Origin: Paenibacillus castaneae
GTDB lineage: Bacteria; Bacillota; Bacilli; Paenibacillales; Paenibacillaceae
DNA: 64,000 nt
Assembly (NCBI RefSeq): GCF_002884445.1
Contig: NZ_KZ614144.1
Coordinates: forward strand, 971,272-1,035,271
Reading direction: 5' to 3'
The translations under genes were made by a program, and so were the position numbers. Positions within the stretch are counted from its first letter, which is position 1. Each line of letters starts with the position of its first letter. Positions 1-64,000 of the stretch are shown here, piece after piece. The notes below the pieces were generated by a model. That model saw nothing but the letters and a program-made list of their open reading frames with translations. It did not search any database and had not been told where the DNA came from.

Positions 1-2
1 TA

Positions 3-431
3 ATATTTGAGCATAACAAAAAAGCGAAAGATAAAGCATCCTTGGTGGAAGAAGTTCGTCGCTTAATTCGTTCTAGTATAGGAAACCGAGCTAAAGAAAG
101 CTTGGTGGTTGATTTTATCAATCAAGCTGATCTAGATAGTATTCATGACAAAGCTAGTATAATTGATGCTTTCTTCTCATTTGCTCAAACTGAGCAAAAA
201 CGTGAAGCAGAAGAATTAATTAGTGCTGAAAATCTTAATGAAGAGGCTGCAAAGAGATATATTTTAACTTCATTAAAAAGAGAATATGCCAGTGAAAATG
301 GAACGGAGCTTAATGAAGTTCTACCTAAAATGAGTCCTCTTAATCCTCAGTATTTAACAAAAAAGCAGAGCGTTTTTCAGAAAATCTCTGCCTTTGTGGA
401 TAAGTTCAAGGGTGTAGGTGGAGAGATTTAA
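3..431 (+). CDS. hsdR: Type I restriction enzyme R subunit, C-terminal fragment
   Basis: The reading frame is open to the left edge, so only the last ~142 codons of a longer gene are present. The end ([19 protein letters not shown], then KISAFV and KFKGVGG) matches the conserved C-terminal tail of type I HsdR subunits. HsdR is the ATP-dependent translocase and nuclease that works with HsdM and HsdS. The nuclease and helicase domains would lie outside the window. A terminator follows 55 bases after the stop. It sits beside the repressor end of an integrated element, so it may be defence cargo of that element, or the host gene next to it. The family call rests on the tail sequence only. Confidence 0.8.
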
Positions 432-486
432 TAAATCTATAATAACGGTTATAAATTTGAATTTTAGAAATTGATATTATCACATT

Positions 487-518
487 GCCCTTGGATTTTA
501 ATCCGAGGGCGTTTTTTT
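487..518 (+). terminator. Intrinsic terminator after hsdR
   Basis: GCCCTTGGATT (487-497) pairs with AATCCGAGGGC (500-510), followed by a T7 run. The convergent repressor gene ends inside this hairpin: its TAA occupies 498-500. Confidence 0.85.
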
Positions 519-845
519 GTTGATTTTTAAGCTTATAGGAATTGAAGTGCTTTCCTGCATACATTTAAAGGCTTCTTCAAAATTTGCTCGAAGCTTAGGA
601 CTTAACTGATCATCGCCACGATAAAAAAGCCAATCAAGGCTAATTCCGTATGTATCTGCAATTTTTAAAGCTAGGTCAGATGAAAGGCTCATTTCTCCAC
701 GCTCAATGCGGCTTATTGTGTTGGATGAAACATCAATACTTTCTGCAAATTCGTGTTGTGTAAGATTCTTTAATTCTCTTAATTCCTTAACGCGTCCAAT
801 TACAATATCTTTTTTTCGTTTATTCAAGCTTTTTTTGTCGTTCAT
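498..845 (-). CDS. XRE-family repressor of the mobile element
   Basis: A 115-residue protein with a Cro/CI-type helix-turn-helix at about residues 18-72 (LRELKNLTQHEFAESIDVS, then SRIERGEMSLS). The ATG has an AAAGGAG site 8 bases upstream. The C-terminal ~40 residues are not recognised. It is divergent from the mobile-element genes on the right and lies beside a palindrome at 881-900. This is the usual layout of an ImmR-type immunity repressor that keeps an integrative element silent. It may control both its own promoter and the rightward genes. The repressor call is firm; its exact targets are inferred. Confidence 0.85.
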   Translation of the reverse strand: MNDKKSLNKRKKDIVIGRVKELRELKNLTQHEFAESIDVSSNTISRIERGEMSLSSDLALKIADTYGISLDWLFYRGDDQLSPKLRANFEEAFKCMQESTSIPISLKINKKTPSD

Positions 846-880
846 GTTTCCGCTCCTTTCGTAGGATGTAGCTTTATTTT

Positions 881-900
881 ACTATACAAAGTCGTATAGT
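881..900. promoter_or_regulatory. Candidate operator of the XRE repressor
   Basis: ACTATAC (881-887) and GTATAGT (894-900) form a 7-bp inverted repeat with a 6-bp spacer. It lies 36 bases upstream of the repressor start, in the divergent control region. TATA-like hexamers overlap it on the minus strand, as expected for an autoregulated promoter. Confidence 0.5.
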
Positions 901-1023
901 GACAATCGCGGGAAATGATGTCCTCAATTAGCCGTTTAGGTTCTCGTTATCTGAATATGGCTCCTTTACAATAAAGTTACGACATGGCCATGTTGAATTT
1001 AATTACAAGGTGATGAACACATA

Positions 1024-1204
1024 ATGAAAAGGTTTTTACTATGTGCTAGGGAGCTTGGCTTCAAGGTAAATGACGGTACACAGGTAAAGGGAATGCAGGT
1101 TTTATGTAACCTACACAGCAGAGAATAAAAAAGTCAAAGGAATCGCGAGTCCAGAGATAAACATATCTATGCAATATGTACTAGTCATACTGTACAAATG
1201 CTAA
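1024..1204 (+). pseudogene. Small mobile-element gene broken by a one-base frameshift
   Basis: An ATG at 1024 (AAGGTGAT site upstream) starts a frame reading MKRFLLCARELGFKVNDGT, then QVKGMQ, and stops at 1128 after 34 residues. From about position 1097 the next frame reads RFYVTYTAENKKVKGIASP and on to a stop at 1202-1204. Both halves look protein-like. Removing one G near 1098-1099 would join them into a ~59-residue protein. The region has no other gene. The family was not recognised. Either a true frameshift mutation or a base-calling error would explain it. Confidence 0.5.
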
Positions 1205-1229
1205 TCTAAACATGCAAAAGGAGACCTTT

Positions 1230-1544
1230 ATGAAAACAAAAAATTCGCAAAACGCATACAACGAGAATACAGCAAAGCAGTATATTTCAGACGATAAACC
1301 AATCATTAGTGTTTCCTCTCAAGTAGAAACACAATATAACTGGATTGATGGTAAACGTACAGATGAAGTAACAGGTTATAAACTTTTCTTCATTCAAGAG
1401 GGAGTTACTCCATTCGCTGTAAAATTAGAGAAGAAACCGTCCCTTCCACTGTTTCTTTCAGAAATCAAATTAGACAAACTCGAAGCAATTGAAATTCGAT
1501 CCAACGTGTATTTCCGTTCAGAAGGGGTACGGCTTGTTAAATGA
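1230..1544 (+). CDS. Hypothetical mobile-element protein
   Basis: A 104-residue protein of unrecognised family. The ATG at 1230 is preferred over an in-frame ATG at 1212 because AAAGGAGA (1217-1224) sits 5 bases before it. There is no signal peptide or membrane segment. The sequence has a polar N-terminus followed by short alternating hydrophobic strands, suggesting a small beta-rich fold. Its stop overlaps the start of the FtsK-like gene (ATGATG at 1541-1546), so the two are translationally coupled and probably act together in element transfer or maintenance. That role is inference from position only. Confidence 0.65.
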   Translation: MKTKNSQNAYNENTAKQYISDDKPIISVSSQVETQYNWIDGKRTDEVTGYKLFFIQEGVTPFAVKLEKKPSLPLFLSEIKLDKLEAIEIRSNVYFRSEGVRLVK

Positions 1545-2611
1545 TGAAAAACTCAGAACTTGAAGGATACTTACTACAAGCTCTGAACATGGCACTTCAG
1601 GTAGGTGAGACATCCTACACCAATTCATTTGCTGTGAAGGTAGCGGACGAAGGTTATTACTTTATCCCTCGCCTTCCTGCAAGCTATGTCGTTGATAGTG
1701 AGCTTTATCAAAAAATTTATCTTATTAGTAACGCCGTTCTATATCCTGATTTCACCTTATTAAAACAAGCAGGTGCCTATTTTGTCCCAATGGATACAGA
1801 AGATATCCATGTAAAACGAGCATTGTTCTTCCCTTGGAAGCGAGGTATTTCAAAAAGATTGATTATACGGGATATAGAAAAATATGTTGATGATTTGCCA
1901 TTTAACCAAGTTCCTGTAATGGAAAACTTCACTATCAACTTAAACAAAGTTACAAGTATTGCTATCGCAGGGAATTCAGGTTCAGGCAAGTCCTATGTGT
2001 TGACATATTTTTTATGTGTCTTGAAAAAGAGTTCAAGGATCGTAATTATTGACCCTAAATTTGATTTGCCAAGTAGATGGGGCAGAGAAAACAATGTCAA
2101 AGTCATAGCGCCAAGTGACAGCCAAAATAAAAATGATTTTGTGTCAAGTGTGAATGCAGAGCTTAGCCAGTGCTTGGAGCTGATTCATCAACGGCAACAG
2201 GTGCTATACAATGACCCGCAAGCCGACTTTGAACACTATACGGTGGTAATTGACGAGGTGCTTGCATTGAGTGATGGTGTGGCAAAACCGATTAAAGAAG
2301 CTTTCTTCAGCCTCCTTTCGCAAATTTGCTTATTAGGACGATCTTCAAAAGTTCACTTGCTGATGGTTTCGCAACGTTTCGACAATAACGCAATCCCAAT
2401 TTCATGCCGGGAGCAAATAAGCGTTCTAATTCAAGTGGGAAACATCAATAGCAAGACAACCCAGTTCTTATTTCCAGACCTTGATTTGGAGGGGATTGTG
2501 ATTCCGCAAGGAATTGGGACGGGACTGATACAGGTTATTGACTCCGAGCACCCATTTCAAATTGTTCCATTACTAACACCAACATTTAATGAATTGAAAG
2601 GAATCATGTAG
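1541..2611 (+). CDS. FtsK/SpoIIIE-like DNA translocase (coupling protein)
   Basis: A 356-residue P-loop ATPase. Walker A is GNSGSGKS at about residues 143-150 and Walker B is VVIDEV at about 234-239. A later SQRFD resembles the sensor region of the FtsK/HerA class. It lacks the N-terminal membrane domain and C-terminal gamma domain of chromosomal FtsK, and is short like the coupling proteins of integrative conjugative or mobilizable elements. The next gene encodes a two-helix membrane protein that may anchor it. Together with the Rep downstream it suggests that a nicked strand is pumped out of or between cells. ATPase class is firm; the coupling role is inferred from context. Confidence 0.8.
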   Translation: MMKNSELEGYLLQALNMALQVGETSYTNSFAVKVADEGYYFIPRLPASYVVDSELYQKIYLISNAVLYPDFTLLKQAGAYFVPMDTEDIHVKRALFFPWKRGISKRLIIRDIEKYVDDLPFNQVPVMENFTINLNKVTSIAIAGNSGSGKSYVLTYFLCVLKKSSRIVIIDPKFDLPSRWGRENNVKVIAPSDSQNKNDFVSSVNAELSQCLELIHQRQQVLYNDPQADFEHYTVVIDEVLALSDGVAKPIKEAFFSLLSQICLLGRSSKVHLLMVSQRFDNNAIPISCREQISVLIQVGNINSKTTQFLFPDLDLEGIVIPQGIGTGLIQVIDSEHPFQIVPLLTPTFNELKGIM

Positions 2612-3208
2612 ATGAGAAAACCAAGTAAATCATTCTTCATTCTGACGTTCCGTATTAACGGATTTCTGTTATTTATTTCATTGATACTCCTCTTAGTTCG
2701 AGTTGCATTCAAAATAATTGAAAGTATTTTAGACACTGGAACAAGTTTATTTCTGTCAGAATACTCATTATTTATGTCTAAAGTATTAGGGACAATATCT
2801 AACACATTGGATGGGGTGATTGCTCTATCTATTGCAATATTGCTAATACTGGTAGTTTCAGAATTGGTAATAAGGATGGTTCACGACTCATTAGCAAATT
2901 GGTTCTATTCAATATGGGTTAGCTTCCGTTTGAGGCAATTCCTAATAAAACAGGCAGACCATAAAGGCGAAGGAGTTTTCAAGCTTCATCAGTATAATAA
3001 AGCAATGCGAAAATCCATCATTGATGTTAGGAAAAAGAAAATCGCCTATACTATCAAGTTGCCTAATAGTGTTCAAGCACAAACATGTATCTTGGAAAAA
3101 AAAGATATTATTCGGGAAGAAATATCAAGTCGCTTTCCAAATTATACGTTCTCAAATTTTGAACGATACAAACACTGGATTAGGATTGATGGAACAAAAA
3201 TTAGATAA
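2612..3208 (+). CDS. Membrane protein of the mobile element
   Basis: A 198-residue protein that starts directly after the FtsK-like stop (TAGATG). Two strongly hydrophobic stretches at about residues 8-30 and 65-88 are likely membrane helices. The remaining ~110 residues are basic and probably cytoplasmic. No family was recognised. The tight coupling to the ATPase gene suggests it works with it, for example as a membrane anchor, but nothing in the sequence proves this. Confidence 0.65.
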   Translation: MRKPSKSFFILTFRINGFLLFISLILLLVRVAFKIIESILDTGTSLFLSEYSLFMSKVLGTISNTLDGVIALSIAILLILVVSELVIRMVHDSLANWFYSIWVSFRLRQFLIKQADHKGEGVFKLHQYNKAMRKSIIDVRKKKIAYTIKLPNSVQAQTCILEKKDIIREEISSRFPNYTFSNFERYKHWIRIDGTKIR

Positions 3209-3301
3209 AGAATAGCGGAGCTCTTGCCTGCCTTGGGCAGAAGCAAAGAAGCTTCGTTATTCTTTATAGATAGCATGAATATTGTTAACTGTCTTAATTC
3301 A

Positions 3302-3353
3302 CGTACATAGAGTTGAATGGTTGGGTTTATCAAACCATTCAACTCTATGTACG
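3302..3353. repeat. Perfect 21-bp inverted repeat upstream of rep
   Basis: The arm at 3302-3322 (CGTACATAGAGTTGAATGG plus TT) is repeated in perfect inverted form at 3333-3353, with a 10-base loop. There is no T-run, so it is a poor terminator. Short direct repeats of GCGTAA follow at about 3366-3380. A position between the transfer-like genes and rep fits a Rep- or relaxase-binding site, a single-strand origin or oriT, but the function is not shown. Confidence 0.7.
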
Positions 3354-3497
3354 CCAACAACTGGAGCGTAAGCGTAAGGCGTTAGTCAGGGCAAAGGATT
3401 ACATTCATTTAGTTCCTCTACCGAGCGTGGTTGAACAATATTATACAAGCAAAATAACATTATGATGTTGCCATTTACAATGGCGGGAAAAGAGATT

Positions 3498-3523
3498 CCA
3501 CGGGGTTACTACGACCCCCGTGG
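3498..3523 (+). other. Rolling-circle double-strand origin with pMV158-type nick site
   Basis: CCACGGGG (3498-3505) and CCCCGTGG (3516-3523) form an 8-bp stem. The 10-base loop is TTACTACGAC. It contains TACTACG/AC, identical to the nick site known for RepB of the pMV158 plasmid family, which is also displayed in a hairpin loop. The rep gene of the matching family starts 33 bases downstream. The expected cut is between G3513 and A3514. Confidence 0.85.
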
Positions 3524-3555
3524 GATCAATAATCAATAATCGAGGAAAATGAACT

Positions 3556-4170
3556 ATGGAAAAGAAAAAAGAGCAGAGAAGCAATAAATGGGCGTTCATT
3601 TTCTATCAAGAGAGTGCTCCCGAAAATTATTTAGAAATTCTAGAAGAAATGCATATACCATATGTGTTAAGCCCTTGGCACGACAAGGACGTGAATAAAG
3701 AGACAGGGGAAGTGAAAAAAGCACACAAGCACGGTGCACTATACTTTGATTCTTTGAAGAGCTATTCACAGGTTTCAAGCCTAATTAGCGAAAAGATTAA
3801 CGCTCCAAAGCATGTTGAGGTTGTGATGTCTCCAAAGGGAATGTATGAATATTTTACACACGCTGAAAATCCAGATAAGACACCCTACCAAACAGAAGAT
3901 ATTGAGTGGGGGTGTGGATTTGAACTTGGAAAATTTCTTGTTGAGCATAATACTGGTGAATTTTTGAACAGCATTATTGATGTAATAGCGGAACAAGATT
4001 TTAAGGAATTTGAAGAACTTGTAATGTACGCAAGAAATAATGATTATTTGTTGCTAGAGTTGATCGTAGATAAAACGTATTTCTTCTCAAGATTATTAGA
4101 CTCAAGACGTTACAGTTCAGAAAGACTAACTAGAAAATTATATAAAGAAATGGGGGAGGGTGATGAGTAA
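3556..4170 (+). CDS. Rolling-circle replication initiator (Rep_2 / pMV158 RepB type)
   Basis: A 204-residue HUH endonuclease. The metal-binding set seen in RepB is present: H42 and D45 in WHDKD, then H57 and H59 in HKHG. The catalytic tyrosine lies in MYEYFTH, with Y99 at the same number as in pMV158 RepB. The enzyme would nick the hairpin loop just upstream and start strand displacement. In an integrated element this points to rolling-circle replication of the excised circle, and possibly transfer with the FtsK-like pump. The last 8 bases overlap the next gene. Family and catalytic residues are well supported; the transfer role is inferred. Confidence 0.9.
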   Translation: MEKKKEQRSNKWAFIFYQESAPENYLEILEEMHIPYVLSPWHDKDVNKETGEVKKAHKHGALYFDSLKSYSQVSSLISEKINAPKHVEVVMSPKGMYEYFTHAENPDKTPYQTEDIEWGCGFELGKFLVEHNTGEFLNSIIDVIAEQDFKEFEELVMYARNNDYLLLELIVDKTYFFSRLLDSRRYSSERLTRKLYKEMGEGDE

Positions 4171-4369
4171 AACAATGGTGAACTCAGAAGATTTAAAGCG
4201 TGCGGGCTTCTCACCTTACACAGCTTCCAATATCATTAGACAAGCAAAACACTATATGGTACAACAAGGGTATGAGTTTTACGAGGGACGGCGTGTTTCT
4301 GTTGTCCCCATACAGGCAGTAAAATCCGTTATCGGTGATGTTGAGTTGTCCGAAAAAACGGAGGAATAA
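4163..4369 (+). CDS. DUF3173 family small protein
   Basis: A 68-residue protein (AGFSPYTASNIIRQAKHYMV is its core) that matches the DUF3173 pattern found next to tyrosine integrases in Firmicute integrative elements. It looks like a helix-turn-helix DNA-binding protein and may act as a recombination directionality factor (excisionase). The start is uncertain: GTG 4160, ATG 4163 or ATG 4175. ATG 4163 is chosen because GGAGG ends just before it, though the spacing is short. It overlaps the end of rep and lies 2 bases before the integrase start. Confidence 0.75.
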   Translation: MSKTMVNSEDLKRAGFSPYTASNIIRQAKHYMVQQGYEFYEGRRVSVVPIQAVKSVIGDVELSEKTEE

Positions 4370-4371
4370 CT

Positions 4372-5604
4372 TTGTCAAAAACTAGCTACCAAGATATCTT
4401 TCAAGACAATAATGGGCAATACTATTACGAGGTAAGCTTAGGTACGGACAAAATCACAGGAAAACGTATCAAGCGTAAAGGTCGCAAGTCGCAATCTGGA
4501 AAGAAATTTGAGTCAGCAAAAGAAGCCTATGCGGAAGCTATCCGTGTGAAAAATGACTTTTTGCAAACTCAAGGATATTCTGATTATGGCATGACCTTAG
4601 AACAATTCATGAATAATGTCTACATTCCACATTATAAGACGGAGGTGACGGAAGATACATTTGAGTCACGGAATCCATCTTTGAATATTCTGCTCGAACG
4701 TTTTGGAAAGAAGCCGTTACGGAAGATTACTTTGCACGATATTCAATTTTTCAGAACGTGGCTTCTAGATAAAAATGCGGCAGGATATTCACAGTCATAC
4801 GCTTCGTTGGTCTTTGGGATGTTGAAGAAAATTCTTGAATTTGCGGTCACGCTCAATTACCTTGATAAGAATGTTGCTCATCAAGTGAAACCAATTTCAA
4901 AAGTGAAAACCGATGTTGCTTATTGGACAAAAGATGAAATTGAGAAAGTAATTTCAAAAATTTACACCGAAGATTTTTATGAGCATTTGTGTTTTATGAT
5001 GTTGTGGGTCTACTATATGACAGGTGTTCGTGTGAACGAAGGAACTGCTCTCTGGTGGAATGATGTTGATTTTGAGAAAAAACAGCTTCGTGTACATCAT
5101 ATGCTAGTTTCTAAGAGTCGCACGAATTACATTCGGAAGAACCATACGAAAACAGTTGATGGAAAAAGGGTGCTTGCTTTAGATAATGATACGCTTGAAG
5201 TGTTACGTGTTTGGAAAGAACGACAATCACAACATGGAAATATAGATTTCATTTTCTCATATGATGGCTTACCTATGATAAAATCAACGATTGGCAGAAT
5301 TATTGCTCGTTATGCCAAGCTTGCAGGTGCTCCGGTGATACAGGCAAAAGGACTACGTCATTCTCATGTAAGTTTTCTCATTAATGAATTAAATGCTTCG
5401 GTTTTGGTTGTCTCAAAACGTCTCGGACACAGTTCGCCAGACATTACCCTAAAACACTATGCCCATTTGTGGCGTGGCATTGATGATGCTGTCGCCGAAT
5501 CAATGGCAGGTATTATCAAAATTGAAACAGCTACGAGTAAGCAATTTACATTCGTCGGTAATCAAACGGTGAAACGATTGTCGCCAAAATCGTCTCCAAA
5601 GTAG
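4372..5604 (+). CDS. int: Tyrosine recombinase / integrase
   Basis: A 410-residue phage/Tn916-type integrase starting at TTG, with GGAGGA 6 bases upstream. An N-terminal DNA-arm-binding region (about residues 1-60) and a SAM-like core-binding domain (about 70-170) precede the catalytic domain. Catalytic residues are visible: Arg in GVRVNEG (about 219), the His/Arg pair in GLRHSH (about 328), His in RLGHSS (about 353) and Tyr in LKHYAHL (about 364). It would integrate and excise the element. As the last gene before the right end, it places one attachment site in the following ~100 bases. Confidence 0.95.
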   Translation: MSKTSYQDIFQDNNGQYYYEVSLGTDKITGKRIKRKGRKSQSGKKFESAKEAYAEAIRVKNDFLQTQGYSDYGMTLEQFMNNVYIPHYKTEVTEDTFESRNPSLNILLERFGKKPLRKITLHDIQFFRTWLLDKNAAGYSQSYASLVFGMLKKILEFAVTLNYLDKNVAHQVKPISKVKTDVAYWTKDEIEKVISKIYTEDFYEHLCFMMLWVYYMTGVRVNEGTALWWNDVDFEKKQLRVHHMLVSKSRTNYIRKNHTKTVDGKRVLALDNDTLEVLRVWKERQSQHGNIDFIFSYDGLPMIKSTIGRIIARYAKLAGAPVIQAKGLRHSHVSFLINELNASVLVVSKRLGHSSPDITLKHYAHLWRGIDDAVAESMAGIIKIETATSKQFTFVGNQTVKRLSPKSSPK

Positions 5605-5658
5605 TGGTGACACCTTAGAAATGTGATAACATCAGGCATTACAAGCACTATCCGCTTC

Positions 5659-5673
5659 ATTGAGTGGGAATAG
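5659..5673 (+). repeat. 15-bp direct repeat, left copy (possible att core)
   Basis: ATTGAGTGGGAATAG lies 55 bases after the integrase stop and recurs exactly at 7362-7376, just after the kinase gene. Both copies are followed by related terminators. A repeat in this place next to int is a candidate attachment-site core. Confidence 0.5.
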
Positions 5674-5785
5674 GCTGGAAATAATTAATGTTGTCAATCG
5701 CCCGGAAGCCTTGATACATAAAGGCTTACAGCATTGATGATATTGAGACTCCATGTACACCTGCAACAATAGAGTATCAAAATTC

Positions 5786-5832
5786 ACTCTCTTTTATTTG
5801 CGTTTTTTTGCAAATAGAAGGGAGTTTTTTTA
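5786..5832 (+). terminator. Intrinsic terminator downstream of the integrase
   Basis: ACTCTCTTTTATTTGC (5786-5801) pairs with GCAAATAGAAGGGAGT (5810-5825) with two mismatches, followed by T7. It is a close relative of the terminator at 7396-7446. The 5605-6098 gap holds only this hairpin, the next hairpin, the repeat and a promoter. Confidence 0.8.
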
Positions 5833-5894
5833 TAACTAAAATCGATGAAATAGAAGCTACGCAGTGTGAAATAGAGCGTCTAAGCGAACATGCA

Positions 5895-5930
5895 AAAACC
5901 AGATGAGGATTTTTTCCTACATCTGGTTTT
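5895..5930 (+). terminator. Second hairpin, terminator-like
   Basis: AAAACCAGATG (5895-5905) pairs with CATCTGGTTTT (5920-5930), and AGGA/TCCT extends the stem inside. The A-rich left and T-rich right flanks would allow termination in either direction. Confidence 0.65.
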
Positions 5931-5995
5931 GTATTTAATGGCATCATTTCTTGGGTGTGGCAAAGTATTAATTTGAATGCAAAATTGAAAGTACA

Positions 5996-6004
5996 TGGTA
6001 TAAT
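5996..6004 (+). promoter_or_regulatory. Extended -10 promoter of the kinase gene
   Basis: TGGTATAAT is a full extended -10 element (TG-N-TATAAT). No good -35 hexamer lies 17 bases upstream, which such promoters can lack. It is 94 bases before the kinase start. Confidence 0.5.
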
Positions 6005-6072
6005 CTTACTGCAAAGTTAGGGAATGACTCCTGCCGAACAAACTTTAACCCGCAATTATTAGGAGATAGGTT

Positions 6073-6120
6073 ATGTTACTTAAAAGAGGTGCGAGTTTAT
6101 GGGATTTAACTATGAATTAA
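6073..6120 (+). CDS. Possible 15-residue leader peptide
   Basis: An ATG at 6073, preceded by TTAGGAGAT at good spacing, opens a 15-codon frame (MLLKRGASLWDLTMN) that ends 22 bases inside the kinase gene. Its translation could couple to that of the kinase, whose own ribosome site (AAAGAGGTG) lies inside this frame. No family is known; it may be chance. Confidence 0.25.
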   Translation: MLLKRGASLWDLTMN

Positions 6121-7358
6121 GCAAGTTTCTACTTAATATTTTCTTCATATTGTTCCCATTAATTTTTTATCAATTTACAATTCATGAAAAGATGAATGAG
6201 AAAAAAGCTTTGAAAAACGTAGTCATCTTTTTTTTATTTGCCACCCCAATGATTTTATGTATGTACTTTCCTCCTGTAGAAGTAAAAGGTTTAATATTTG
6301 ATCTTAGAATTATTCCTTTGATATTGGGTTGTTTTTATGGAAACTCCAAAATTTCCATCATGTTATTTTTCTCCCTTATTAGTGTTCGTTTTATGATTGG
6401 CGGCACAGGCGCTTATTTAAATTTAATTTCCTCTACTATATCATTCATGGTAATTATATCTTTATCAAAAAAATATCGTTCATATAGTTTAATTAATAAA
6501 ATTCTCGCATCCTCTATACTTTCTTTTGTTTGTAAAATGATTGGCATATCAAGTATTCTAATTATTGATTCTGATTATAATCTCCTATCTGCTTTTATGT
6601 TTTATATTGTTCAAAGTTTATTCATGGGATTAGCTGTATACATAATTGAATCGATTAGAAGAAACGCTGAATTAAAAAAAGAATTAATGTTTTCAGAAAA
6701 AATGAACATCGCAAGTGCTATTTCAGCTTCCGTTGCGCATGAAATTAGAAATCCGCTGACCACAGTTAGAGGATTTATTCAACTACTTACTCAAACAGAA
6801 CTAAATCCTGACAAAAAACAGATGTACGGAGGAATTTGTTTAGAAGAAATTGATCGTGCGGAGCAAATCATTAATGATTACCTATCATTAGCAAAACCTT
6901 ATCCTGAGGTAGTAGAAAAATTGGATATAGGTGAGGAAATCCAATACATTTGTAATTTGTTAACATCCGTTGGAAATCTTATAGGTGCAGAAGTAAAGAT
7001 GAAATATGACAATAATTTGTTAGTTTTAGGTGATCGTAAAAAGCTAAGGCAAAGCATCATTAACATTGCAAAAAATGGTTTAGAAGCGATGGAAGATAAG
7101 AGAGGGGTACTTAAAATTGAAGCTTATAGGAGAAACAATGAGGTGATCCTCTCCATTAGCGATACTGGAATTGGAATGACAAATGACCAAATTAGTCGTC
7201 TAGGAATGCCATATTATTCTAACAAAGATAAAGGTACTGGTCTTGGGATGATGATTTCATACAGCATCATAAAAGGTATGTTGGGAAATATCAATGTGAA
7301 AAGTGAAGTAGGAAAAGGAACTGTATTTGATATTTCCTTTCCTTTATCGAAAATATAA
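6099..7358 (+). CDS. KinB-like membrane sensor histidine kinase
   Basis: A 419-residue kinase. About six hydrophobic helices fill residues 8-185, in the 5TM-5TMR_LYT style of sporulation kinase B. HisKA follows with the phospho-acceptor His in SVAHEIRNPLTTVRGF (about residue 214). HATPase motifs come next: N-box INIAKNGLEAM, DTGIGM and GTGLGM. There is no response regulator nearby, so like KinB it is probably an orphan that feeds the Spo0F phosphorelay. AAAGAGGTG sits 8 bases before the ATG. The gene is more AT-rich than the chromosome to the right, and is bracketed by the 15-bp repeat, so it may have arrived with mobile DNA. No ligand can be read from the sequence. Confidence 0.85.
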   Translation: MGFNYELSKFLLNIFFILFPLIFYQFTIHEKMNEKKALKNVVIFFLFATPMILCMYFPPVEVKGLIFDLRIIPLILGCFYGNSKISIMLFFSLISVRFMIGGTGAYLNLISSTISFMVIISLSKKYRSYSLINKILASSILSFVCKMIGISSILIIDSDYNLLSAFMFYIVQSLFMGLAVYIIESIRRNAELKKELMFSEKMNIASAISASVAHEIRNPLTTVRGFIQLLTQTELNPDKKQMYGGICLEEIDRAEQIINDYLSLAKPYPEVVEKLDIGEEIQYICNLLTSVGNLIGAEVKMKYDNNLLVLGDRKKLRQSIINIAKNGLEAMEDKRGVLKIEAYRRNNEVILSISDTGIGMTNDQISRLGMPYYSNKDKGTGLGMMISYSIIKGMLGNINVKSEVGKGTVFDISFPLSKI

Positions 7359-7361
7359 TCA

Positions 7362-7376
7362 ATTGAGTGGGAATAG
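7362..7376 (+). repeat. 15-bp direct repeat, right copy
   Basis: Exact second copy of ATTGAGTGGGAATAG, 4 bases after the kinase stop. Here the terminator follows within 20 bases, whereas at the left copy ~110 bases intervene. Confidence 0.5.
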
Positions 7377-7395
7377 ACAGCAATAGAATGAAAAA

Positions 7396-7446
7396 AACTC
7401 CCTTTTACTTGCGATATTCAGCAAGTAGGAGGGAGTTTTTTTTATC
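7396..7446. terminator. Bidirectional terminator between kinase and glycine-zipper gene
   Basis: AACTCCCTTTTACTTGC (7396-7412) pairs with GCAAGTAGGAGGGAGTT (7421-7437), 15 of 17 positions, followed by a T8 run. The A-run on the left also lets it serve the convergent gene at 7470-7703. Confidence 0.85.
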
Positions 7447-7469
7447 ACTAGCAGTTGGGCAGCAACAGA

Positions 7470-7703
7470 TTAATCTTTCTCGTGGTCAGCGTCGTCGCTA
7501 TCTGTAACAGCTTCGCCCGCTTTGTTGCCAAGCGCTGCGCCTGCGATGCCGCCTACAATGGTTCCAATGGGACCCAAAGCGGAGCCCACGACAGCACCCA
7601 TAGCACCGCCACCTACAGTTCCTACAGTTTCACCAACGCCATCCATATTGGTCATGCTGCGGTCAGAACCTTCTTTTCGTTTACGATCGTTATGTTCAGA
7701 CAT
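7470..7703 (-). CDS. Small glycine-zipper protein
   Basis: A 77-residue protein. A charged N-terminus (MSEHNDRKRKEG) precedes about 40 residues with repeated GxxxG spacing (VGTVGGGAMGAVVGSALG, then GGIAGAALG), typical of glycine-zipper helices that pack in membranes. The C-terminus is acidic (DSDDADHEKD). There is no signal peptide. GAAGGAG lies 10 bases before the ATG. Similar small proteins in bacilli are uncharacterised and often sporulation- or stress-linked. The family type is clear, the role is not. Confidence 0.75.
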   Translation of the reverse strand: MSEHNDRKRKEGSDRSMTNMDGVGETVGTVGGGAMGAVVGSALGPIGTIVGGIAGAALGNKAGEAVTDSDDADHEKD

Positions 7704-7802
7704 CCATTATCACTCCTTCGCTGGTATGAACATGGCTACGGATAGCGCAGTTCCAAACAGTATCTTGCCCAAACCAGTCTGAAAAGATTCGTAAATGTGG
7801 AT

Positions 7803-8555
7803 TTATGCAGGAATGGTGCTGTTATACAGTTGATTCTTTCTACTAGAAGCAAGCAGCAACGCCAATTGAATAACCAAAATACCAATGACGATGTAATCAT
7901 ACAGATGAGTGCTTGGTTCATTTCCAGTGAAGTTGATAAAATTATGCAAGCCGTGGAACAGAATCGTCAGCAGAATGGCCCGATTTCTGACAACAAGCAG
8001 CGACAATACAAACCCCACTAGGAATGCATAGACAATTTGCAAAATCGTATTTTGCAGCGACTGGCCACTAAGTGCCTGGAGTGCATGTGTGATCCCGAAT
8101 AAGAAGCTGGAGCCAATTACAGCAAAAGCTGTACCTTTAGACATAAGGACACGCAGCATGATTCCGCGGAACAAAACCTCTTCTACGAATCCAACCAAAA
8201 ATAATTGAGATAGCAGCATATATGCGAAGAACGAGAAGGAAGCGGCTTGAAATCCGTTATTGCCGATTACCAATACAATTAATATGAGCAATAAGGGAGC
8301 ATAATCCAGCCATTGCTTCTTTGTCAGGTTAGCCAGACCGTCGAAATAAAACGTATGCCATCTCCTTTTGACCGACAAATAAATGAGAAGAAACAGCGCG
8401 ATGGGAATAAAGCCGAAGAACGGAGCAAGCGGATGCGTCAATTCGGCGATGGAGACGTAGGCACTCCCGCCAGCAACAAATATCATCAGCATGAGTTCAA
8501 TCAAAATAATAATCAAATACGGTCTTTTTACGTTGAAGCTGTCAGCTGTTTTCAA
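7803..8555 (-). CDS. CPBP-family intramembrane metalloprotease
   Basis: A 250-residue multi-pass membrane protein of the CAAX-protease/bacteriocin-processing (Abi) family. Motif 1 is EEVLFRG (EExxxR) at about residue 124. Motif 2 is FLFGITHAL and motif 3 is ILFHGLHNFIN, supplying the metal-binding histidines. The start is a TTG directly after the PadR stop (TAATTG) with GGGGAG 6 bases upstream, so translation is coupled to the regulator. Family members process peptides, give bacteriocin self-immunity or cleave regulators in the membrane. The substrate here is unknown. Expression is probably set by the PadR repressor. Confidence 0.85.
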   Translation of the reverse strand: MKTADSFNVKRPYLIIILIELMLMIFVAGGSAYVSIAELTHPLAPFFGFIPIALFLLIYLSVKRRWHTFYFDGLANLTKKQWLDYAPLLLILIVLVIGNNGFQAASFSFFAYMLLSQLFLVGFVEEVLFRGIMLRVLMSKGTAFAVIGSSFLFGITHALQALSGQSLQNTILQIVYAFLVGFVLSLLVVRNRAILLTILFHGLHNFINFTGNEPSTHLYDYIVIGILVIQLALLLASSRKNQLYNSTIPA

Positions 8556-9080
8556 TTAAAACTCCCCTTTTTGTATTATTTTTTTGAGCCATTCGTTTTC
8601 CATATTGTAGAAATGCAAGCCGTAATGCATAACGGAAACCCGGTAGTAATAATCGTCTTTATTGTCCAGCTCAGCTAGTTCCTGTGTAACAATGGATTGA
8701 ACGGCTTCTATTTGAGCGATAATTTGCTGGATGGATTGCTGGTACATCGTAATGTTAAGCGTTCTTGTCGCTTCATCGAGGTAATCATAGAAGAAAATTT
8801 TGATCAGATATTCTCTTTTATTGGATTGCAGCGGCTCGCGCAGCCATAGCAGAAATTGCTTCCGGCCCTCATCTGTGATGGAATAAAGCTTCTTGTTTTT
8901 GCTGTTGTTCGTTTCTTCCTCAGTAACCCACTGGCTTTCGACTAACCGCTTGAGTGCGGGATAAAGACTGCCATAGCTCATTTTGTAAAATATGCCAACC
9001 GACTGTTCCGTTATCTTTTTGATGTCATAGCCGCTCATTTGTCCTTGTATGAGCATTCCCAAAACAACCTGTTCAATCAT
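8556..9080 (-). CDS. PadR-family transcriptional repressor
   Basis: A 174-residue PadR protein. The winged helix occupies residues 1-85 (LGMLIQGQMSGYDIKKITEQ, then SYGSLYPALKRL and YSITDEGRKQ). A C-terminal coiled-coil of the Vir/subfamily-1 type mediates dimerisation. An AGGAG site precedes the ATG. A perfect palindromic operator lies 15 bases upstream, so the gene probably represses itself and the protease gene behind it. PadR repressors usually respond to phenolics, membrane-active drugs or peptides; the inducer here is unknown. Confidence 0.9.
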   Translation of the reverse strand: MIEQVVLGMLIQGQMSGYDIKKITEQSVGIFYKMSYGSLYPALKRLVESQWVTEEETNNSKNKKLYSITDEGRKQFLLWLREPLQSNKREYLIKIFFYDYLDEATRTLNITMYQQSIQQIIAQIEAVQSIVTQELAELDNKDDYYYRVSVMHYGLHFYNMENEWLKKIIQKGEF

Positions 9081-9094
9081 GCTCCCACTCCTAA

Positions 9095-9126
9095 ATGTAT
9101 CTTTTAGATATATCTACTTGATACAT
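9095..9126. promoter_or_regulatory. PadR operator
   Basis: ATGTATC (9095-9101) and GATACAT (9120-9126) frame a central AGATATATCT (9106-9115). The whole 32-bp site is a near-perfect palindrome. It has the ATGT/ACAT ends typical of PadR sites and overlaps the probable promoter of the padR-protease operon. Confidence 0.75.
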
Positions 9127-9528
9127 TTAATTTATTTGAATTCACAGTTTTTGTCAAACGTTTTTTTTGGCTTCAGGATCAGGATTAAGTAACTGGAAAA
9201 GCTACATCTATTTCTTCGAAAGGCTCCAACTATTTACTTTTAACTGGAAATACTGCAGCTAATTCGGGAGTTTCTTAGTAAAGTGTAGGTTTTCGATAGA
9301 ATTAACGTGAGCTTATACAGCTAAAGGGCTCTAAAAAACCCGACGAGACAAATTAGCTGTAGCTTTTACAGTTAGTCATTCTAATTAGGGTCTAAAGTGA
9401 AACGGGGCTAGTTGGTGTGGCACTATATTGGAATTATTCTTATTATCTAATATGCCTTCTGCGAGCACGGAGCTAGGATTAAGCGTCCATATAAGGGTGA
9501 AGGTAGGAAATAAATGACATTAATTTTG
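9127..9528. other. Gene-free spacer with weak repeat traces
   Basis: No coding frame is supported. AACTGGAAA occurs near 9190 and 9240, and inverted scraps such as ATTAGCTGTAGC (about 9352) recall the AGCT-containing palindromes at 31274-31753. It reads as decayed intergenic repeat DNA upstream of the purine permease control region. Confidence 0.4.
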
Positions 9529-9606
9529 AAAGACGAATAATTTTAATGGTAAATGACGTTAATGTTCGTGAAAGTGGTTGACAAAACATACCCTTCTTTA
9601 TAAAAT
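9529..9606 (+). promoter_or_regulatory. PurR boxes and promoter of the purine permease
   Basis: AAAGACGAATAAT (9529-9541) and the inverted AATGTTCGTGAAA (9561-9573) match the PurR box core CGAA(C/T) facing each other, with Bacillus-like spacing. TTGACA (9578-9583) and TAAAAT (9601-9606) with a 17-base spacer form a strong sigma-A promoter directly downstream. The purE operon has the same arrangement. Confidence 0.75.
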
Positions 9607-9634
9607 TAAAAACGGAAAACAACAACAGCATATC

Positions 9635-9797
9635 TTTTCGTATAATCTCAAGAATCGGCTTGAGAGTCTCTACTAAGTCACCGTAAATGACTAGGCTACG
9701 AAATTGGCGGAGAAGCTCGCGGCGGTTTAGCGGGTATACTTTTCCCCTTTTTGCAGAGCCTAGGAGAAATGCGATTATTTGCATTTTTTTCTAGGCT
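9635..9797 (+). ncRNA. Guanine riboswitch with terminator switch
   Basis: The aptamer is 9635-9702: P1 TTCGTA/TACGAA, the conserved TATAATCTC, GTCTCTACT and CCGTAAATGACT segments, then GGCTACGA with the C that marks guanine rather than adenine binding. CTAGGCT at 9691-9697 can pair with AGCCTAG at 9757-9763 (antiterminator). The same AGCCTAG can instead pair with CTAGGCT at 9791-9797 (terminator, T7 within). Guanine binding would lock P1 and turn the permease gene off. Confidence 0.9.
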
Positions 9798-9840
9798 TCT
9801 TTGTTTGTTCCACCACAATTTTGGGAGGTTAGTAATCAAA

Positions 9841-11226
9841 ATGGAACGTTTCTTTCGCTTAAAGGAACACGGAACAAATGTCAGAACGGAGATTATGGCG
9901 GGGCTGACGACTTTCATGACGATGGCATATATATTGGCCGTCAATCCAATCATTCTTACACCAGCAGGACTAGATTGGACAGCAGTCTTCTTAGCTACGG
10001 CGCTTGCTGCCGGTATTTTCACAATCGCGATGGGGCTGTTCATTAACTTCCCTGTAGCACTTGCTCCCGGAATGGGACTCAATGCGTATTTTGCATCCGT
10101 AATCATTGCTTCAGCAGCGACGGATAAGCCGATCTCTCCGGCAATGGGCTTAACGGCTGTGTTTATCTCAGGTATTATTTTCATTATTTTGACACTTACT
10201 CAAATTCGTCAAATGCTGATTACAGCTGTCCCTGACAGTCTGAAAAACGCTATTACAGTCGGTATCGGTTTGTTTATTACCGTAATCGGCTTGAAAACGA
10301 GCGGCCTTATGACGATTGCAGTTTCGAGCTTTAACGATATTAAGGCATTTGAATTCACGCCTGTCAGCGGCTCTGAAACGGTTATACAGCTAGGAAGCTT
10401 TCAAGACGGAACGGTAGTGCTTACGGTTGTCGCGATTTTTCTGATCGCTATACTGATGGTGCTTCGTGTACCAGGCGCCATTTTGTTTGGTATTCTAGGT
10501 ACGACTGTTATATCCATCCTAACGGGTCAAGTCAAAGTGAAAGATGTGTTCTCGGGTCAAACCTGGGTACCTGATTTCTCCAAAATGAACTTTTGGCATT
10601 TTGATTTCGCTGGGGTGTTCGAGGTGGGACTGGTAACCGTTATCCTGACCTTCACCTTCGTTGAATTATTCGATACTTTCGGTACGCTTGTCGGTACGGC
10701 AACTCGCGCCGGCTATATGAAAAATCCGGAGGAAGGCAAGAAGCGGATCGGCAAAGCGATGTTCGTCGATGCAATCGGCGTCAGCGGCGGCGCTGTGCTT
10801 GGTACAAGCACGGTTACTGCATTCGTTGAAAGCTCCGCGGGCGTAGCGCAAGGTGGACGTACAGGTCTTACGGCTGTTACGACCGGCGTTTGCTTCCTGC
10901 TTGCTATCTTCTTGTCGCCGATCGTAGCGCTCGTTCCGGGCTCTGCAACAGCGGCTGCGCTTATTATTGTCGGCGTGCTGATGATGCAATCGGTTAAGGA
11001 TATTGATTTCTCTGATTTGGTTTACGCCATTCCTTCATTCCTTACACTTGCATTAATGCCGCTTACTTACAACATTGCTAACGGTATCTCATTTGGTATC
11101 GTATCGTATGTGGTGCTTGCAACGGTTGCCAATCTGACTGGCAAAGGCAAGTATAAAGTACACTGGCTCATGTGGATTCTAGCGGTGCTTATTATCGGCC
11201 GTTACGTATTCATGGGCGGGGAATAA
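9841..11226 (+). CDS. pbuG: NCS2-type guanine/hypoxanthine permease
   Basis: A 461-residue membrane transporter of the NCS2/AzgA (PbuG/PbuO) group with about 12-14 helices. Recognisable stretches are GLTTFMTMAYILAVNP, APGMGLNAYF and TFVELFDTFGTLVGTATRAG. It imports guanine or hypoxanthine by proton symport. GGGAGG lies 12 bases before the ATG. Longer in-frame extension upstream falls inside the riboswitch and is rejected. It stands alone, controlled by PurR boxes and the guanine riboswitch. A terminator follows. pbuG rather than pbuO is the likely name but cannot be settled from sequence alone. Confidence 0.9.
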   Translation: MERFFRLKEHGTNVRTEIMAGLTTFMTMAYILAVNPIILTPAGLDWTAVFLATALAAGIFTIAMGLFINFPVALAPGMGLNAYFASVIIASAATDKPISPAMGLTAVFISGIIFIILTLTQIRQMLITAVPDSLKNAITVGIGLFITVIGLKTSGLMTIAVSSFNDIKAFEFTPVSGSETVIQLGSFQDGTVVLTVVAIFLIAILMVLRVPGAILFGILGTTVISILTGQVKVKDVFSGQTWVPDFSKMNFWHFDFAGVFEVGLVTVILTFTFVELFDTFGTLVGTATRAGYMKNPEEGKKRIGKAMFVDAIGVSGGAVLGTSTVTAFVESSAGVAQGGRTGLTAVTTGVCFLLAIFLSPIVALVPGSATAAALIIVGVLMMQSVKDIDFSDLVYAIPSFLTLALMPLTYNIANGISFGIVSYVVLATVANLTGKGKYKVHWLMWILAVLIIGRYVFMGGE

Positions 11227-11253
11227 TATTGCCAATAAATAAGAATAAGTCGA

Positions 11254-11287
11254 AGAAGCAGCGCTGGACTAGCGCTGCTTCTTTTTT
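11254..11287 (+). terminator. Terminator of the purine permease gene
   Basis: AGAAGCAGCGCT (11254-11265) pairs perfectly with AGCGCTGCTTCT (11271-11282), followed by a T run. Confidence 0.9.
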
Positions 11288-11402
11288 GTGTTTATGAGAC
11301 TTTGGACAAATCATTAAATGAATGCTAATGCTATAGTCAACCGTACAAGCAGAGCGGAATTTGCAGAATAAGTTGTATTACAATAACAGAAAGGAGACCG
11401 CC

Positions 11403-11966
11403 ATGCTTAGAAAACAAAAAGCGTTAAGTAAGCAGGCAAGACGGATGATCGGTCAACCCGTTTGTGTGGAGCTGAAGAACGGGGGCTTTTATGTCGGACG
11501 AATCATGGGCGTCGAGAAGGGACAACTGATTCTCTCTGGTCAAAAGGGTAAAGGGAAATTGAATCCTTCACTTTCACAACGAACAAAAAAAGCAAAAATA
11601 TCTGCAATATTACCGGGGACTGCTGCCCCGTTTGGAAACTTTGGAGGGAGCGGATCCTTTGCTCCTGCTGCCGCCGTCGTAAATCAGGAAGGCAACGGAC
11701 CAGGCAGCGGTCCGGGTTTCGGTCCAGGTTTCGCTCCAGGTAATGGTCCAGGTAACGGACCAGGTAGCGGTCCGGGTTTCGGTCCAGGTTTCGGTCCAGG
11801 GTTTGGCCCAGGCTTTGGCGGAGGGTTTGGTGGTGCCGGAGGCCCTGGAAGCTTTGGCGGCTTTGGCGGTATCATGAATTTTATGAAAAAAGCTTGGCCG
11901 GCTGTTAATATGGGTATGGGAGTCATCAAATCTATTATACCGTTTGTAGGTTTGTTTAAAGGTTAA
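11403..11966 (+). CDS. Sm-like N-terminus fused to glycine/proline-rich repeat protein
   Basis: A 187-residue protein; ATG 11403 has AAGGAG 6 bases upstream, better than the in-frame start at 11361. Residues 12-45 (MIGQPVCVELKNGGFYVGRI) resemble an Sm/LSM beta-barrel strand pair. Residues ~95-160 are GPGFGPG/GPGNGPG-type repeats and then glycine-phenylalanine rich sequence. The C-terminal ~35 residues are hydrophobic and amphipathic (MNFMKKAWPAVNMGMGVI). There is no signal peptide. Such low-complexity glycine proteins are common in spore coats, but no coat family was recognised. The repeats appear to have grown by tandem duplication of an 18-21-bp DNA unit. Confidence 0.7.
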   Translation: MLRKQKALSKQARRMIGQPVCVELKNGGFYVGRIMGVEKGQLILSGQKGKGKLNPSLSQRTKKAKISAILPGTAAPFGNFGGSGSFAPAAAVVNQEGNGPGSGPGFGPGFAPGNGPGNGPGSGPGFGPGFGPGFGPGFGGGFGGAGGPGSFGGFGGIMNFMKKAWPAVNMGMGVIKSIIPFVGLFKG

Positions 11967-12005
11967 AACGAGGGATGCTAATCGGATCGATCTTCCCTCC
12001 AGTTA

Positions 12006-12051
12006 CGCAAAAAAGAATCATCCCTTATGGCGGGAAAGATTCTTTTTTGCG
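12006..12051. terminator. Bidirectional terminator between convergent genes
   Basis: CGCAAAAAAGAATC (12006-12019) pairs perfectly with GATTCTTTTTTGCG (12038-12051). A- and T-runs within the arms serve both directions. Confidence 0.85.
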
Positions 12052-12107
12052 TTGCTCGTATACGGAAGGGCTTAAGACAAAAGCGCCAAGGCTGCCATGA
12101 AGCAGCA

Positions 12108-13040
12108 TCAGCGCTTAAGAGTTGACATATTTTTGAGCACCAGCATAAGGTTGGCGGGCTTCTCGGCAAGACGGCGAGTGAAATAGGGATACCACATCAC
12201 ACCATATGGCACATAGCAGCGGATGCGGTATCCCTCCTTGGCAAGCCTTGCTTGTTCATTCATGCGAAGCCCATACAGCATCTGGAATTCAAAAGCATGC
12301 TTGGGTATTTGTTTTGCGCGAGTATAAGCCTTCACCCAGCTAATGATGGCATCATCATGTGAGGCAATAGCAGTGTAGACGCCGTTATCCAAATGAAGCT
12401 TTATGATGCTTTTGAAGCTTTCGACAACTTCGGACGTTTTCTGGTAGGCAACAGCATCCGCCTCTTTATAAGCGCCCTTCACAAGGCGTAAATTGATTTG
12501 CTCGCGAAGCAAATCCTCTGCATCCTGCTGGGTTCGGAACAAATAGGCCTGCAGCACGGTTCCTACATTCGTTAAGCCCTCTTTATGAAGTCGTCTCACG
12601 ATATCGATAGTGGCCTGCGTATAAGGTGAATTCTCCATGTCGATGCGTACGAAGTTCCGGCAATGTCTTGCCTGTTTAACTACCTCTCTTATGTTCGAGA
12701 GACAAACCGTCTGATCGAGACCAAGTCCCATTTGAGTTGGCTTTAAAGATACATTGGTGTTTGCTTTGCGGGCTGCAATGCCTTCGATCAGTTTAATATA
12801 CTGCTCTTTGTATGCAGCCGCTTCACTTAATTCCGTGATACCTTCTCCCAAATGATCGAGCGTGGCCATAATGCCAAGACCATTAAGCTGCTCAACCTCA
12901 TCCAAAGCCTCATCAAGTGTTTCTCCGGCTATGAACCGGCTTGCCAGTCCTTTGCCATAGGTTGTAGACATTTTCTCCACAAACTTGAATCCCGTAATCG
13001 TTAATAGCGTCCTTCGATACCATTTGGAGCCCATGCCCAT
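12108..13040 (-). CDS. putB: Proline dehydrogenase
   Basis: A ~310-residue monofunctional FAD enzyme (PutB/FadM type) that oxidises proline to pyrroline-5-carboxylate at the membrane. Motifs include ATLDHLGEGI near the N-terminus, NVSLKPTQMGLG, VRIDMENSPYTQ, QAYLFRTQQDAEDL, RLVKGAYKE and the end EFQMLYGLR and RCYVPYG. These cover the flavin and substrate sites. The ATG at 13040 (MGMGSKWYRR) is chosen because GAAAGGAG precedes it; an in-frame ATG at 13067 lacks a site. No P5C dehydrogenase is adjacent. It lies behind the phosphodiester glycosidase operon on the same strand. Confidence 0.93.
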   Translation of the reverse strand: MGMGSKWYRRTLLTITGFKFVEKMSTTYGKGLASRFIAGETLDEALDEVEQLNGLGIMATLDHLGEGITELSEAAAYKEQYIKLIEGIAARKANTNVSLKPTQMGLGLDQTVCLSNIREVVKQARHCRNFVRIDMENSPYTQATIDIVRRLHKEGLTNVGTVLQAYLFRTQQDAEDLLREQINLRLVKGAYKEADAVAYQKTSEVVESFKSIIKLHLDNGVYTAIASHDDAIISWVKAYTRAKQIPKHAFEFQMLYGLRMNEQARLAKEGYRIRCYVPYGVMWYPYFTRRLAEKPANLMLVLKNMSTLKR

Positions 13041-13141
13041 CTGTACTGCTCCTTTCAATAGAAACATTAGCAGGAGTGTGGTTCCGGCAGTCGGTATCAG
13101 TATATTCGCAATTAACGATCAAAAGGCTACCCTTTGTGCAA

Positions 13142-14218
13142 TTATTTGAAGAATAAGAAATGGGTCGGAAGCTTGCGAAGCTCTCCGCCAGACGGCTTAT
13201 TAATGACTTTGCCATTAAAAATGAGTGAGGATGAGCCGCCGCCATCCAGATTGTATCCGTCAACCGCGCCATAGCGCTGAAGCAGCAGCTGCATTTCGTC
13301 CAGCGTAGCTCCAGAGCTGCCGGCTTCGTTATAGCCGTCCGCAACAAGGAAGAGCAGCTGGTCATCCTTAAAGTTGGCAATAACAGTCCGAGGAGCGCGT
13401 TTTGGGCTCGTCTGCCATTTGGCTGGAATAGGCTGGGTCGTACCGCCTCGAAGCAATACCGGAACGAAGGATGCGCCGAATTTCGGTTTTTTGGCATCAA
13501 GCTGTTCTTTAGTCGCAAACTTGCCGCCAACCAGTTCATTCTTATCATTTAGTCCGACAAAAAACAAATTCGCACGCGGCGGCTCGAAGCTTGTTACATA
13601 TTCGCCGTCTACAATCGTCGTGCTCAGCGGATAGCGTTTGCCGCTTCCGTCAGCAAAGCCGCCTGCATTGACTCCCGCTATTGCATGATGGCGGTTCACG
13701 GCAGCGAGTGTCGTTTCCGCTTGGCCAAGCTCCTTGCCGCCCAGCGTCATCTTCATGGCATCGCTGCTCTTCAGCTTCACCTTCAGCGCATAGGCGTTGA
13801 AATGCTCAGCCTTTATGTAGAAGAGCTGAGCCCGCAGCTTGTCCGATTCAATAGTAGCTGAGGGGTTGCCTAGCCTTCTTGTAATATTACGGTCATAGAT
13901 GGCAAGCGGCCTCGATGCTTGCGAGGCTGCTAGGGATGATAGGTTCGCCATATCCGAATTGGTTTGATTATAGAGTTTAATCTGCTTCTGAATCGATTGC
14001 TGGGTCTCTGAAGCTGTTACCTGCGCTTGGTCAAGCCCAATAATGGCAGGCTTAATATCAGCGGCAGGCGGCATCTCGTGCTCAGTAACTGCGCTTGGAA
14101 ACGCATCATCTGATAATTGAATGACAATATCGGATAAGAGCAGCCAAATCATAATGCTGAGAAAAGGTGTGCAAGCAAGCAGCGCCGTCCGGTTTAATGT
14201 TTTTACGGTTATGTTCAT
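13142..14218 (-). CDS. Phosphodiester glycosidase (NAGPA/DUF2233) family exoprotein
   Basis: A 358-residue protein with an N-terminal membrane anchor or signal (about residues 10-33), then a ~100-residue linker. The NAGPA domain occupies about residues 130-358. Family marks are GVNAGGF, APRTVIAN, LFLVADG and the NLDGGGSSSL motif near the end. The family (mammalian uncovering enzyme, Bacillus YvqI-like proteins) cleaves phosphodiester-linked sugars, and wall teichoic acid is a proposed substrate in Firmicutes. It overlaps the upstream coiled-coil gene by ATGA, so they form an operon. The specific substrate is inference. Confidence 0.85.
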   Translation of the reverse strand: MNITVKTLNRTALLACTPFLSIMIWLLLSDIVIQLSDDAFPSAVTEHEMPPAADIKPAIIGLDQAQVTASETQQSIQKQIKLYNQTNSDMANLSSLAASQASRPLAIYDRNITRRLGNPSATIESDKLRAQLFYIKAEHFNAYALKVKLKSSDAMKMTLGGKELGQAETTLAAVNRHHAIAGVNAGGFADGSGKRYPLSTTIVDGEYVTSFEPPRANLFFVGLNDKNELVGGKFATKEQLDAKKPKFGASFVPVLLRGGTTQPIPAKWQTSPKRAPRTVIANFKDDQLLFLVADGYNEAGSSGATLDEMQLLLQRYGAVDGYNLDGGGSSSLIFNGKVINKPSGGELRKLPTHFLFFK

Positions 14219-14655
14219 TTCAACATGTCCAAATTCTTTTGCAGTTCGTTCAGCTGTTTCTTCACTTCATTTAATTGCGTATATAGCTTATTGCTATTGT
14301 CTGTTTTCGAATCGGCGTTATCCTTGGTGAAAGTAAGCAGCTCATTAAGCGCATCAACCTTGCTCTTAAGCTCGGCGAGATCCTCCGTGTAGTTGCTTTC
14401 TAGCTGCTGCATGCGGGTCTCATAGGCTTGCTGCATAGCTGTAATCTGAGCGGCTGTTTGTTTCTCCAAATCGACGGCTAGCGTCTGCTGAATCCGCTCG
14501 GTATACCATTTGGCGCCCAATACTCCTAAAGCGATGAGAACGATCCATACACAGATAAAGATGAGGAATGTGCCTTTTCCTCTCTTTTTTCGCGGCTTCA
14601 TTTCATAGGGGCTGGCAGCACGTTGTTCCATAATTAAATCACTCATTTGATTCAT
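14215..14655 (-). CDS. Membrane-anchored coiled-coil protein
   Basis: A 146-residue protein. A basic cytoplasmic start (KPRKKRGKG) precedes one transmembrane helix at about residues 29-50. A long heptad-rich coiled coil follows at about 60-146. AGAGGTGA precedes the ATG. The 4-base overlap with the phosphodiester glycosidase gene and the shared single-anchor design suggest it holds or arranges that enzyme at the membrane. No named family was recognised. Confidence 0.7.
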   Translation of the reverse strand: MNQMSDLIMEQRAASPYEMKPRKKRGKGTFLIFICVWIVLIALGVLGAKWYTERIQQTLAVDLEKQTAAQITAMQQAYETRMQQLESNYTEDLAELKSKVDALNELLTFTKDNADSKTDNSNKLYTQLNEVKKQLNELQKNLDMLK

Positions 14656-14911
14656 TCACCTCTCTTGTTAGTCACTTGCATAGAAGATCGGATGAACGAA
14701 CTGCAAGCATTTCGGTACGTAATAATAGACGATCAAACCCTGCTGAATAGTTGCGGACGTCATCTTATTGTAACAAAGAGAATATCTGATGTCCTGTTTT
14801 GCAAGTGGTAATTTATTGAATATTTCAATTTATGCGGAACATTATGCATGTTAACAGCGTCTAACTAATCGGGATGCGGCAGTTAATGCTGTGAACCGGA
14901 AGGAGAAGAAG

Positions 14912-16660
14912 ATGAATAAAGAGAAAAAGAGCAAACGGATAGCAAAGAGAATCATTATTGCCAGCTTGTTGGTTTCACTTGCGGGGGCGGGGTTTGGTTC
15001 GCAAGATAAGATAAACGCAGCAGAGCGGCAGCCGATCAAAATTACTTTTGTACACGGCCAGAAGCAAATGACGCTTAATGGAAGCGTAAAGCAAATGACG
15101 ACACCGCTGCCGGTTGTTAATGGGGTTACGATGATACCTATTCATACCCTTGCAAGCGCAGTGGGAGCGAAAGTGTATAATGACTCGAAGGGCACTCATA
15201 TCGATACTTACTTTAACAAAGTAACACTGAACGTAGATATGCGCGGAGCGCGCCGCAATGACAGCTATATTCTGATGTCCTCTGCAGCGACTAGAATTAA
15301 CGGTACGATGCATGTTCCGCTATCAGCTGTAAAGCAGCTTTGGACAGGGAACTATACCTTCAATGCTGAGCTTAAGCAAATTAGTATTACCATTCAGCCA
15401 GACCCAAATGTGGAGCCTGTTGCCGATTTTAAAGCTCCTGTCGAGGTGAAGCTCGGAGAACCGGTTGAATATACGGATCTTAGCTATGATCTTGATGGAA
15501 AGATTATGAAGACGGAATGGGCAGGACGCAAAAGCGCGTATTTCGAGCCTGGGGTATATACAGTGACCCTGAAGGTTACGGATGACGATGGCGCAGTCAG
15601 CGCGACGAAAACGCAGGATATTACTGTGACTGATGAAGTCATGTATACGCCTTATGAATATTATTTGCGTTATGGTAACCCAGGCGACAAGTTCGCGCTG
15701 GACGCGAAGCTTATGAATACCTTTAAAGAGGTCGATACGATAGAATCCAAGGGCGGACGTACGTTGTATATGTCGAACGCGCCTGAACGTTTCTTCGGCG
15801 AGGGTTTGCTGTACGAGGATGATCTAAATGATGCGAGCCGATTATTCCTTCATCACCGCAACGGCTCTGAAGAGCGTCTTAAGATTGCGGTCGTCGCGAC
15901 TAACAAAGGAACAGAAAGCGTGAAGCTGAAGCTTGGCAACCGCGGCCTTGCTGGACCGAGTGTCAGTGCGATGCAATTCGGTTCTGCTGCTGTATTGAGA
16001 TATTTACAAGGCTCTACGGCGCGTGAGATGATCATCGAGCCTGGAGCATCCGTTCCGATATTGCCGGAATTGGAGAAAATCATTATGAATCCGACGGAGG
16101 GCTTCTCCGGCTTGCTTGATGTTGATATGGATGGACCGCTAACCTTCACGACATTAGCGCTCAATGAATTTACGGATCCGGTAAGTGTTGTGTCCAACGC
16201 GCCGCTGCTTGAGAAGGTAGGAAATCGTGGTAAATTTTTTGATACGGATCAATATATTGAAGTAAATGAGAAGGTTGGCGTAACCGAGAGCAAGCTTCGT
16301 CTCGGCAGCCGCGGCGATGTTATGGTAGGCGTTGACGCGCTGACAGGCGGAATGACCTATAACGGAGGCGAGTATGGCGCCGTTACGACGGTCAAGCTCA
16401 AAAGCGTTGCATACGGAACTCGTATTCTATTGAACCCAAGAGCAGGTATTTTCCAAGGTGCGGTATCCGTTAATGGAAAAGTAATCTCGGTTCCGACAGG
16501 CGGACATGTGAATTTATCCGAAGGTGTGCTGCTTTATACGCACAAGCCTACAGGAGCTGAGCTTAATTCACCGCAGGAAGTGACGATCCAGTATACTTCA
16601 CCAGGTGCGAGCTCGCTGCCAATCCTGTTTGTCTTTTTGCCAGGTAAAGCTTTTGAATAG
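14912..16660 (+). CDS. Secreted protein with copper-amine-oxidase N-like and PKD domains
   Basis: A ~582-residue exported protein. The ATG at 14912 has GGAAGGAG 6 bases upstream. A signal peptide covers residues 1-~38. Residues ~40-165 match the copper amine oxidase N-terminal-like domain common in Paenibacillus surface proteins (PIKITFVHGQKQMTLNG, VNGVTMIPIHTLASAVGA). A PKD domain follows at ~170-250 (DPNVEPVADFKAP, SYDLDGKI, YTVTLKVTDDDGA). The C-terminal ~330 residues are beta-rich and unrecognised. There is no SLH or sortase motif, so it may be released or bind the wall through the first domain. A terminator follows. Confidence 0.8.
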   Translation: MNKEKKSKRIAKRIIIASLLVSLAGAGFGSQDKINAAERQPIKITFVHGQKQMTLNGSVKQMTTPLPVVNGVTMIPIHTLASAVGAKVYNDSKGTHIDTYFNKVTLNVDMRGARRNDSYILMSSAATRINGTMHVPLSAVKQLWTGNYTFNAELKQISITIQPDPNVEPVADFKAPVEVKLGEPVEYTDLSYDLDGKIMKTEWAGRKSAYFEPGVYTVTLKVTDDDGAVSATKTQDITVTDEVMYTPYEYYLRYGNPGDKFALDAKLMNTFKEVDTIESKGGRTLYMSNAPERFFGEGLLYEDDLNDASRLFLHHRNGSEERLKIAVVATNKGTESVKLKLGNRGLAGPSVSAMQFGSAAVLRYLQGSTAREMIIEPGASVPILPELEKIIMNPTEGFSGLLDVDMDGPLTFTTLALNEFTDPVSVVSNAPLLEKVGNRGKFFDTDQYIEVNEKVGVTESKLRLGSRGDVMVGVDALTGGMTYNGGEYGAVTTVKLKSVAYGTRILLNPRAGIFQGAVSVNGKVISVPTGGHVNLSEGVLLYTHKPTGAELNSPQEVTIQYTSPGASSLPILFVFLPGKAFE

Positions 16661-16673
16661 GATGTAGTATTGT

Positions 16674-16714
16674 AAAACAGCCGATCAGGATTTCTACTCC
16701 TGACCGGCTGTTTT
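16674..16714 (+). terminator. Terminator after the PKD protein gene
   Basis: AAAACAGCCG-TCAGGA pairs with TCCTGA-CGGCTGTTTT, giving a strong stem with one bulge on each side and a T4 end. Confidence 0.85.
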
Positions 16715-16802
16715 GCTTATTTGGTCTAAAGCTGCTGCTTGAACCCAGCGAGAAAATTTAATGTCAGCATTTGAGCGGCTTTTGAGACAACCCCTTCTTT
16801 TT

Positions 16803-16832
16803 TTGATGTTAGCCATACTCGTCATGTATAAT
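16803..16832 (+). promoter_or_regulatory. Sigma-A promoter of msrAB
   Basis: TTGATG (16803-16808) and a perfect TATAAT (16827-16832) with an 18-base spacer, 45 bases before the start codon. Confidence 0.65.
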
Positions 16833-16876
16833 AGAGAAGCAAGACATGAAATGAAATATTCAGGAGGGTGATCAGT

Positions 16877-17860
16877 ATGGATCAACCAATCATAAATAAC
16901 GGCACAAGCCGTAATGAGGCGAAAGCGGTGTTCGCTGGTGGCTGTTTCTGGTGCATGGTTTCGCCGTTTGAAGAAATGCCGGGCATTATCTCGGTCGTAT
17001 CCGGTTATACAGGCGGCCACACCGTTAACCCAACCTATCAGGAGGTTTGCTCGGAAACAACAGGCCATACGGAAGCGGTACAAATTACGTATGATCCGCA
17101 AGTGTTTCCTTATGAGAAGCTGCTCGATATTTACTGGCGACAAATCGATCCAACCGATGCAGGCGGACAGTTCCATGACCGCGGTGAATCGTATCGGACG
17201 GGCATTTACTACTACACGGAGGAGCAGCATCAGCTGGCTGAGAAATCCAAGCAGGAGCTGCAAGCAAGCGGCCGCTTTGACCGTCCGATCGTGACTGAAA
17301 TTGAACCGGCTGGACCCTTCTACCCAGCGGAAGACTACCATCAGGGCTATCACAAAACCAACCCGTTCCGTTATAAAAATTATCGTAAAGGCTCTGGCCG
17401 TGATGCGTTTATCTCCGAGCATTGGACCGTGAAGAAGGATCCTGCTGAGCTGAAGCAGAAGCTTACGCCTATTCAGTATGAAGTTACGCAAAACAGCGGA
17501 ACAGAGCGCCCTTTCACTGGCGAGTACTGGGATCACGTAGAGGATGGCATTTATGTAGACATCGTTTCGGGCGAGCCGCTGTTCAGCTCGCGTGATAAGT
17601 ATGACGCTGGCTGCGGCTGGCCGAGCTTTACGAAGCCGCTGCAGGCTGCTGCTGTGACGGAGCATACAGACTCCAGTCATTTCATGGTGCGTGTAGAGGT
17701 GCGCAGCAAGGAAGGCGATTCTCATTTAGGGCATGTATTTGATGACGGTCCACAGCCAACAGGTCTTCGTTATTGCATTAATTCAGCATCCTTGCGATTT
17801 ATTGCCAAAGATGACTTGGAGCAAGAGGGCTACGGCGAATACTTGCATTTATTTAAATAG
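16877..17860 (+). CDS. msrAB: Bifunctional methionine sulfoxide reductase MsrA-MsrB
   Basis: A 327-residue fusion. Residues ~15-175 are MsrA, with the catalytic Cys23 in GGCFWC and the family stretch [17 protein letters not shown]. Residues ~195-320 are MsrB, with [20 protein letters not shown] and the catalytic Cys in [12 protein letters not shown]. It reduces both the S and R forms of methionine sulfoxide, using thioredoxin. The usual MsrB zinc CxxC pairs are absent, as in many fused forms. ATG 16877 follows GGAGGGTGAT; an upstream GTG at 16868 is less likely. The nitroreductase gene 23 bases downstream probably shares the transcript, giving an oxidative-stress pair. Confidence 0.95.
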
Positions 17861-17883
17861 CATAATCGGAGGAGATACCGGAT

Positions 17884-18453
17884 ATGAACGTTGAAGAAGC
17901 TATAAAAACGCGAAGAACGATTGGGAGAGTGAAGAAGGATCCCGTTGATCGCGCTATTATTGAGAGACTGATTGAGGCTGCTGTATTTGCGCCAAGCCAC
18001 CATAATACGCAGCCATGGTCATTTATTGTTATGACGGGAGAAGGACGCGCAAGGCTCGCTGAAGGCTACGCACGCGTAAGCGCCGCTGCCGTGCCTGAGC
18101 TGAGCGGTCAGCCGCTTGAAGAGCGCCTTGCGAAGGAACGCTCTAAGGCTTACCGCGCTCCGGTCATTATAGCTGCTGTCTGCGTGCCGTCAGATAATCC
18201 TCGCGCTGTGCTGGAGGAGGAGCTTGCGGCTGTACAAGCAGCCGTTCAGAACCTGCTGCTTGCCGCTCATGCGAATGGCCTAGGCGCCATTTGGCGCTCC
18301 GGCGATCCGATGTATCATCCACTCATGAGAGAAACACTTGGACTCGCAGAGGATGCGCAGCTTGTCGGCTTCATTTATCTGGGTTATCCAGATATGACCG
18401 CCCCTGAACCGCAGCGCATTCCTGCGACTGCTAAGACAGTGTGGCTGGAATAG
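17884..18453 (+). CDS. Nitroreductase-family flavoprotein
   Basis: A 189-residue FMN oxidoreductase of the small NfsA/YdjA-like group. The N-terminal IKTRRTIGRV segment and APSHHNTQPWSFIV are the typical FMN phosphate and ring contacts. LLAAHANGLGAIWRSGDP is the second FMN-binding stretch. It reduces quinones or nitro compounds with NAD(P)H; the natural substrate is unknown. GGAGGAGATA precedes the ATG. It lies directly behind msrAB and before a strong terminator, so the two are likely co-transcribed. Confidence 0.88.
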   Translation: MNVEEAIKTRRTIGRVKKDPVDRAIIERLIEAAVFAPSHHNTQPWSFIVMTGEGRARLAEGYARVSAAAVPELSGQPLEERLAKERSKAYRAPVIIAAVCVPSDNPRAVLEEELAAVQAAVQNLLLAAHANGLGAIWRSGDPMYHPLMRETLGLAEDAQLVGFIYLGYPDMTAPEPQRIPATAKTVWLE

Positions 18454-18458
18454 TATTG

Positions 18459-18507
18459 AAAAGGCGCAGGGCTTCTCCTTATAGTCGGAGAGGCCCTGCG
18501 CCTTTTA
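18459..18507. terminator. Terminator between nitroreductase and sleL-like genes
   Basis: AAAAGGCGCAGGGC and GCCCTGCGCCTTTT form a strong stem, extended by TCTCC/GGAGA. It suits both convergent genes. Confidence 0.9.
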
Positions 18508-18521
18508 TTTTGCTTCTAGCG

Positions 18522-19799
18522 CTAAACAAGCTTTTTAATCGTAAAATTCGCACCGAGCACATACCAGTTTTGCGGAAACGGAATGCCGAGAACCCAGTAG
18601 CTTACCCCGCGTAGGTTATAGGCTTTGACAATATTGAATTTGGCCTGCACGCTTCGCGCATCTTCAAACCAGACGATATGCTCGCGGCCCTCTTCATCAT
18701 AGTAAGAGTAGAACGGGGATTGGCTCTCCTCGTTGTATTGGATATCAGCACCATATTGTATGGCTCGATTCAGCGCTGCCTCCGGGCTGACGGTCGGAGC
18801 CCATTTTCCTCCTTTTACGTAAGGAAGCGTCCAATCATAGCCGTATAATGGCATGCCCATAATGATTTTCTCTGGAGGCATGACGGACAGCGCATAGTTC
18901 AATACCTTAACAACCTCGTTAAGCGGTGCGACAGCAAGCGGCGGGCCGCCTGACCAGCCCCATTCGTATGTCATAAGGATAACAAAATCAACGATTCTAC
19001 CGTGGGCCGGATAATCATGCGCCTCATATAGTGTGCCGATCTGGTCGGCGCTCTGCTTGGGAGCCAAGCAGGTCGATACCAAATAATTTCGCGGATGCAG
19101 CTGATCAACGACTTTTTGTAGAAATGCATTATACAGCTCACGGTCAGCCGGAGGCACGTATTCGAAATCAATATTGAGCGCAAGATAGCCTTTATTCTCC
19201 ATAAGGTCCAAAATATTAGCGATCAGCCGCTCTTGGACCTCGGGATTGGCCAGAACGGCATGAGCAATATCGGGGCTGAACGTGCCATTCTCGAAATTAG
19301 TAATAACCATCATCGGAGCAGCACGCTGCTCATAGGCTGCAAGAATAATAGCTGTTTCATCTAATTCAATGAACGTGCCGTCTGGTCTAACGCGATAGCT
19401 GAAAGGACTTAAATAAGTTAAATATGGGCCGATTTTTTCGATGATTTCAACCCCTGCTGGTCCGAATTTTTCCGTATATCCGTTAACTTCTATCGTTGGT
19501 TTCACGGCTTGCGGAATGACGATCGTCTGGCCTGGATAGATGAGGGCAGGGTTTTTGATTCCATTGAACCGAGCAAGCTCCTTCAGTGTGACGCCGTATC
19601 GCTGCGCGATGGCCCAAAGCGTTTCACCATGCAGCACTTTATGGCTGCCAGCCTCGATGGGTATAATGATCGATTGACCGATGACAAGTATATTTTGCTT
19701 GCTTAGGCCGTTTGCAGCAGCAATATCGTCTACGGGAACATCATATTTTTGCGATAGCTGCCATAAGGAATCTCCTTTTTGCACAACATGAATTTGCAC
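18522..19799 (-). CDS. sleL: LysM/GH18 spore cortex-lytic enzyme, SleL (YaaH) type
   Basis: A 425-residue protein. Two LysM repeats at residues 2-47 (VVQKGDSLWQLSQKYDV) and ~52-97 (HGETLWAIAQRYGVTL) bind peptidoglycan. The GH18 domain fills ~105-420, with the catalytic acid in LNIDFEYVPP, plus ILMTYEWGWSGGPP and IMGMPLYGYDW. SleL is an N-acetylglucosaminidase acting on spore cortex during germination; length and order fit the family. The start is GTG with GGAGG 8 bases upstream. There is no signal peptide, as for spore coat-delivered enzymes. A sigma-E-like promoter lies upstream. Confidence 0.92.
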   Translation of the reverse strand: MQIHVVQKGDSLWQLSQKYDVPVDDIAAANGLSKQNILVIGQSIIIPIEAGSHKVLHGETLWAIAQRYGVTLKELARFNGIKNPALIYPGQTIVIPQAVKPTIEVNGYTEKFGPAGVEIIEKIGPYLTYLSPFSYRVRPDGTFIELDETAIILAAYEQRAAPMMVITNFENGTFSPDIAHAVLANPEVQERLIANILDLMENKGYLALNIDFEYVPPADRELYNAFLQKVVDQLHPRNYLVSTCLAPKQSADQIGTLYEAHDYPAHGRIVDFVILMTYEWGWSGGPPLAVAPLNEVVKVLNYALSVMPPEKIIMGMPLYGYDWTLPYVKGGKWAPTVSPEAALNRAIQYGADIQYNEESQSPFYSYYDEEGREHIVWFEDARSVQAKFNIVKAYNLRGVSYWVLGIPFPQNWYVLGANFTIKKLV

Positions 19800-19850
19800 T
19801 TTTCTAACCTCCTTCTTCGCTATTTCTACCTCAATAGGTTTAATCGCTTT

Positions 19851-19882
19851 ATTGCTTATGCTCGAAAGGCTTGTATTATAAC
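19851..19882 (-). promoter_or_regulatory. Sigma-E-like sporulation promoter of the sleL-like gene
   Basis: On the minus strand, TTATAATA is followed after 13 bases by CATAAGCAAT. This resembles the sigma-E pattern (ATATT-like -35, CATACA-T-like -10, spacer 13-15). It lies about 50 bases before the GTG start. Confidence 0.5.
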
Positions 19883-20030
19883 TGTATTCACCTTATGCGC
19901 ATCCTAGTCTGTTTAAGATGCTTCTGGCTTCTTTGATGAGTTAAAGCGGTTAAGGATGAAATCTGGAATAGTAGGTTGAAACACCTATTTTATGGCGTGC
20001 AATTGTTTTTTTTTTGATTCAATGATTGGT

Positions 20031-20105
20031 AAAAGCGAACTTTCCAAAAGAAACTCAATTTAATGTTCGTATTTCATTGACAGTAGATTGAGGATTAGAT
20101 AAACT
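20031..20105 (+). promoter_or_regulatory. PurR boxes and promoter of the purine operon
   Basis: AAAAGCGAACTTT (20031-20043) and inverted AATGTTCGTATTT (20062-20074) closely match the PurR box (AWWWCCGAACWWT) as a facing pair with an 18-base gap. TTGACA (20077-20082) with TAAACT (20100-20105) at 17 bases is the promoter. PurR bound upstream would repress when PRPP is low. Confidence 0.8.
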
Positions 20106-20248
20106 GGAATAGGCTTGAGGCGGAGTGTTCTGCAGGAGCGGAAAACAGCAATTGCCGACCTTTGGAGTCAAGTCACTTTTTAACAATCATTTTAGTAATG
20201 AAATAGTAAAGCTTATACGAATCTTATTTAACGTTTATGTAAAGTCAA

Positions 20249-20313
20249 CTCGTATATATTTGGGATTAGGCCTGAATGTTTCTACCCGGAAACCTTAATT
20301 TTCGGACTACGAG
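20249..20313 (+). ncRNA. Guanine riboswitch aptamer of the purine operon
   Basis: P1 CTCGTA/TACGAG, then TATATTT, GTTTCTACCCGG, AAACCTTAATTTTC and GGACTACGAG. The C in GACTAC marks guanine specificity. It lies in a ~550-nt untranslated leader, 230 nt before the only clear terminator (20544-20589). Confidence 0.9.
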
Positions 20314-20409
20314 CAAAATGAACATAACAGGCGAAATCGCGCCTATCGTCTCGCATTGCGAGATAAGCTTCGATTCGCCGCATATGATATGGAAGCCAAG
20401 CAGGACATA

Positions 20410-20433
20410 GGTTGCCTCTCTAACGAGGCAGCC
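20410..20433 (+). other. Leader hairpin in the purine operon 5' region
   Basis: GGTTGCCTC (20410-20418) pairs with GAGGCAGCC (20425-20433), one G-U pair. A second stem, ATTGAAGT (20478-20485) with ACTTCAAT (20520-20527), encloses CATTC-GGAA-GAATG. Neither has a T-run, so they may be alternative or antiterminator structures. Confidence 0.5.
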
Positions 20434-20543
20434 TTCTATTGTCTGTATGGCCCATGCTGTGCCGTGCTGTTATTTTCATTGAAGTGATTGCAGCTGCCTT
20501 CATTCGGAAGAATGCAGGTACTTCAATATTCTTCGCTTGCTCT

Positions 20544-20589
20544 GGTCCTTAGGCATTCCTATTCATATGGCTGCTGACGGGCCTTTTTT
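20544..20589 (+). terminator. Leader attenuator before purE
   Basis: GGTCCTTAG (20544-20552) pairs with CTGA-C-GGGCC (20574-20583), followed by T6. It ends 73 bases before the purE start and is the probable output of the riboswitch. Confidence 0.6.
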
Positions 20590-20662
20590 GGTTGTCGTGA
20601 GGTACATCTAAATAATCGTTTACATGGAAATTCAACTTATACATGAAAGTGGGTTTGATCGC

Positions 20663-21148
20663 ATGTCGGCTAAGGTGGGCGTCATCATGGGCAGCAAGTC
20701 GGATTGGGACACAATGAAACTAGCTTGCGACGTTTTGGAGGAATTGCAAATCCCTTATGAGAAAAAGGTCGTGTCGGCGCATCGGACACCGGATTTAATG
20801 TTTGAATATGCGGAAACGGCAGTAGAGCGAGGGCTGAAAGTCATTATTGCTGGAGCAGGCGGCGCTGCGCATTTGCCCGGCATGGTCGCTTCGAAGACGA
20901 TACTGCCGGTCATTGGCGTTCCCGTCAAATCTTCGAATTTGAGCGGACTGGATTCCTTGCTATCCATTGTACAAATGCCAGGCGGTATTCCTGTTGCTAC
21001 TGTTGCGATTGGTAACGCTGGCGGAACGAATGCTGGCCTTCTGGCTGCTCAAATGCTCGGAGCGTTCGACCCCGAGGTGCAGGCGCGAGTGCAAGCACGC
21101 CGCGAACGCATCAAGCAGGAAGTGCTGGAAAGCAGTGAAACGCTATGA
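20663..21148 (+). CDS. purE: N5-carboxyaminoimidazole ribonucleotide mutase
   Basis: A 161-residue class I PurE that converts N5-CAIR to CAIR in purine synthesis. [14 protein letters not shown] binds the ribotide phosphate, VVSAHRTPD carries the catalytic His, and [14 protein letters not shown] and [14 protein letters not shown] complete the site. ATG 20663 gives the usual family start ([11 protein letters not shown]); an in-frame ATG at 20624 would add 13 atypical residues. It is the first gene of the operon and overlaps purK by ATGA. Confidence 0.96.
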
Positions 21149-22383
21149 GTAAGGAAGCGGGCAAGAGCCAGTCGCAGACATCATCTACGGAAGCTGTGAA
21201 CGAGCAACCTGAGCTTAGTACACGGCAGCCCGCAGGAAGCACACTGCTTCCTGGCAGCACCATCGGCATTCTAGGCGGCGGACAGCTTGGCCGCATGATG
21301 GCGAATGCGGGAAGCGCAATGGGCTATCGATTCATCGCGCTCGACCCGACGCCGGATGCGCCGACTGGACAAGTTGCAGAGCAAATCGTTGCAGCGTACG
21401 ACAATCGCGAAGCCGCTCGCGAGCTGGCTGAGCGTTCGGATGTGATCACGTACGAGTTCGAGAACGTTGACGCAGACGTAGCCGCTATGCTCATGAATGA
21501 ATCTTATGTACCGCAGGGCAGCGAGCTGCTGTATACAACACAGCATCGGCTTCGCGAGAAACGCGCAATTGAAGCTGCTGGCGTGCGGGTAGCTCCGTAC
21601 AGCGAGATTCGCAGTGTGGAAGAGCTTCATGAGGCCGTTGCACGTTTTGGAACGCCTTGCGTCCTCAAGACAGCAATGGGCGGCTATGACGGCAAGGGCC
21701 AATGGGTTATCCGCAGCAAGGATGAAATACCGGAAGCGTATGAGACGCTAGCACGTGCCGGCGTTCAGCTGGTTCTGGAGCAGTTCATACGCTTCGAGAA
21801 AGAATTATCAATTATAGCGGCGAGAAGTCCACAGGGTGAAATAAAAGTGTTCCCCGTTGCGGAAAATATACACGTCGATAATATATTGCATTTATCTATC
21901 GTGCCTGCGCGAATAAGCGAGAATGTGCAGCGTGAAGCGGAACAGCTGGCTAAACAAATCACTGAAGGGCTTGGCGTTGTAGGGCTTATCGCAGTAGAAC
22001 TGTTCTATACGGCTGATGGCGAGCTGTTCGTGAATGAGCTTGCGCCGCGTCCGCATAACAGCGGCCACTACACGATGGAGGCATGCCGAACTTCGCAATT
22101 CGAACAGCATATCCGCGCAATTTGCAACCTGCCGCTAGGCGATACGACGCTGATGAGTCCGGTTGTGATGGTTAATGTACTGGGACAGCACGTTGAGCCG
22201 CTGCTGGCGCTGCTAGCACGCCGCGATGAAACGGCCGAAAGGCTGAAGGTTGCACCAAAGGTACATTTGTACGGGAAAAAAGATGCTGTCCATAAGCGTA
22301 AAATGGGACATGTCAACGTTTTGGCGCCAGATATAGATGCTGCACTCAGCTGGATTAAAGAGACAACTATTTGGAAGGTGTGA
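21145..22383 (+). CDS. purK: N5-carboxyaminoimidazole ribonucleotide synthase
   Basis: A 412-residue ATP-grasp enzyme making N5-CAIR from AIR, bicarbonate and ATP. The N-lobe begins at [13 protein letters not shown] (about residue 40). ATP-grasp marks are [33 protein letters not shown] and a C-terminal HLYGK. An extra ~35 residues rich in Ser, Gln, Thr and Glu precede the normal start. They are in frame from the ATGA overlap with purE and lack any later strong start site, so they are probably translated. Confidence 0.95.
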
Positions 22384-22390
22384 ATGATTG

Positions 22391-23686
22391 ATGTTGGAGC
22401 GTTATAGCAGACCGGAAATGAGAGAAATATGGACAGAGGAAAATAAATTCAGAGCATGGCTTGAAGTTGAGCTGTGTGCATGCGAGGCTTGGTCCGAGCT
22501 GGGCGTTATTCCGAAGGAAGATGTTGTTGCACTTCGTGCTTCAGCTGACTTCGATATTGATCGTATTTACGAAATTGAGCAGGACACTCGCCATGATGTT
22601 ATCGCATTTACGCGTGCCGTATCCGAGAAGGCTGGCCCGGAAGGCAAATGGGTGCATTACGGCCTAACTTCTACTGACGTTGTAGATACAGCTATCGGTT
22701 ATCTGCTGCTTCAAGCTAATGCTATTTTAGTAAAGGACATCGAGCGTTTTATTGAGATTCTTCGCAATAAAGCGATCCAATATAAAGATACGCCTATGAT
22801 GGGCCGTACACACGGCGTTCATGCACAGCCAACGACCTTCGGTTTGAAGATGGCGCTTTGGTATGAGGAAATGAAGCGCAACCTGGAGCGTTTCCATCAT
22901 GCGGCAAATGGTGTGCAATTCGGCAAAATGTCCGGTGCTGTCGGTACTTTCGCAGACATCGATCCATTCGTTGAAGAGTTCGTTTGCAATAAGCTGGGTA
23001 TTACAGCAGCTCCAATTTCCACACAAACCTTGCAGCGTGACCGTCACGCTGAATATATGGCGACGCTTGCGCTTGTTGCTTCGTCATTGGATAAATTCGC
23101 GACTGAAATTCGCGCACTGCAGAAGAGTGAATTCCGTGAAGTCGAAGAGCCTTTCGCAAAAGGCCAAAAAGGTTCATCCGCAATGCCGCATAAGCGCAAC
23201 CCAATCGGCTGCGAGAACATTTCCGGCTTGTCCCGCGTCATTCGCGGACATATGGTTACCGCTTATGAGAATATTGCGCTTTGGCATGAACGCGATATCA
23301 GCCATTCATCCGTAGAACGTATAATTTTGCCGGATGCAACGATGCTGCTTAACTATATGCTGAATCGTTTGGGCAACATTATCAACAATCTTCAAGTGTT
23401 CCCGGAAAACATGAAACGCAACATGCAAGCGACTTACGGCGTACCTTTCTCCGGCCGTGTATTGACAAAGCTGATCGACAAAGGCTTCAGCCGTGAGAAA
23501 GCCTATGATACGGTTCAACCGCGCGCGATGCAGGCTTGGGAAACTCAGCGTCAATTCCGCGACATTATCGGTGAGACAGAAGAAATTACAAGTGTGCTGA
23601 CTGCTGAAGAAATCGACGATTGCTTCAATCCTGCATGGCATTTGAAGCATGTGGATACGATTTTCACACGCTTAGGATTGATTTAA
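22391..23686 (+). CDS. purB: Adenylosuccinate lyase
   Basis: A 431-residue fumarase/aspartase-superfamily enzyme that acts twice: SAICAR to AICAR and adenylosuccinate to [27 protein letters not shown] (catalytic His) and the signature [11 protein letters not shown] with its flexible loop are present. ATG 22391 is used ([10 protein letters not shown]), 7 bases after purK; a TTG one codon upstream is less likely. Confidence 0.96.
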
Positions 23687-23701
23687 GGGGAGGTTAGCCG
23701 G

Positions 23702-24598
23702 ATGACTGCACAATCGCAAGCTCTATCGACGGCTGTCGATTATATCAAAGCTCCGCTTATCTATAAGGGCAAGGTTCGCGAGCTCTATGATCTGGGCGAG
23801 CATTTCCTGATCGTCGTAACGGATCGTATCTCGGCGTTCGACTACGTGCTCGATCCGGCTGTACCGGATAAGGGCAATGTGCTTAACCGCCTGTCAGCTT
23901 ATTGGTTCCAGCAAACGGCTGATATTCAAGTCAATCATGTTGTGCATACCGATGTGGAGAAGCTTGGCGATATCGTCACAGAGCCGGAAATGCTGAGAAA
24001 CCGCATCATGGTTACCCGCAAAGCAGAACGAATTGATATTGAATGCGTCGTGCGGGGTTATATTACGGGCGGCGGCTGGAGGCAGTACCAGCAAACATCA
24101 GCAATCAACGGCATTGAGCTGCCGGAAGGATTGCGCAAAAACGAACGTTTCCCTGCTCCTATCTTCACGCCGGCTGCCAAAAACGACGTCGGTCACGACG
24201 AAGATATTCCGTTTCAGAAGATGGCGGAAATGGTCGGCGCCGAGCTGGCAGAGGAGCTTCGCGACCGCAGCATCAAGCTTTATGAGTTCGCTCACGGCTA
24301 TTGCGCGGAGCATGGCATCATTCTGGCGGATTGCAAGTTCGAATTCGGACTCATCGACGGCAAAGTTATTCTGATCGATGAGATTTTCACACCAGATTCC
24401 TCGCGTTTCTGGGCGGAAGGCAACTATGCCCTGGATATCGAAATCGACAGCATGGACAAAGAGCCTGTTCGCACTTACCTGCTAGGCTCCGACTGGGATC
24501 GTGACAGTAAGCCGGCACCACTTCCGGAATCCGTAGTAGCCGAAACGACTACTCGCTACCGCGACATTTACCGTCGTCTTACGGGTGCTGAGCTGTAG
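23702..24598 (+). CDS. purC: SAICAR synthetase, long (Ade1-like) form
   Basis: A 298-residue enzyme joining CAIR and aspartate with ATP. Its KGKVRELYDLGEHFLIVVTD, RISAFDYVL and PDKGNVLNRLSAYWF segments match the ~300-residue class that includes yeast Ade1, not the ~240-residue PurC of Bacillus subtilis. IECVVRGYITGGGW and LADCKFEFGL carry nucleotide and metal contacts. AGGGGAGG-like site precedes the ATG. A 330-base structured gap separates it from purS, unlike the tight spacing elsewhere in the operon. Confidence 0.95.
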   Translation: MTAQSQALSTAVDYIKAPLIYKGKVRELYDLGEHFLIVVTDRISAFDYVLDPAVPDKGNVLNRLSAYWFQQTADIQVNHVVHTDVEKLGDIVTEPEMLRNRIMVTRKAERIDIECVVRGYITGGGWRQYQQTSAINGIELPEGLRKNERFPAPIFTPAAKNDVGHDEDIPFQKMAEMVGAELAEELRDRSIKLYEFAHGYCAEHGIILADCKFEFGLIDGKVILIDEIFTPDSSRFWAEGNYALDIEIDSMDKEPVRTYLLGSDWDRDSKPAPLPESVVAETTTRYRDIYRRLTGAEL

Positions 24599-24662
24599 AG
24601 TCTATTTACTTAGTTTCAAACTAGATTATTAGTTTCAGATATTACTCTTATTTTAAAGAAAA

Positions 24663-24864
24663 AGGCGGCCAGAGAAAGCGCGGCCGCCAAAAAGCTGCTT
24701 CACCGACCACACTTGCGAGAGTTTGAAGGAAATATGCTCACGCGCAGCGTGGGAAGTTGTTGTCGTAGAGCGATAGCGATCGCTTCTTGAAGACCGGGAA
24801 ATTACCGCATAGCGTGTAATCAGAATTTCCCGGCTTCGAAAGCGACGTAGACAATAACTCCCAC
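24663..24864 (+). other. Large structured element between purC and purS
   Basis: The 330-base gap is rich in stems. GGCGGCC (24663-24669) pairs with GGCCGCC (24681-24687). A ~116-nt imperfect hairpin spans 24749-24864: GTGGGA-GTT-TTGTC on the left against GACAATAACTCCCAC on the right, CGCTTC-type inner arms, and a perfect inner stem CCGGGAAATT (24794-24803) with AATTTCCCGG (24824-24833). No T-run or open frame is present. It may be a miniature inverted-repeat element or a regulatory or processing structure. Confidence 0.65.
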
Positions 24865-24928
24865 CGCCCGCGGACAGCATCGTCCATCACCATCTAGCGA
24901 GAAAAACATACATTTTCAGGAGGCTATT

Positions 24929-25171
24929 ATGAAGGCAACCGTCTACGTCACTATCAAGCAAAACGTTTTGGATCCACAAGGAACAGCTGTGCAAGGAGCG
25001 CTTCACACGCTAGGCTTCTCCGAAGTCGGCAAAGTGCGCATCGGCAAATATTTGGAGCTTGAGCTTGATACGACTGACCGCGCAGAAGCGGAAACTCGCG
25101 TCAAAGCGATGTGTGAGAAGCTGTTCGCGAACACGGTTGTAGAAGATTACCGTTTTGAGCTGGAGGGATAA
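24929..25171 (+). CDS. purS: FGAM synthase PurS subunit
   Basis: An 80-residue protein that bridges PurL and PurQ in the three-part formylglycinamidine ribonucleotide synthase. The pattern [20 protein letters not shown] and GKYLELELD is typical. CAGGAGG precedes the ATG. It ends 4 bases before the purQ start. Confidence 0.95.
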
Positions 25172-25175
25172 GGCG

Positions 25176-25871
25176 ATGAAGTTTGCGGTTCTCGTATTTC
25201 CTGGCTCCAACTGCGATATTGATTGCTACAAAGCAGTGGAAGACACCATCGGACAATCGGTTGACTATGTATGGCATACCGCTACGGATCTATCCGCGTA
25301 TGACGCGATTCTAGTTCCAGGCGGCTTCTCTTACGGTGATTACCTGCGCTGCGGTGCAATTGCTCAATTCGCTGCCGTGATGAACGAAGTGAAGAAAGCA
25401 GCCGAAGCAGGCAAATATATTCTTGGCATTTGCAACGGGTTTCAAATTTTGACGGAAGCTGGCCTCCTGCCAGGTGCACTTATTCGCAATAACGGCTTGA
25501 AGTTCCGCTGCCACCAAGCTCCGCTTGAGGTAGTGAACAGCAAGACAGCTTTCACAAACCAATATTCGCAAGGCGAAATTATTAATATACCGATCGCGCA
25601 TGGCGAAGGCAACTACTTCTGCGATGACGAGACGCTGGCTGAGCTCAAAGCGAACGACCAGATCATATTCCGCTATGCAGGCGACACGAATCCGAACGGT
25701 TCGGTTGATAACATTGCGGGCGTCAGCAACAAAGCAGGAAATGTGGTAGGCATGATGCCGCATCCTGAGCGCGCGATTGACCAATTGCTTGGATCGGAAG
25801 ACGGCAAACGGATGTTTACATCGATTTTGAATGCATGGAGGGAACAACATGACGCAGCAGTTAACGGCTAA
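25176..25871 (+). CDS. purQ: FGAM synthase glutaminase subunit
   Basis: A 231-residue class I glutamine amidotransferase feeding ammonia to PurL. The nucleophile Cys is in [10 protein letters not shown] (about residue 87), and the His/Glu pair in [10 protein letters not shown] near the end. [12 protein letters not shown] starts the domain. ATG 25176 with GGAGG 9 bases upstream is preferred over the frame start at 25155, which lies inside purS. It overlaps purL by 23 bases. Confidence 0.96.
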
Positions 25872-28095
25872 GGAACCGACGGCGGAGCAAATTGCCGATC
25901 AAAAGATTTACACTCAATTTGGCGTTTCTGATTATGAATTTGATCTCATTTGCGGTTTTCTTGGACGCAAGCCTAACTACACGGAGATCGGCGTATTCAG
26001 CGTTATGTGGTCGGAGCATTGCTCTTACAAAAACTCCAAGCCTATTTTGAAAAAATTCCCGATTACCGGACCTCGCGTTCTTATGGGACCAGGCGAAGGC
26101 GCAGGCATCGTCGATATCGGAGACAATCAAGCGGTTGTATTCAAAATCGAATCGCATAACCATCCCTCTGCGGTTGAGCCTTACCAAGGCGCTGCAACTG
26201 GCGTGGGCGGCATTATCCGCGATATTTTTTCCATGGGCGCTCGTCCGATTGCGCTGCTGAACAGCTTGCGCTTTGGCCGTCTAGAGAATGAACGCGTTAA
26301 ATATTTGTTTGAAAACGTCGTAAGCGGCATCGCGGGCTACGGCAACTGTATCGGAATTCCGACGGTTGCGGGCGAAGTGATGTTCGATGAGAGCTATGAG
26401 GGCAACCCGCTCGTTAACGCGATGTGTGTCGGCCTAATTGATCATGATAAAATTCAGCGCGGCGTCGCCAAAGGGGTAGGCAATCCTGTATTTTACGTAG
26501 GACCTGCAACAGGCCGCGACGGTATTCACGGTGCAACCTTTGCTTCCGTTGAGCTGTCTGAAGAATCCGAAGAGAAACGTACTGCTGTACAGGTCGGCGA
26601 TCCGTTCATGGAGAAGCTTGTTATGGAAGCGACTCTGGAGCTTATCAATTCCGGCATTGTACTTGGCATTCAAGATATGGGAGCAGCAGGACTTACTTGC
26701 TCCAGCGCAGAAATGGCTTCCAAAGCGGGTAATGGCCTTGAGCTTTACCTCGATGAGGTGCCGCAGCGCGAAACAGGCATGACGCCTTATGAAATGATGC
26801 TTTCCGAATCCCAAGAGCGTATGCTCTTTGTCGTAGAGCCGCAGCATGAAGCACAGGCAATGGAAATCTTTGATCGCTGGGGCATCATTTGCGCCAAAGT
26901 TGGTAAAGTAACGGATGACGGACGTCTGCGCTTGTTCCACCAAGGCCAAGAGGTTGCTGATATGCCGGTTAAAGCGCTCGTTGACGAGTGCCCAGTATAC
27001 GACAAACCATCGAAAGAGCCTGCTTACTATAGCGAAAATGCAGCAATCGACACGAATGATTTTGCAGAAATTACTGATTTGACTGGTGCTTTGGAGAAAG
27101 TATTGGCTTCCCCAACTGTTGCAAGCAAAGAATGGGTTTATAACCAATATGATTACATGGTTCGCACATCTACAGCCGTTCAACCGGGCTCAGATGCAGC
27201 AGTTGTAACGATTCGCGGCACGCGCAAGGCGCTTGCGATGACGACTGACTGTAACGGACGTTATGTTTATCTTGATCCTGAAGTAGGCGGACGCATTTCG
27301 GTTGCAGAAGCAGCGCGCAACATTGTTTGTTCTGGAGCAGAGCCGCTTGCAGTAACAGATAACTTGAACTTTGGCAATCCGGAGAAACCAGAAGTATTCT
27401 GGCAGCTTGAGCGCTCGGCTGACGGTATGTCTGAGGCTTGCGTCGTTCTAGATACGCCGGTAATCGGCGGTAATGTGAGCTTGTACAATGAGAATGCGAA
27501 GGGCGCTATTTACCCGACGCCTGTTATCGGAATGGTTGGTTTGGTGCATGATATCGACCACATCACGACACAAGGCTTTAAAGCAGAAGGCGACGTTATT
27601 ATTCTCGTAGGCGAGACGAAAGCGGAGCTAGGCGGCAGTGAGCTGCAATACGTGCTGCAAGGAGCGCCATCTGGTCGTCCTCCTGAAATTGATCTGGCTG
27701 TAGAGAAGAAAGTAATTGATACGGTATTAGGTGCTATTCAGAAGGGTCTCGTAGCATCGGCTCATGACTTGTCCGAAGGCGGCATCGCCGTTGCTGTTGC
27801 AGAATCATGCATTAGCGGACGTCTCGGTGCGGACGTCGCTCTTGCGACTGAGCTTCGTCCTGACCACCTTCTGTTCAGCGAATCGCAATCACGCATTTTG
27901 CTCTCAGCTAAGCCTGAGCAAGCTGCAGCATTGCAAGCATGGCTAACAGAGCAAGGTGTTGTTCATACGGAAATTGGTACTGTTCGTGGAAGCAGCCTGA
28001 CCATAAGCGTCAATGGGAAAGCCGGCATTCAGGCGCCGGTACAACAACTGGAGAAGGTCTGGAAGGATGCGATTCCATGTCTGATGAAAAAATAG
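25849..28095 (+). CDS. purL: FGAM synthase large subunit
   Basis: A 748-residue small-type PurL, which needs PurS and PurQ. It converts FGAR, glutamine and ATP to FGAM. Motifs include [41 protein letters not shown] and the repeat-half QPGSDAAV with [15 protein letters not shown] 25849 is preceded by GGAGGGAAC inside purQ. The last 19 bases overlap purF. Confidence 0.96.
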
Positions 28096-29561
28096 GACAG
28101 GAGCCACTGTTATGGACGGGAGACCACTATAACGAAGGCATTGGCCGTGACGATATATTTGATAAATTGCGTGAGGAGTGCGGCGTTTTCGGGATATTCA
28201 ATCTCCCCGAAGCGTCCAATCTCTCTTATTACGGGCTTCATGCACTTCAGCATCGCGGTGAGGAAAGCGCAGGCATCTGTACGGTAGATACGAGTAAAGG
28301 CAATAAATTCGAGTATCATCATGGTATGGGGCTTGTCAAAGAAGTATTCGACAAGGATAATCTAGATCGGCTGACGGGCGACCGTGCAATTGGTCATGTT
28401 CGTTATTCGACCGCGGGAGAAAGCAAGCTGGCTAATGCGCAGCCGCTTATTTTCCGCTATCGTGACGGTGATCTTGCGGTTGCTACGAACGGCAATATCG
28501 TGAACGCACCGGAAATTCGCCGCGAGCTGGAAATGCAGGGCTCCATCTTCCAAACCTCAAGTGATACGGAAGTAATCGCGCATCTTATTGCGCGCTCGCC
28601 GAAGGATTTCGAGACGGCAGCGAAGGAAGCTTTGCAGCGTATTGTCGGCGGCTTCGCCTTCCTTATTATGACGAATGATAAGCTGCTCGTTGCATCTGAT
28701 CCGCATGGCTTGCGTCCGCTTGTTATGGGCCGGATCGGCGAGGGCTATGTATTCTCCTCCGAATCCTGCGCTTTTGAGACGATTGGCGCGGAGTATGAGC
28801 GTGATGTTCAGCCTGGAGAATTGCTTATTCTGGATTCGAACGGCATGCGCGAGGATCGTTACGCCGATGTTGATCGGCGCGCGACCTGTGCGATGGAATA
28901 CATTTATTTTGCAAGGCCGGATAGTGATATTAACGGAATCAACATTCATATGGCGCGCAAACGGATGGGACGCCGCTTGGCGGAGGAATCTTTCGTGGAT
29001 GCAGATATCGTAACCGGTGTGCCAGATTCCAGTATTTCAGCGGCGATTGGTTATGCAGAGCAGACCGGTATTCCTTATGAGCTTGGCTTAATTAAAAATA
29101 AATATACAGGCCGGACCTTCATTCAGCCTTCTCAAGAGCTTCGCGAGAAAGGTGTGAAAATGAAGCTTTCCGCCGTTCGTAAAGTCGTTGAAGGCAAGCG
29201 CGTTGTAATGATCGATGATTCCATCGTGCGCGGCACGACATCGCTTCGTATTGTTAACCTGCTTCGTGAAGCAGGGGCAACCGAGGTGCATGTGCGGATT
29301 ACATCGCCGCCTTTCAAGAACCCTTGCTACTACGGCATTGATACGCCAGACCGCAAGGAGCTTATTGCTTCTTTTCGGACAGTGGAAGAAATTCGGAAGC
29401 AAATTAATGCCGATTCATTATCTTTTATAAGCAATGAAGGCTTTGTGGAATCCGTTGGCGGCAATGATGGAGCATATAATCGCGGCATGTGTCTAGCGTG
29501 CTTCGATAATGATTATCCAACGCCGGTCAATGAAGAGTCGGACAAAAGCTGCAGCTGCTAA
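28077..29561 (+). CDS. purF: Glutamine PRPP amidotransferase
   Basis: A 494-residue enzyme for the first committed step, PRPP plus glutamine to phosphoribosylamine. The first ~34 residues before Cys in [10 protein letters not shown] form a propeptide, removed to expose the N-terminal nucleophile Cys. The phosphoribosyltransferase motif is [14 protein letters not shown]. Cysteines at the C-terminus ([12 protein letters not shown]) fit the Fe-S type known from Bacillus. ATG 28077 lies within the purL end, with GGAAGGA upstream. Confidence 0.95.
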
Positions 29562-29615
29562 TAGCAGTTATACATGAAGCATCAAATGCAAAATTAGTGA
29601 AGGAGTTGACCGATA

Positions 29616-30659
29616 GTGTCAGAAGCATACAAAAAAGCAGGCGTCGATATAGCGGCGGGCAACGAAGCGGTTGAACGGATGAAGAAGCACGTAAAGCGGA
29701 CTTACCGCCCAGAGGTGCTGGCAGAGCTTGGCGGCTTCGGCGGTTTGTTCAGCTTGAACAAGGATAAGTATGATGAGCCTGTGCTCGTGTCCGGAACGGA
29801 TGGCGTTGGGACTAAGCTGAAGCTTGCTTTTGCAATGGATAAGCATGACACGATCGGCATTGATGCCGTTGCGATGTGCGTGAATGATATTATCGTACAA
29901 GGCGCGGAGCCTTTATTCTTCCTTGATTACTTGGCTTGTGACAAAGTCGTGCCTGAGAAGATCGAAGCGATCGTCAAAGGAATTTCGGAAGGCTGCTTGC
30001 AAGCAGGCTGCTCTTTGATCGGCGGCGAAACAGCTGAAATGCCAGGTATGTATCAAGGCGGAGAATATGATATTGCAGGCTTTACGGTTGGTATTGTGGA
30101 TAAAAAGAAGATGATCGACGGCTCTACGATTGCAGCTGGCGACGCGGTTATCGGCTTCGCTTCCAGCGGCATTCACAGCAACGGCTTCTCGCTCGTTCGT
30201 CGTTTGCTGCTTGAGGATGCTGGCTACAAGCTGGATCAAGAGCTTGAAGAGCTTGGCGGCGCTAAGCTTGGCGATGTGCTGATCGAGCCAACACGCATCT
30301 ATGTCAAATCAGCGCTTAAGCTGATTGAGCAGGTAGAAGTGAAAGGCATGGCGCATATTACAGGCGGCGGCTTTATCGAGAATATTCCGCGGGTGCTTCC
30401 AGACGGCGTAAACGTTGATGTAGAATACGGCTCATGGCCGATTCTGCCGATCTTTGATTTGATGCAAAATAAAGGTGAAATTACGAATCGTGACATGTTC
30501 ACGACTTTTAATATGGGCATTGGTTTGGTTGTTGTTGTCCCTGCTGATCAAGCTGACGATGCCATTCGCATTGCGAACGAGCTTGGCGAGCAGGCTTACC
30601 GTATCGGAACGGTTACGGAAGGAAGCCGCATCGTAACGTTTACTGGAGCGACTGTATAA
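29616..30659 (+). CDS. purM: AIR synthetase
   Basis: A 347-residue PurM that cyclises FGAM to AIR with ATP. Typical segments are [45 protein letters not shown] and [17 protein letters not shown]. The start is GTG with AAGGAG about 10 bases before it. The stop TAA shares its last base with the purN ATG. Confidence 0.96.
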
Positions 30660-31279
30660 TGGGAGCACTTCGCATCGCTGTTTTCGCTTCGGGACAAGGC
30701 ACGAACTTCCAAGCGATTATAGATGCGGTGCAGGAGGGGAAGCTCGATGTAAGCATCGAGCTTCTTGTTTGTGACAAGCCTGCCGCTCCCGTCGTGGAGC
30801 GCGCTAAGCGGGCGGGTGTGGACACGTTCCTGTTCACACCGAAGAACTACCCGTCCCGTGAAGCCTATGAGACGGAAATCATTGCCGAGCTTGAGCGCCG
30901 CGGTGTGGAGCTTATTGTGCTTGCCGGTTATATGCGCATTATTACCTCCGTTGTCGTGGAGCCGTATTACGGCAGGATGATTAATATTCATCCTGCCTTG
31001 CTGCCGGCTTTCCCTGGCGTGAACGGGATCGGGCAAGCGTTGGACTATGGCGTTAAGGTGACCGGCGTCACCGTCCACTATGTGGACGGCGGCATGGACA
31101 GCGGACCGATTATTGCGCAGTCTGTAGTAGCAGTAGAGGATGACGATACGGAAAGCTCGCTCGCGGTGCGCATTCACGCCGCGGAGCAGGCACTGCTGCC
31201 AGCTATCATCCAGCAAATCGCGCAAGGCCGCGTCACGCTGGACGGCCGCCGCGTTACTGTGCTCAGGGGAGAGGAATAG
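30659..31279 (+). CDS. purN: GAR transformylase
   Basis: A 206-residue folate-dependent formyltransferase converting GAR to FGAR. FASGQGTNFQAI binds phosphate, and LAGYMRIIT, NIHPALLPAFPG and VTVHYVDGGMDSGPI carry the catalytic Asn, His and Asp. The stop codon TAG (31277-31279) lies in the first palindrome of the tandem repeat that follows, so the repeat sets the exact protein end. Confidence 0.95.
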   Translation: MGALRIAVFASGQGTNFQAIIDAVQEGKLDVSIELLVCDKPAAPVVERAKRAGVDTFLFTPKNYPSREAYETEIIAELERRGVELIVLAGYMRIITSVVVEPYYGRMINIHPALLPAFPGVNGIGQALDYGVKVTGVTVHYVDGGMDSGPIIAQSVVAVEDDDTESSLAVRIHAAEQALLPAIIQQIAQGRVTLDGRRVTVLRGEE

Positions 31280-31753
31280 AGCTAGAAACTAGCTCTATTC
31301 CACAAACTCGGGTTACTTAAGGCCAAATAGAGCTAGAAATTAGCTCTATTGTCCCCGAAAGCGGCGGAAATGAGCTCATACGGCTGTAGGTTGAAGGAAT
31401 AGAGCTAGAAACTAGCTCTATTCCACAAACTCAGGTTACTTAGGGGCAAATAGAGCTAAAATTAGCTCTATTTGCCCCGAAAGCGGCAGAAATGAGCTCA
31501 TTCGGCGGTAGGTTGAAGAAATAGAGCTAGAAATTAGCTCTATTCCCCAAACTCAGGTTACTTAAGGCCAAATAGAGCTAGAAATTAGCTCTATTGTCCC
31601 CGAAAACGGCAGAAATGAGCTCATACGGCTGTAGGTTGAAGAAATAGAGCTAGAAACTAGCTCTATTCCACAAACTCAGGTTACTTAGGGCCAAATAGAG
31701 CTAGAAATTAGCTCTATTGTCCCCGAAAGCGGCGGAAATGAGCTCATACGGCT
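31274..31753 (+). repeat. Four ~122-bp tandem repeats with paired palindromes
   Basis: Units start near 31274, 31397, 31519 and 31642. Each unit holds two hairpins built on AATAGAGCTAG-AAA/T-CTAGCTCTATT, joined by CCACAAACTCAGGTTACTTA and CCCCGAAAGCGGCAGAAATG-type linkers. That gives eight hairpins between purN and purH. Copies differ by few bases, so the array is recent or homogenised. There is no open frame. Confidence 0.95.
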
Positions 31754-31820
31754 AGTGTGAGTTAGGGAAGCTGGCTTCCCTTTATATATGTTTGTTCAAT
31801 TAGATGAGGAGGGTATTAAT

Positions 31821-33368
31821 ATGGCTATTCGCAGAGCGTTAATTAGTGTTTCTGACAAGTCGGGAATCGTGGAGTTTTCCAGAGGGTTAGCAAGCCAAGG
31901 TGTGCAAATTATTTCTACTGGTGGTACGTTCAGCCTGCTGCAGAAGGAAGGCGTTCCCGTTATCGGTATTTCTGATGTAACGGGCTTTCCGGAGATTCTG
32001 GATGGTCGCGTCAAAACTCTTCACCCTGCGGTGCATAGCGGACTGCTAGCTGTTCGTGATGATGAAGAGCACCAGAAAGCAATGAAAGAGCTTGGCCTCG
32101 ATTATATTGACATGGTTATCGTTAACCTGTATCCATTCAAAGAAACGATTGCTAAGCCAGATGTGACGTATGAGGATGCAATCGAAAATATCGATATCGG
32201 CGGTCCTACAATGCTCCGCTCAGCTGCCAAAAACCATGCATTCGTTACTGTTGTGGTTGATGCCGCTGACTACGGAACAATACTTGAGGAAGTAAAGGCA
32301 CAGGGCGATACAACGCTCGAGACTCGCAAACGCCTCGCAGCCAAAGTATTCCGTCATACAGCAGCTTATGATTCCCTAATTTCCGATTACCTATCTAAGC
32401 AAATGGGCGAGCCGCTTCCTGAGACTTATACCGTTACTTATGAGAAGGTGCAAGATCTTCGGTACGGCGAAAATCCGCATCAGAAGGCTGCATTCTACAG
32501 CAAGCCGCTTGCCGCATCTGGCAATGTGACAACAGCTGAGCAGCTGCACGGCAAAGAGCTTTCCTACAACAATATTAGCGATGCTAACGCTGCGCTTGCG
32601 ATTCTCAAAGAATTCGACGAGCCTGCGGTTGTGGCGGTCAAACATATGAACCCATGTGGGGTAGGCATCGGCGCAACGATTCATGAAGCGTACCAAAAAG
32701 CTTATGCGGCTGATCCAACGTCCATTTTTGGCGGTATCGTAGCGGCTAACCGTACAATCGGAGTGGATACGGCTGAGCTGCTTGGCGGCATATTCCTTGA
32801 AATCATTATCGCTCCGGACTTTACTCCGGAAGCGCTTGAAGTGCTGACGAAGAAAAAAAATATTCGTTTAATGAAGCTGGGCGAGCTTTCAGCAGCTGGC
32901 GAGCGCAAGCCGGAATGGCTTGTAACGTCGGTTGACGGCGGCATGCTCGTGCAAGAGAGCGATGTTCATAGTGTTACGGAAGCGGATCTGCAATTTGTTA
33001 CAGACCGCAAGCCGACAGCGGAAGAGCTAAAGCAGCTTCTATTCGGCTGGAAAGTAGTAAAGCATGTGAAATCCAACGCGATTCTGCTTGCAAAAGACGA
33101 TATGACAATTGGTGTAGGCGCAGGCCAAATGAACCGCGTAGGAGCGGCCCGCATTGCGATAGAGCAAGCAGGCGAAGCTGCAAAAGGCTCAGCACTGGCG
33201 TCCGATGCATTCTTCCCAATGGGAGATACAGTAGAGCTTGCGGCTAAAGCAGGCATTACAGCTATTATTCAACCAGGCGGCTCAATTAAGGATGAAGAAT
33301 CGATTGCGGCTGCGAACGCGAACAATATCGCCATGGTGTTCACAAGCGTACGTCATTTCAAACACTAG
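31821..33368 (+). CDS. purH: AICAR transformylase / IMP cyclohydrolase
   Basis: A 515-residue bifunctional enzyme for the last two steps to IMP. The N-terminal MGS-like cyclohydrolase domain ([40 protein letters not shown]) spans ~1-195. The transformylase follows, with [22 protein letters not shown] and a [12 protein letters not shown] tail. ATG 31821 follows GAGGAGGG; the in-frame start 11 codons upstream lacks a site. It is the first gene after the repeat array. Confidence 0.96.
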
Positions 33369-33380
33369 GGAGGTTATTCT

Positions 33381-34646
33381 ATGCGGATATTGGTCGTAGG
33401 CGGCGGTGGACGAGAGCATGCAATCGTCTGGGCGCTGAAGAAGAGCGAGAAGGTTACAAACATTTTTTGCGCGCCGGGCAATGCCGGTATAGCGCAGCTT
33501 GCCGAGTGCGTGCCAATTGCGGTAGGACAATTCGATGAGCTGATTTCTTTTGCCAAGGATAAAGCGATTGACCTTGTTTTTGTTGGGCCGGATGATCCTC
33601 TTGCCGATGGTATTGTAGATGCGTTCGAAGCGCACGGCATCAAGGCATACGGACCTCGTAAAAATGCAGCGGAAATCGAAGGCAGCAAAATTTTTATGAA
33701 AAATTTGTTGAAGAAATACAACATTCCGACTGCGAAGTACGAAACGTTTACTGATTATGAAGCGGCATCCGCTTATTTGAACAAGCAAACGGCTCCTATC
33801 GTTATTAAAGCAGACGGTCTGGCAGCAGGGAAAGGCGTTACTGTTGCGGCTACGCTTGAGGAAGCAGAGCAAGCGCTGAAGGATATGATGCTTAACAAGA
33901 TTTTCGGAGATGCGGGCAGCCAAATCGTTATTGAAGAATGTCTTGTTGGCCAAGAAATGTCAATTCTTGCATTCGTTGATGGTGAAACCGTCAGGGCAAT
34001 GGTGCCTGCGCAGGACCATAAGCCGATCTTCGATGGCGATAAGGGACCGAATACGGGAGGGATGGGGACGTATACCCCGCTGCCGCATATCGATCCCGCT
34101 ATTGTCGAACAATCTATTGCCAACATTATCATTCCTACGGCAAAAGCAATGGTTAGCGAAGGCCGTCCATTCCGCGGCGTGTTGTTCGCAGGACTTATGA
34201 TTACGAAAGACGGTCCGAAGACGATCGAGTTCAACGCTCGCATGGGTGATCCTGAGACGCAGGTTGTACTTCCTCGCCTCGAAACCGAATTGCTCGACAT
34301 CGTACTTGCTTCTATGAATGGCAGCTTGGATCAAATAGACATCAAGTGGAGCAATGAAGCAGCTGTATGCGTCGTTGTTGCATCGGAAGGTTATCCTGCT
34401 TCCTATCCGAAGGGACGGGTTATTACTGGTCTTGCAGAAGCAGAAGCGCAGGGCGCGCTTGTGTTCCACGCAGGCACAGCAGAGAAGGATGGACAGTTCG
34501 TTACTAACGGAGGGCGAGTGCTCGGCATTGTTGGCCGTGGCCGCGATATTGCGGAGGCTCGCGCACGCGCATATGAAGCGGTTAGTGTCATCGATTTTGA
34601 AGGAAAACAGAATCGAACGGATATTGCTGCTAAAGCGCTCGTATAA
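33381..34646 (+). CDS. purD: GAR synthetase
   Basis: A 421-residue ATP-grasp ligase joining phosphoribosylamine and glycine. The N-terminal VVGGGGREHAIVWALKKS, IKADGLAAGKGVTVA and FNARMGDPETQ motifs are clear. GGGAGG precedes the ATG, 12 bases after purH. It is the last gene of the operon and is followed by a strong terminator. Confidence 0.96.
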   Translation: MRILVVGGGGREHAIVWALKKSEKVTNIFCAPGNAGIAQLAECVPIAVGQFDELISFAKDKAIDLVFVGPDDPLADGIVDAFEAHGIKAYGPRKNAAEIEGSKIFMKNLLKKYNIPTAKYETFTDYEAASAYLNKQTAPIVIKADGLAAGKGVTVAATLEEAEQALKDMMLNKIFGDAGSQIVIEECLVGQEMSILAFVDGETVRAMVPAQDHKPIFDGDKGPNTGGMGTYTPLPHIDPAIVEQSIANIIIPTAKAMVSEGRPFRGVLFAGLMITKDGPKTIEFNARMGDPETQVVLPRLETELLDIVLASMNGSLDQIDIKWSNEAAVCVVVASEGYPASYPKGRVITGLAEAEAQGALVFHAGTAEKDGQFVTNGGRVLGIVGRGRDIAEARARAYEAVSVIDFEGKQNRTDIAAKALV

Positions 34647-34696
34647 GCAAAGCTATGTTGAAATGACCATATAAATGGATGATATTTACAATAATG

Positions 34697-34748
34697 GACC
34701 ATTCACTTCGTTTGCTTGAAAAAAGCAGCGTGTGAATGGTCTTTTTTT
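34697..34748 (+). terminator. Terminator of the purine operon
   Basis: GACCATTCAC and GTGAATGGTC form a 10-bp stem followed by T7. It ends the transcript that starts near 20110. Confidence 0.9.
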
Positions 34749-34855
34749 CTGCTAAAGGTGTCATATTCTCTCGAAAGGTGTTACTATTTTGTAACTCTCT
34801 TAATCTGTTGTTCTATTAAGATAGAACTATCAGCTAGGAATAGAAGGTGAGCGAA

Positions 34856-35842
34856 ATGGAAAGAAGAAAGAAACGCCGTCGCAGACTTTTGGTACTGTTC
34901 ATTTTGGCAGCAGTTATGATATGGATTGGCGGTTGTGCGGTAAGCAAGCCCTTAAGCCTGTCATCGTTCATGTCGATAGGCAGCAAACCAGTCGTGAATG
35001 CAGGAACGAGCGAGCAGGGTCCGCAGACAGAAGCAGGAAAGAATAACGGAAACCAATTCATTGTAGTTGGAAATACGGGATCGGATAATGAGAAGCCGGG
35101 ACCGGGTCATTCGAGTAACGGAGAGACAAGCGTGCCAACGCCTAATAAGCCGGATACGACCGAAAAGGATAAGCCTGACACGCCAGCAACCGAGCCTCCT
35201 GAGAAGCCGGCAGTTGATAAATCTGAGCCTATCGAATCGGAAAAGCCTGTTGATGGAGCAAAGAATAAATGCGAGAAATGTATTGCGTTAACATTTGATG
35301 ATGGACCCGATAGTCGTTATACAACAGCAATTCTGGATATTTTGAAGGAAAAGAAAGTTAAGGCTACTTTTTTTGTAGTAGGACTGCAAGTGAGCAAATT
35401 CCCGGAAGTACTTAAGCGTATTGACGAAGAAGGTCATTCGATTGGCAATCATACTTATAATCATAAAGACTTGTCTAAACTGAATAAAGAACAAATACTT
35501 AAGGAAATGACCACAGCAGATGCTGAAATTGAGAAGGCGATCGGTTATACGCCAACATTATTCCGTGCTCCTTATGGCGCTGTTAACGACGCATTAATGG
35601 AAATCATGAAGGAATACAAGCGCGAATCGATCTTATGGAACATCGATACGCGCGACTGGGCAGGGACTCCCGCTGCTGATATGCAAAAAATGATAAAGAA
35701 ACAAGCGAAGCCGAATGGTATAATTTTAATGCATTCTTTTGGCGGCAAAAAAATTCAGAACACGGTCGATGCGCTTCCAGGTATCATTGATGAACTAGAA
35801 GAAATGGGTTATACATTAGTGACCATTGAACAGCTGGATTAA
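34856..35842 (+). CDS. Polysaccharide deacetylase lipoprotein (NodB domain)
   Basis: A 328-residue protein. A basic start (MERRKKRRRRLL), hydrophobic stretch and IGGC lipobox (Cys about residue 28) mark a lipoprotein. A ~90-residue Pro/Glu/Lys-rich linker crosses the wall. The NodB domain at ~140-325 has LTFDDGPD (metal Asp and catalytic base), GNHTYNH (metal His pair), LFRAPYGA and ILMHSFGG. It should remove acetyl groups from peptidoglycan or another amino-sugar polymer outside the membrane. AAGGTG lies 6 bases before ATG 34856. Confidence 0.92.
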   Translation: MERRKKRRRRLLVLFILAAVMIWIGGCAVSKPLSLSSFMSIGSKPVVNAGTSEQGPQTEAGKNNGNQFIVVGNTGSDNEKPGPGHSSNGETSVPTPNKPDTTEKDKPDTPATEPPEKPAVDKSEPIESEKPVDGAKNKCEKCIALTFDDGPDSRYTTAILDILKEKKVKATFFVVGLQVSKFPEVLKRIDEEGHSIGNHTYNHKDLSKLNKEQILKEMTTADAEIEKAIGYTPTLFRAPYGAVNDALMEIMKEYKRESILWNIDTRDWAGTPAADMQKMIKKQAKPNGIILMHSFGGKKIQNTVDALPGIIDELEEMGYTLVTIEQLD

Positions 35843-35872
35843 GATAGGGATATGCACGAGGAGGCTGTAAAG

Positions 35873-37321
35873 TTGGCTAACGCAGGTTATACAAATGCCG
35901 GGGGCGGGCATGGGAAGCAGATTCGCTTAAGCATAATGCTTAGTGCTGTTCTCACCCTCCTGTTCCTGGCAACAGGCTGCCGCTATACAGCTGCTCCTGC
36001 AGACCTGCTGCAGAAGCCTGCTATAGCGCCTGACAAGCAAGCTATTGTGCAGGCAATTGAAAAATCATTGCCATCATACAGCAAGCTGACACTTCCTGTT
36101 CGCGAGGAGCATATGGGAGCGATTCGCCTAATCGATGTAGACGGGGACGGTACAAACGAGGCTATCGTATCCTATTATAATGAATACAGCACACCTGAAC
36201 TTATGGTGTTCAAATATACGGCATCCGCTTGGAAGCCATGGCTGCTTATTCAGCAGCCGCTAGCCCGGCAAATCGAATGGTTGAAATTCGAGGATTTGGA
36301 TAAGGATGGCCAAAAGGAGCTTATAATAGGCTGGATTGGCGGTTTTGACAGTCCTAACGTGCTAGAAATTTACTCGTTCCAATCCAAGCCGATACGCAAT
36401 GAGTCGGGCAAGCTTACCATTCAGCCGATTGAATCTTTGCCCTATACGTATGCGGAATCAGGCGATTTAGATAATGATGGCAGATCAGAGCTTGTCGTTA
36501 TATCGGAAACCGGAACAAATCAAGAAATTGCCTTGCCGGAATATCAGTTGACCATTTACAAATGGACGAACAGAAAACTAAAGGAAGTCTACGGAGAATC
36601 CATTAATAATGGGGTAAATGCCTATGACCGTATATTGATTGGCCGGATATCTGAGCAGCATAGGGGAATTATTCTGGAAGCATCCACGGGCGCACATTCC
36701 TCTTATACGGCTATGTATGTATGGGAGAAAGGAAAGCTTCGACTGGTCTACCCGAACGAGTCAGAGGGAATCGAAGGCATAGTCGGCAAGCCTACCTACA
36801 GCCAAGACATTAATGGAGACGGCATCTTGGAGCTGCAATGGAGCAGAGAAGCTCCAGGCTATCCAGATGTTGCATACGCCTACTCCAAGTGGGTGAATGA
36901 TTGGATGCAATGGGATGGCCATGACGGGTTCAAAAAGATAACAGAGGAATTCACCGATTACCGATATGGGATCCAGATGCGCATACCTAATCAATGGCTG
37001 GGTCGCTATACGCTCCATAATGCGGACAATGAACTCTATGCTGTGGTAGCGATCGATTATTGGAATGAAGAGACAAAGGCAACCGCCAAGCTTGCAACCT
37101 TATATGCTGTTCCTCAAAAGCAGTGGGGCAGCGTTGAAGCAGGGTGGAGAAGCGAGTCCAAGTCCTTTCGACAAGTATTTACGGATAGCGGCAACGTATT
37201 TGTAACTTCGTTCGTGAAGGAAGCCCCGGCAGATGGGTCTGATGCAGACCGGAAAGCGTTCAGAGAAATGCTTGAGGCGGAAGCGGAGTTTACATCATCC
37301 CTAACGATTCGAAATGATTAA
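35873..37321 (+). CDS. Lipoprotein with VCBS/FG-GAP-like calcium repeats
   Basis: A ~482-residue protein. The start is probably TTG 35873, with GAGGAGG 8 bases upstream; an ATG at 35852 precedes that site. The signal ends in a LATGC lipobox. At least four DxDxDG-type loops recur about every 60 residues (DVDGDGTNEAI, DLDKDGQKELI, DLDNDGRSELV, DINGDGILEL), as in beta-propeller FG-GAP/VCBS proteins, and would bind calcium. It lies between a deacetylase and a two-component system on one strand, so it may help sense or monitor the wall. That role is inference. Confidence 0.75.
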   Translation: MANAGYTNAGGGHGKQIRLSIMLSAVLTLLFLATGCRYTAAPADLLQKPAIAPDKQAIVQAIEKSLPSYSKLTLPVREEHMGAIRLIDVDGDGTNEAIVSYYNEYSTPELMVFKYTASAWKPWLLIQQPLARQIEWLKFEDLDKDGQKELIIGWIGGFDSPNVLEIYSFQSKPIRNESGKLTIQPIESLPYTYAESGDLDNDGRSELVVISETGTNQEIALPEYQLTIYKWTNRKLKEVYGESINNGVNAYDRILIGRISEQHRGIILEASTGAHSSYTAMYVWEKGKLRLVYPNESEGIEGIVGKPTYSQDINGDGILELQWSREAPGYPDVAYAYSKWVNDWMQWDGHDGFKKITEEFTDYRYGIQMRIPNQWLGRYTLHNADNELYAVVAIDYWNEETKATAKLATLYAVPQKQWGSVEAGWRSESKSFRQVFTDSGNVFVTSFVKEAPADGSDADRKAFREMLEAEAEFTSSLTIRND

Positions 37322-37342
37322 GAGAAGAGCGGGTGTTGACCG

Positions 37343-38158
37343 ATGCGAATATTACTGTTAGAAGATGAGGAGTCCATCCGCGGATTCGTCCGAATTAATC
37401 TGAAGCGAAATGATATGGAGGTCATTGAGGCTGACAACGGTGAAGCTGCGCTTGAATATGCCGAAACGTTGGGGCCTTTTGATATTGCGCTGCTTGATGT
37501 CATGCTTCCGACTATTAGCGGATTCGAGGTATGTGAGCAGCTTCGCGAGCGATATCCGCGAATGGGTATTATTATGCTTACGGCAAAGTCGCAGGAGGAA
37601 GACAAAATTCATGGGCTTGAGCTAGGTGCAGATGACTATGTGCAGAAGCCATTCAGTCCAGGTGAGCTTATCGCCCGCATTAAATCACTCTATCGGCGGA
37701 TGAAGCCCGTTATAGGCCAGGAAGAGCCGGGGTCAAGCGGAGGCGCGGAAGAGACTCCGCTAGCTGCTGAGACATTAGAGGCGCAAGTTATGTCTCAGCT
37801 TCACATCCAATCGGGTCAAATTTCAGCGGCAAGAGCGGGTGCTCATCATGAATTGAGCGTACAGCCTTTCCGGCTTTCTATATCGGAGCGCAAGCTTTGG
37901 AAGAATGAGTGTGAGATTATTCTAACACCTACGGAGTGGGCGCTTGTCAGACTGCTGATGGAGCGAGTGGGCGAGAGTGTGAGTCGCGATCATATTTTGA
38001 CAGAGGTATGGGGCCGTTACTATGTTGGCGACTTGAAGGTCGTTGATGTAAACATCAGGAGAATTCGTCAAAAAATCGAGAAAAACCCATCAGATCCTTC
38101 CTTTATTGAGACGGTGTGGGGCTACGGCTACCGCTGGAAGAGGGGCGGAGACGAATGA
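37343..38158 (+). CDS. OmpR-family response regulator
   Basis: A 271-residue regulator. The receiver (1-~120) shows EDEES acidic pocket, the phospho-Asp in IALLDVMLP and KPF near its end. A long ~60-residue linker rich in Gly, Glu and Ala separates it from the winged helix (~175-270; LTPTEWALVRLLMERVGE, VDVNIRRIRQKI, TVWGYGYRW). The linker is longer than usual. It overlaps the kinase gene by ATGA. Target genes are not known, but the upstream wall-related genes are candidates. Confidence 0.93.
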   Translation: MRILLLEDEESIRGFVRINLKRNDMEVIEADNGEAALEYAETLGPFDIALLDVMLPTISGFEVCEQLRERYPRMGIIMLTAKSQEEDKIHGLELGADDYVQKPFSPGELIARIKSLYRRMKPVIGQEEPGSSGGAEETPLAAETLEAQVMSQLHIQSGQISAARAGAHHELSVQPFRLSISERKLWKNECEIILTPTEWALVRLLMERVGESVSRDHILTEVWGRYYVGDLKVVDVNIRRIRQKIEKNPSDPSFIETVWGYGYRWKRGGDE

Positions 38159-39549
38159 AGAGCGTGCAAACGAGAATGGTGTGGAGCTATCTGCTGCTCA
38201 TCGTGCTTGTCGTCAGCGTACTAGGCGGCGTGTTTGCGACTTTGATGTGGAATTACTATTACGGAAGTGCGCACAGCTCTGTTAAGCAAAGGGCTGAATC
38301 AGCATTAACGCTGCACAGCCGTTCACTCTCTTCGCTTACGGTGCAGGATCAGGTAGACTATATGCTCCAATATATGGTCGAAGGCGGTACAAGTCTGCAG
38401 CTTCTAGACAGCAAGGGACAAATTCGAATCGATTCGGATGGCTTCGCTCCGGATATTCGTTATACAACCGGGGATGTGAAAGCGGCTATTGCCGGGAATA
38501 CGGGCAGTTGGCGAGGCGTTGATCCGTACTACGGGGAACGTGTTATTTCCGTAACAATACCGCTGTGGAATGATGCCAAGGTCGTGTCGATGCTTCGTTA
38601 TTCTGCTTCACTAAAGCAGGTAGATGCTATGATTAGTCAGCTCATCCGGATGACAGTGGCGGTTGGTATTGGCGTCGTGCTGTTGTTTCTCGGCTTAAGC
38701 TTGTTTCTGGCGCAGCGGATCGTCAAGCCGATACGCGAGCTCACCCGTGCCGCGCGTTATATGGCTGAAGGAGATTGGACCCGGCGCGCGCTGCGCCGTA
38801 ACGATGATGAGATAGGCCAGTTGGCGGAAACATTTAATACGATGGTCATTGAGCTGAGCAAGAGGGAGAAGCTGAAGGATGATTTTATTTCTTCTATCTC
38901 CCATGAGCTTCGTACGCCGCTGACGTCCATTAAGGGCTGGAGTGAAACATTGAAGGAAAGCGAGCCAACAGAGGACGATGAAGAGGTTAAACTCGGCCTA
39001 TCTATTATTAGCAAGGAAACAGAACGATTATCGGGTCTTGTTGAGGATTTGCTGGATTTCTCCAAGCTATCGGCACGGACGATGGAGCTGCATACGGAGG
39101 TGCTTGATTTCAATAGCCCTGTGAAGGAGACCGTCAATCAGCTAGCCGTGCGAGAGGAACAGACACGCGTTCGACTATTGGCCGCCTATGGCAAAAGCCC
39201 TATTGTAGTGCGAGGGGATGCAAATCGTCTGAAACAGGTCATAATCAACCTCATAGACAACGCATTTAAATTTACACCCGCGGGCGGCACCATTCGAGTG
39301 GCGACCGCAATCGAGCAAGACTGGGCGAGGCTTGTCGTATCAGATACCGGCTGCGGAATCGATGGTGATGATTTATTGCATGTCACGGAGAAATTTTATA
39401 AGGGCAATACGGGACAAGGCGGGTCTGGACTTGGACTAGCCATATGCAAGGAAATAATAGAGCTCCACGGCGGTCAGCTAACGATTGACAGCGAACGCGG
39501 AGCTGGTACGGTTGTGACGATTCGAGTGCCGCTTATGCACGAAGCATAA
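38155..39549 (+). CDS. Membrane sensor histidine kinase
   Basis: A 464-residue partner of the regulator. Two membrane helices (~10-35 and ~165-187) bracket a ~130-residue extracellular sensor. HAMP follows (~188-240), then HisKA with the His in [17 protein letters not shown]. HATPase motifs are NLIDNAFKFTP, DTGCGID and GSGLGLAI. ATG 38155 overlaps the regulator stop. It resembles PhoR/YycG-style kinases, but the ligand is unknown. Confidence 0.93.
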   Translation: MKSVQTRMVWSYLLLIVLVVSVLGGVFATLMWNYYYGSAHSSVKQRAESALTLHSRSLSSLTVQDQVDYMLQYMVEGGTSLQLLDSKGQIRIDSDGFAPDIRYTTGDVKAAIAGNTGSWRGVDPYYGERVISVTIPLWNDAKVVSMLRYSASLKQVDAMISQLIRMTVAVGIGVVLLFLGLSLFLAQRIVKPIRELTRAARYMAEGDWTRRALRRNDDEIGQLAETFNTMVIELSKREKLKDDFISSISHELRTPLTSIKGWSETLKESEPTEDDEEVKLGLSIISKETERLSGLVEDLLDFSKLSARTMELHTEVLDFNSPVKETVNQLAVREEQTRVRLLAAYGKSPIVVRGDANRLKQVIINLIDNAFKFTPAGGTIRVATAIEQDWARLVVSDTGCGIDGDDLLHVTEKFYKGNTGQGGSGLGLAICKEIIELHGGQLTIDSERGAGTVVTIRVPLMHEA

Positions 39550-39569
39550 GCTTAAGCGGCCTTCGGTCG

Positions 39570-39689
39570 TCATTCTTTATAGAACAGCTGCTTGCGCTTA
39601 GAAACAACATATATGATCGCGATGACCACACCCGCTGCAATAAAGAAGGACAGCCAATGATTTTGCAGCCATTCAATCCACAAAGGCAA
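39570..39689 (-). CDS. 39-residue single-pass membrane protein
   Basis: A TTG at 39689 on the minus strand, with GGGGAGGTG 7 bases upstream, opens MPLWIEWLQNHWLSFFIAAG followed by VVIAIIYVVS and a basic tail KRKQLFYKE. The layout is one transmembrane helix with a positive cytoplasmic end. It fills most of the gap between the kinase and hydrolase genes and runs opposite to both. The strong ribosome site and coherent hydrophobic pattern make it a likely real small gene. No family was recognised. Confidence 0.6.
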   Translation of the reverse strand: MPLWIEWLQNHWLSFFIAAGVVIAIIYVVSKRKQLFYKE

Positions 39690-39901
39690 GTTCAAGCACC
39701 TCCCCATAAATTTTCCACCTGAATAGTATTCCCCTAAGAAAGATCAAAATATTGATAAACCGCCCACTGTACTATAATCGTACATCTTTGGCTATAAACA
39801 GGATTGACAGAAACGGAGGCAAAGTGCTATCATAAGTTCAATATCAATTCATAGTATACGGGTAGGAATTATTATATATACGTGTTCAGGAGGTTATATA
39901 G

Positions 39902-40723
39902 ATGGAAAAACAGTTAATTCTTCGGCATGATGGACTTGAACTGGCGGCAACGCTGCATTATCCGACGGACGGAAGCAAGAATGATTCAGAGAAGAAGCAA
40001 GCTATTATTATATGCCATGGATTTATAGGCTCACGCGTCGGAGTCGATCGTTTATTCGTCAAAACAGCGCGTGCATTGGCTGCTCAAGGCTCTTACGTAT
40101 TGCGCTTTGATTATGGGGGCTGCGGAGAAAGCGGGGGAGACTATGGCTCTCTGGGCTTCGACTCCATGGTTGACCAGACACGAACTGCAATTAATTATGT
40201 AGCAAGCATGGAATGCGTTGATCCGCTTCGAATCGTACTGCTCGGACACAGTCTTGGAGGCGCAGTAGCGATCATGACCGCCGTTAAGGACAAACGTGCG
40301 AAGAGGCTTGTACTTTGGTCTCCGGTTGCTTACCCGTTTAATGACATTGTTCGCATCGTCGGACGCAGCAGTTATGATGAAGCGGTGACGATAGGGAACA
40401 CAGACTTTCAAGGCTACACTTTGCAGCCTGTATTTTTTGAATCGCTGCTGCAGCACCAGCCTTTTCAAGCGGCAACGAAATTTGCCGGGGAAGTACTGCT
40501 TGTCCATGGTACGAGCGATGAGCTAATTCCTGTCGATTACAGCTTCCTCTACCAGAAGGTGTTCTGGACCCGTCATGAGGGGCTATGCGATAAGGAAATT
40601 ATATTTCAAGCGAATCATACGTATTCAAGCCGGAATCATCAGGAGGAAGCGATACGCGTGACCTCAGAGTGGCTGGATGGACTGGATAAGAAGCAAGAGG
40701 AGTGGCATCACTGGAGCATTTAA
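39902..40723 (+). CDS. Alpha/beta hydrolase (esterase-like)
   Basis: A 273-residue serine hydrolase. IIICHGFIGSRVG forms the oxyanion region, and the nucleophile Ser is in LLGHSLGGAVA (about residue 119). The Asp is in VHGTSDELIP and the His in ANHTYSSRNH. No signal peptide, so it is cytoplasmic. It resembles cinnamoyl-ester or acylpeptide-type esterases; the substrate is unknown. CAGGAGG precedes the ATG. It is a single gene with its own terminator. Confidence 0.9.
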   Translation: MEKQLILRHDGLELAATLHYPTDGSKNDSEKKQAIIICHGFIGSRVGVDRLFVKTARALAAQGSYVLRFDYGGCGESGGDYGSLGFDSMVDQTRTAINYVASMECVDPLRIVLLGHSLGGAVAIMTAVKDKRAKRLVLWSPVAYPFNDIVRIVGRSSYDEAVTIGNTDFQGYTLQPVFFESLLQHQPFQAATKFAGEVLLVHGTSDELIPVDYSFLYQKVFWTRHEGLCDKEIIFQANHTYSSRNHQEEAIRVTSEWLDGLDKKQEEWHHWSI

Positions 40724-40732
40724 GAAATAAGC

Positions 40733-40776
40733 GGGTCGTACGTGCTTTTATTACAAAAGCATGTGCGCCTTTTTTG
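40733..40776 (+). terminator. Terminator of the hydrolase gene
   Basis: GTACGTGCTTTT pairs with AAAAGCATGTGC around a 5-base loop, followed by a T6 run. Confidence 0.8.
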
Positions 40777-40966
40777 TGTATATGAGCCTTATCACTTGGA
40801 AGTGTTTGGAGGACGTTTGCGCTGGAGGTTTCTAAATATAACTTACTTATTCTGTTGAAGGAGCAACTTTTTTGTCGAGACAACCGTTAGTAAATGTGTT
40901 TAAATGGAAGTTAGATGGAAACGAATACAAGCTATTCATAGCGGAAAAAGGCAGGGTTGCTTACTT

Positions 40967-42031
40967 ATGGATAAACGATTGCGAATTTCGGTCAGCGCAT
41001 TGCTATTATCTTTTATTCTTATGTTCACAGCATGCAGTTCGGGAAATGGTGGCAAGGAGCAGCCGCAGGAAACAGGAGAAACGATCGATCCCATCAGTAC
41101 CGAGGAGGCTGCACCGCCGACGCCACCGCGACTTACAGCATCGCTCACGGGCTTGGAGAAAGAGGAGGGAGTAGAAGCTAGACCGATAGTCGTCATGATT
41201 AACAACTTTGCAGCTGCTCGTCCACAGTCCGGGCTTACGAACGCCGATGTGATATGGGAAGTGCTTGCAGAAGGCGGTATTACGCGGTTGATTGCCGTAT
41301 TTCAGAGCACGAATGCTTTGACGGATACGATTGGCCCGATTCGCAGCATTCGCCCCTACTTGATCGACATAGGCGATAGTTACGGGGCTATCCTAGCTCA
41401 TGCAGGAGCGAGCACAGACGGATACGATATCTTGCAGCATCAAGGAAAGCCGTATTTGGATGAAATATCGAATGCGGGCAGCTATTTCTGGAGAAGCAAG
41501 GATCGGAAGCCGCCGCATAATTTATATTCGAATTTGGAAAAGCTGCGCGCGGGTGTGGAGAAGAAGAAATACTTTACGGAGAAAGTTACTCCTGCCTACA
41601 CCTTTGCAGAGAACGGTTCAAACGAATCAGGTGTCCCGGCTTCAACGGTAACGATATCTTTTTTGCTGAAAAATTATAAGGTTGGCTATGAATACGATGC
41701 TGCAAGCGGTACATACAAACGATCAATCAATGATAAGCCTCATATCGATATGAATAATAATGAGCAGCTTACGGGAACGAATCTGGTTGTGCTCGGAGCC
41801 AACCACAAGACCTTAGATGATGAGGGCCGATTGGCGGTTAATTTGACGGAGGGCGGCTCGGCTCTTCTTTTCCAGAAAGGTAAGGCGATAGAGGCGGAAT
41901 GGGTTCGTGCTCCCGATGGCATGATTCGAATTGTGAAGAACGGGGCAGAGCTTGAATTGGTTCCAGGAAAAACGTTTTTTCACATCGTTCCGAACAAACC
42001 GACCTTTGCAGAACATATTACGTGGGTATAA
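40967..42031 (+). CDS. DUF3048 (YerB-like) lipoprotein
   Basis: A ~354-residue lipoprotein starting at ATG 40967 (MDKRLRISVSALLLSF) with lipobox MFTACSS. Two DUF3048 halves follow (RPIVVMINNFAAARPQSGL, LAEGGITRLIAVFQS, IGPIRSIRPYLIDI), the pattern of Bacillus YerB, whose function is unknown. A longer in-frame start at 40904 would put 21 polar residues before the signal and is rejected. An overlapping TTG frame with a better ribosome site starts at 40872 in another frame; see findings. Confidence 0.85.
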   Translation: MDKRLRISVSALLLSFILMFTACSSGNGGKEQPQETGETIDPISTEEAAPPTPPRLTASLTGLEKEEGVEARPIVVMINNFAAARPQSGLTNADVIWEVLAEGGITRLIAVFQSTNALTDTIGPIRSIRPYLIDIGDSYGAILAHAGASTDGYDILQHQGKPYLDEISNAGSYFWRSKDRKPPHNLYSNLEKLRAGVEKKKYFTEKVTPAYTFAENGSNESGVPASTVTISFLLKNYKVGYEYDAASGTYKRSINDKPHIDMNNNEQLTGTNLVVLGANHKTLDDEGRLAVNLTEGGSALLFQKGKAIEAEWVRAPDGMIRIVKNGAELELVPGKTFFHIVPNKPTFAEHITWV

Positions 42032-42090
42032 ATATAGCTTATTGGTTACACTATCAATACGATAGTGAATGGGCTATGGCTTCAGAACAG

Positions 42091-42123
42091 CGCAATCCTA
42101 TGACAGGATTGCGTCTTTTTTTT
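42091..42123 (+). terminator. Terminator of the DUF3048 gene
   Basis: CGCAATCCT (42091-42099) pairs with AGGATTGCG (42105-42113), followed by T8. Confidence 0.9.
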
Positions 42124-42160
42124 CTTTTTTTATGAAAATAAAAAATTTTTTTATTAAACA

Positions 42161-42192
42161 TTTACATTCTCTTAACAATTAAGATGTATACT
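42161..42192 (+). promoter_or_regulatory. PhoP-box-like repeats and -10 of the phosphate uptake operon
   Basis: TTTACA (42161-42166) and TTAACA (42172-42177) are spaced 11 bases start to start, as in PhoP boxes (TTAACA-like direct repeats). TATACT at 42187-42192 is a likely -10 without a normal -35, as expected of an activator-dependent promoter. Confidence 0.45.
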
Positions 42193-42256
42193 ATGTTAAG
42201 ATATTGTGGGCTCATAGCAGTGCGCCTAAACATCCAGTCAGGTAAAGGGGATTACG

Positions 42257-42868
42257 ATGTTCAAGAAAAAGGATATTTTCTTTAAGACGTTTGAGGATAT
42301 GGCTGATGCCATTGTTGAAGCAGTGGAGTATTTTTCGAAGGGTCTATCAGACTTATCAGATGTTGCTACTTTCGCCAAGACCATGAAGGAATACGAAAGC
42401 CAATGCGATAAATATACGCATACGATCTTGAAGGAACTGAACAAAACGTTCATTACTCCAATCGAGCGTGAGGATATTATGGCGCTTACGACTTCTCTTG
42501 ATGATGTGCTTGACGGCATTGAGGCATGTGCATCGCGGTTTGAAATGTACAATGTTCGTGAAAGTGACGAGTACATTACGAAATTCGGCGAAATTCTTGT
42601 TCGATCTGCACACGAAATCAAGAAAGCCATATACTTACTGACACAAAAAAAATTGCTAGCCATTCGTGAGATGAACATTGAGCTGAACGAGCTAGAGAAT
42701 CAAGCAGATGATCTGCTTCGGGTTTGCATCAAGAATTTGTTTGCAAATGTAACTGACCCAATTGAATTAATGAAGCGCAAAGAGCTTTATGAGATGCTAG
42801 AAGAAACGACCGACTTCTGCGAAGACGTTGCCAATACGCTGGAATCGATCATTATGCGTAACAGCTAA
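42257..42868 (+). CDS. DUF47 / PhoU-like accessory protein
   Basis: A 203-residue all-helical protein (YkaA type). FKTFEDMADAIVEAVEYF, ESQCDKYTHTILKELNKTFI and TPIEREDIMALTTSLDDVLD are the conserved stretches; the E/DxxxD pattern gives PhoU-like metal sites. Such proteins sit next to Pit transporters and tune them. The pit gene starts 24 bases downstream. Confidence 0.9.
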   Translation: MFKKKDIFFKTFEDMADAIVEAVEYFSKGLSDLSDVATFAKTMKEYESQCDKYTHTILKELNKTFITPIEREDIMALTTSLDDVLDGIEACASRFEMYNVRESDEYITKFGEILVRSAHEIKKAIYLLTQKKLLAIREMNIELNELENQADDLLRVCIKNLFANVTDPIELMKRKELYEMLEETTDFCEDVANTLESIIMRNS

Positions 42869-42892
42869 TCTAAAGAGTGGGAGTCTTAAAAA

Positions 42893-43885
42893 ATGGATCT
42901 ATTGGTTCTATGGATTGTTGTATTTCTAGCACTGTCATTTGATTTTATAAATGGATTTCACGACACGGCTAATGCCATTGCGACCGCTGTGTCCACACGC
43001 GCATTAAAGCCAAGGGTAGCCATTATCATGGCTGCAACGATGAACTTTCTTGGCGCGGTTACGTTTACCGGTGTTGCTGCGACCATAGGTAAAGGCGTTG
43101 CTAACCCAGCAGCATTATCGAACGGGGTAGCTATTGTAATTGCTGCACTAATTTCCGCTATCGCGTGGAATTTGATAACCTGGTGGTTCGGAATTCCTTC
43201 CTCCTCCTCGCATGCATTGATTGGATCACTAGCTGGAGCGGTTATCGGCGGCGCGGGTATTAGCAATATTAATTCCGAGGGATTAATTAAGATCGTTAAA
43301 GCTTTATTGCTCTCACCTGTACTTGCATTTGCAGCCGGCTTTATTATCATGTGGATATTAAAGCAGATATTTGCCAAATCAAGTCCGCATCAGGTGAATA
43401 AAGGATTTCGTTTCGCACAAATCTTAACAGCAGCATTCCAATCCTTCTCGCATGGTACGAATGATGCGCAGAAGGCGATGGGGATTATCGTATTCGCCCT
43501 CGTAGCTTCTGATATTCAAACTACGATGGATGTTCCGATGTGGGTTAAAATATCCGCAGCGACATCGATGGCACTCGGTACTTCAGTCGGCGGCTGGAAA
43601 ATAATCAAAACAATGGGCACCAAAATATTCAAAATTGAGCCAATTAACGGCTTTGCAGCAGATGCAGGCTCTGCAATCGTTATTTTGACAGCAACGATGC
43701 TCCATTTGCCAGTCAGCACAACTCACGTTATCACTTCTTCGATCCTTGGTGTAGGCAGCGCTAAACGCTTCTCCGCCGTCAAATGGGGAGTAGCAGGACG
43801 CATCGGAATCGCATGGGTAATCACAATTCCAATTACGGTACTCATGGCTATGTTCACCTACTGGATCGTTCAATTCTTCTTCTAA
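42893..43885 (+). CDS. pit: Low-affinity inorganic phosphate transporter
   Basis: A 330-residue membrane permease with ~10 helices. The PHO-4 family signatures are FDFINGFHDTANAIATAVSTR near the N-terminus and SFSHGTNDAQKAMG in the second half, with GIPSSSSHALIG and LPVSTTHVITSSI as paired loops. It imports metal-phosphate with protons. Co-transcribed with the DUF47 gene. Its terminator is the nested hairpin at 44203-44271. Confidence 0.93.
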   Translation: MDLLVLWIVVFLALSFDFINGFHDTANAIATAVSTRALKPRVAIIMAATMNFLGAVTFTGVAATIGKGVANPAALSNGVAIVIAALISAIAWNLITWWFGIPSSSSHALIGSLAGAVIGGAGISNINSEGLIKIVKALLLSPVLAFAAGFIIMWILKQIFAKSSPHQVNKGFRFAQILTAAFQSFSHGTNDAQKAMGIIVFALVASDIQTTMDVPMWVKISAATSMALGTSVGGWKIIKTMGTKIFKIEPINGFAADAGSAIVILTATMLHLPVSTTHVITSSILGVGSAKRFSAVKWGVAGRIGIAWVITIPITVLMAMFTYWIVQFFF

Positions 43886-44025
43886 GAGGCTGTGGCGGGA
43901 TTGTGGGGAAGGGCGACGTACCTTTGTAGGACGTAGACGTAGGTCCAAAGGTTGAACCTTCTAAGGACATGCCCGATGGAAGGATCCCCCAAAGGTCGAA
44001 ACCTTTGAGGTCGAACCTTCTGGAC

Positions 44026-44125
44026 GTACCTTCGTACCTCAGAGCGTAGCTTCGTACCTCAGAGCGTAGCTTCGTACCTCTGAACGTACCTTCTTACCTC
44101 TGAACGTACCTTCTTACCTCTGAAC
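44026..44125 (+). repeat. Five 20-bp tandem repeats
   Basis: Unit GTAGCTTCGTACCTCAGAGC, from 44026, repeats five times without spacers and drifts to GTACCTTCTTACCTCTGAAC. It is preceded by imperfect inverted scraps of CGTACCTTT/AAAGGT at 43915-44020. There is no coding frame. Confidence 0.9.
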
Positions 44126-44202
44126 GTACCTCCTATGAGGCAAACTCCGTTTTAGTGAGGATAAACTCACTAATTTGGCAGCTATACGAAGTTTTCAATG
44201 AG

Positions 44203-44271
44203 ATAGTGAGGAAAACCTCACTCGCCATGAACCTAGGTTCATGGGGAATGAGATTTACCTCACTATTTTTT
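44203..44271 (+). terminator. Nested palindrome, probable pit terminator
   Basis: ATAGTGAGG (44203-44211) pairs with CCTCACTAT (44258-44266), followed by a T run. Inside lies a perfect 20-bp palindrome CCATGAACCTAGGTTCATGG (44225-44244). GTGAGG/CCTCAC motifs recur from 44155 to 44320. Confidence 0.65.
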
Positions 44272-44377
44272 GTGTTCTCCATATGTAAGCCCCATAATAA
44301 GTGAGGCTGGCCTCACAGTTAGTGAGTTTCGTCGCGGATTTCGACTACACAGGGCGAGTCGGATGTGAGAGTGATGC

Positions 44378-44958
44378 GGATTGGTTACTCGGGAGCGCGA
44401 AACGAGCTGGATGTGCGCGTTGGAGTAACTGTTGAGTATGAAGTGACTTACGGATTGGTTACTTAGGAGCACGAAACGAGCTGGATGTGTGCATTGGAGT
44501 AACTGTTGAGTATGAGTGAATTGCGGATTGGTTACTTAGGAGCACGAAACGAGCTGGATGTGTGCATTGGAGTAACTGTTGAGTATGAGTGATTACGGAT
44601 TTGTTACTTAGGAGCGCGAAATGAGCTGGATGTGTGCGTTGGAGTAACTGTTGAGTATGAAGTGACTTACGGATTGGTTACTCGGGAGTGCGAAACGAGC
44701 TGGATGTGCGCGTTGGAGTAACTGTTGAGTATGAAGTGACTTACGGATTGGTTACTTAGGAGCGCGAAATGAGCTAGTTGTGCACATTGAAGTAACTGTT
44801 GAGTATGAGTGAATTGCGGATTGGTTACTTAGGAGCACGAAACGAGCTGGATGTGTGCGTTGGAGTAACCATTGTGTATGAGTGAATTACAGATTGTTGC
44901 TTAGGAGCGCGAAACGAGCTGGATATGCACAATGGATTAACAGTTGTGTATGAGTGGC
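44378..44958 (+). repeat. Eight ~73-bp tandem repeats
   Basis: Units begin at about 44378, 44452, 44525, 44597, 44671, 44745, 44818 and 44891. Consensus parts are GGATTGGTTACTTAGGAGC, then ACGAAACGAGCTGGATGTG and TTGGAGTAACTGTTGAGTAT. Copies abut with no unique spacers, so this is not CRISPR. Stops occur in all frames. Confidence 0.95.
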
Positions 44959-44993
44959 CTAAGGAGATTGCCGAACGGTGTCGAAGGTTGCAC

Positions 44994-45161
44994 TTGTGCA
45001 CAGGCTTAAATAATAAGGAATAGTGAAGAGATACAAAAACTGTGGATATATCAGTTTTTTGAGATATCCACAGGGGTATAAGTTGTTTCTATGTAGTGTG
45101 AAATGATGCATAAATAAGATACGACGAGTATTATGCACAATCAGACCACAGATGTGGATGA
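44994..45161. promoter_or_regulatory. Cluster of DnaA-box-like sites
   Basis: TTGTGCACA (44994), TGTGGATAT (45041), ATATCCACA (45064), TTATGCACA (45131, exact consensus) and TGTGGATGA (45153) fall within 168 bases. The second and third form a hairpin. Such clusters bind DnaA away from the origin in bacilli. No replication gene is near, so this is not called an origin. Confidence 0.4.
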
Positions 45162-45171
45162 ATGAGCAAGA

Positions 45172-45837
45172 TTAGGATTGGTTGTAGCTCGAGAGCAGGT
45201 AAGAAGTTGTTCTATGCTTGGATGCTTGGCCGCGCAATATGCCTTCCTGTTCAAATCGCTGAAGCCAGTCAATAGCTGTTCGGTTGCTAATTTGAAATTC
45301 ACGAGCGACTTCGCTAGGTTTAAGCTTTCCATCTCGGCGCATAGCCAATTGAATGAGAAGCTGCTTGCGAATTTCCCATAGCTTGGTGGGCTTTGTACTT
45401 TCACCGCTATAGGTTAATGCCCACCAATGCCCAATTGCTTGCTTTAATTGGAACATGCATTTTTGTGAATGGTTTTTCACCTGCCAAGCCGAGAAACGAA
45501 GTACAATCCAGCCTGACAAGACAAGATCATTCTGGCGAATGAGATGGTCATTGAATTCGGCAGGCGAAATATTGCGAGCGTGAGTTGTAAAGCCGTCAAT
45601 TTCGACTACCAATCGCATTCCGTTCTTAATATATACGAAATCAGCAAATCTTTGGCCTCCTTTATGGTCAACAAAAGGATGCTCGGCGCGAAGACCGTCA
45701 TAATTGTGGTCGAATGCCGGGCCCCACACTTGCTCAAGAAAAGAGATTGAGGATATATCCAGCTTGCTGCGATAGGAGCTGCTTAGAGCAGCTTCTCGTT
45801 CAAAGCGTTCAATAAATGATATCAGGTTAGGATGCAT
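45172..45837 (-). CDS. DUF559-type nuclease with C-terminal helix-turn-helix
   Basis: A ~221-residue protein; ATG 45837 with AGGAGG upstream is preferred over the frame start at 45915. Residues ~10-150 look like a PD-(D/E)xK very-short-patch-like nuclease: Glu in FLEQVWG, Asp in QRFADFVY, then LVVEIDGFTTH, and LSGWIVLRFSAWQV as the following beta strand. Residues ~165-221 form a winged-helix-like DNA-binding module (KPSEVAREFQISNRTAIDWL). The fusion of nuclease and HTH is less usual. Substrate and role are unknown. Confidence 0.75.
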   Translation of the reverse strand: MHPNLISFIERFEREAALSSSYRSKLDISSISFLEQVWGPAFDHNYDGLRAEHPFVDHKGGQRFADFVYIKNGMRLVVEIDGFTTHARNISPAEFNDHLIRQNDLVLSGWIVLRFSAWQVKNHSQKCMFQLKQAIGHWWALTYSGESTKPTKLWEIRKQLLIQLAMRRDGKLKPSEVAREFQISNRTAIDWLQRFEQEGILRGQASKHRTTSYLLSSYNQS

Positions 45838-45870
45838 TTCTATTCCTCCTTTTTGTGTAAGAAATGAAAA

Positions 45871-45908
45871 CACCCCGACTGCAGCGCTTAGCGCTGCAGT
45901 CGGGGTGT
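45871..45908 (-). terminator. Perfect GC-rich hairpin upstream of the nuclease gene
   Basis: CACCCCGACTGCAGCGCT and AGCGCTGCAGTCGGGGTG flank a 1-2-base loop. On the minus strand a GTTTTC run follows, so it can end the transcript of the upstream gene (46064-46603) or attenuate the nuclease gene. Confidence 0.7.
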
Positions 45909-46063
45909 GCTTCACTCCAATGCATATATAACTTCATATTAGCGAATAGAAGGCATTCATACAAGTGAGCTGGAGTAGTTCTGGCTAACTCTACCCTGAT
46001 ACGTATGGATGTACAAAGGTTAATTGGCTGATCGGAGGAGGTGGGCCAATTAATCTTTTCTTA

Positions 46064-46603
46064 TTACTTCTTGCGCTTTGTGGTGCGCCGGCGGACTTGG
46101 CTTTTGCCTGAGCCTGTTCCAGTACGAGGCTTGCGGCGCTTGCGGCGTTTTGGTTTCCATTCTCCGTCATCATCATCCGAATCGGAGGAGGACTTTTTGA
46201 AGGAGCCCATAAGCACTTTGACAAGCGGAGCCATCTGAGAAACGCTGCTCATGACCTTCTGAACCTTCGTAACGGTGCTCAGAATCCCGTCGATTCCACC
46301 AAGCCGATCCAAGTAGCCTTTAATTTCTCCTAAGCTGGCAAGAGAAAAGCCTGTTTTGGCAGGGGTGGTCGAATCCACTAAGTCTGCTGCTTTCTCAGGC
46401 AAGACAACGGGCAGTATATCCTGGCCTGGAGGGGGCGGTGTCATCGGCGGCATAGACGGCAGATTCGCACCAAAGTTAAAGCCGCCAGATTTGGCTCCCA
46501 TCGATTTATGAGGAGGTCCTTCACCTGCGCGGTAGCCACCGTGTCCATTATAGTGTTGGTTGCCGGTACCGGAGGAGTTGTTGCGATAATTCACACGGAT
46601 CAC
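46064..46603 (-). CDS. VrrA/YqfQ-like low-complexity protein
   Basis: A 179-residue protein starting at GTG 46603 (a second GTG lies 3 codons on). The N-terminal third is Gly/Asn/Pro rich. Residues ~85-145 form an amphipathic helical region (LASLGEIKGYLDRLGGIDGI, MSSVSQMAPLVKVLMGS). An acidic run SDSDDDDGE and a strongly basic tail (KRRKRRKPRTG, RRRTTKRKK) end it. The order recalls Bacillus YqfQ/VrrA, thought to be sporulation-linked. Upstream, TAGTCTATG (46619-46627) reads CATA-N3-TA on the minus strand, like a sigma-E/K -10. Role uncertain. Confidence 0.55.
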   Translation of the reverse strand: MIRVNYRNNSSGTGNQHYNGHGGYRAGEGPPHKSMGAKSGGFNFGANLPSMPPMTPPPPGQDILPVVLPEKAADLVDSTTPAKTGFSLASLGEIKGYLDRLGGIDGILSTVTKVQKVMSSVSQMAPLVKVLMGSFKKSSSDSDDDDGEWKPKRRKRRKPRTGTGSGKSQVRRRTTKRKK

Positions 46604-46923
46604 AACCCTTTTTTATAATAGTCTATGGAATAGGCAAACATACGGATTGGACTAATGTCCCGAGATCCTATATTTTTTATAGATTAATGCCCTGTGCCTG
46701 TATGATTTGCCGCTCTTCCAGAAAAGCTGATTAATCCTTCCATTCTGTAATGCGTGAATACGGTAATGTTTGAATAAATCTGTTAAAAAAGCTACAATGA
46801 AAGCATTGGTTTAAATATGAGAACGTCATGATTTTATCTAATATGATGCTTATATTTTTACGCGAAACGTGTAGAGCGCCGTCATCGACGGGCGTTTGCC
46901 GTTTACGCATGTAATAGGGGTGG
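46604..46923. other. Divergent intergenic control region
   Basis: This 320-base gap separates two divergent genes. It has no supported frame. Visible items are the CATA-N3-TA motif for the minus-strand gene at 46619-46627 and AT-rich stretches with GCCGTCATCGACGGGCG (about 46880), a short hairpin before the YerC-like gene. Confidence 0.4.
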
Positions 46924-47220
46924 ATGCACATGCAGCTGAAAAAGCTGAACGATAAAGCAATAGATCAATTATTTGAAGCGGTACTAACCTTGAAATCGGT
47001 TGAGGAATGTTATGTGTTTTTTGACGACTTGTGTACGGTTAATGAAATTCAGTCGTTATCTCAGCGGTTAGAGGTTGCTCGTATGCTCGGCAAGGGCAGC
47101 ACGTACAATGCAATTGAAGCGGAAACAGGAGCGAGCACGGCGACAATCTCACGGGTGAAGCGCTGTTTGAATTACGGCAATGACGGCTACAAAATGGCTT
47201 TAGAGCGTCTCGGAAGGTAG
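46924..47220 (+). CDS. YerC/TrpR-superfamily DNA-binding protein
   Basis: A 98-residue all-helical regulator. FEAVLTLKSVEECYVFFDDL and LCTVNEIQSLSQRLEVARML, then STYNAIEAETGASTATISRV, are the YerC/YecD pattern with a TrpR-like helix-turn-helix. In Bacillus the relative YerC is linked to cell growth and essential-like functions; the ligand and targets are not known. An ATG two codons further on (46930) is also possible. Confidence 0.88.
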   Translation: MHMQLKKLNDKAIDQLFEAVLTLKSVEECYVFFDDLCTVNEIQSLSQRLEVARMLGKGSTYNAIEAETGASTATISRVKRCLNYGNDGYKMALERLGR

Positions 47221-47229
47221 GTCCTTTCC

Positions 47230-48006
47230 ATGAAGCCGGGCGTTCTAGTCATTAGTCATGGCTCCAGAGAGGCTGAATGGGTTCAGCTAGTGGATGAAGC
47301 TGTAGCTGCTGCTGCGGCTTCTCTTCCGTTGGCAGGTATTCCAGTATATTCCTCCTTTCTTGAAATTGTCGAGGGACGGCTCATTCAGGATGGAATTGAT
47401 GAGTTGGAACGGCAGGGCGTAACGGATATGCTGGTTATACCGTTATTCGTCTCCTCAGGAAGCACTCATGTTGACGAGATTGGACAGGCGTTTGGCCTTC
47501 CATGGGTATCGGATTTAGAAGGCGATCTTGGCACTTTCCGTGTTGAAGCGAAGGTGCATTATGGCCTGCCGATTAACGATGATCCAGAAATTGCTGAGCT
47601 TCTAGCAACTCATGCTGAGGATTTGTCTACAGAGCCTGCGAAGGAAGCGTTATTGCTGATCGGTCACGGGAGCAAGGAAGACGTATTCCACCAAAGGTGG
47701 GAGCTGGGTCTGAAGCAGCTGAGTGAACAGCTTCGAAAGCTCGGCGGCTATGCACGTGCAGATTATGCCATGCTGCTGCCCGATCAAGCGGCAATGAAGC
47801 TTGCCGGCATGCAGGCGGAGCATCCAGAGGAAGCGGTCATTGTAGTTCCGCTGTTTCTGAGCCAGGGTTATTTTACAAATCATGTAATTCCGACTCGGCT
47901 TGCAGGGCTTGATTATCGGTACAATGGACGGGCTATGCTTCCTCATCCGGCAATTGAACGTTGGCTGGAGCGGCAGATGACTGACTGGTTGAAAGCCGGA
48001 AGTTAA
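47230..48006 (+). CDS. CbiX/SirB-type sirohydrochlorin chelatase
   Basis: A 258-residue protein with two similar halves, as in the long CbiX/SirB chelatases. The first begins VLVISHGSREAEW with metal-site His10, then VIPLFVSSGSTHVDEI. The second begins LLLIGHGSKEDVFHQRW and ends VVPLFLSQGYFTNHVIP. It inserts Fe2+ (siroheme) or Co2+ (cobalamin) into sirohydrochlorin. No siroheme or cobalamin genes are adjacent, so the metal is open. Confidence 0.85.
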   Translation: MKPGVLVISHGSREAEWVQLVDEAVAAAAASLPLAGIPVYSSFLEIVEGRLIQDGIDELERQGVTDMLVIPLFVSSGSTHVDEIGQAFGLPWVSDLEGDLGTFRVEAKVHYGLPINDDPEIAELLATHAEDLSTEPAKEALLLIGHGSKEDVFHQRWELGLKQLSEQLRKLGGYARADYAMLLPDQAAMKLAGMQAEHPEEAVIVVPLFLSQGYFTNHVIPTRLAGLDYRYNGRAMLPHPAIERWLERQMTDWLKAGS

Positions 48007-48072
48007 TCAAGATTTATTAGCTAATCGCATATTATGATGTAGGTTGAGTGATTGTTAGGGGTGAACCGATAG

Positions 48073-48987
48073 ATGGCAATCAAACGGGCAAGACTGATAT
48101 ATAACCCGAGTTCAGGAAGAGAAGAAATGAAAAAGCGTCTGCCGGATATTTTGCAGCGATTAGAACAGGGCGGTATTGAAACAAGCTGTCATGCGACCAT
48201 TGGTGAAGGTGATGCTACGATTGCTGCTTCTGAAGCGGCGGATCGCGATTATGATATGATTATTGCAGCTGGCGGCGACGGCACGCTGTATGAAGTCATT
48301 AATGGATTAACGAACAAGTCGAACTGTCCTCCTCTTGGTATTTTGCCGCTGGGAACGACGAATGATTTCGCGAGAGCGATGGGTATTCCGAGAGCCTGGG
48401 AGTATGCGGTCGACTTGATCATTCAACAATATACGCGGCCGATTGACGTCGGGAAGGCGAATGATCGTTATTTTATTAATATTGCTGGCGGCGGCTCATT
48501 GACAGAACTGACCTATGATGTGCCGAGCAAGCTCAAGACGATGATTGGGCAGCTCGCTTATTATATGAAGGGTTTGGAGAAAATGACCCGCCTGCGCCCG
48601 ACCGAATTAACATTCCAAGCGGCTGGCGTCGGTCAGTTCCACGATGAGTTCATGATGTTCCTCATTTGCAACAGCAATTCGGTTGGCGGATTTGAACGCC
48701 TTGCGCCGGATTCCAAGCTGGATGATGGTTTGCTTGATGTGCTGTTGATCCGCAAGTGCAACTTGCCTGAGTTTATTAAGCTCGTGTCACTTGCGCTTCG
48801 CGGCGAGCATCTCAATGATCCGCATGTGATCCACTTCCGGACCAACGAGCTGAAGGTAACGACACCGGATTACGTACAGATTAACCTCGATGGTGAATAT
48901 GGCGGCGTGCTGCCATGCACATTCTCGGTGCTGCCGCTGCACTTGAATATTTTTGCGGATAAAACGGGCGTGTCTACTTATAGATAA
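48073..48987 (+). CDS. dgkB: Diacylglycerol kinase, DgkB type
   Basis: A 304-residue soluble lipid kinase that phosphorylates diacylglycerol back to phosphatidic acid, recycling lipid from teichoic acid synthesis. ARLIYNPSSGREEMKKRLPD, IIAAGGDGTLYEVINGL and LGILPLGTTNDFARAMG are the ATP and catalytic motifs, and GGGSLTELTYDVP follows. In Bacillus dgkB is likewise next to the RlmCD-type methyltransferase gene, as here (53 bases downstream). Confidence 0.93.
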   Translation: MAIKRARLIYNPSSGREEMKKRLPDILQRLEQGGIETSCHATIGEGDATIAASEAADRDYDMIIAAGGDGTLYEVINGLTNKSNCPPLGILPLGTTNDFARAMGIPRAWEYAVDLIIQQYTRPIDVGKANDRYFINIAGGGSLTELTYDVPSKLKTMIGQLAYYMKGLEKMTRLRPTELTFQAAGVGQFHDEFMMFLICNSNSVGGFERLAPDSKLDDGLLDVLLIRKCNLPEFIKLVSLALRGEHLNDPHVIHFRTNELKVTTPDYVQINLDGEYGGVLPCTFSVLPLHLNIFADKTGVSTYR

Positions 48988-49040
48988 GAGCGGATTAAAG
49001 CTTGCAAGAAACAGCAATGAAGAAAGAGCGGAGAGAATTT

Positions 49041-50546
49041 ATGAACAAAGGCAGAAGCAGAGGCGGCAGCAGGGGGAAATCGCGAAGCACAGGAAATGCT
49101 AGTGCAGCGGCAGCTCCAATAGATGCGCCTTTTCAAAAAAATGAAGAAGTCACTGTCGATATCATCGGCCTGACTCATGATGGAGAAGGGGTAGGCCGCG
49201 CTGACGGCTATACCCTTTTTATACAAGGGGCGCTTCCTGGTGAACGCGTGCGCGCCAAGGTTATGAAAGTAAAGAAGCAGTATGGTTATGCACGGCTGGA
49301 GGAGATTGTTCTTAAGAGCCCCTCACGTGTGGAGCCGCCTTGTGATATATATAAGGAGTGCGGCGGCTGCCAGCTGCAGCACTTCGATTATCCTGCACAG
49401 CTGGAGTGGAAGAGACAGCATGTGGTGGACAATTTAATGCGGATCGGGAAGCTTAAAGTAATTGGCGAAGCTAATCGTGAAGGTGCGATTATTTCGGAGG
49501 GAATCATCGTTCATGAAACGGTTGGAATGGACGAGCCTTGGCGTTACCGGAATAAGGCTGCGGTACCTGTTGGCATAAGCTCGAAGGATGGCGAGCTGCT
49601 CGCTGGTTTCTATGCACGGAGCAGCCATCGCATTATCGATATGGACGATTGTCTCATTCAGCATAATGACAATGACGAAGTCATTCGTATGGTGAAGAGA
49701 ATCGGCAGGGAGCTGGGAGCCTCGCCCTATGATGAGGAAACAGGCGGCGGCATGCTTCGTCATGTGATGGCGCGGACGGGAGTAGTCACTGGTGAAATCA
49801 TGGTCGTGCTCGTAACGAATGGCAAAAAGCTGCCGTCGGCAGAGCTTTGGGTTCAACGAATTCGTGAAGAGCTGCCAGCTGTGAAGAGCATCGTGCAGAA
49901 CGTCAATGAGCGGAACACGAATGTCATATTCGGTGATGAAACGAAAGTGCTATGGGGCAGTGAAGTGATATATGATGAGCTCGACGGTATTCGCTTCGCG
50001 ATTTCCGCTAGATCGTTCTATCAGGTGAACCCGGTACAGACGGTTGAGCTTTACCGTAAAGCGGTTGAGTATGCAGGCTTGACGGGATCGGAGACGGTAA
50101 TCGATGCTTATTGCGGTATTGGTACCATCTCGTTATTCCTTGCTCGGCAAGCGGGCCGCGTGTATGGAGTGGAAATCGTTCCAGAAGCGATTGAGGATGC
50201 AGCAAGGAATGCTGCGCTGAATGGTATCGAGAACGCGTCATTTGAAGCGGGACCTGCGGAGGTCGTTATTCCTCGCTGGCGCGAGGAAGGCATAACGGCA
50301 GATGTAATCGTCGTTGATCCACCAAGAAAAGGCTGCGATCCTGCACTGCTTGAAACGATTCTCGCAATGAAGCCGGAAAGAGTTGTTTATGTGAGCTGTA
50401 ATCCGTCTACGCTTGCTCGGGATTTGAGAGTGCTGGAGGATGGCGGATACCGCACGGCTGAGGTTGTGCCGGTGGATATGTTTCCTTGGACGGTGCATGT
50501 GGAGAGCTGTGTGTTGCTAGTGAGAGATGTTGTAACCACCCAATAA
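49041..50546 (+). CDS. rlmCD: 23S rRNA (uracil-C5) methyltransferase, RlmCD type
   Basis: A 501-residue SAM enzyme. A basic Gly/Ser/Arg tail precedes a TRAM domain (~25-90; LTHDGEGVGRADGYTLFIQG). A partial iron-sulfur cysteine set is in PPCDIYKECGGCQLQHF. The methyltransferase core has DAYCGIGTISLFLA, VVDPPRKGCDP with the first Cys region and VYVSCNPSTLARDL with the nucleophile Cys. ATG 49041 with GGAGAG upstream is chosen over 49002 and 49017. Which uridines it modifies cannot be read from sequence. Confidence 0.93.
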   Translation: MNKGRSRGGSRGKSRSTGNASAAAAPIDAPFQKNEEVTVDIIGLTHDGEGVGRADGYTLFIQGALPGERVRAKVMKVKKQYGYARLEEIVLKSPSRVEPPCDIYKECGGCQLQHFDYPAQLEWKRQHVVDNLMRIGKLKVIGEANREGAIISEGIIVHETVGMDEPWRYRNKAAVPVGISSKDGELLAGFYARSSHRIIDMDDCLIQHNDNDEVIRMVKRIGRELGASPYDEETGGGMLRHVMARTGVVTGEIMVVLVTNGKKLPSAELWVQRIREELPAVKSIVQNVNERNTNVIFGDETKVLWGSEVIYDELDGIRFAISARSFYQVNPVQTVELYRKAVEYAGLTGSETVIDAYCGIGTISLFLARQAGRVYGVEIVPEAIEDAARNAALNGIENASFEAGPAEVVIPRWREEGITADVIVVDPPRKGCDPALLETILAMKPERVVYVSCNPSTLARDLRVLEDGGYRTAEVVPVDMFPWTVHVESCVLLVRDVVTTQ

Positions 50547-50677
50547 ACTCTTGCTATAACAAATAAAGTTCTGCTAAAAACGTAATAAACCCGTGCTAAA
50601 TAGGGTGAGTGAATGAGAATAGGAAGCAGATATTGCTTACCTACAGCCCCCTCAAAGCACGCTAGAGAATACAAAAT

Positions 50678-50724
50678 AACCGAGCGAGATTCAGGTAATA
50701 TCACTGAGTTCGCTCGGTTTTTCA
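50678..50724 (+). terminator. Terminator of the methyltransferase gene
   Basis: AACCGAGCGA (50678-50687) pairs perfectly with TCGCTCGGTT (50710-50719), followed by T5. Confidence 0.85.
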
Positions 50725-50812
50725 TTTGACCGAATGATGATTAATATATTTTTATTGTAAACATTTTGCTTTCGCCTGTTGTGCGAGAGCGTGCTGTAAT
50801 AGCGAGATAATA

Positions 50813-50852
50813 AAAAAAGGAACAAGTCAATAAGTTGACTTGTTCCTTTTTT
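50813..50852. terminator. Bidirectional terminator for the yibE/F gene
   Basis: AAAAAAGGAACAAGTCAA (50813-50830) pairs perfectly with TTGACTTGTTCCTTTTTT (50835-50852) around a TAAG loop. It lies 15 bases past the stop of the minus-strand gene. Confidence 0.9.
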
Positions 50853-50866
50853 GGTATTGTTTGCAA

Positions 50867-52039
50867 TTACTCGTATACAGGAGTCTCTACTGCGGGAACC
50901 TTTTCATATTTAGGAATAATTGTGGATGCTACGAATGCTACGGCCGGTATGAGGAGTACGATTCCTATACACCCGCTCATTCCCAGGATGACTTCAATAG
51001 CTATAAAATTCATATTCAGCAATTGAGCAACGGAAACTCGCATCGCGTAGATGATAATTAGTGAACTGAGAGCACTGCCTGTGAAAGCAAGAATAAGGGT
51101 GGTAGCCATCGTACCCATCATATCACGCCCCACATTAAGTCCCGACATATACAATTCTTTCTTACCAATGTTTGGATTGGCTAGAAAAACCTCATGAACG
51201 GCTGCTGCAATAGAGATGCTTACGTCCATCATAGCTCCTAACGAAGCGAGTAAAATTCCTGCAAATAACAAATCGCTAAGCTGTAAACCGGTGTTATGGG
51301 AAATGGTAACTAACGACTCTCCACTTTCTATGTTATACCCCGAAATATGCGTCAAATTTCCGGCTATATAGGCGATAAGACCGGCAACAGTCACCCCAAT
51401 GATCGTACCGATTATAGCGGACCAGGATTTTGAGCTCCACCCATTTAATAAAACCAGCGTGACAAAAGTTGATAAAACGACGATCAAAACAGATGCCCAA
51501 ATTGGGGAGTAACCTCTGTACAGCATAGGAATATATAAATAAATAATACAAGCAAAAGTGAAAATAATGCCGAATACAGACATTAGCCCTTTTCTGCCTC
51601 CGATCAGCCATAAAGCTGCAAAGAATAGCAAAATTAAACCCAGGATTACGGGAGCTTTGTGGTTACTGTATACATAAACTTCATAATCTTTAGTGGAAGC
51701 AGTATCAACATTTACAACAACCGTTGAGCCTTTTTTGAAAATATTGTGATTGTACAGGCTAACATAATTCATGACTTTGTGAACTTCGCCTTTATGCTCG
51801 CCAGAAAGAAGTTTTACCTCCATCTGTTGGGTTCCTGTTCTAAGATTGAGTTGATCAGGACTCTTTTCTAAATCTTCACTAATGATCGTCAAAACTTGTG
51901 CCGTTACATATTTAGAATAAGTGAGTCCCGATTGGAGGTATTTCACCTCAGGAGCCTTGCTGAACAAATAAATTGAAGCACAGATGATCAGCAGTGCCAC
52001 GAGAGAGAGCACCGTTCTTGTCTTCTTAGATATTTTCAT
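50867..52039 (-). CDS. YibE/F-family membrane protein
   Basis: A 390-residue protein. An N-terminal helix (~9-28) is followed by a ~110-residue extracellular domain (LKSGEHKGE-like segment VKLLSGEHKGEVHKVMNY). Eight or so helices fill ~130-375; LLFAGILLASLGAMMDVSIS and SGLNVGRDMMGTMATTLILA are the YibE/F signatures. The function of the family is unknown; transport is suspected. CGGAGG precedes the ATG. It is divergent from the HupE-like gene and shares a 159-base promoter region with it, so may be co-regulated with the surface locus. Confidence 0.88.
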   Translation of the reverse strand: MKISKKTRTVLSLVALLIICASIYLFSKAPEVKYLQSGLTYSKYVTAQVLTIISEDLEKSPDQLNLRTGTQQMEVKLLSGEHKGEVHKVMNYVSLYNHNIFKKGSTVVVNVDTASTKDYEVYVYSNHKAPVILGLILLFFAALWLIGGRKGLMSVFGIIFTFACIIYLYIPMLYRGYSPIWASVLIVVLSTFVTLVLLNGWSSKSWSAIIGTIIGVTVAGLIAYIAGNLTHISGYNIESGESLVTISHNTGLQLSDLLFAGILLASLGAMMDVSISIAAAVHEVFLANPNIGKKELYMSGLNVGRDMMGTMATTLILAFTGSALSSLIIIYAMRVSVAQLLNMNFIAIEVILGMSGCIGIVLLIPAVAFVASTIIPKYEKVPAVETPVYE

Positions 52040-52150
52040 ATACTACCTCCGAATAAGTTGTATGAAAAACGGCTTAAATACATTAATTAATCTATCTTAT
52101 TGGTTGAAAATGTACAAGAATATTTATGTATTATTTTTGTAATTAAATAA

Positions 52151-52159
52151 TGGTATTAT
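52151..52159 (+). promoter_or_regulatory. Extended -10 promoter of the surface locus
   Basis: TGGTATTAT (TG-N-TATTAT) lies about 40 bases before the HupE-like start, in an AT-rich divergent region. No strong -35 is seen. Confidence 0.4.
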
Positions 52160-52198
52160 GAGACCTGAATAATATTCAAGTTAATTTAGGAGGCAGAA

Positions 52199-53290
52199 AT
52201 GGTGAAGAGAATGGGCAGGCTTTTTATATTTTCGACAATTATGTTTGTGTTTTTATTGGGGTTATTTCCATCCGTTACATCCGCTCATGATAATGACAGC
52301 ATAGCTTTTACAGATATTTCGATCAAAGGCAATGTAATTAAATTTGTAATACAAATTGATATGTATGATATAAGGGTAGAGGCAACACCGGAGAATCCAG
52401 ATGTAGGGGATAAAACTTCTGAAGCGTACGATCGGTTTGTTAAAGAGTCGCATGATCCTGTAGAGAAGTACTTGTTATCTAATATAGAATTATATGCTGA
52501 TGATTTACCGCTTAAAGGAAAACTAACGCAGCTGAGTCAAGTTGACAAAGAGGATCAGAACCAACCATTTGCAGAAGCGGTGCTTGAGTATCCAGTTGAA
52601 AATAGTCCCCAAAAATTTGAACTAGATTATAATTTGGTTTTTGAACGTGATTCATATCATGTCAATTATGTTAATGTAGCGCTCGGAGATTTAAAAGCAA
52701 ATGCTGTGTTCGTCTCTGAGCTTCATGAGCTTCGAATTGGACAAATGAGTTTACCCTATACGTTGGAGCATTTTTTTCTGCTTGGTCTTAAGCATGTATT
52801 GACACTGTTTGAATCTATTATTTTAATCGCTCTATTAATTATAGGTCGTAAATCCGTCAAGCAGCTTGCAGCAGCTTTGTTCGTTTTTTTGGGAATTTAT
52901 TCATTGACTTTAATTTTGGCAGGTTTACAGCTATTAAACTTGCCTGATCATTTTATTCATTCAATTATTGCACTAAGTATTTTCATAGTCTCGTTATATA
53001 CCTTACTAAGCAAGAAAAAAAATCTCTATCTATGGCTAGCAGGGGGTTTCGGTTTCTTCTACGGATTCGGATATGCCGAAGGTTTGGCCGGGTTGAAATC
53101 GGATGGAGGGCATAAAATATACTCTGTTCTGGCTTATACTGTCGGAATCGGTGCCGCTGTATCTATAATTGCATTAATCTTGTACCTCGTTCTTCATTTC
53201 GTATTAAAGGTTAAGAACTTATTTTCTTGGATCTTAAAAACGCTTTTGTTGTTTGGCATAGTATGGTTCATTGTAAGAGCATTTTTCTAA
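52199..53290 (+). CDS. Divergent HupE/UreJ-like membrane protein
   Basis: A 363-residue protein. A signal peptide (1-~28, ending VTSAHD) precedes a ~160-residue extracellular domain and ~6 helices. The membrane half parallels the HupE/UreJ_2 family: LEHFFLLGLKHVLTLFESII sits where canonical members have the GxxHxLxGxDHLLFL metal motif, and LPDHFIHSIIALSIFIVS where they have PxWxVEpaIALSI. One His remains, but the DH pair is lost, so metal binding is doubtful. AGGAGG precedes the start. It opens the cluster with the cohesin/dockerin proteins. Confidence 0.6.
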   Translation: MVKRMGRLFIFSTIMFVFLLGLFPSVTSAHDNDSIAFTDISIKGNVIKFVIQIDMYDIRVEATPENPDVGDKTSEAYDRFVKESHDPVEKYLLSNIELYADDLPLKGKLTQLSQVDKEDQNQPFAEAVLEYPVENSPQKFELDYNLVFERDSYHVNYVNVALGDLKANAVFVSELHELRIGQMSLPYTLEHFFLLGLKHVLTLFESIILIALLIIGRKSVKQLAAALFVFLGIYSLTLILAGLQLLNLPDHFIHSIIALSIFIVSLYTLLSKKKNLYLWLAGGFGFFYGFGYAEGLAGLKSDGGHKIYSVLAYTVGIGAAVSIIALILYLVLHFVLKVKNLFSWILKTLLLFGIVWFIVRAFF

Positions 53291-53428
53291 TGCAAAGTTA
53301 AATGTGTAAATGTTTACAAATAAATCACGTAATTCCCAATTGGATTTAACAAATTAACCCTATAATTTGACGGGTCGGGCTTGATAAGAGCTCGCAACAT
53401 TTTATTCAAAAGGGGTGTTGATTTCGCA

Positions 53429-55771
53429 ATGTTTATCAAATTTAAGAAAAGGCAATTCACTAAGATTGGCACGTTGGTCCTAACTTCGATGTTGGCAGTA
53501 TCTTTACTGCCAGGTAACGTTCTTAGTGTTGCAGGATCAAATTCAGTAGAAGCTGCAGCTGATGTACAAGCCGTTTACAGTGCAAAGGACATTTCACTTA
53601 CTCCAGGTGCAGATGAATCCAAATTGAATTTCGCTTGGTACTCTTCTGTTAATCCGGTAGGCGCTGTTGTTCAAATGGCCAAAGTAACTGATGTGGTTGA
53701 TGGTATTTTTCCAACTGATAAAGCTTTGTCATTCGATGGCACTTCTTCTCCAGCAGTTACTGGGTTTAATTCCAATAAAGTAACGGCAACAAATCTTGAG
53801 CCAGATACGCAATACGTTTACCGTTTTGGAGACGGTACAGACGAAAACTGGAGCGAAGCTTACGATTACAAAACTCCAAATCCGGATAGCTACACTTTTA
53901 TGTACGTAGGTGACCCGCAAATTGGTGCAAGCGGTAACGCAGACACGGATACTATTGGCTGGAAAAGAACAATGAAACTAGCTAAAGATAACTTCCCGAA
54001 CATCGACTTCGTTATGTCTGCCGGTGACCAGGTTGATACAGCAACATCTGAGGCCCAATATGATCTTTATACAAGTCCTGATCAACTCAAAAATCTGCCA
54101 GTAGCAACAACAGTTGGTAATCATGATACGAGTATTAACTATGAGTACCACTTTAATGTTCCTAATTTGACAACTTTCGGCGGTCAAACCGTTTCTGGTA
54201 AAATTGTCAACGGTGATTATTCGTATACTTATGGCGATGCTCTGTACATGGTTATTAATTCAAATAGTTCTAGTACTGCAGACCATGCAGTGTTTATGAG
54301 ACAAACTGTCGCTGCTAATCCAGATGCCAAATGGAGATTCGTTACTCTGCATCATGACATTTATGGTGCTGGTTCGGCCCACTCTACATCAGATTCGGTA
54401 GCTAGAAGGATATATCTTCAGCCTGTAATCGATGAGCTTGACATTGATTTGGTTTTCACAGGTCATGACCACTCTTATGCTAGATCGTACCCTTTGTATA
54501 ACAACGATGTTCAAACTCAATTTAAAGATGGCCAAGGAAATGATATCAACCCTTCTGGTACATCCTACTTTACAGCGAACTCTGCGACCGGAAGTAAATA
54601 TTATGCTCTAGCACCAATTGCTGAATATTATTCTGAATCAAGAATCCAGCACAACAAACTGTCTTTCTCTACTGTTACCGTAACACCAACAACGTTTACT
54701 TATGATACGTATGAAATCGAATCCGACGACAGCTTAACTCTTATTGATTCATACAAAGTTGTGAAAAAACCAGAAGACGCTAAGGTTTACGCAAAAGCGG
54801 ATGATAAAGCTAGCGTTTACTACGCAATCAAGAATGCTAATGCTGTGAAAAACCTGGATACTACATTTACTTTCGACAGCACAAAAATGAAATTGAAAGA
54901 TGCTGCATTGGTAACTCCAGACACTGGAAGCTTTGTAGTTGACAGCAGTAAAGCGGGAGAAGTAAACATCAAGGCTACTCTTGCAACTCCAATCCGCTCT
55001 CAGGATTATGCTGATGTTATTAAGCTTACTTTTGAAGGAGTAGGTGTCCAAAAATCGGAAGTAGTAAGTGTAGAACTTGCAAAATCTGATCTTACTACTT
55101 TAAACAAACATAGAGTTAATGTTTCCAATGTAGAAGAGAGGAATGCTCCAGTAACGATTATTAATCAACCAAATGTTAAAGTTTATGTTAAAAAAAGTAC
55201 GGTAATTGCGGAACTGTCTAAAAAAGCAGAATTCTATATTGCACTGAGCAACGCTGATGATGTAAACGCACTGGACACTACTTTCCATTATGACCACACA
55301 AAATTCAAATTAGCGGCTTTTGAGCTGATCAACCAAGACGATGACATCCAATCATTCGATGATAACAATGGTTCTGTACGTTTCATCGCTGGCTTTACAA
55401 AACCAATTTCAACAGTTGGCTACACGGATGTAGTGAAGCTGACTTTGGAACCAATCAGTGTGTTTAATAAATTCCTGCAAGCTGACATCAAGCTTGACAA
55501 AGTAACAACTGCTTCCAAAGGAATCAATACAGTAGTTCTAAACAACACGGAGGAAAAAGCGGCATCGATCATGCTTCGTACGTATAAAAACCTCGTTGAT
55601 GTTAACGAAGACGGCAAAGTAGACGTCGGCGACCTTTCATTTGCTATTGATTGCTACAGAACTACTTCTGCTGATCCAAATTGGAATAAAGCAAAACGAT
55701 CTGACGTTGTCGAAGACGGCGTTATTGATACCGCTGACTTAACATTAATCATGTACCACATCATGCACTAA
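53429..55771 (+). CDS. Secreted metallophosphatase with two cohesin-like modules and a dockerin
   Basis: A ~780-residue exported protein; ATG 53429 follows GGGGTG. After a signal peptide (1-~42) comes a purple-acid-phosphatase-type N-terminal Fn3-like domain (~45-150; ATNLEPDTQYVYRFGDG). The calcineurin-like domain (~155-430) has all metal motifs: YVGDPQIG, SAGDQVDT, VGNHDT, TLHHDIYG and FTGHDHSYAR. Two similar ~125-residue modules follow (~447-715). VYYAIKNANAVKNLDTTF and FYIALSNADDVNALDTTF are their matching cores, a cohesin-like pattern. The last ~60 residues form a type I dockerin with two calcium loops (VDVNEDGKVDVGDLSFAI and VVEDGVIDTADLTLIM). It should be a calcium-dependent surface phosphatase; cohesin calls are by pattern. 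Confidence 0.82.
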   Translation: MFIKFKKRQFTKIGTLVLTSMLAVSLLPGNVLSVAGSNSVEAAADVQAVYSAKDISLTPGADESKLNFAWYSSVNPVGAVVQMAKVTDVVDGIFPTDKALSFDGTSSPAVTGFNSNKVTATNLEPDTQYVYRFGDGTDENWSEAYDYKTPNPDSYTFMYVGDPQIGASGNADTDTIGWKRTMKLAKDNFPNIDFVMSAGDQVDTATSEAQYDLYTSPDQLKNLPVATTVGNHDTSINYEYHFNVPNLTTFGGQTVSGKIVNGDYSYTYGDALYMVINSNSSSTADHAVFMRQTVAANPDAKWRFVTLHHDIYGAGSAHSTSDSVARRIYLQPVIDELDIDLVFTGHDHSYARSYPLYNNDVQTQFKDGQGNDINPSGTSYFTANSATGSKYYALAPIAEYYSESRIQHNKLSFSTVTVTPTTFTYDTYEIESDDSLTLIDSYKVVKKPEDAKVYAKADDKASVYYAIKNANAVKNLDTTFTFDSTKMKLKDAALVTPDTGSFVVDSSKAGEVNIKATLATPIRSQDYADVIKLTFEGVGVQKSEVVSVELAKSDLTTLNKHRVNVSNVEERNAPVTIINQPNVKVYVKKSTVIAELSKKAEFYIALSNADDVNALDTTFHYDHTKFKLAAFELINQDDDIQSFDDNNGSVRFIAGFTKPISTVGYTDVVKLTLEPISVFNKFLQADIKLDKVTTASKGINTVVLNNTEEKAASIMLRTYKNLVDVNEDGKVDVGDLSFAIDCYRTTSADPNWNKAKRSDVVEDGVIDTADLTLIMYHIMH

Positions 55772-55780
55772 TAAAAAGTA

Positions 55781-55825
55781 AGTAAAGGAGCAGGAGAAGG
55801 CCTTGCGCCTTTTCCTGCTCCTTAC
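55781..55825 (+). other. Hairpin between phosphatase and SLH genes
   Basis: AGTAA-GGAGCAGGA-AAGGC-type arms at 55781-55801 and 55806-55825 form a ~18-bp stem. It has only a weak T tract, so it may end part of the transcripts or stabilise the upstream mRNA, giving different amounts of enzyme and anchor protein. Confidence 0.6.
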
Positions 55826-55845
55826 TAATAAGGGAGTTTAATCTA

Positions 55846-57525
55846 ATGAAAATTAAATGGTTAACCGCACTCTTAATAATCTGTTGCTTTAGCTTCCAGG
55901 TGCCTGTTTATGCGTCAGCCGATCAACATATTCAATCTGTGGACTTCTCCAAATCGAGCATTACGGTTGGCAGCAATGCCAAGGAATTTTCCGTTGATAT
56001 TATTTTAAACAATAACGCATCTTTTAGCAGCGCAGAATTCGGTCTTCTTTTGGAAGGCGTAACCATTCAAAAAGATAAAATACAATATAGCAATGCCATT
56101 TCTAGTTCTCATATAGGCCCATTAGAAAGCCATGGCGTAAATTATTTTGGTTTTTATGATAAAGCAAATAAATACAATGGAAAAATAAATGTTTGTACAA
56201 TAACTTTCACATATACGGGCGATTCCCCGGCTAAAGTAACTCTAGTTGAAACGAATGTTACAACAATTACAGCGGATGGCTTTGTAAGCACAGAATCTGC
56301 GAAACCCAATAAAGTTTTGCAAGTAACTCGCACTGCAGGTGGTAACCCAGACCCAGGTCCAGGCGGTGGTTCTGATACCAAACCTCCTGCGGATAAAAAC
56401 AGCGGTTCTTATGTTGTTGACAGCCAAGATGCCTTAAGTGCACTAGAGAAAGCCAAAACAGATAAGAACAATGTCAAAGTTATTACAATTGATGCAACTA
56501 AGGTACTGGCAGACGACAATGATGAAATTGCTATTCAATTGCCTTACTTCCTTCTCAATACGCCAGAGCAGCGTATTGTTAATATCATTACGCCATTCGG
56601 AACATTCAACCTTCCGTCAAATGTATTGACAAAGGAACAAGCAGCTAATGCTAGTACGCTTACTTTAATTGTGAAAAAGCAGAATTTGTCCCTCTTATCG
56701 AAGGATGTTCAGTCACAGGTTGGCAGCCATCCCGTTTTTGATATTCATTTCTTAGTTGATGGAAAATCTATTGCTTGGAATAATGATGATGTAGCGGTAA
56801 CTGTATCTATTCCTTACACTCCAACAGCGGATGAAGCAAAGAACACTAATAAATTGACTGTTCATTATATTGACGATAACGGTAAGCTTTATGCTGTAGC
56901 AAACAGTATTTATAACGCTCAAAGCCATAGCATTAATTTCGCAACGAACCATTTTAGCAACTATGGTATAGTTTTTGCTCAGAAAAGCTTTGCTGACATT
57001 CAAACTTCATGGGCGAAGAACGAGATTGAAGCGCTTGCCATTCGCGACATCATTAATGGTACGACTGCAACGACTTTCTCTCCTGCGGCGAACATTACAA
57101 GAGCTGATTTCACAAAACTGCTTGTTGGTGTTCTTGGACTTAAAGCACAGAAACAAGGAAATGATTTCAGCGACATTCCATCCACGGCTTATTACTATGA
57201 ATCAGTAATGACAGCCAAAGCAGTTGGCCTCGTTAACGGATCTGGCGACAACAAGTTTAACCCTAAATCGCAGATCACAAGACAGGAAATGATTACACTC
57301 ATTGATCGCGCACTTACAATTGCAGGCAAACCGCTTTCGGAGAAAGCATCTCTATCTGCATTCAACGATGCGAAGCAGGTTGCTTCTTATGCAACTGATA
57401 GCACAGCAAAGCTCGTAGCGGCTGGTATTATCAATGGCAGCAACGGCAAGCTCAGACCGCTGGATAACTTAAAACGTGATGAAGCGGCTAAAGTTCTGTA
57501 TGCAATCTTTACTCGCTTGTACTAG
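55846..57525 (+). CDS. SLH-anchored protein with an N-terminal cohesin-like module
   Basis: A 559-residue surface protein. A signal peptide (1-~25) is followed by a cohesin-like domain (~28-165; SVDFSKSSITVGSNAKEFSV, HGVNYFGFYDKANKYNG, CTITFTYTGDS). A Pro/Gly linker (GGNPDPGPGGGSDTKPP) leads to a ~190-residue beta domain. Three SLH repeats end it (~385-559: FADIQTSWAKNEIEALAIRD, FSDIPSTAYYYESVMTAKAV, FNDAKQVASYATDSTAKLVA), which bind pyruvylated wall polymer. A GGGAG site precedes the ATG, 75 bases after the phosphatase. It could present a cohesin to the phosphatase dockerin. Fit of the pair is inferred. Confidence 0.82.
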   Translation: MKIKWLTALLIICCFSFQVPVYASADQHIQSVDFSKSSITVGSNAKEFSVDIILNNNASFSSAEFGLLLEGVTIQKDKIQYSNAISSSHIGPLESHGVNYFGFYDKANKYNGKINVCTITFTYTGDSPAKVTLVETNVTTITADGFVSTESAKPNKVLQVTRTAGGNPDPGPGGGSDTKPPADKNSGSYVVDSQDALSALEKAKTDKNNVKVITIDATKVLADDNDEIAIQLPYFLLNTPEQRIVNIITPFGTFNLPSNVLTKEQAANASTLTLIVKKQNLSLLSKDVQSQVGSHPVFDIHFLVDGKSIAWNNDDVAVTVSIPYTPTADEAKNTNKLTVHYIDDNGKLYAVANSIYNAQSHSINFATNHFSNYGIVFAQKSFADIQTSWAKNEIEALAIRDIINGTTATTFSPAANITRADFTKLLVGVLGLKAQKQGNDFSDIPSTAYYYESVMTAKAVGLVNGSGDNKFNPKSQITRQEMITLIDRALTIAGKPLSEKASLSAFNDAKQVASYATDSTAKLVAAGIINGSNGKLRPLDNLKRDEAAKVLYAIFTRLY

Positions 57526-57567
57526 GTGTAGGAATATAACGAAGAGTTTCAATACACTAAGGCATTC

Positions 57568-57603
57568 CAAACTAACTTGACCATACTGCTAAGCTAGTTT
57601 GGG
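57568..57603 (+). terminator. Hairpin after the SLH gene
   Basis: CCAAACTAACTTG pairs with CTAAGCTAGTTTGG with small bulges; a weak T-rich tract (CTCTTTAATTT) follows. Confidence 0.6.
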
Positions 57604-57697
57604 ATAGCCTCTTTAATTTAGGTTGCACAATAAAAATATTTGAATTACAGGATGGTACTTTATATTGCATCCTCTTTCAATAATAAGGAGAGAAATC

Positions 57698-58888
57698 ATG
57701 GTTCGTGTTAAAGCTACAATTCGAGCTTCCATCCTATTGTCTATTCTAGCGCTTCTTCTTATCCCTATTGGAAAAGTAGATGCACATGCTTACAGCGCCA
57801 GCTATACAACGTTAACTCTAACGAAAGCCAACATTGGAATGACATATACACTTGATGAGCTCTCTGTCATAGAACTGACGGATGGCGATGTGAATAAGAA
57901 TAGTATGCTGGAACCGGAAGAGTTCGATGCGGTGAAGGACCGGATTTTGGAATTGTTAAAGAAAGATATTCAATTAGAAATTGATAACGTGCCTCAGGAA
58001 TGGTCCCAAATTGAAAGCTTTACATTGAAACGTGAAGGAGACGCCACGAAGGTGATCCTAAATATCACCTTTCCTCCTGTACTGGCTTCTCAGTCAATTT
58101 CATTAACAGACAATCTCTACTTAATTGATAAAAATACTGCAAATTATGTTGATTTAGTTAAAATCAATTACGGTACACAAAACAGTACATCTGCCCTGTC
58201 GGGGAAGTACCGCGTATGGTCGATGCAACTAACAGAAAGTGATTATGCTGCTCTCCGTCAGGATCTGCAATCGCAGCCGAATAGTAATAGTACTGAATCT
58301 GGCGGTACGGAAAGTTCAGATGGTTTAGGGCATATTTCAGGTTGGTTTTCTTTCTTTACGTTAGGCATGGGTCACATTTTGGGTGGTTATGACCATCTGT
58401 TATTTTTGTTCTCGCTGCTTATTGCAAGACAAACGTTTAAGCAGTATGCAAAAATGATAACTGCGTTTACGATCGCTCACAGTATAACTTTGACATTAAC
58501 AGTGCTCGGTATTATTAATATACCTGCGTGGTTTGTAGAACCAGCAATTGCGCTTAGTATTTGCTATGTAGCCGTTGAAAATATAGTGCGTAAAGATGTT
58601 AGCTATCGGTGGGTATTAACCTTTTTGTTCGGATTAATTCATGGTATGGGCTTTGCTGACATTTTGAAAGAAATGGATATTCCAAGAAGTGAACTGGCAA
58701 CAGACTTAATTAGTTTTAATCTTGGTATTGAAACGATTCAAGTAGCGTTGGTTGCACTGTTGCTGCTTCCGCTGATCATGCTGCATCGTTGGAAATTTTT
58801 AAGACGCGCAGTTATTGTTGGATCAGCAATCGCCTTGATACTAGGGGCATATTGGTTGATAGATCGTATCATTATTATGTCGGCATAA
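57698..58888 (+). CDS. HupE/UreJ-family membrane protein
   Basis: A ~396-residue protein; ATG 57698 has AAGGAGAG upstream. A signal segment (~8-32) precedes an extracellular domain (~35-200) that includes an EF-hand-like loop DVNKNSMLEPEEF. The membrane domain has the full family motif LGMGHILGGYDHLLFLFSLL, then FTIAHSITLTLTVLG, PAWFVEPAIALSI and FGLIHGMGFADIL. These histidines and aspartate are thought to bind nickel, cobalt or a similar metal. It closes the cluster and contrasts with the motif-poor relative at 52199. Transport of a metal for the phosphatase is a guess. Confidence 0.85.
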   Translation: MVRVKATIRASILLSILALLLIPIGKVDAHAYSASYTTLTLTKANIGMTYTLDELSVIELTDGDVNKNSMLEPEEFDAVKDRILELLKKDIQLEIDNVPQEWSQIESFTLKREGDATKVILNITFPPVLASQSISLTDNLYLIDKNTANYVDLVKINYGTQNSTSALSGKYRVWSMQLTESDYAALRQDLQSQPNSNSTESGGTESSDGLGHISGWFSFFTLGMGHILGGYDHLLFLFSLLIARQTFKQYAKMITAFTIAHSITLTLTVLGIINIPAWFVEPAIALSICYVAVENIVRKDVSYRWVLTFLFGLIHGMGFADILKEMDIPRSELATDLISFNLGIETIQVALVALLLLPLIMLHRWKFLRRAVIVGSAIALILGAYWLIDRIIIMSA

Positions 58889-58918
58889 AATGCTATTATT
58901 GACGTACTCTCGATTCTA

Positions 58919-58969
58919 TTAAAAAAAGCATTGGTGGATGGCATCTATACTCCAGACCAATGCTTTTTT
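58919..58969 (+). terminator. Terminator of the surface locus
   Basis: AAAAAAGCATTGGT pairs with ACCAATGCTTTTTT around a ~20-base loop. Confidence 0.85.
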
Positions 58970-59008
58970 ATATACCGTTTCGCGAATGAATTTCGAAAGG
59001 GATCCAAT

Positions 59009-59155
59009 ATGAATAAATTGGAAGGACAACTAGCCAGCGAACCGAGTGCATAACCAACAAGGATGTGTTAAACTATGGTGCTGGTGATGTGGCGACCTAT
59101 ACGACTAGATATTCATTAGAACTGTATGTCTGCGTTACTAACTGTAAGTAGTTTG
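59009..59155 (+). pseudogene. Decayed short peptide gene
   Basis: ATG 59009 with AAAGGGATCC upstream reads MNKLEGQLASEPSA and stops at 59053. The adjoining frame continues TNKDVLNYGAGDVATYTTRY then SLELYVCVTNCK and a stop. A one-base indel would join them into a ~47-residue peptide. Its Thr/Ser/Cys-containing end recalls ribosomal peptide precursors (such as lanthipeptides), but no modification gene is near. Low certainty. Confidence 0.3.
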
Positions 59156-59247
59156 TTGGTTTATGTCTGGGTTAATTGAGGTGCCTAATTCTCCATGCCG
59201 ATACCAAAACTTGGGTGAAGTGAAATTCCTGCTTCGCTTTATTCGTC

Positions 59248-59265
59248 ATGTACATATATGTACAT
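59248..59265. promoter_or_regulatory. 18-bp perfect palindrome before the DUF1097 gene
   Basis: ATGTACATATATGTACAT is self-complementary and ends 27 bases before the start codon at 59293. Its TATA-containing centre and location fit an operator or a promoter overlap. Confidence 0.45.
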
Positions 59266-59292
59266 ATTTACTCACACCTAGGGGGATACATC

Positions 59293-59763
59293 ATGAGACT
59301 GTTTTTAGCAATAGCGGTTAGTACAGGGATATTTTCTGGCATTTGGGCATCTTTTAGTTTGACGTTTGAACTTATTACATTCGTTGGTTTTTTTGCGTGG
59401 TCGTCTTTTTTTGCTGCCGGCGGCAAATCCAAAGGTTTGAAAATGACCTTAGTTACAAATTTCAGCGGTGTAATATGGGGATATCTCATGATGAAGATGA
59501 CGACTTTATTTTCCTCGTTCTCCGGCGATAATTTAGGCATGGGTATAGCTGTAGCACTCGGAGCAGCTGGCATGTGTTTGCAGTCTCGATGGAAATGGCT
59601 TGGGTTTATTCCTGGCGCATTTATCGGATGCTCCACTTTTTTCGCAACAGGCTTTAATTTTAGCGGCAGCATATCAGGACTGATTTTTGGTGCATTATTC
59701 GGATACATCTCAGAAAGAGGCGTGAGTTATTTAACGAATTGGAAAAGGGAAAAGCTATCATAA
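59293..59763 (+). CDS. DUF1097-family membrane protein
   Basis: A 156-residue protein with ~5 hydrophobic helices (MRLFLAIAVSTGIFSGIW, FFAWSSFFAAGGKSKGLKM, GFIPGAFIGCSTFFATG). The pattern matches DUF1097 (YcdZ-like) inner-membrane proteins of unknown role. ATG 59293 has GGGGGAT upstream; an in-frame start at 59248 lies in the palindrome and adds 15 residues. The last ~50 bases of the gene and the hairpin after it are repeated at 60399-60460. Confidence 0.85.
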   Translation: MRLFLAIAVSTGIFSGIWASFSLTFELITFVGFFAWSSFFAAGGKSKGLKMTLVTNFSGVIWGYLMMKMTTLFSSFSGDNLGMGIAVALGAAGMCLQSRWKWLGFIPGAFIGCSTFFATGFNFSGSISGLIFGALFGYISERGVSYLTNWKREKLS

Positions 59764-59774
59764 TCGATAGCTTT
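59713..59774 (+). repeat. 62-bp direct repeat, copy 1 (3' end of DUF1097 gene plus hairpin)
   Basis: 61 of 62 bases match 60399-60460. The part AAAGCTATC-ATAATC-GATAGCTTT is a terminator-like hairpin. Confidence 0.9.
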
Positions 59775-59855
59775 CTTAAGTACAGTGTTTCATAAATGGG
59801 CGGGGGACTAATGTCCCCCGCTTGTTTGATGCCCTTAAGGATAAGGGGCGGGTAA

Positions 59856-60281
59856 TTAGTTTCTGGTTTTAACAGCTAGCCCGCTAAACGATATAGGTCC
59901 TACAACATCCACTCTTGTATTTGCAGTAAGGTTTTCTGCTGTGACTGTGTAAGCATGGGTTCCTGCTCTTACATTTCTATCTTCAGCTTGGAAGGTAATT
60001 ATATAATTTTGTTCTGAACCCGTAGATTCGATACCTTGCTGTGTGTTGAAAATTTCTTTTCCACCACGGAAGATTCTAAAGCGGATTTGCCCAATGCCTG
60101 TGACACCTCTGACACCAACGGATGCGACCAAATCTACCCGATTCGGTTGAGAATTCACTGGAATCCGTATTGCGATTGCAGCTATGCCAGATCTTGATGG
60201 GGAACGTTGAATCGTAAACGATTTGGCCAGGTTGAAGCTTCGACGCGGCTGGACGGCCGCTTTATCAAGGATACGTACCAA
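59856..60281 (-). CDS. Exosporium-like beta-rich protein
   Basis: A ~141-residue protein. TTG 60281 has GAGGAG 9 bases upstream; the TTG at 60290 touches that site and is unlikely. The C-terminal two thirds show the pattern of small exosporium/spore surface proteins: RVDLVASVGVRGVTGIGQI, FRIFRGGKEIFNTQQGIES, AGTHAYTVTAENLT and VVGPISFSGLAVKT. The fold is probably a beta jelly-roll like the C-terminal parts of exosporium proteins. It has no signal peptide, as expected for mother-cell made spore proteins. It lies between the two copies of a 62-bp repeat. Confidence 0.55.
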   Translation of the reverse strand: MVRILDKAAVQPRRSFNLAKSFTIQRSPSRSGIAAIAIRIPVNSQPNRVDLVASVGVRGVTGIGQIRFRIFRGGKEIFNTQQGIESTGSEQNYIITFQAEDRNVRAGTHAYTVTAENLTANTRVDVVGPISFSGLAVKTRN

Positions 60282-60398
60282 AAATATCAACTCCTCTAGT
60301 GTGATACTCCAAGATATGTAAGAGATTAATAGAATGATTGGACTAATCGACTATAATCTAGCGGACTCCGCAATCAGACTTGATGGGGTTACCTCTCT

Positions 60399-60460
60399 GA
60401 AAGAGGCGTGAGTTATCTAACGAATTGGAAAAGGGAAAAGCTATCATAATCGATAGCTTT
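60399..60460 (+). repeat. 62-bp direct repeat, copy 2
   Basis: Repeats the 3' end of the DUF1097 gene with its hairpin, 686 bases away. Weaker similarity continues ~15 bases further upstream. There is no complete gene here. A further terminator-like stem (AGCTCCGGCA/TGCTGGGCT, T7) lies at 60508-60537. Confidence 0.9.
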
Positions 60461-60689
60461 TTGCTCCTAAACAACGTGTTTTACTGATATATAAGAACTA
60501 TTTAAGCTCCGGCAGAGAAATTGCTGGGCTTTTTTTGTTGGCTTGACATAGGCAACGCATGAGATCCTTATACCCTATAAAGATTTGTGAAAGGAAAAGG
60601 ATTTTTTTAGTAATTTGTCGAACTCTGTAGAAAGAAGCAACGCTTTAATAGAAGTAGAATGAATACATATATAGGTAGAATGAGGCAGA

Positions 60690-61733
60690 ATGATGGATGA
60701 GCTGTGGATGAAAAATGCAAGATTTCTAATTGTAGATGATCAAGAATACAATGTTAGTCTTTTAGAACGAATATTACGCCGTGCGGGTTATAGCAATATA
60801 TCAAGCACTACAGAGCCCCAGCAGCTAGAGGCACTGTATCATGAGTTTCAACCCGATATTATATTATTGGATTTACACATGCCGGAAATGGACGGATTTG
60901 CAGCGTTAAATCACCTTAAGAGATTGAAGAAGGAAGGGGACTACCTTCCGGTTCTCGTTCTCACAGCAGATGTTATGCAGGAATCGAAACAAAGAGCGCT
61001 TCATGAGGGTGCCAATGATTTCCTTACGAAGCCTTTTGACCGAATTGAAGTGATGCTGCGTATTCAAAATTTACTGAGAACGAGATTTTATCATTTGCAG
61101 CTCCATGATCAAAACCAGCATTTGGAGCAACGGGTGCGGGAGCGCACGAATGAGCTGAAGCAGGCCAAGTCTGAGATTCTTCAAGTGCTGGGACGCACCT
61201 CGGAATACCGCGATGATGAGACGGGACAGCATACGCAGCGGGTAGCGCAGATGGCTGGGAAAATCGCCTCTGTCCTAGGATTATCCGAGCATGAAGTAAA
61301 TCTCATCGTGCTAGCAACTCCTTTGCATGATATAGGGAAAATTGGAATACCTGATGGGCTGCTGCTGAAGCCAGGGAGATTTACGCCAGAAGAGTTCGAG
61401 CAGATGAAATTGCATACGCGGATCGGGGCTAATATTCTCGAAGGCAGCCTGTTTCCCGTCCTGCAATGGGCGAAGACGATAGCGCTCACTCATCATGAGA
61501 AATGGGATGGGACAGGATACCCAAATGGGTTAAGCGGGGATGACATTCCACTGCCTGGCCGAATTGTTGCGATAGCCGATTTCTTCGATGCGCTGACACA
61601 TGAGCGTCCTTACAAAAGGGCTTGGACCAAGGAAGAAGCTCTGGAAGAAATCGAGAAGCAGAATGGAGCCCATTTCGATCCGCAAGTAGTCAAAGCATTT
61701 ATGACTGTAGTACAAAGCGATAGTATTCATTAA
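60690..61733 (+). CDS. Response regulator with HD-GYP domain
   Basis: A 347-residue protein. The receiver (~8-125) has VDDQEYN, phospho-Asp in IILLDLHMPEMDG and TKPFD. A coiled linker (~130-165) leads to HD-GYP (~165-340). Metal and catalytic residues look intact: His in GQHTQRVA, HDIGKIGIPD, HHEKWDGTGYPNGL. Such proteins hydrolyse cyclic-di-GMP, so it is probably active, not degenerate. It starts the operon with the H-NOX and hybrid kinase genes, which suggests the kinase phosphorylates it. Confidence 0.9.
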   Translation: MMDELWMKNARFLIVDDQEYNVSLLERILRRAGYSNISSTTEPQQLEALYHEFQPDIILLDLHMPEMDGFAALNHLKRLKKEGDYLPVLVLTADVMQESKQRALHEGANDFLTKPFDRIEVMLRIQNLLRTRFYHLQLHDQNQHLEQRVRERTNELKQAKSEILQVLGRTSEYRDDETGQHTQRVAQMAGKIASVLGLSEHEVNLIVLATPLHDIGKIGIPDGLLLKPGRFTPEEFEQMKLHTRIGANILEGSLFPVLQWAKTIALTHHEKWDGTGYPNGLSGDDIPLPGRIVAIADFFDALTHERPYKRAWTKEEALEEIEKQNGAHFDPQVVKAFMTVVQSDSIH

Positions 61734-61759
61734 ATAATGAGAATCGGATGGTGTTGGAT

Positions 61760-62299
61760 ATGAAGGGAATGATATTTACAGCATTTCTAGAAATGGTAGA
61801 AAACAAGTTTTCTCTTAATTTAGCAGATGAAATTATTGAGGCGTCTGATTTACCATCGGGAGGCAGCTACACAACAGTTGGAACCTATGATCATAATGAA
61901 ATGATTAAGCTGGTTGTACAGCTTAGCGAACGGACAAGCATACCGGTTGCCGATCTCGTTCGAACATTTGGGGAATATCTTTTTAGTCAGCTATTAGAAA
62001 TGCATGCTTACTTTTTGGAAGAAAATAGTTCTGTATTTGAATTTTTGCAAAAAGTAGATAGTTACATTCATGTAGAAGTACGCAAGCTGTATCCTGATGC
62101 AGAGCTGCCTGCTTTTCATTATGAAACTTCAATACCGGGAACTCTTATTATGACCTATCGTTCTTCCAGACCGTTCGCTGATCTAGCAGAAGGTCTTATT
62201 ATCGGCAGCATTAACCATTACGGCGAGAAGATTGACGTTAAGCGTCAAGATCTGTCCGATGGCAATGCTACTCGTTTCGAATTAACAATAGTGGGGTGA
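61760..62299 (+). CDS. H-NOX heme-based nitric oxide/oxygen sensor
   Basis: A 179-residue HNOB-domain protein. The proximal heme His is in VGTYDHNEMIKLV (about residue 103 of the canonical numbering). The YxSxR heme-propionate motif appears as MTYRSSRPFADL. ATG 61760 gives the family start MKGMIFTAFLEM; an ATG 4 codons upstream is possible. A distal-pocket Tyr cannot be judged from sequence, so NO versus O2 selectivity is open. It is a stand-alone sensor next to a hybrid kinase (7 bases downstream), the arrangement in which H-NOX controls the kinase. Confidence 0.9.
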   Translation: MKGMIFTAFLEMVENKFSLNLADEIIEASDLPSGGSYTTVGTYDHNEMIKLVVQLSERTSIPVADLVRTFGEYLFSQLLEMHAYFLEENSSVFEFLQKVDSYIHVEVRKLYPDAELPAFHYETSIPGTLIMTYRSSRPFADLAEGLIIGSINHYGEKIDVKRQDLSDGNATRFELTIVG

Positions 62300-62305
62300 T
62301 TGCCG

Positions 62306-64000
62306 ATGGACGACATTGAAGTTCTTCGAAGACAGCTTGAGCGGGAGAAAAAGGCCCGTAAAGCAGCCGAGCAAATTGCGGAGCAAAAAACCCGAGAAAT
62401 CTATTATGTGAATCAAGATTTGCGTCAATTAAATGATCAGCTAGAGGAATTAGTTAAGGAACGTACGATAGAGCTGTCTAAAGCACGTGATGAAGCGGTT
62501 GAAGCCAATCAAATTAAAAGCCAATTTTTGGCTAATATGAGCCACGAGCTCCGAACCCCGCTTAATGCCATCATTGGTTATAGTGAAATGCTGAAAGAAG
62601 AGGCTGACGAGCTGGGTGAAGAAAGCTTTGCCTCCGATCTGGATAAAATTAATACGGCAGGCAAGCATCTGTTGGTGCTTATTAACGATATTCTTGATCT
62701 GTCCAAGATTGAAGCGGGTAAAATGGAGCTTTATTTGGAAATATGCGATATTCCTCATATGATCCATGAAGTTGTAACAACCGTTTATCCACTGACTGAG
62801 GCGAACAAGAACCGTGTTGAAGTTGATATTCCCGAAGGGTATATAAACACAGATCACACGAAGCTCAGGCAGATTCTTGTTAATGTGCTCAGCAACGCAA
62901 GTAAGTTCACCAAAGAAGGAACGATATGGTTCTCAGCTTCCAATGTTGTTCAAGAGGGCAAACATGGGGTTGAGTTTCGTATTCAAGATACCGGAATCGG
63001 CATGACTGAGGAACAAATCAGCCAGCTGTTTCAATCCTTCAAGCAGGCGGATTCATCAACGACAAGGAAATATGGCGGTACTGGACTAGGCTTGGCTATT
63101 AGCCAGAAGCTGTGCCAAATCATGGGCGGTAAAATTAGCGTCAGCAGTGAATATGGCAAGGGTGCGACGTTCTCCGTCTGGCTTCCACAGCTAGAGAACT
63201 CATCTTCTATAAGAAATGAGTTGCCGACGGATGAACCTATCGTTATGAAGTCAAAGGGATCTCGCACGGTGCTTGTTATTGATGATGATTCGGATATGCA
63301 CCAGTTAATGTATCATTATCTAGGGAAAGAAGAATGGACAGTGGCCGTTGCCAGAGACGGACAAGAAGGTATTCGAATGGCGAAGGAATTAAATCCCGCC
63401 ATCATCTCCTTAGATGTATTGATGCCGGGAATGGATGGATGGAACGTACTGACGACGATCAAGAACGATCCAGAGCTGGCAAGCATTCCTGTTGTGATGA
63501 TTTCTATGACGGACGATAAAAATTTAGGTTATGCGCTCGGAGCGTCAGAATTTCTGACCAAACCTATTTATCGGGACAAATTGTTAGCCGTATTGGACAA
63601 GTATATACATGAGCAGCAAACCCATTCCGTATTGGTTATTGAGGATGATATTCCGACCAGTCAAATGATGACCAAAATGCTTGAAAAAGAAGGATATCGA
63701 GTTACGCGAGCCAGCAATGGGCAGCACGCTCTGCAGTGTGTGAATCGAGCGAAGCCGCAAATGATTCTACTCGATTTAATGATGCCGAAGATGGACGGAT
63801 TTGAATTTGTTACAGAGCTGCGGAAACGAGAAGAATGGTGCTCGATCCCCATCGTGGTCGTTACCGCGAAAAATATTACGGAAGAGGATAGGCTTCGGTT
63901 GAACGGATTTGTAAAAAATATTGTCCAAAAAGGGAATCTGAATCGCGAAGCCTTAATGGATGAAGTTCGTCAGTTAATCGACTTTTCAAACGTTGAGCAG
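62306..64000 (+). CDS. Hybrid histidine kinase with two receivers, 3' truncated by the window
   Basis: The frame from ATG 62306 (GGGGTGAT upstream) is open to the right edge, at least 565 residues. An N-terminal coiled coil (~1-60) without membrane helices is followed by HisKA with [19 protein letters not shown]. HATPase motifs are [20 protein letters not shown] and GTGLGLAI. Then come receiver 1 (~330-440; [18 protein letters not shown]) and receiver 2 (~445-560; [18 protein letters not shown]). It is soluble, consistent with sensing through the adjacent H-NOX. Further domains may lie outside. Confidence 0.92.

Follow-up and report, generated by a model that had tools for sequence, protein, structure and literature searches.

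A secreted phosphatase probably anchored to the wall by a cohesin–dockerin pair and linked to HupE and YibE/F proteins in Paenibacillus

Certain soil Paenibacillus secrete a metal-dependent phosphatase that a cohesin–dockerin pair probably fixes to the cell surface; the pair most likely takes the place of a covalent SLH anchor. The phosphatase gene lies in a five-gene cassette of the window, i.e. the whole 64,000-nucleotide stretch of Paenibacillus castaneae DNA that we analyzed, and was compared across a set of 394 Paenibacillaceae genomes, which contain 19 yibE/F–phosphatase loci including that of the window.

Results

A Pfam scan and the reading frames of the window confirmed the cassette at positions 50867–58888, and all five genes named by an earlier sequence-only reading proved to be present: a yibE/F membrane protein gene (50867..52039, minus strand; PF07907, E 5.5e-78) and, on the plus strand like every other feature given below, HupE1 (52199..53290), a secreted metallophosphoesterase (53429..55771), an SLH protein hereafter called the wall anchor (55846..57525) and HupE2 (57698..58888). 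The phosphatase start was moved from the TTG at 53381, called by the ORF finder, to the ATG at 53429, because a ribosome site precedes the latter and the P. glycinis gene starts there; the HupE2 start was moved to the ATG at 57698. The gap between the phosphatase and anchor genes holds a hairpin (55781..55826; -34.3 kcal/mol, z -5.6) with no T run behind it, and a stem-loop is found in this gap in all seven split loci, all of which were folded. A promoter scan gave nothing above expectation (22 found, 28.8 expected), and a Pho-box guess was discarded on inspection by eye.

The phosphatase displays the purple acid phosphatase layout: a Pur_ac_phosph_N domain (53588..53875; PF16656, E 5.7e-13) followed by a calcineurin-like catalytic domain (53897..54478; PF00149, E 8e-13). 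The metal-ligand motifs GDPQ, GDQ, GNHD and GHDH are found in all 19 phosphatase rows; the tyrosine of GDxxY, which gives the purple color and defines the purple acid phosphatase family, is missing from the same 19 rows, its position being occupied by D, E or N. No paper of the literature searched (one open-licence library) brought together S-layer homology, phosphatase, metallophosphoesterase and Paenibacillus, and its single paper mentioning both dockerin and purple acid phosphatase concerns docking poses, judging by title.

Downstream from the catalytic domain, the phosphatase carries two cohesin-like modules (module 1, 54773..55162; module 2, 55163..55579) and a two-loop dockerin (55598..55759). 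The wall anchor comprises a signal peptide, a third cohesin-like module (module 3, 55918..56331), which is the proposed socket of the dockerin, a middle region and three SLH repeats (PF00395, E 2.2e-30); it thus unites, as an SLH-anchoring scaffoldin does, SLH (by Pfam) and cohesin (by predicted fold) in one secreted protein. The Pfam search suggested by the sequence-only reading matched the dockerin and the SLH repeats but none of the three cohesin-like modules. Their cohesin-like identity was nevertheless supported by the predicted folds, whose best matches are solved cohesins. AlphaFold2 models compared by VIA-align gave Z scores of 13.4 (2vo8) for the anchor module, 10.8 (6kgc) for module 1 and 9.1 (7uvg) for module 2; the anchor-module score, like its Foldseek match to 2vo8 (E 4.7e-7), was computed on the P. 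glycinis model, and the models are modest (mean pLDDT 56.8 and 50.2; approximately 58–85 per ten-residue block for the anchor module). When profiles were compared by hhalign with ten cohesins from the same genome, module 2 was recognized (94.6%, E 6.5e-8), module 1 was weakly supported (50.7%, against 98.6% with module 2 itself) and module 3 received no support (2.7%). A PDB sequence search by module profile returned no match for module 2 and weak non-cohesin matches only for module 3. Pfam does detect a cohesin (28.8 bits, cut-off 24.1) in one fused relative (L178), where it lies between the phosphatase and SLH parts. Overall, the models support a cohesin fold for the three modules.

The dockerin of the window stands just over the PF00404 cut-off (23.8 bits for a cut-off of 22.9, E 5.3e-5; 28.3 bits in the genome search). 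The dockerin loops deviate from the canon, the second loop of the window's dockerin having V at position 3 as judged by eye, and three of the seven dockerins fall under the cut-off (18.5 bits in G743, 17.5 in P. artemisiicola and 15.1 in P. glycinis). When the dockerin, a linker and the anchor cohesin were folded in a single chain (A5), the model was of low confidence (dockerin pLDDT approximately 33–47, pTM 0.47).

The 19 loci occur in two forms. In the docked form (7/19, including the window), the phosphatase ends with the dockerin and a separate cohesin–SLH gene follows; in the fused form (12/19), the phosphatase has its own SLH and lacks the dockerin. As checked with Pfam, dockerin and cis SLH are mutually exclusive, the separate anchor gene being present in 7/7 docked versus 0/12 fused loci. 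The 12 relatives bearing an SLH anchor in the same polypeptide also lend weight to the earlier proposal that the phosphatase is held at the surface. A single origin of the dockerin form, which we expected at first, was rejected by the tree test: the docked form is not one clade (p-AU 1e-56), and two docked/fused changes are seen on the phosphatase tree and likewise on the YibE/F tree. The presence of the docked form at two separate places in the tree argues that the cohesin–dockerin pair most likely replaces the covalent SLH anchor of related species, as judged from sequence comparison.

The predicted linkage of the cassette genes across Paenibacillaceae was also recovered, the neighborhood survey finding yibE/F and the phosphatase gene side by side in 18 further loci. 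Two of these (P. glycinis and P. artemisiicola) have all five genes as in the window, four lack HupE2 only, and nine combine yibE/F with both HupE genes and an anchor-fused phosphatase; in the other three, where yibE/F accompanies a fused phosphatase, HupE is absent and hence dispensable. The linkage holds down to 43–50% identity and despite shuffled gene order.

The tie is strict for yibE/F, which was found in 19 of the 394 genomes and whose intact copies all (19/19) adjoin this phosphatase gene; one decayed yibE/F is found where the other cassette genes are gone. Hydropathy over the 19 aligned rows, which also share invariant residues, indicates a first helix, a non-membrane stretch and approximately seven more membrane helices. 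In the parts of the sources available to us, YibE/F is classified as TC 9.B.141 with no function assigned (PMC3924187), and two YibE/F-like genes are listed with lower Staphylococcus aureus fitness in blood (PMC13227979). YibE and YibF were not mentioned together in the literature searched (the same open-licence library).

Both HupE proteins match PF13795, as HupE/UreJ-2 anglerases do (53.5 bits for HupE1 and 154 for HupE2, cut-off 24.5). A predicted mature N-terminal His follows the signal peptide in all 28 cassette proteins (HupE1 16/16, HupE2 12/12), the cleavage site being judged by eye; in HupE1 it begins the exodomain. We take the permease ligands to be the motif H-x5-DH and two further His, which can also be read from the alignment. 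These ligands are kept in 12/12 HupE2 proteins, and all the permease motifs compared are kept in that of the window; by contrast, the DH pair is absent from 12/16 HupE1 rows, including that of the window, whose HupE_UreJ_2 permease is degenerate by motif alignment. Where both HupE are present, HupE1 has lost the permease ligands and HupE2 retains them.

Among the HupE_UreJ_2 loci examined in Paenibacillaceae, 61/69 adjoin metallohydrolases of several folds (for PF00149, with 428 matches, density was used in place of genome-wide distances), which suggests, on this gene-neighborhood evidence, a metal-handling role for HupE_UreJ_2. The sequence-only reading had HupE supply or move metal or phosphate: the metal half is plausible in view of the N-terminal His and the metallohydrolase neighbors, but the phosphate half, which we first thought likely, is disfavored because CehA/McbA proteins, an M23 peptidase and a protein of the metallo-beta-lactamase fold are also found among the neighbors. 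HupE joined with CehA was absent from the literature searched (one open-licence library).

The same genome contains four further clusters in which a cohesin–SLH gene lies beside genes for cohesin–dockerin enzymes. In one of them (L139), the genome search detected cohesins (40–42 bits) and a dockerin (19.2 bits); hmmscan reported neither in the two of its three proteins that were scanned. The ten PF00404 matches of this genome outside the window (three below the cut-off) likewise lie behind a cohesin within one reading frame. A primary multi-cohesin scaffoldin was not found, no reading frame of the genome having more than one PF00963 match; the phosphatase itself has two cohesins, by fold only.

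Discussion

We favor, with moderate confidence, a surface-phosphatase cassette in which the enzyme is anchored to the wall by dockerin and cohesin and its metal is tended by HupE1, HupE2 and YibE/F. The C-terminal dockerin of the binuclear-metal phosphatase would plug into module 3 of the wall anchor, the product of the next gene, the docked pair standing in for the covalent SLH anchor of the same phosphatase in related species. The N-terminal-His exodomains would most likely bind metal near the secretion site and HupE2 carry it across the membrane, HupE1 having most likely turned into a binding-only subunit and YibE/F being most likely a further transporter.

Parts of this arrangement have counterparts. 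The anchor module finds some of its best fold matches in the cohesin-like modules of Clostridium perfringens (2vo8, 2jh2, 2w1n), and the cohesin–FIVAR–dockerin enzymes also encoded by the window's genome recall the C. perfringens system, in which we know of no SLH anchor. PDB 3ul4, which represents the OlpA-type anchors of the C. thermocellum cellulosome, is another match of the anchor module; in these anchors, a single cohesin on a wall-bound protein catches one dockerin enzyme. As described in PMC11557425, Paenibacillus guangzhouensis has SLH anchors with cohesin and cohesin–dockerin glycosidases, for which an enzyme-rich surface is proposed. The window's genome likewise encodes SLH–cohesin anchors and cohesin–dockerin enzymes; unlike in P. 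guangzhouensis, however, the enzyme of the window is a phosphatase, its anchor is the product of the adjoining gene, the anchor cohesin is divergent and missed by Pfam, and membrane proteins are linked. PMC12537917 describes anglerases, assigning Ang-1 chiefly to Pseudomonadota and Ang-2 to Actinomycetota; these share with our HupE proteins the PF13795 permease and an exodomain starting with His and, for Ang-2, frequent metallophosphatase neighbors. In the cassette, HupE is present twice, once in degenerate form, and is joined by YibE/F and a wall anchor, and the main text of that source mentions neither Paenibacillus, Bacillota, Firmicutes nor YibE. Finally, the exoenzyme-metalation proteins MeeF and MeeY, TerC members from Bacillus subtilis (PMC10550928), parallel the role suggested here for HupE and YibE/F: a membrane protein is proposed to supply metal to secreted enzymes. 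TerC is PF03741, for which the Pfam scan of the six proteins gave no match, whereas HupE is PF13795 with an exodomain.

Three other explanations must be weighed against the favored cassette. A rather unlikely one keeps the phosphatase anchored but reverses the flow: the enzyme would split metal–phosphate or organophosphate complexes, and HupE and YibE/F would import the metal or product released outside. Rhizobium HupE is reportedly, by the title of a study, a nickel transporter. PMC12537917 proposes capture and uptake, of Cu, for HupE/UreJ-2, whose exodomains bind Cu with Kd of 62 and 74 nM, and finds metallophosphatases often next to Ang-2. The uptake and the Cu proposed there also speak against the favored cassette, as the same source names Mn, Fe or Zn for metallophosphatases. 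However, the HupE_UreJ_2 neighbors, of unrelated folds and substrates, share a metal need and export, not a product.

The location of the dockerin, C-terminal to a cohesin of the same protein, makes binding in cis or in chains possible: the dockerin might bind the adjacent cohesin or one on a second phosphatase molecule, the SLH neighbor having another partner. The ten in-frame cohesin–dockerin matches outside the window fit this idea, yet dockerin and separate anchor gene co-vary at two tree positions and four more clusters pair a cohesin–SLH gene with such enzymes, and we consider it improbable. Besides, conservation does not extend to module 1: in G027, G008 and G739, module 2 is preceded by a Big_3 domain, so that polymerization through module 1 is not general. 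Least credible, and hardly to be expected, is linkage without function, i.e. a mobile island carrying surface genes by chance: yibE/F is patchy in occurrence and the G+C content of the cassette (0.389) departs from that of its flanks (0.468 and 0.429), but the linkage is conserved in divergent and reordered loci, and the close relative G029 bears a different HupE–phosphatase pair beside the same left flank.

Paenibacillus surface cohesin–dockerin glycosidases and Cu-binding HupE 'anglerase' domains with metallophosphatase neighbors were already known; the yibE/F link, the covalent/docked switch and the degenerate HupE partner are apparently new. That covalent and docked anchoring replace each other in nature makes this a clean cohesin–dockerin case outside cellulose degradation. 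The metallohydrolase neighborhood of HupE_UreJ_2 raises the question of how exported metalloenzymes obtain their metal. Tentatively, and with less conviction than for the cassette itself, HupE_UreJ_2 and YibE/F might form a dedicated metal-loading machine for secreted metallohydrolases, in which a permease subunit supplies the metal, the degenerate HupE paralog is a binding-only partner and the N-terminal-His exodomain passes the metal to the enzyme emerging from the translocon. If so, the wall-displayed phosphatase would be the first client to have a YibE/F of its own, and wall docking or fusion would keep client and loader together. The role of YibE/F becomes testable through its strict genetic link to a single secreted phosphatase, and the cassette thereby offers a testable role for two poorly understood membrane protein families.

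Conservation of the phosphatase cassette

The cassette at 50867-58888 consists, in order, of yibE/F (minus strand), hupE1, the secreted phosphatase gene, the SLH protein gene and hupE2 (all four on the plus strand), in a 6.3-Mb genome. Paenibacillus glycinis and P. artemisiicola are among its close relatives, and its family is accordingly taken to be Paenibacillaceae. In the phosphatase, Pfam recognizes the N domain of purple acid phosphatases, followed by a calcineurin-like domain and, at the C-terminus, a dockerin. The metal-ligand motifs are conserved in 19 of 19 relatives; since the GDxxY motif carries D, E or N instead of its Tyr, the label 'purple' would be wrong. The G+C content of the cassette (0.389), like that of positions 1-10000 (0.374), is below that of positions 40000-50800 (0.468), and both low-G+C stretches are perhaps acquired DNA.

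The sequence-only reading had proposed that these genes belong together, and their linkage proved to be conserved. Among 394 genomes of the family, PF07907 (YibE/F) occurs in 19 and PF13795 (HupE_UreJ_2) in 83, and the phosphatase gene adjoins all 19 intact yibE/F genes (two of them in one genome, G649). HupE is present at 16 of these 19 loci (both copies at 12, HupE1 alone in genomes G008, G027, G739 and G743) and absent from three. The complete five-gene set is found at three loci, those of the window, P. glycinis and P. artemisiicola, the latter two being reordered. The last of these 19 genomes, G009, has a decayed, truncated yibE/F (L106, 9640-10270) with neighbours like those of G027, at a site that lacks hupE1 and the genes for phosphatase and anchor.

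Fused and putatively docked anchors

The phosphatase comes in two forms. At 12 of the 19 loci it is fused to three SLH repeats in one polypeptide that has no dockerin (Pfam, E up to 0.1), and eight of these 12 show a module-2-like stretch between phosphatase and SLH, i.e. a stretch resembling the second cohesin-like module of the window's phosphatase. At the other seven (the window, G008, G027, G739, G743, G746 and G748), the phosphatase lacks SLH repeats and has a dockerin at its C-terminus, and the next gene encodes a separate cohesin-SLH protein; Pfam detects the dockerin in each of the seven (E up to 0.027), with four scores above the cut-off and three below. A naive count of the match between dockerin and separate anchor gives 2e-5, to be read with the relatedness of the loci, the honest number of events being two or three. 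The loci with a dockerin do not group as one clade: forcing monophyly of this group, fixed before the tree was built, costs 85.9 log units (p-AU 1.3e-56; the tool warned of long branches for L181 and L185, two of the loci compared), and the YibE/F tree likewise requires two changes. Anchoring of the phosphatase to the wall, by a predicted cohesin-dockerin pair or by SLH fusion, is well supported by the comparison of loci. Note that a hairpin lies between the phosphatase and anchor genes at all seven split loci (z -2.9 to -5.6; 55781-55826 in the window, without a T run), which perhaps sets the enzyme:anchor ratio.

Identity of the cohesin-like modules

Pfam gave no cohesin match in the window's phosphatase or SLH protein. 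Against a profile of ten cohesins from the same genome, module 2 scored 94.6% (E 6.5e-8) and module 1, also in the phosphatase, 50.7%; module 3, that of the anchor, scored 2.7%. At the position of module 2, the relative L178 has a Pfam cohesin (28.8 bits). AlphaFold2 models, built on shallow alignments (five and three rows), were of modest confidence (mean pLDDT 56.8, with about 58-85 per block for module 3, and 50.2), and the model of the dockerin was poor. The assignment as cohesins rather than another fold nevertheless held, as solved cohesins were the first fold matches of all three predicted modules: module 3, modelled from the P. glycinis sequence, matched 2vo8 (Foldseek E 4.7e-7; VIA-align Z 13.4, rmsd 2.6, 125 residues), module 1 matched 6kgc (Z 10.8, VIA-align) and module 2 7uvg (Z 9.1, VIA-align). 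The copper protein YcnI also resembles module 3 (Z 11.5) and integrin domains are among its Foldseek matches, so that a beta-sandwich by itself is no proof of a cohesin.

HupE proteins and exported metal enzymes

The HupE_UreJ_2 family is rare in Bacillota at large (3/398 genomes). We compared its neighbours at 49 loci of the genus (all 55 PF13795 matches, from 22 of 51 genomes) and at 20 loci of other genera, one per genome (the best-ranked 20 of 61 further HupE genomes after exclusion of 13 with yibE/F and two apparent near copies). The genus loci comprised 31 metallophosphoesterases, 12 CehA/McbA proteins, one GH125 (metal-independent), one DUF3500 and four not judged; the other genera gave 15 CehA/McbA proteins (three in broken frames), one metallophosphoesterase, one M23 peptidase, one metallo-beta-lactamase fold, one SLH protein without known enzyme domain and one not judged. 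A metallohydrolase therefore neighbours HupE at 61 of 69 loci, or at 61 of 64 when the unjudged ones are set aside, many of them orthologous and hence not independent. Neighbours were detected within 1500 bases with profiles made from the same loci, part of them being confirmed by Pfam and NCBIfam; some CehA cases (the 490-525-residue type; L201) fall below or outside the NCBIfam cut-off, and at two loci the CehA neighbour is one gene removed. From the 428 PF00149 and 93 NF038032 matches in the 22 genomes (about 150 Mb), the chance expectation is about 5% within 7 kb either side.

At the five unjudged loci the neighbour or the next gene was unreadable; at four of them a dockerin protein or SLH anchor directly adjoins HupE. 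Dockerin proteins adjoin HupE genes at L111 and, by similarity, L120, and SLH anchors at L112 (with a Pfam cohesin) and L192 (SLH by Pfam), which is a second link of HupE to predicted cohesin-dockerin modules. In G029 (L108, 2344-11602), a different HupE-metallophosphoesterase pair lies beside the window's left flank (78-93% identical; sirB-, kinase- and trmA-like genes), as if HupE-phosphatase pairs had been exchanged at this site. Another HupE locus (L097, 787-12872; L060, 2796-5915; L061, 4031-7266) encodes HupE, an ArsP_1-type permease, a DUF1980 protein and a cupredoxin-like protein, assigned by Pfam for L060 and by similarity for the others, with, in L097, a giant SLH protein carrying a CehA/McbA domain; this locus is next to the cassette in both P. 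glycinis and P. artemisiicola, and about 0.6 Mb from it in the genome of the window.

We favour a role of HupE and YibE/F in metal handling for the exoenzyme; the flow of metal in the cassette is inferred. Copper binding at the N-terminal His is reported for HupE/UreJ-2 exodomains of two other phyla (one species from each), together with a proposed role in uptake (PMC12537917). Here, the HupE neighbours share the property of being exported metal enzymes, which argues against uptake and recalls the TerC clients of B. subtilis (PMC10550928). Loading of the exoenzyme with metal is a possible reading, still short of an even chance, and uptake is about equally probable. The portion of the literature covered gave no function for YibE/F, a membrane protein.

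Mature HupE1 (16 cassettes) and HupE2 (12) have a predicted N-terminal His, cleavage being placed by eye. At the 12 loci with both, HupE2 retains all permease motif residues and HupE1 lacks the DH of H-x5-DH (12), the second His (11) and the third His (6); at the four loci with HupE1 alone, HupE1 retains them all. The loss of ligands from HupE1 may represent one or two events, because the pattern tracks the tree closely.

Other cohesin-dockerin-SLH clusters of the genome

Beyond the window, the genome has 15 PF00963 matches (14 above the cut-off) and ten PF00404 matches (seven above), the window's dockerin being extra. In four clusters (L137, L138, L139 and L140), a gene encoding SLH and a cohesin-like module adjoins genes for one to three large secreted cohesin-dockerin proteins, the majority of which carry a glycosidase domain (GH3, GH2, GH127, GH16). 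One anchor has a sub-threshold cohesin match only, one enzyme has a dockerin judged degenerate by eye, and the modules of L139 were found by genome search and are absent in hmmscan. Three further cohesin-dockerin glycosidases (L141-L143) have no anchor gene close by. P. guangzhouensis is reported to have 28 cohesin-dockerin adaptors and five SLH anchors (PMC11557425). With these clusters and that system, the cohesin-dockerin-SLH anchoring plan is already known; the searches of one open-licence library listed no phosphatase version of it. The cassette is a new combination of known parts.
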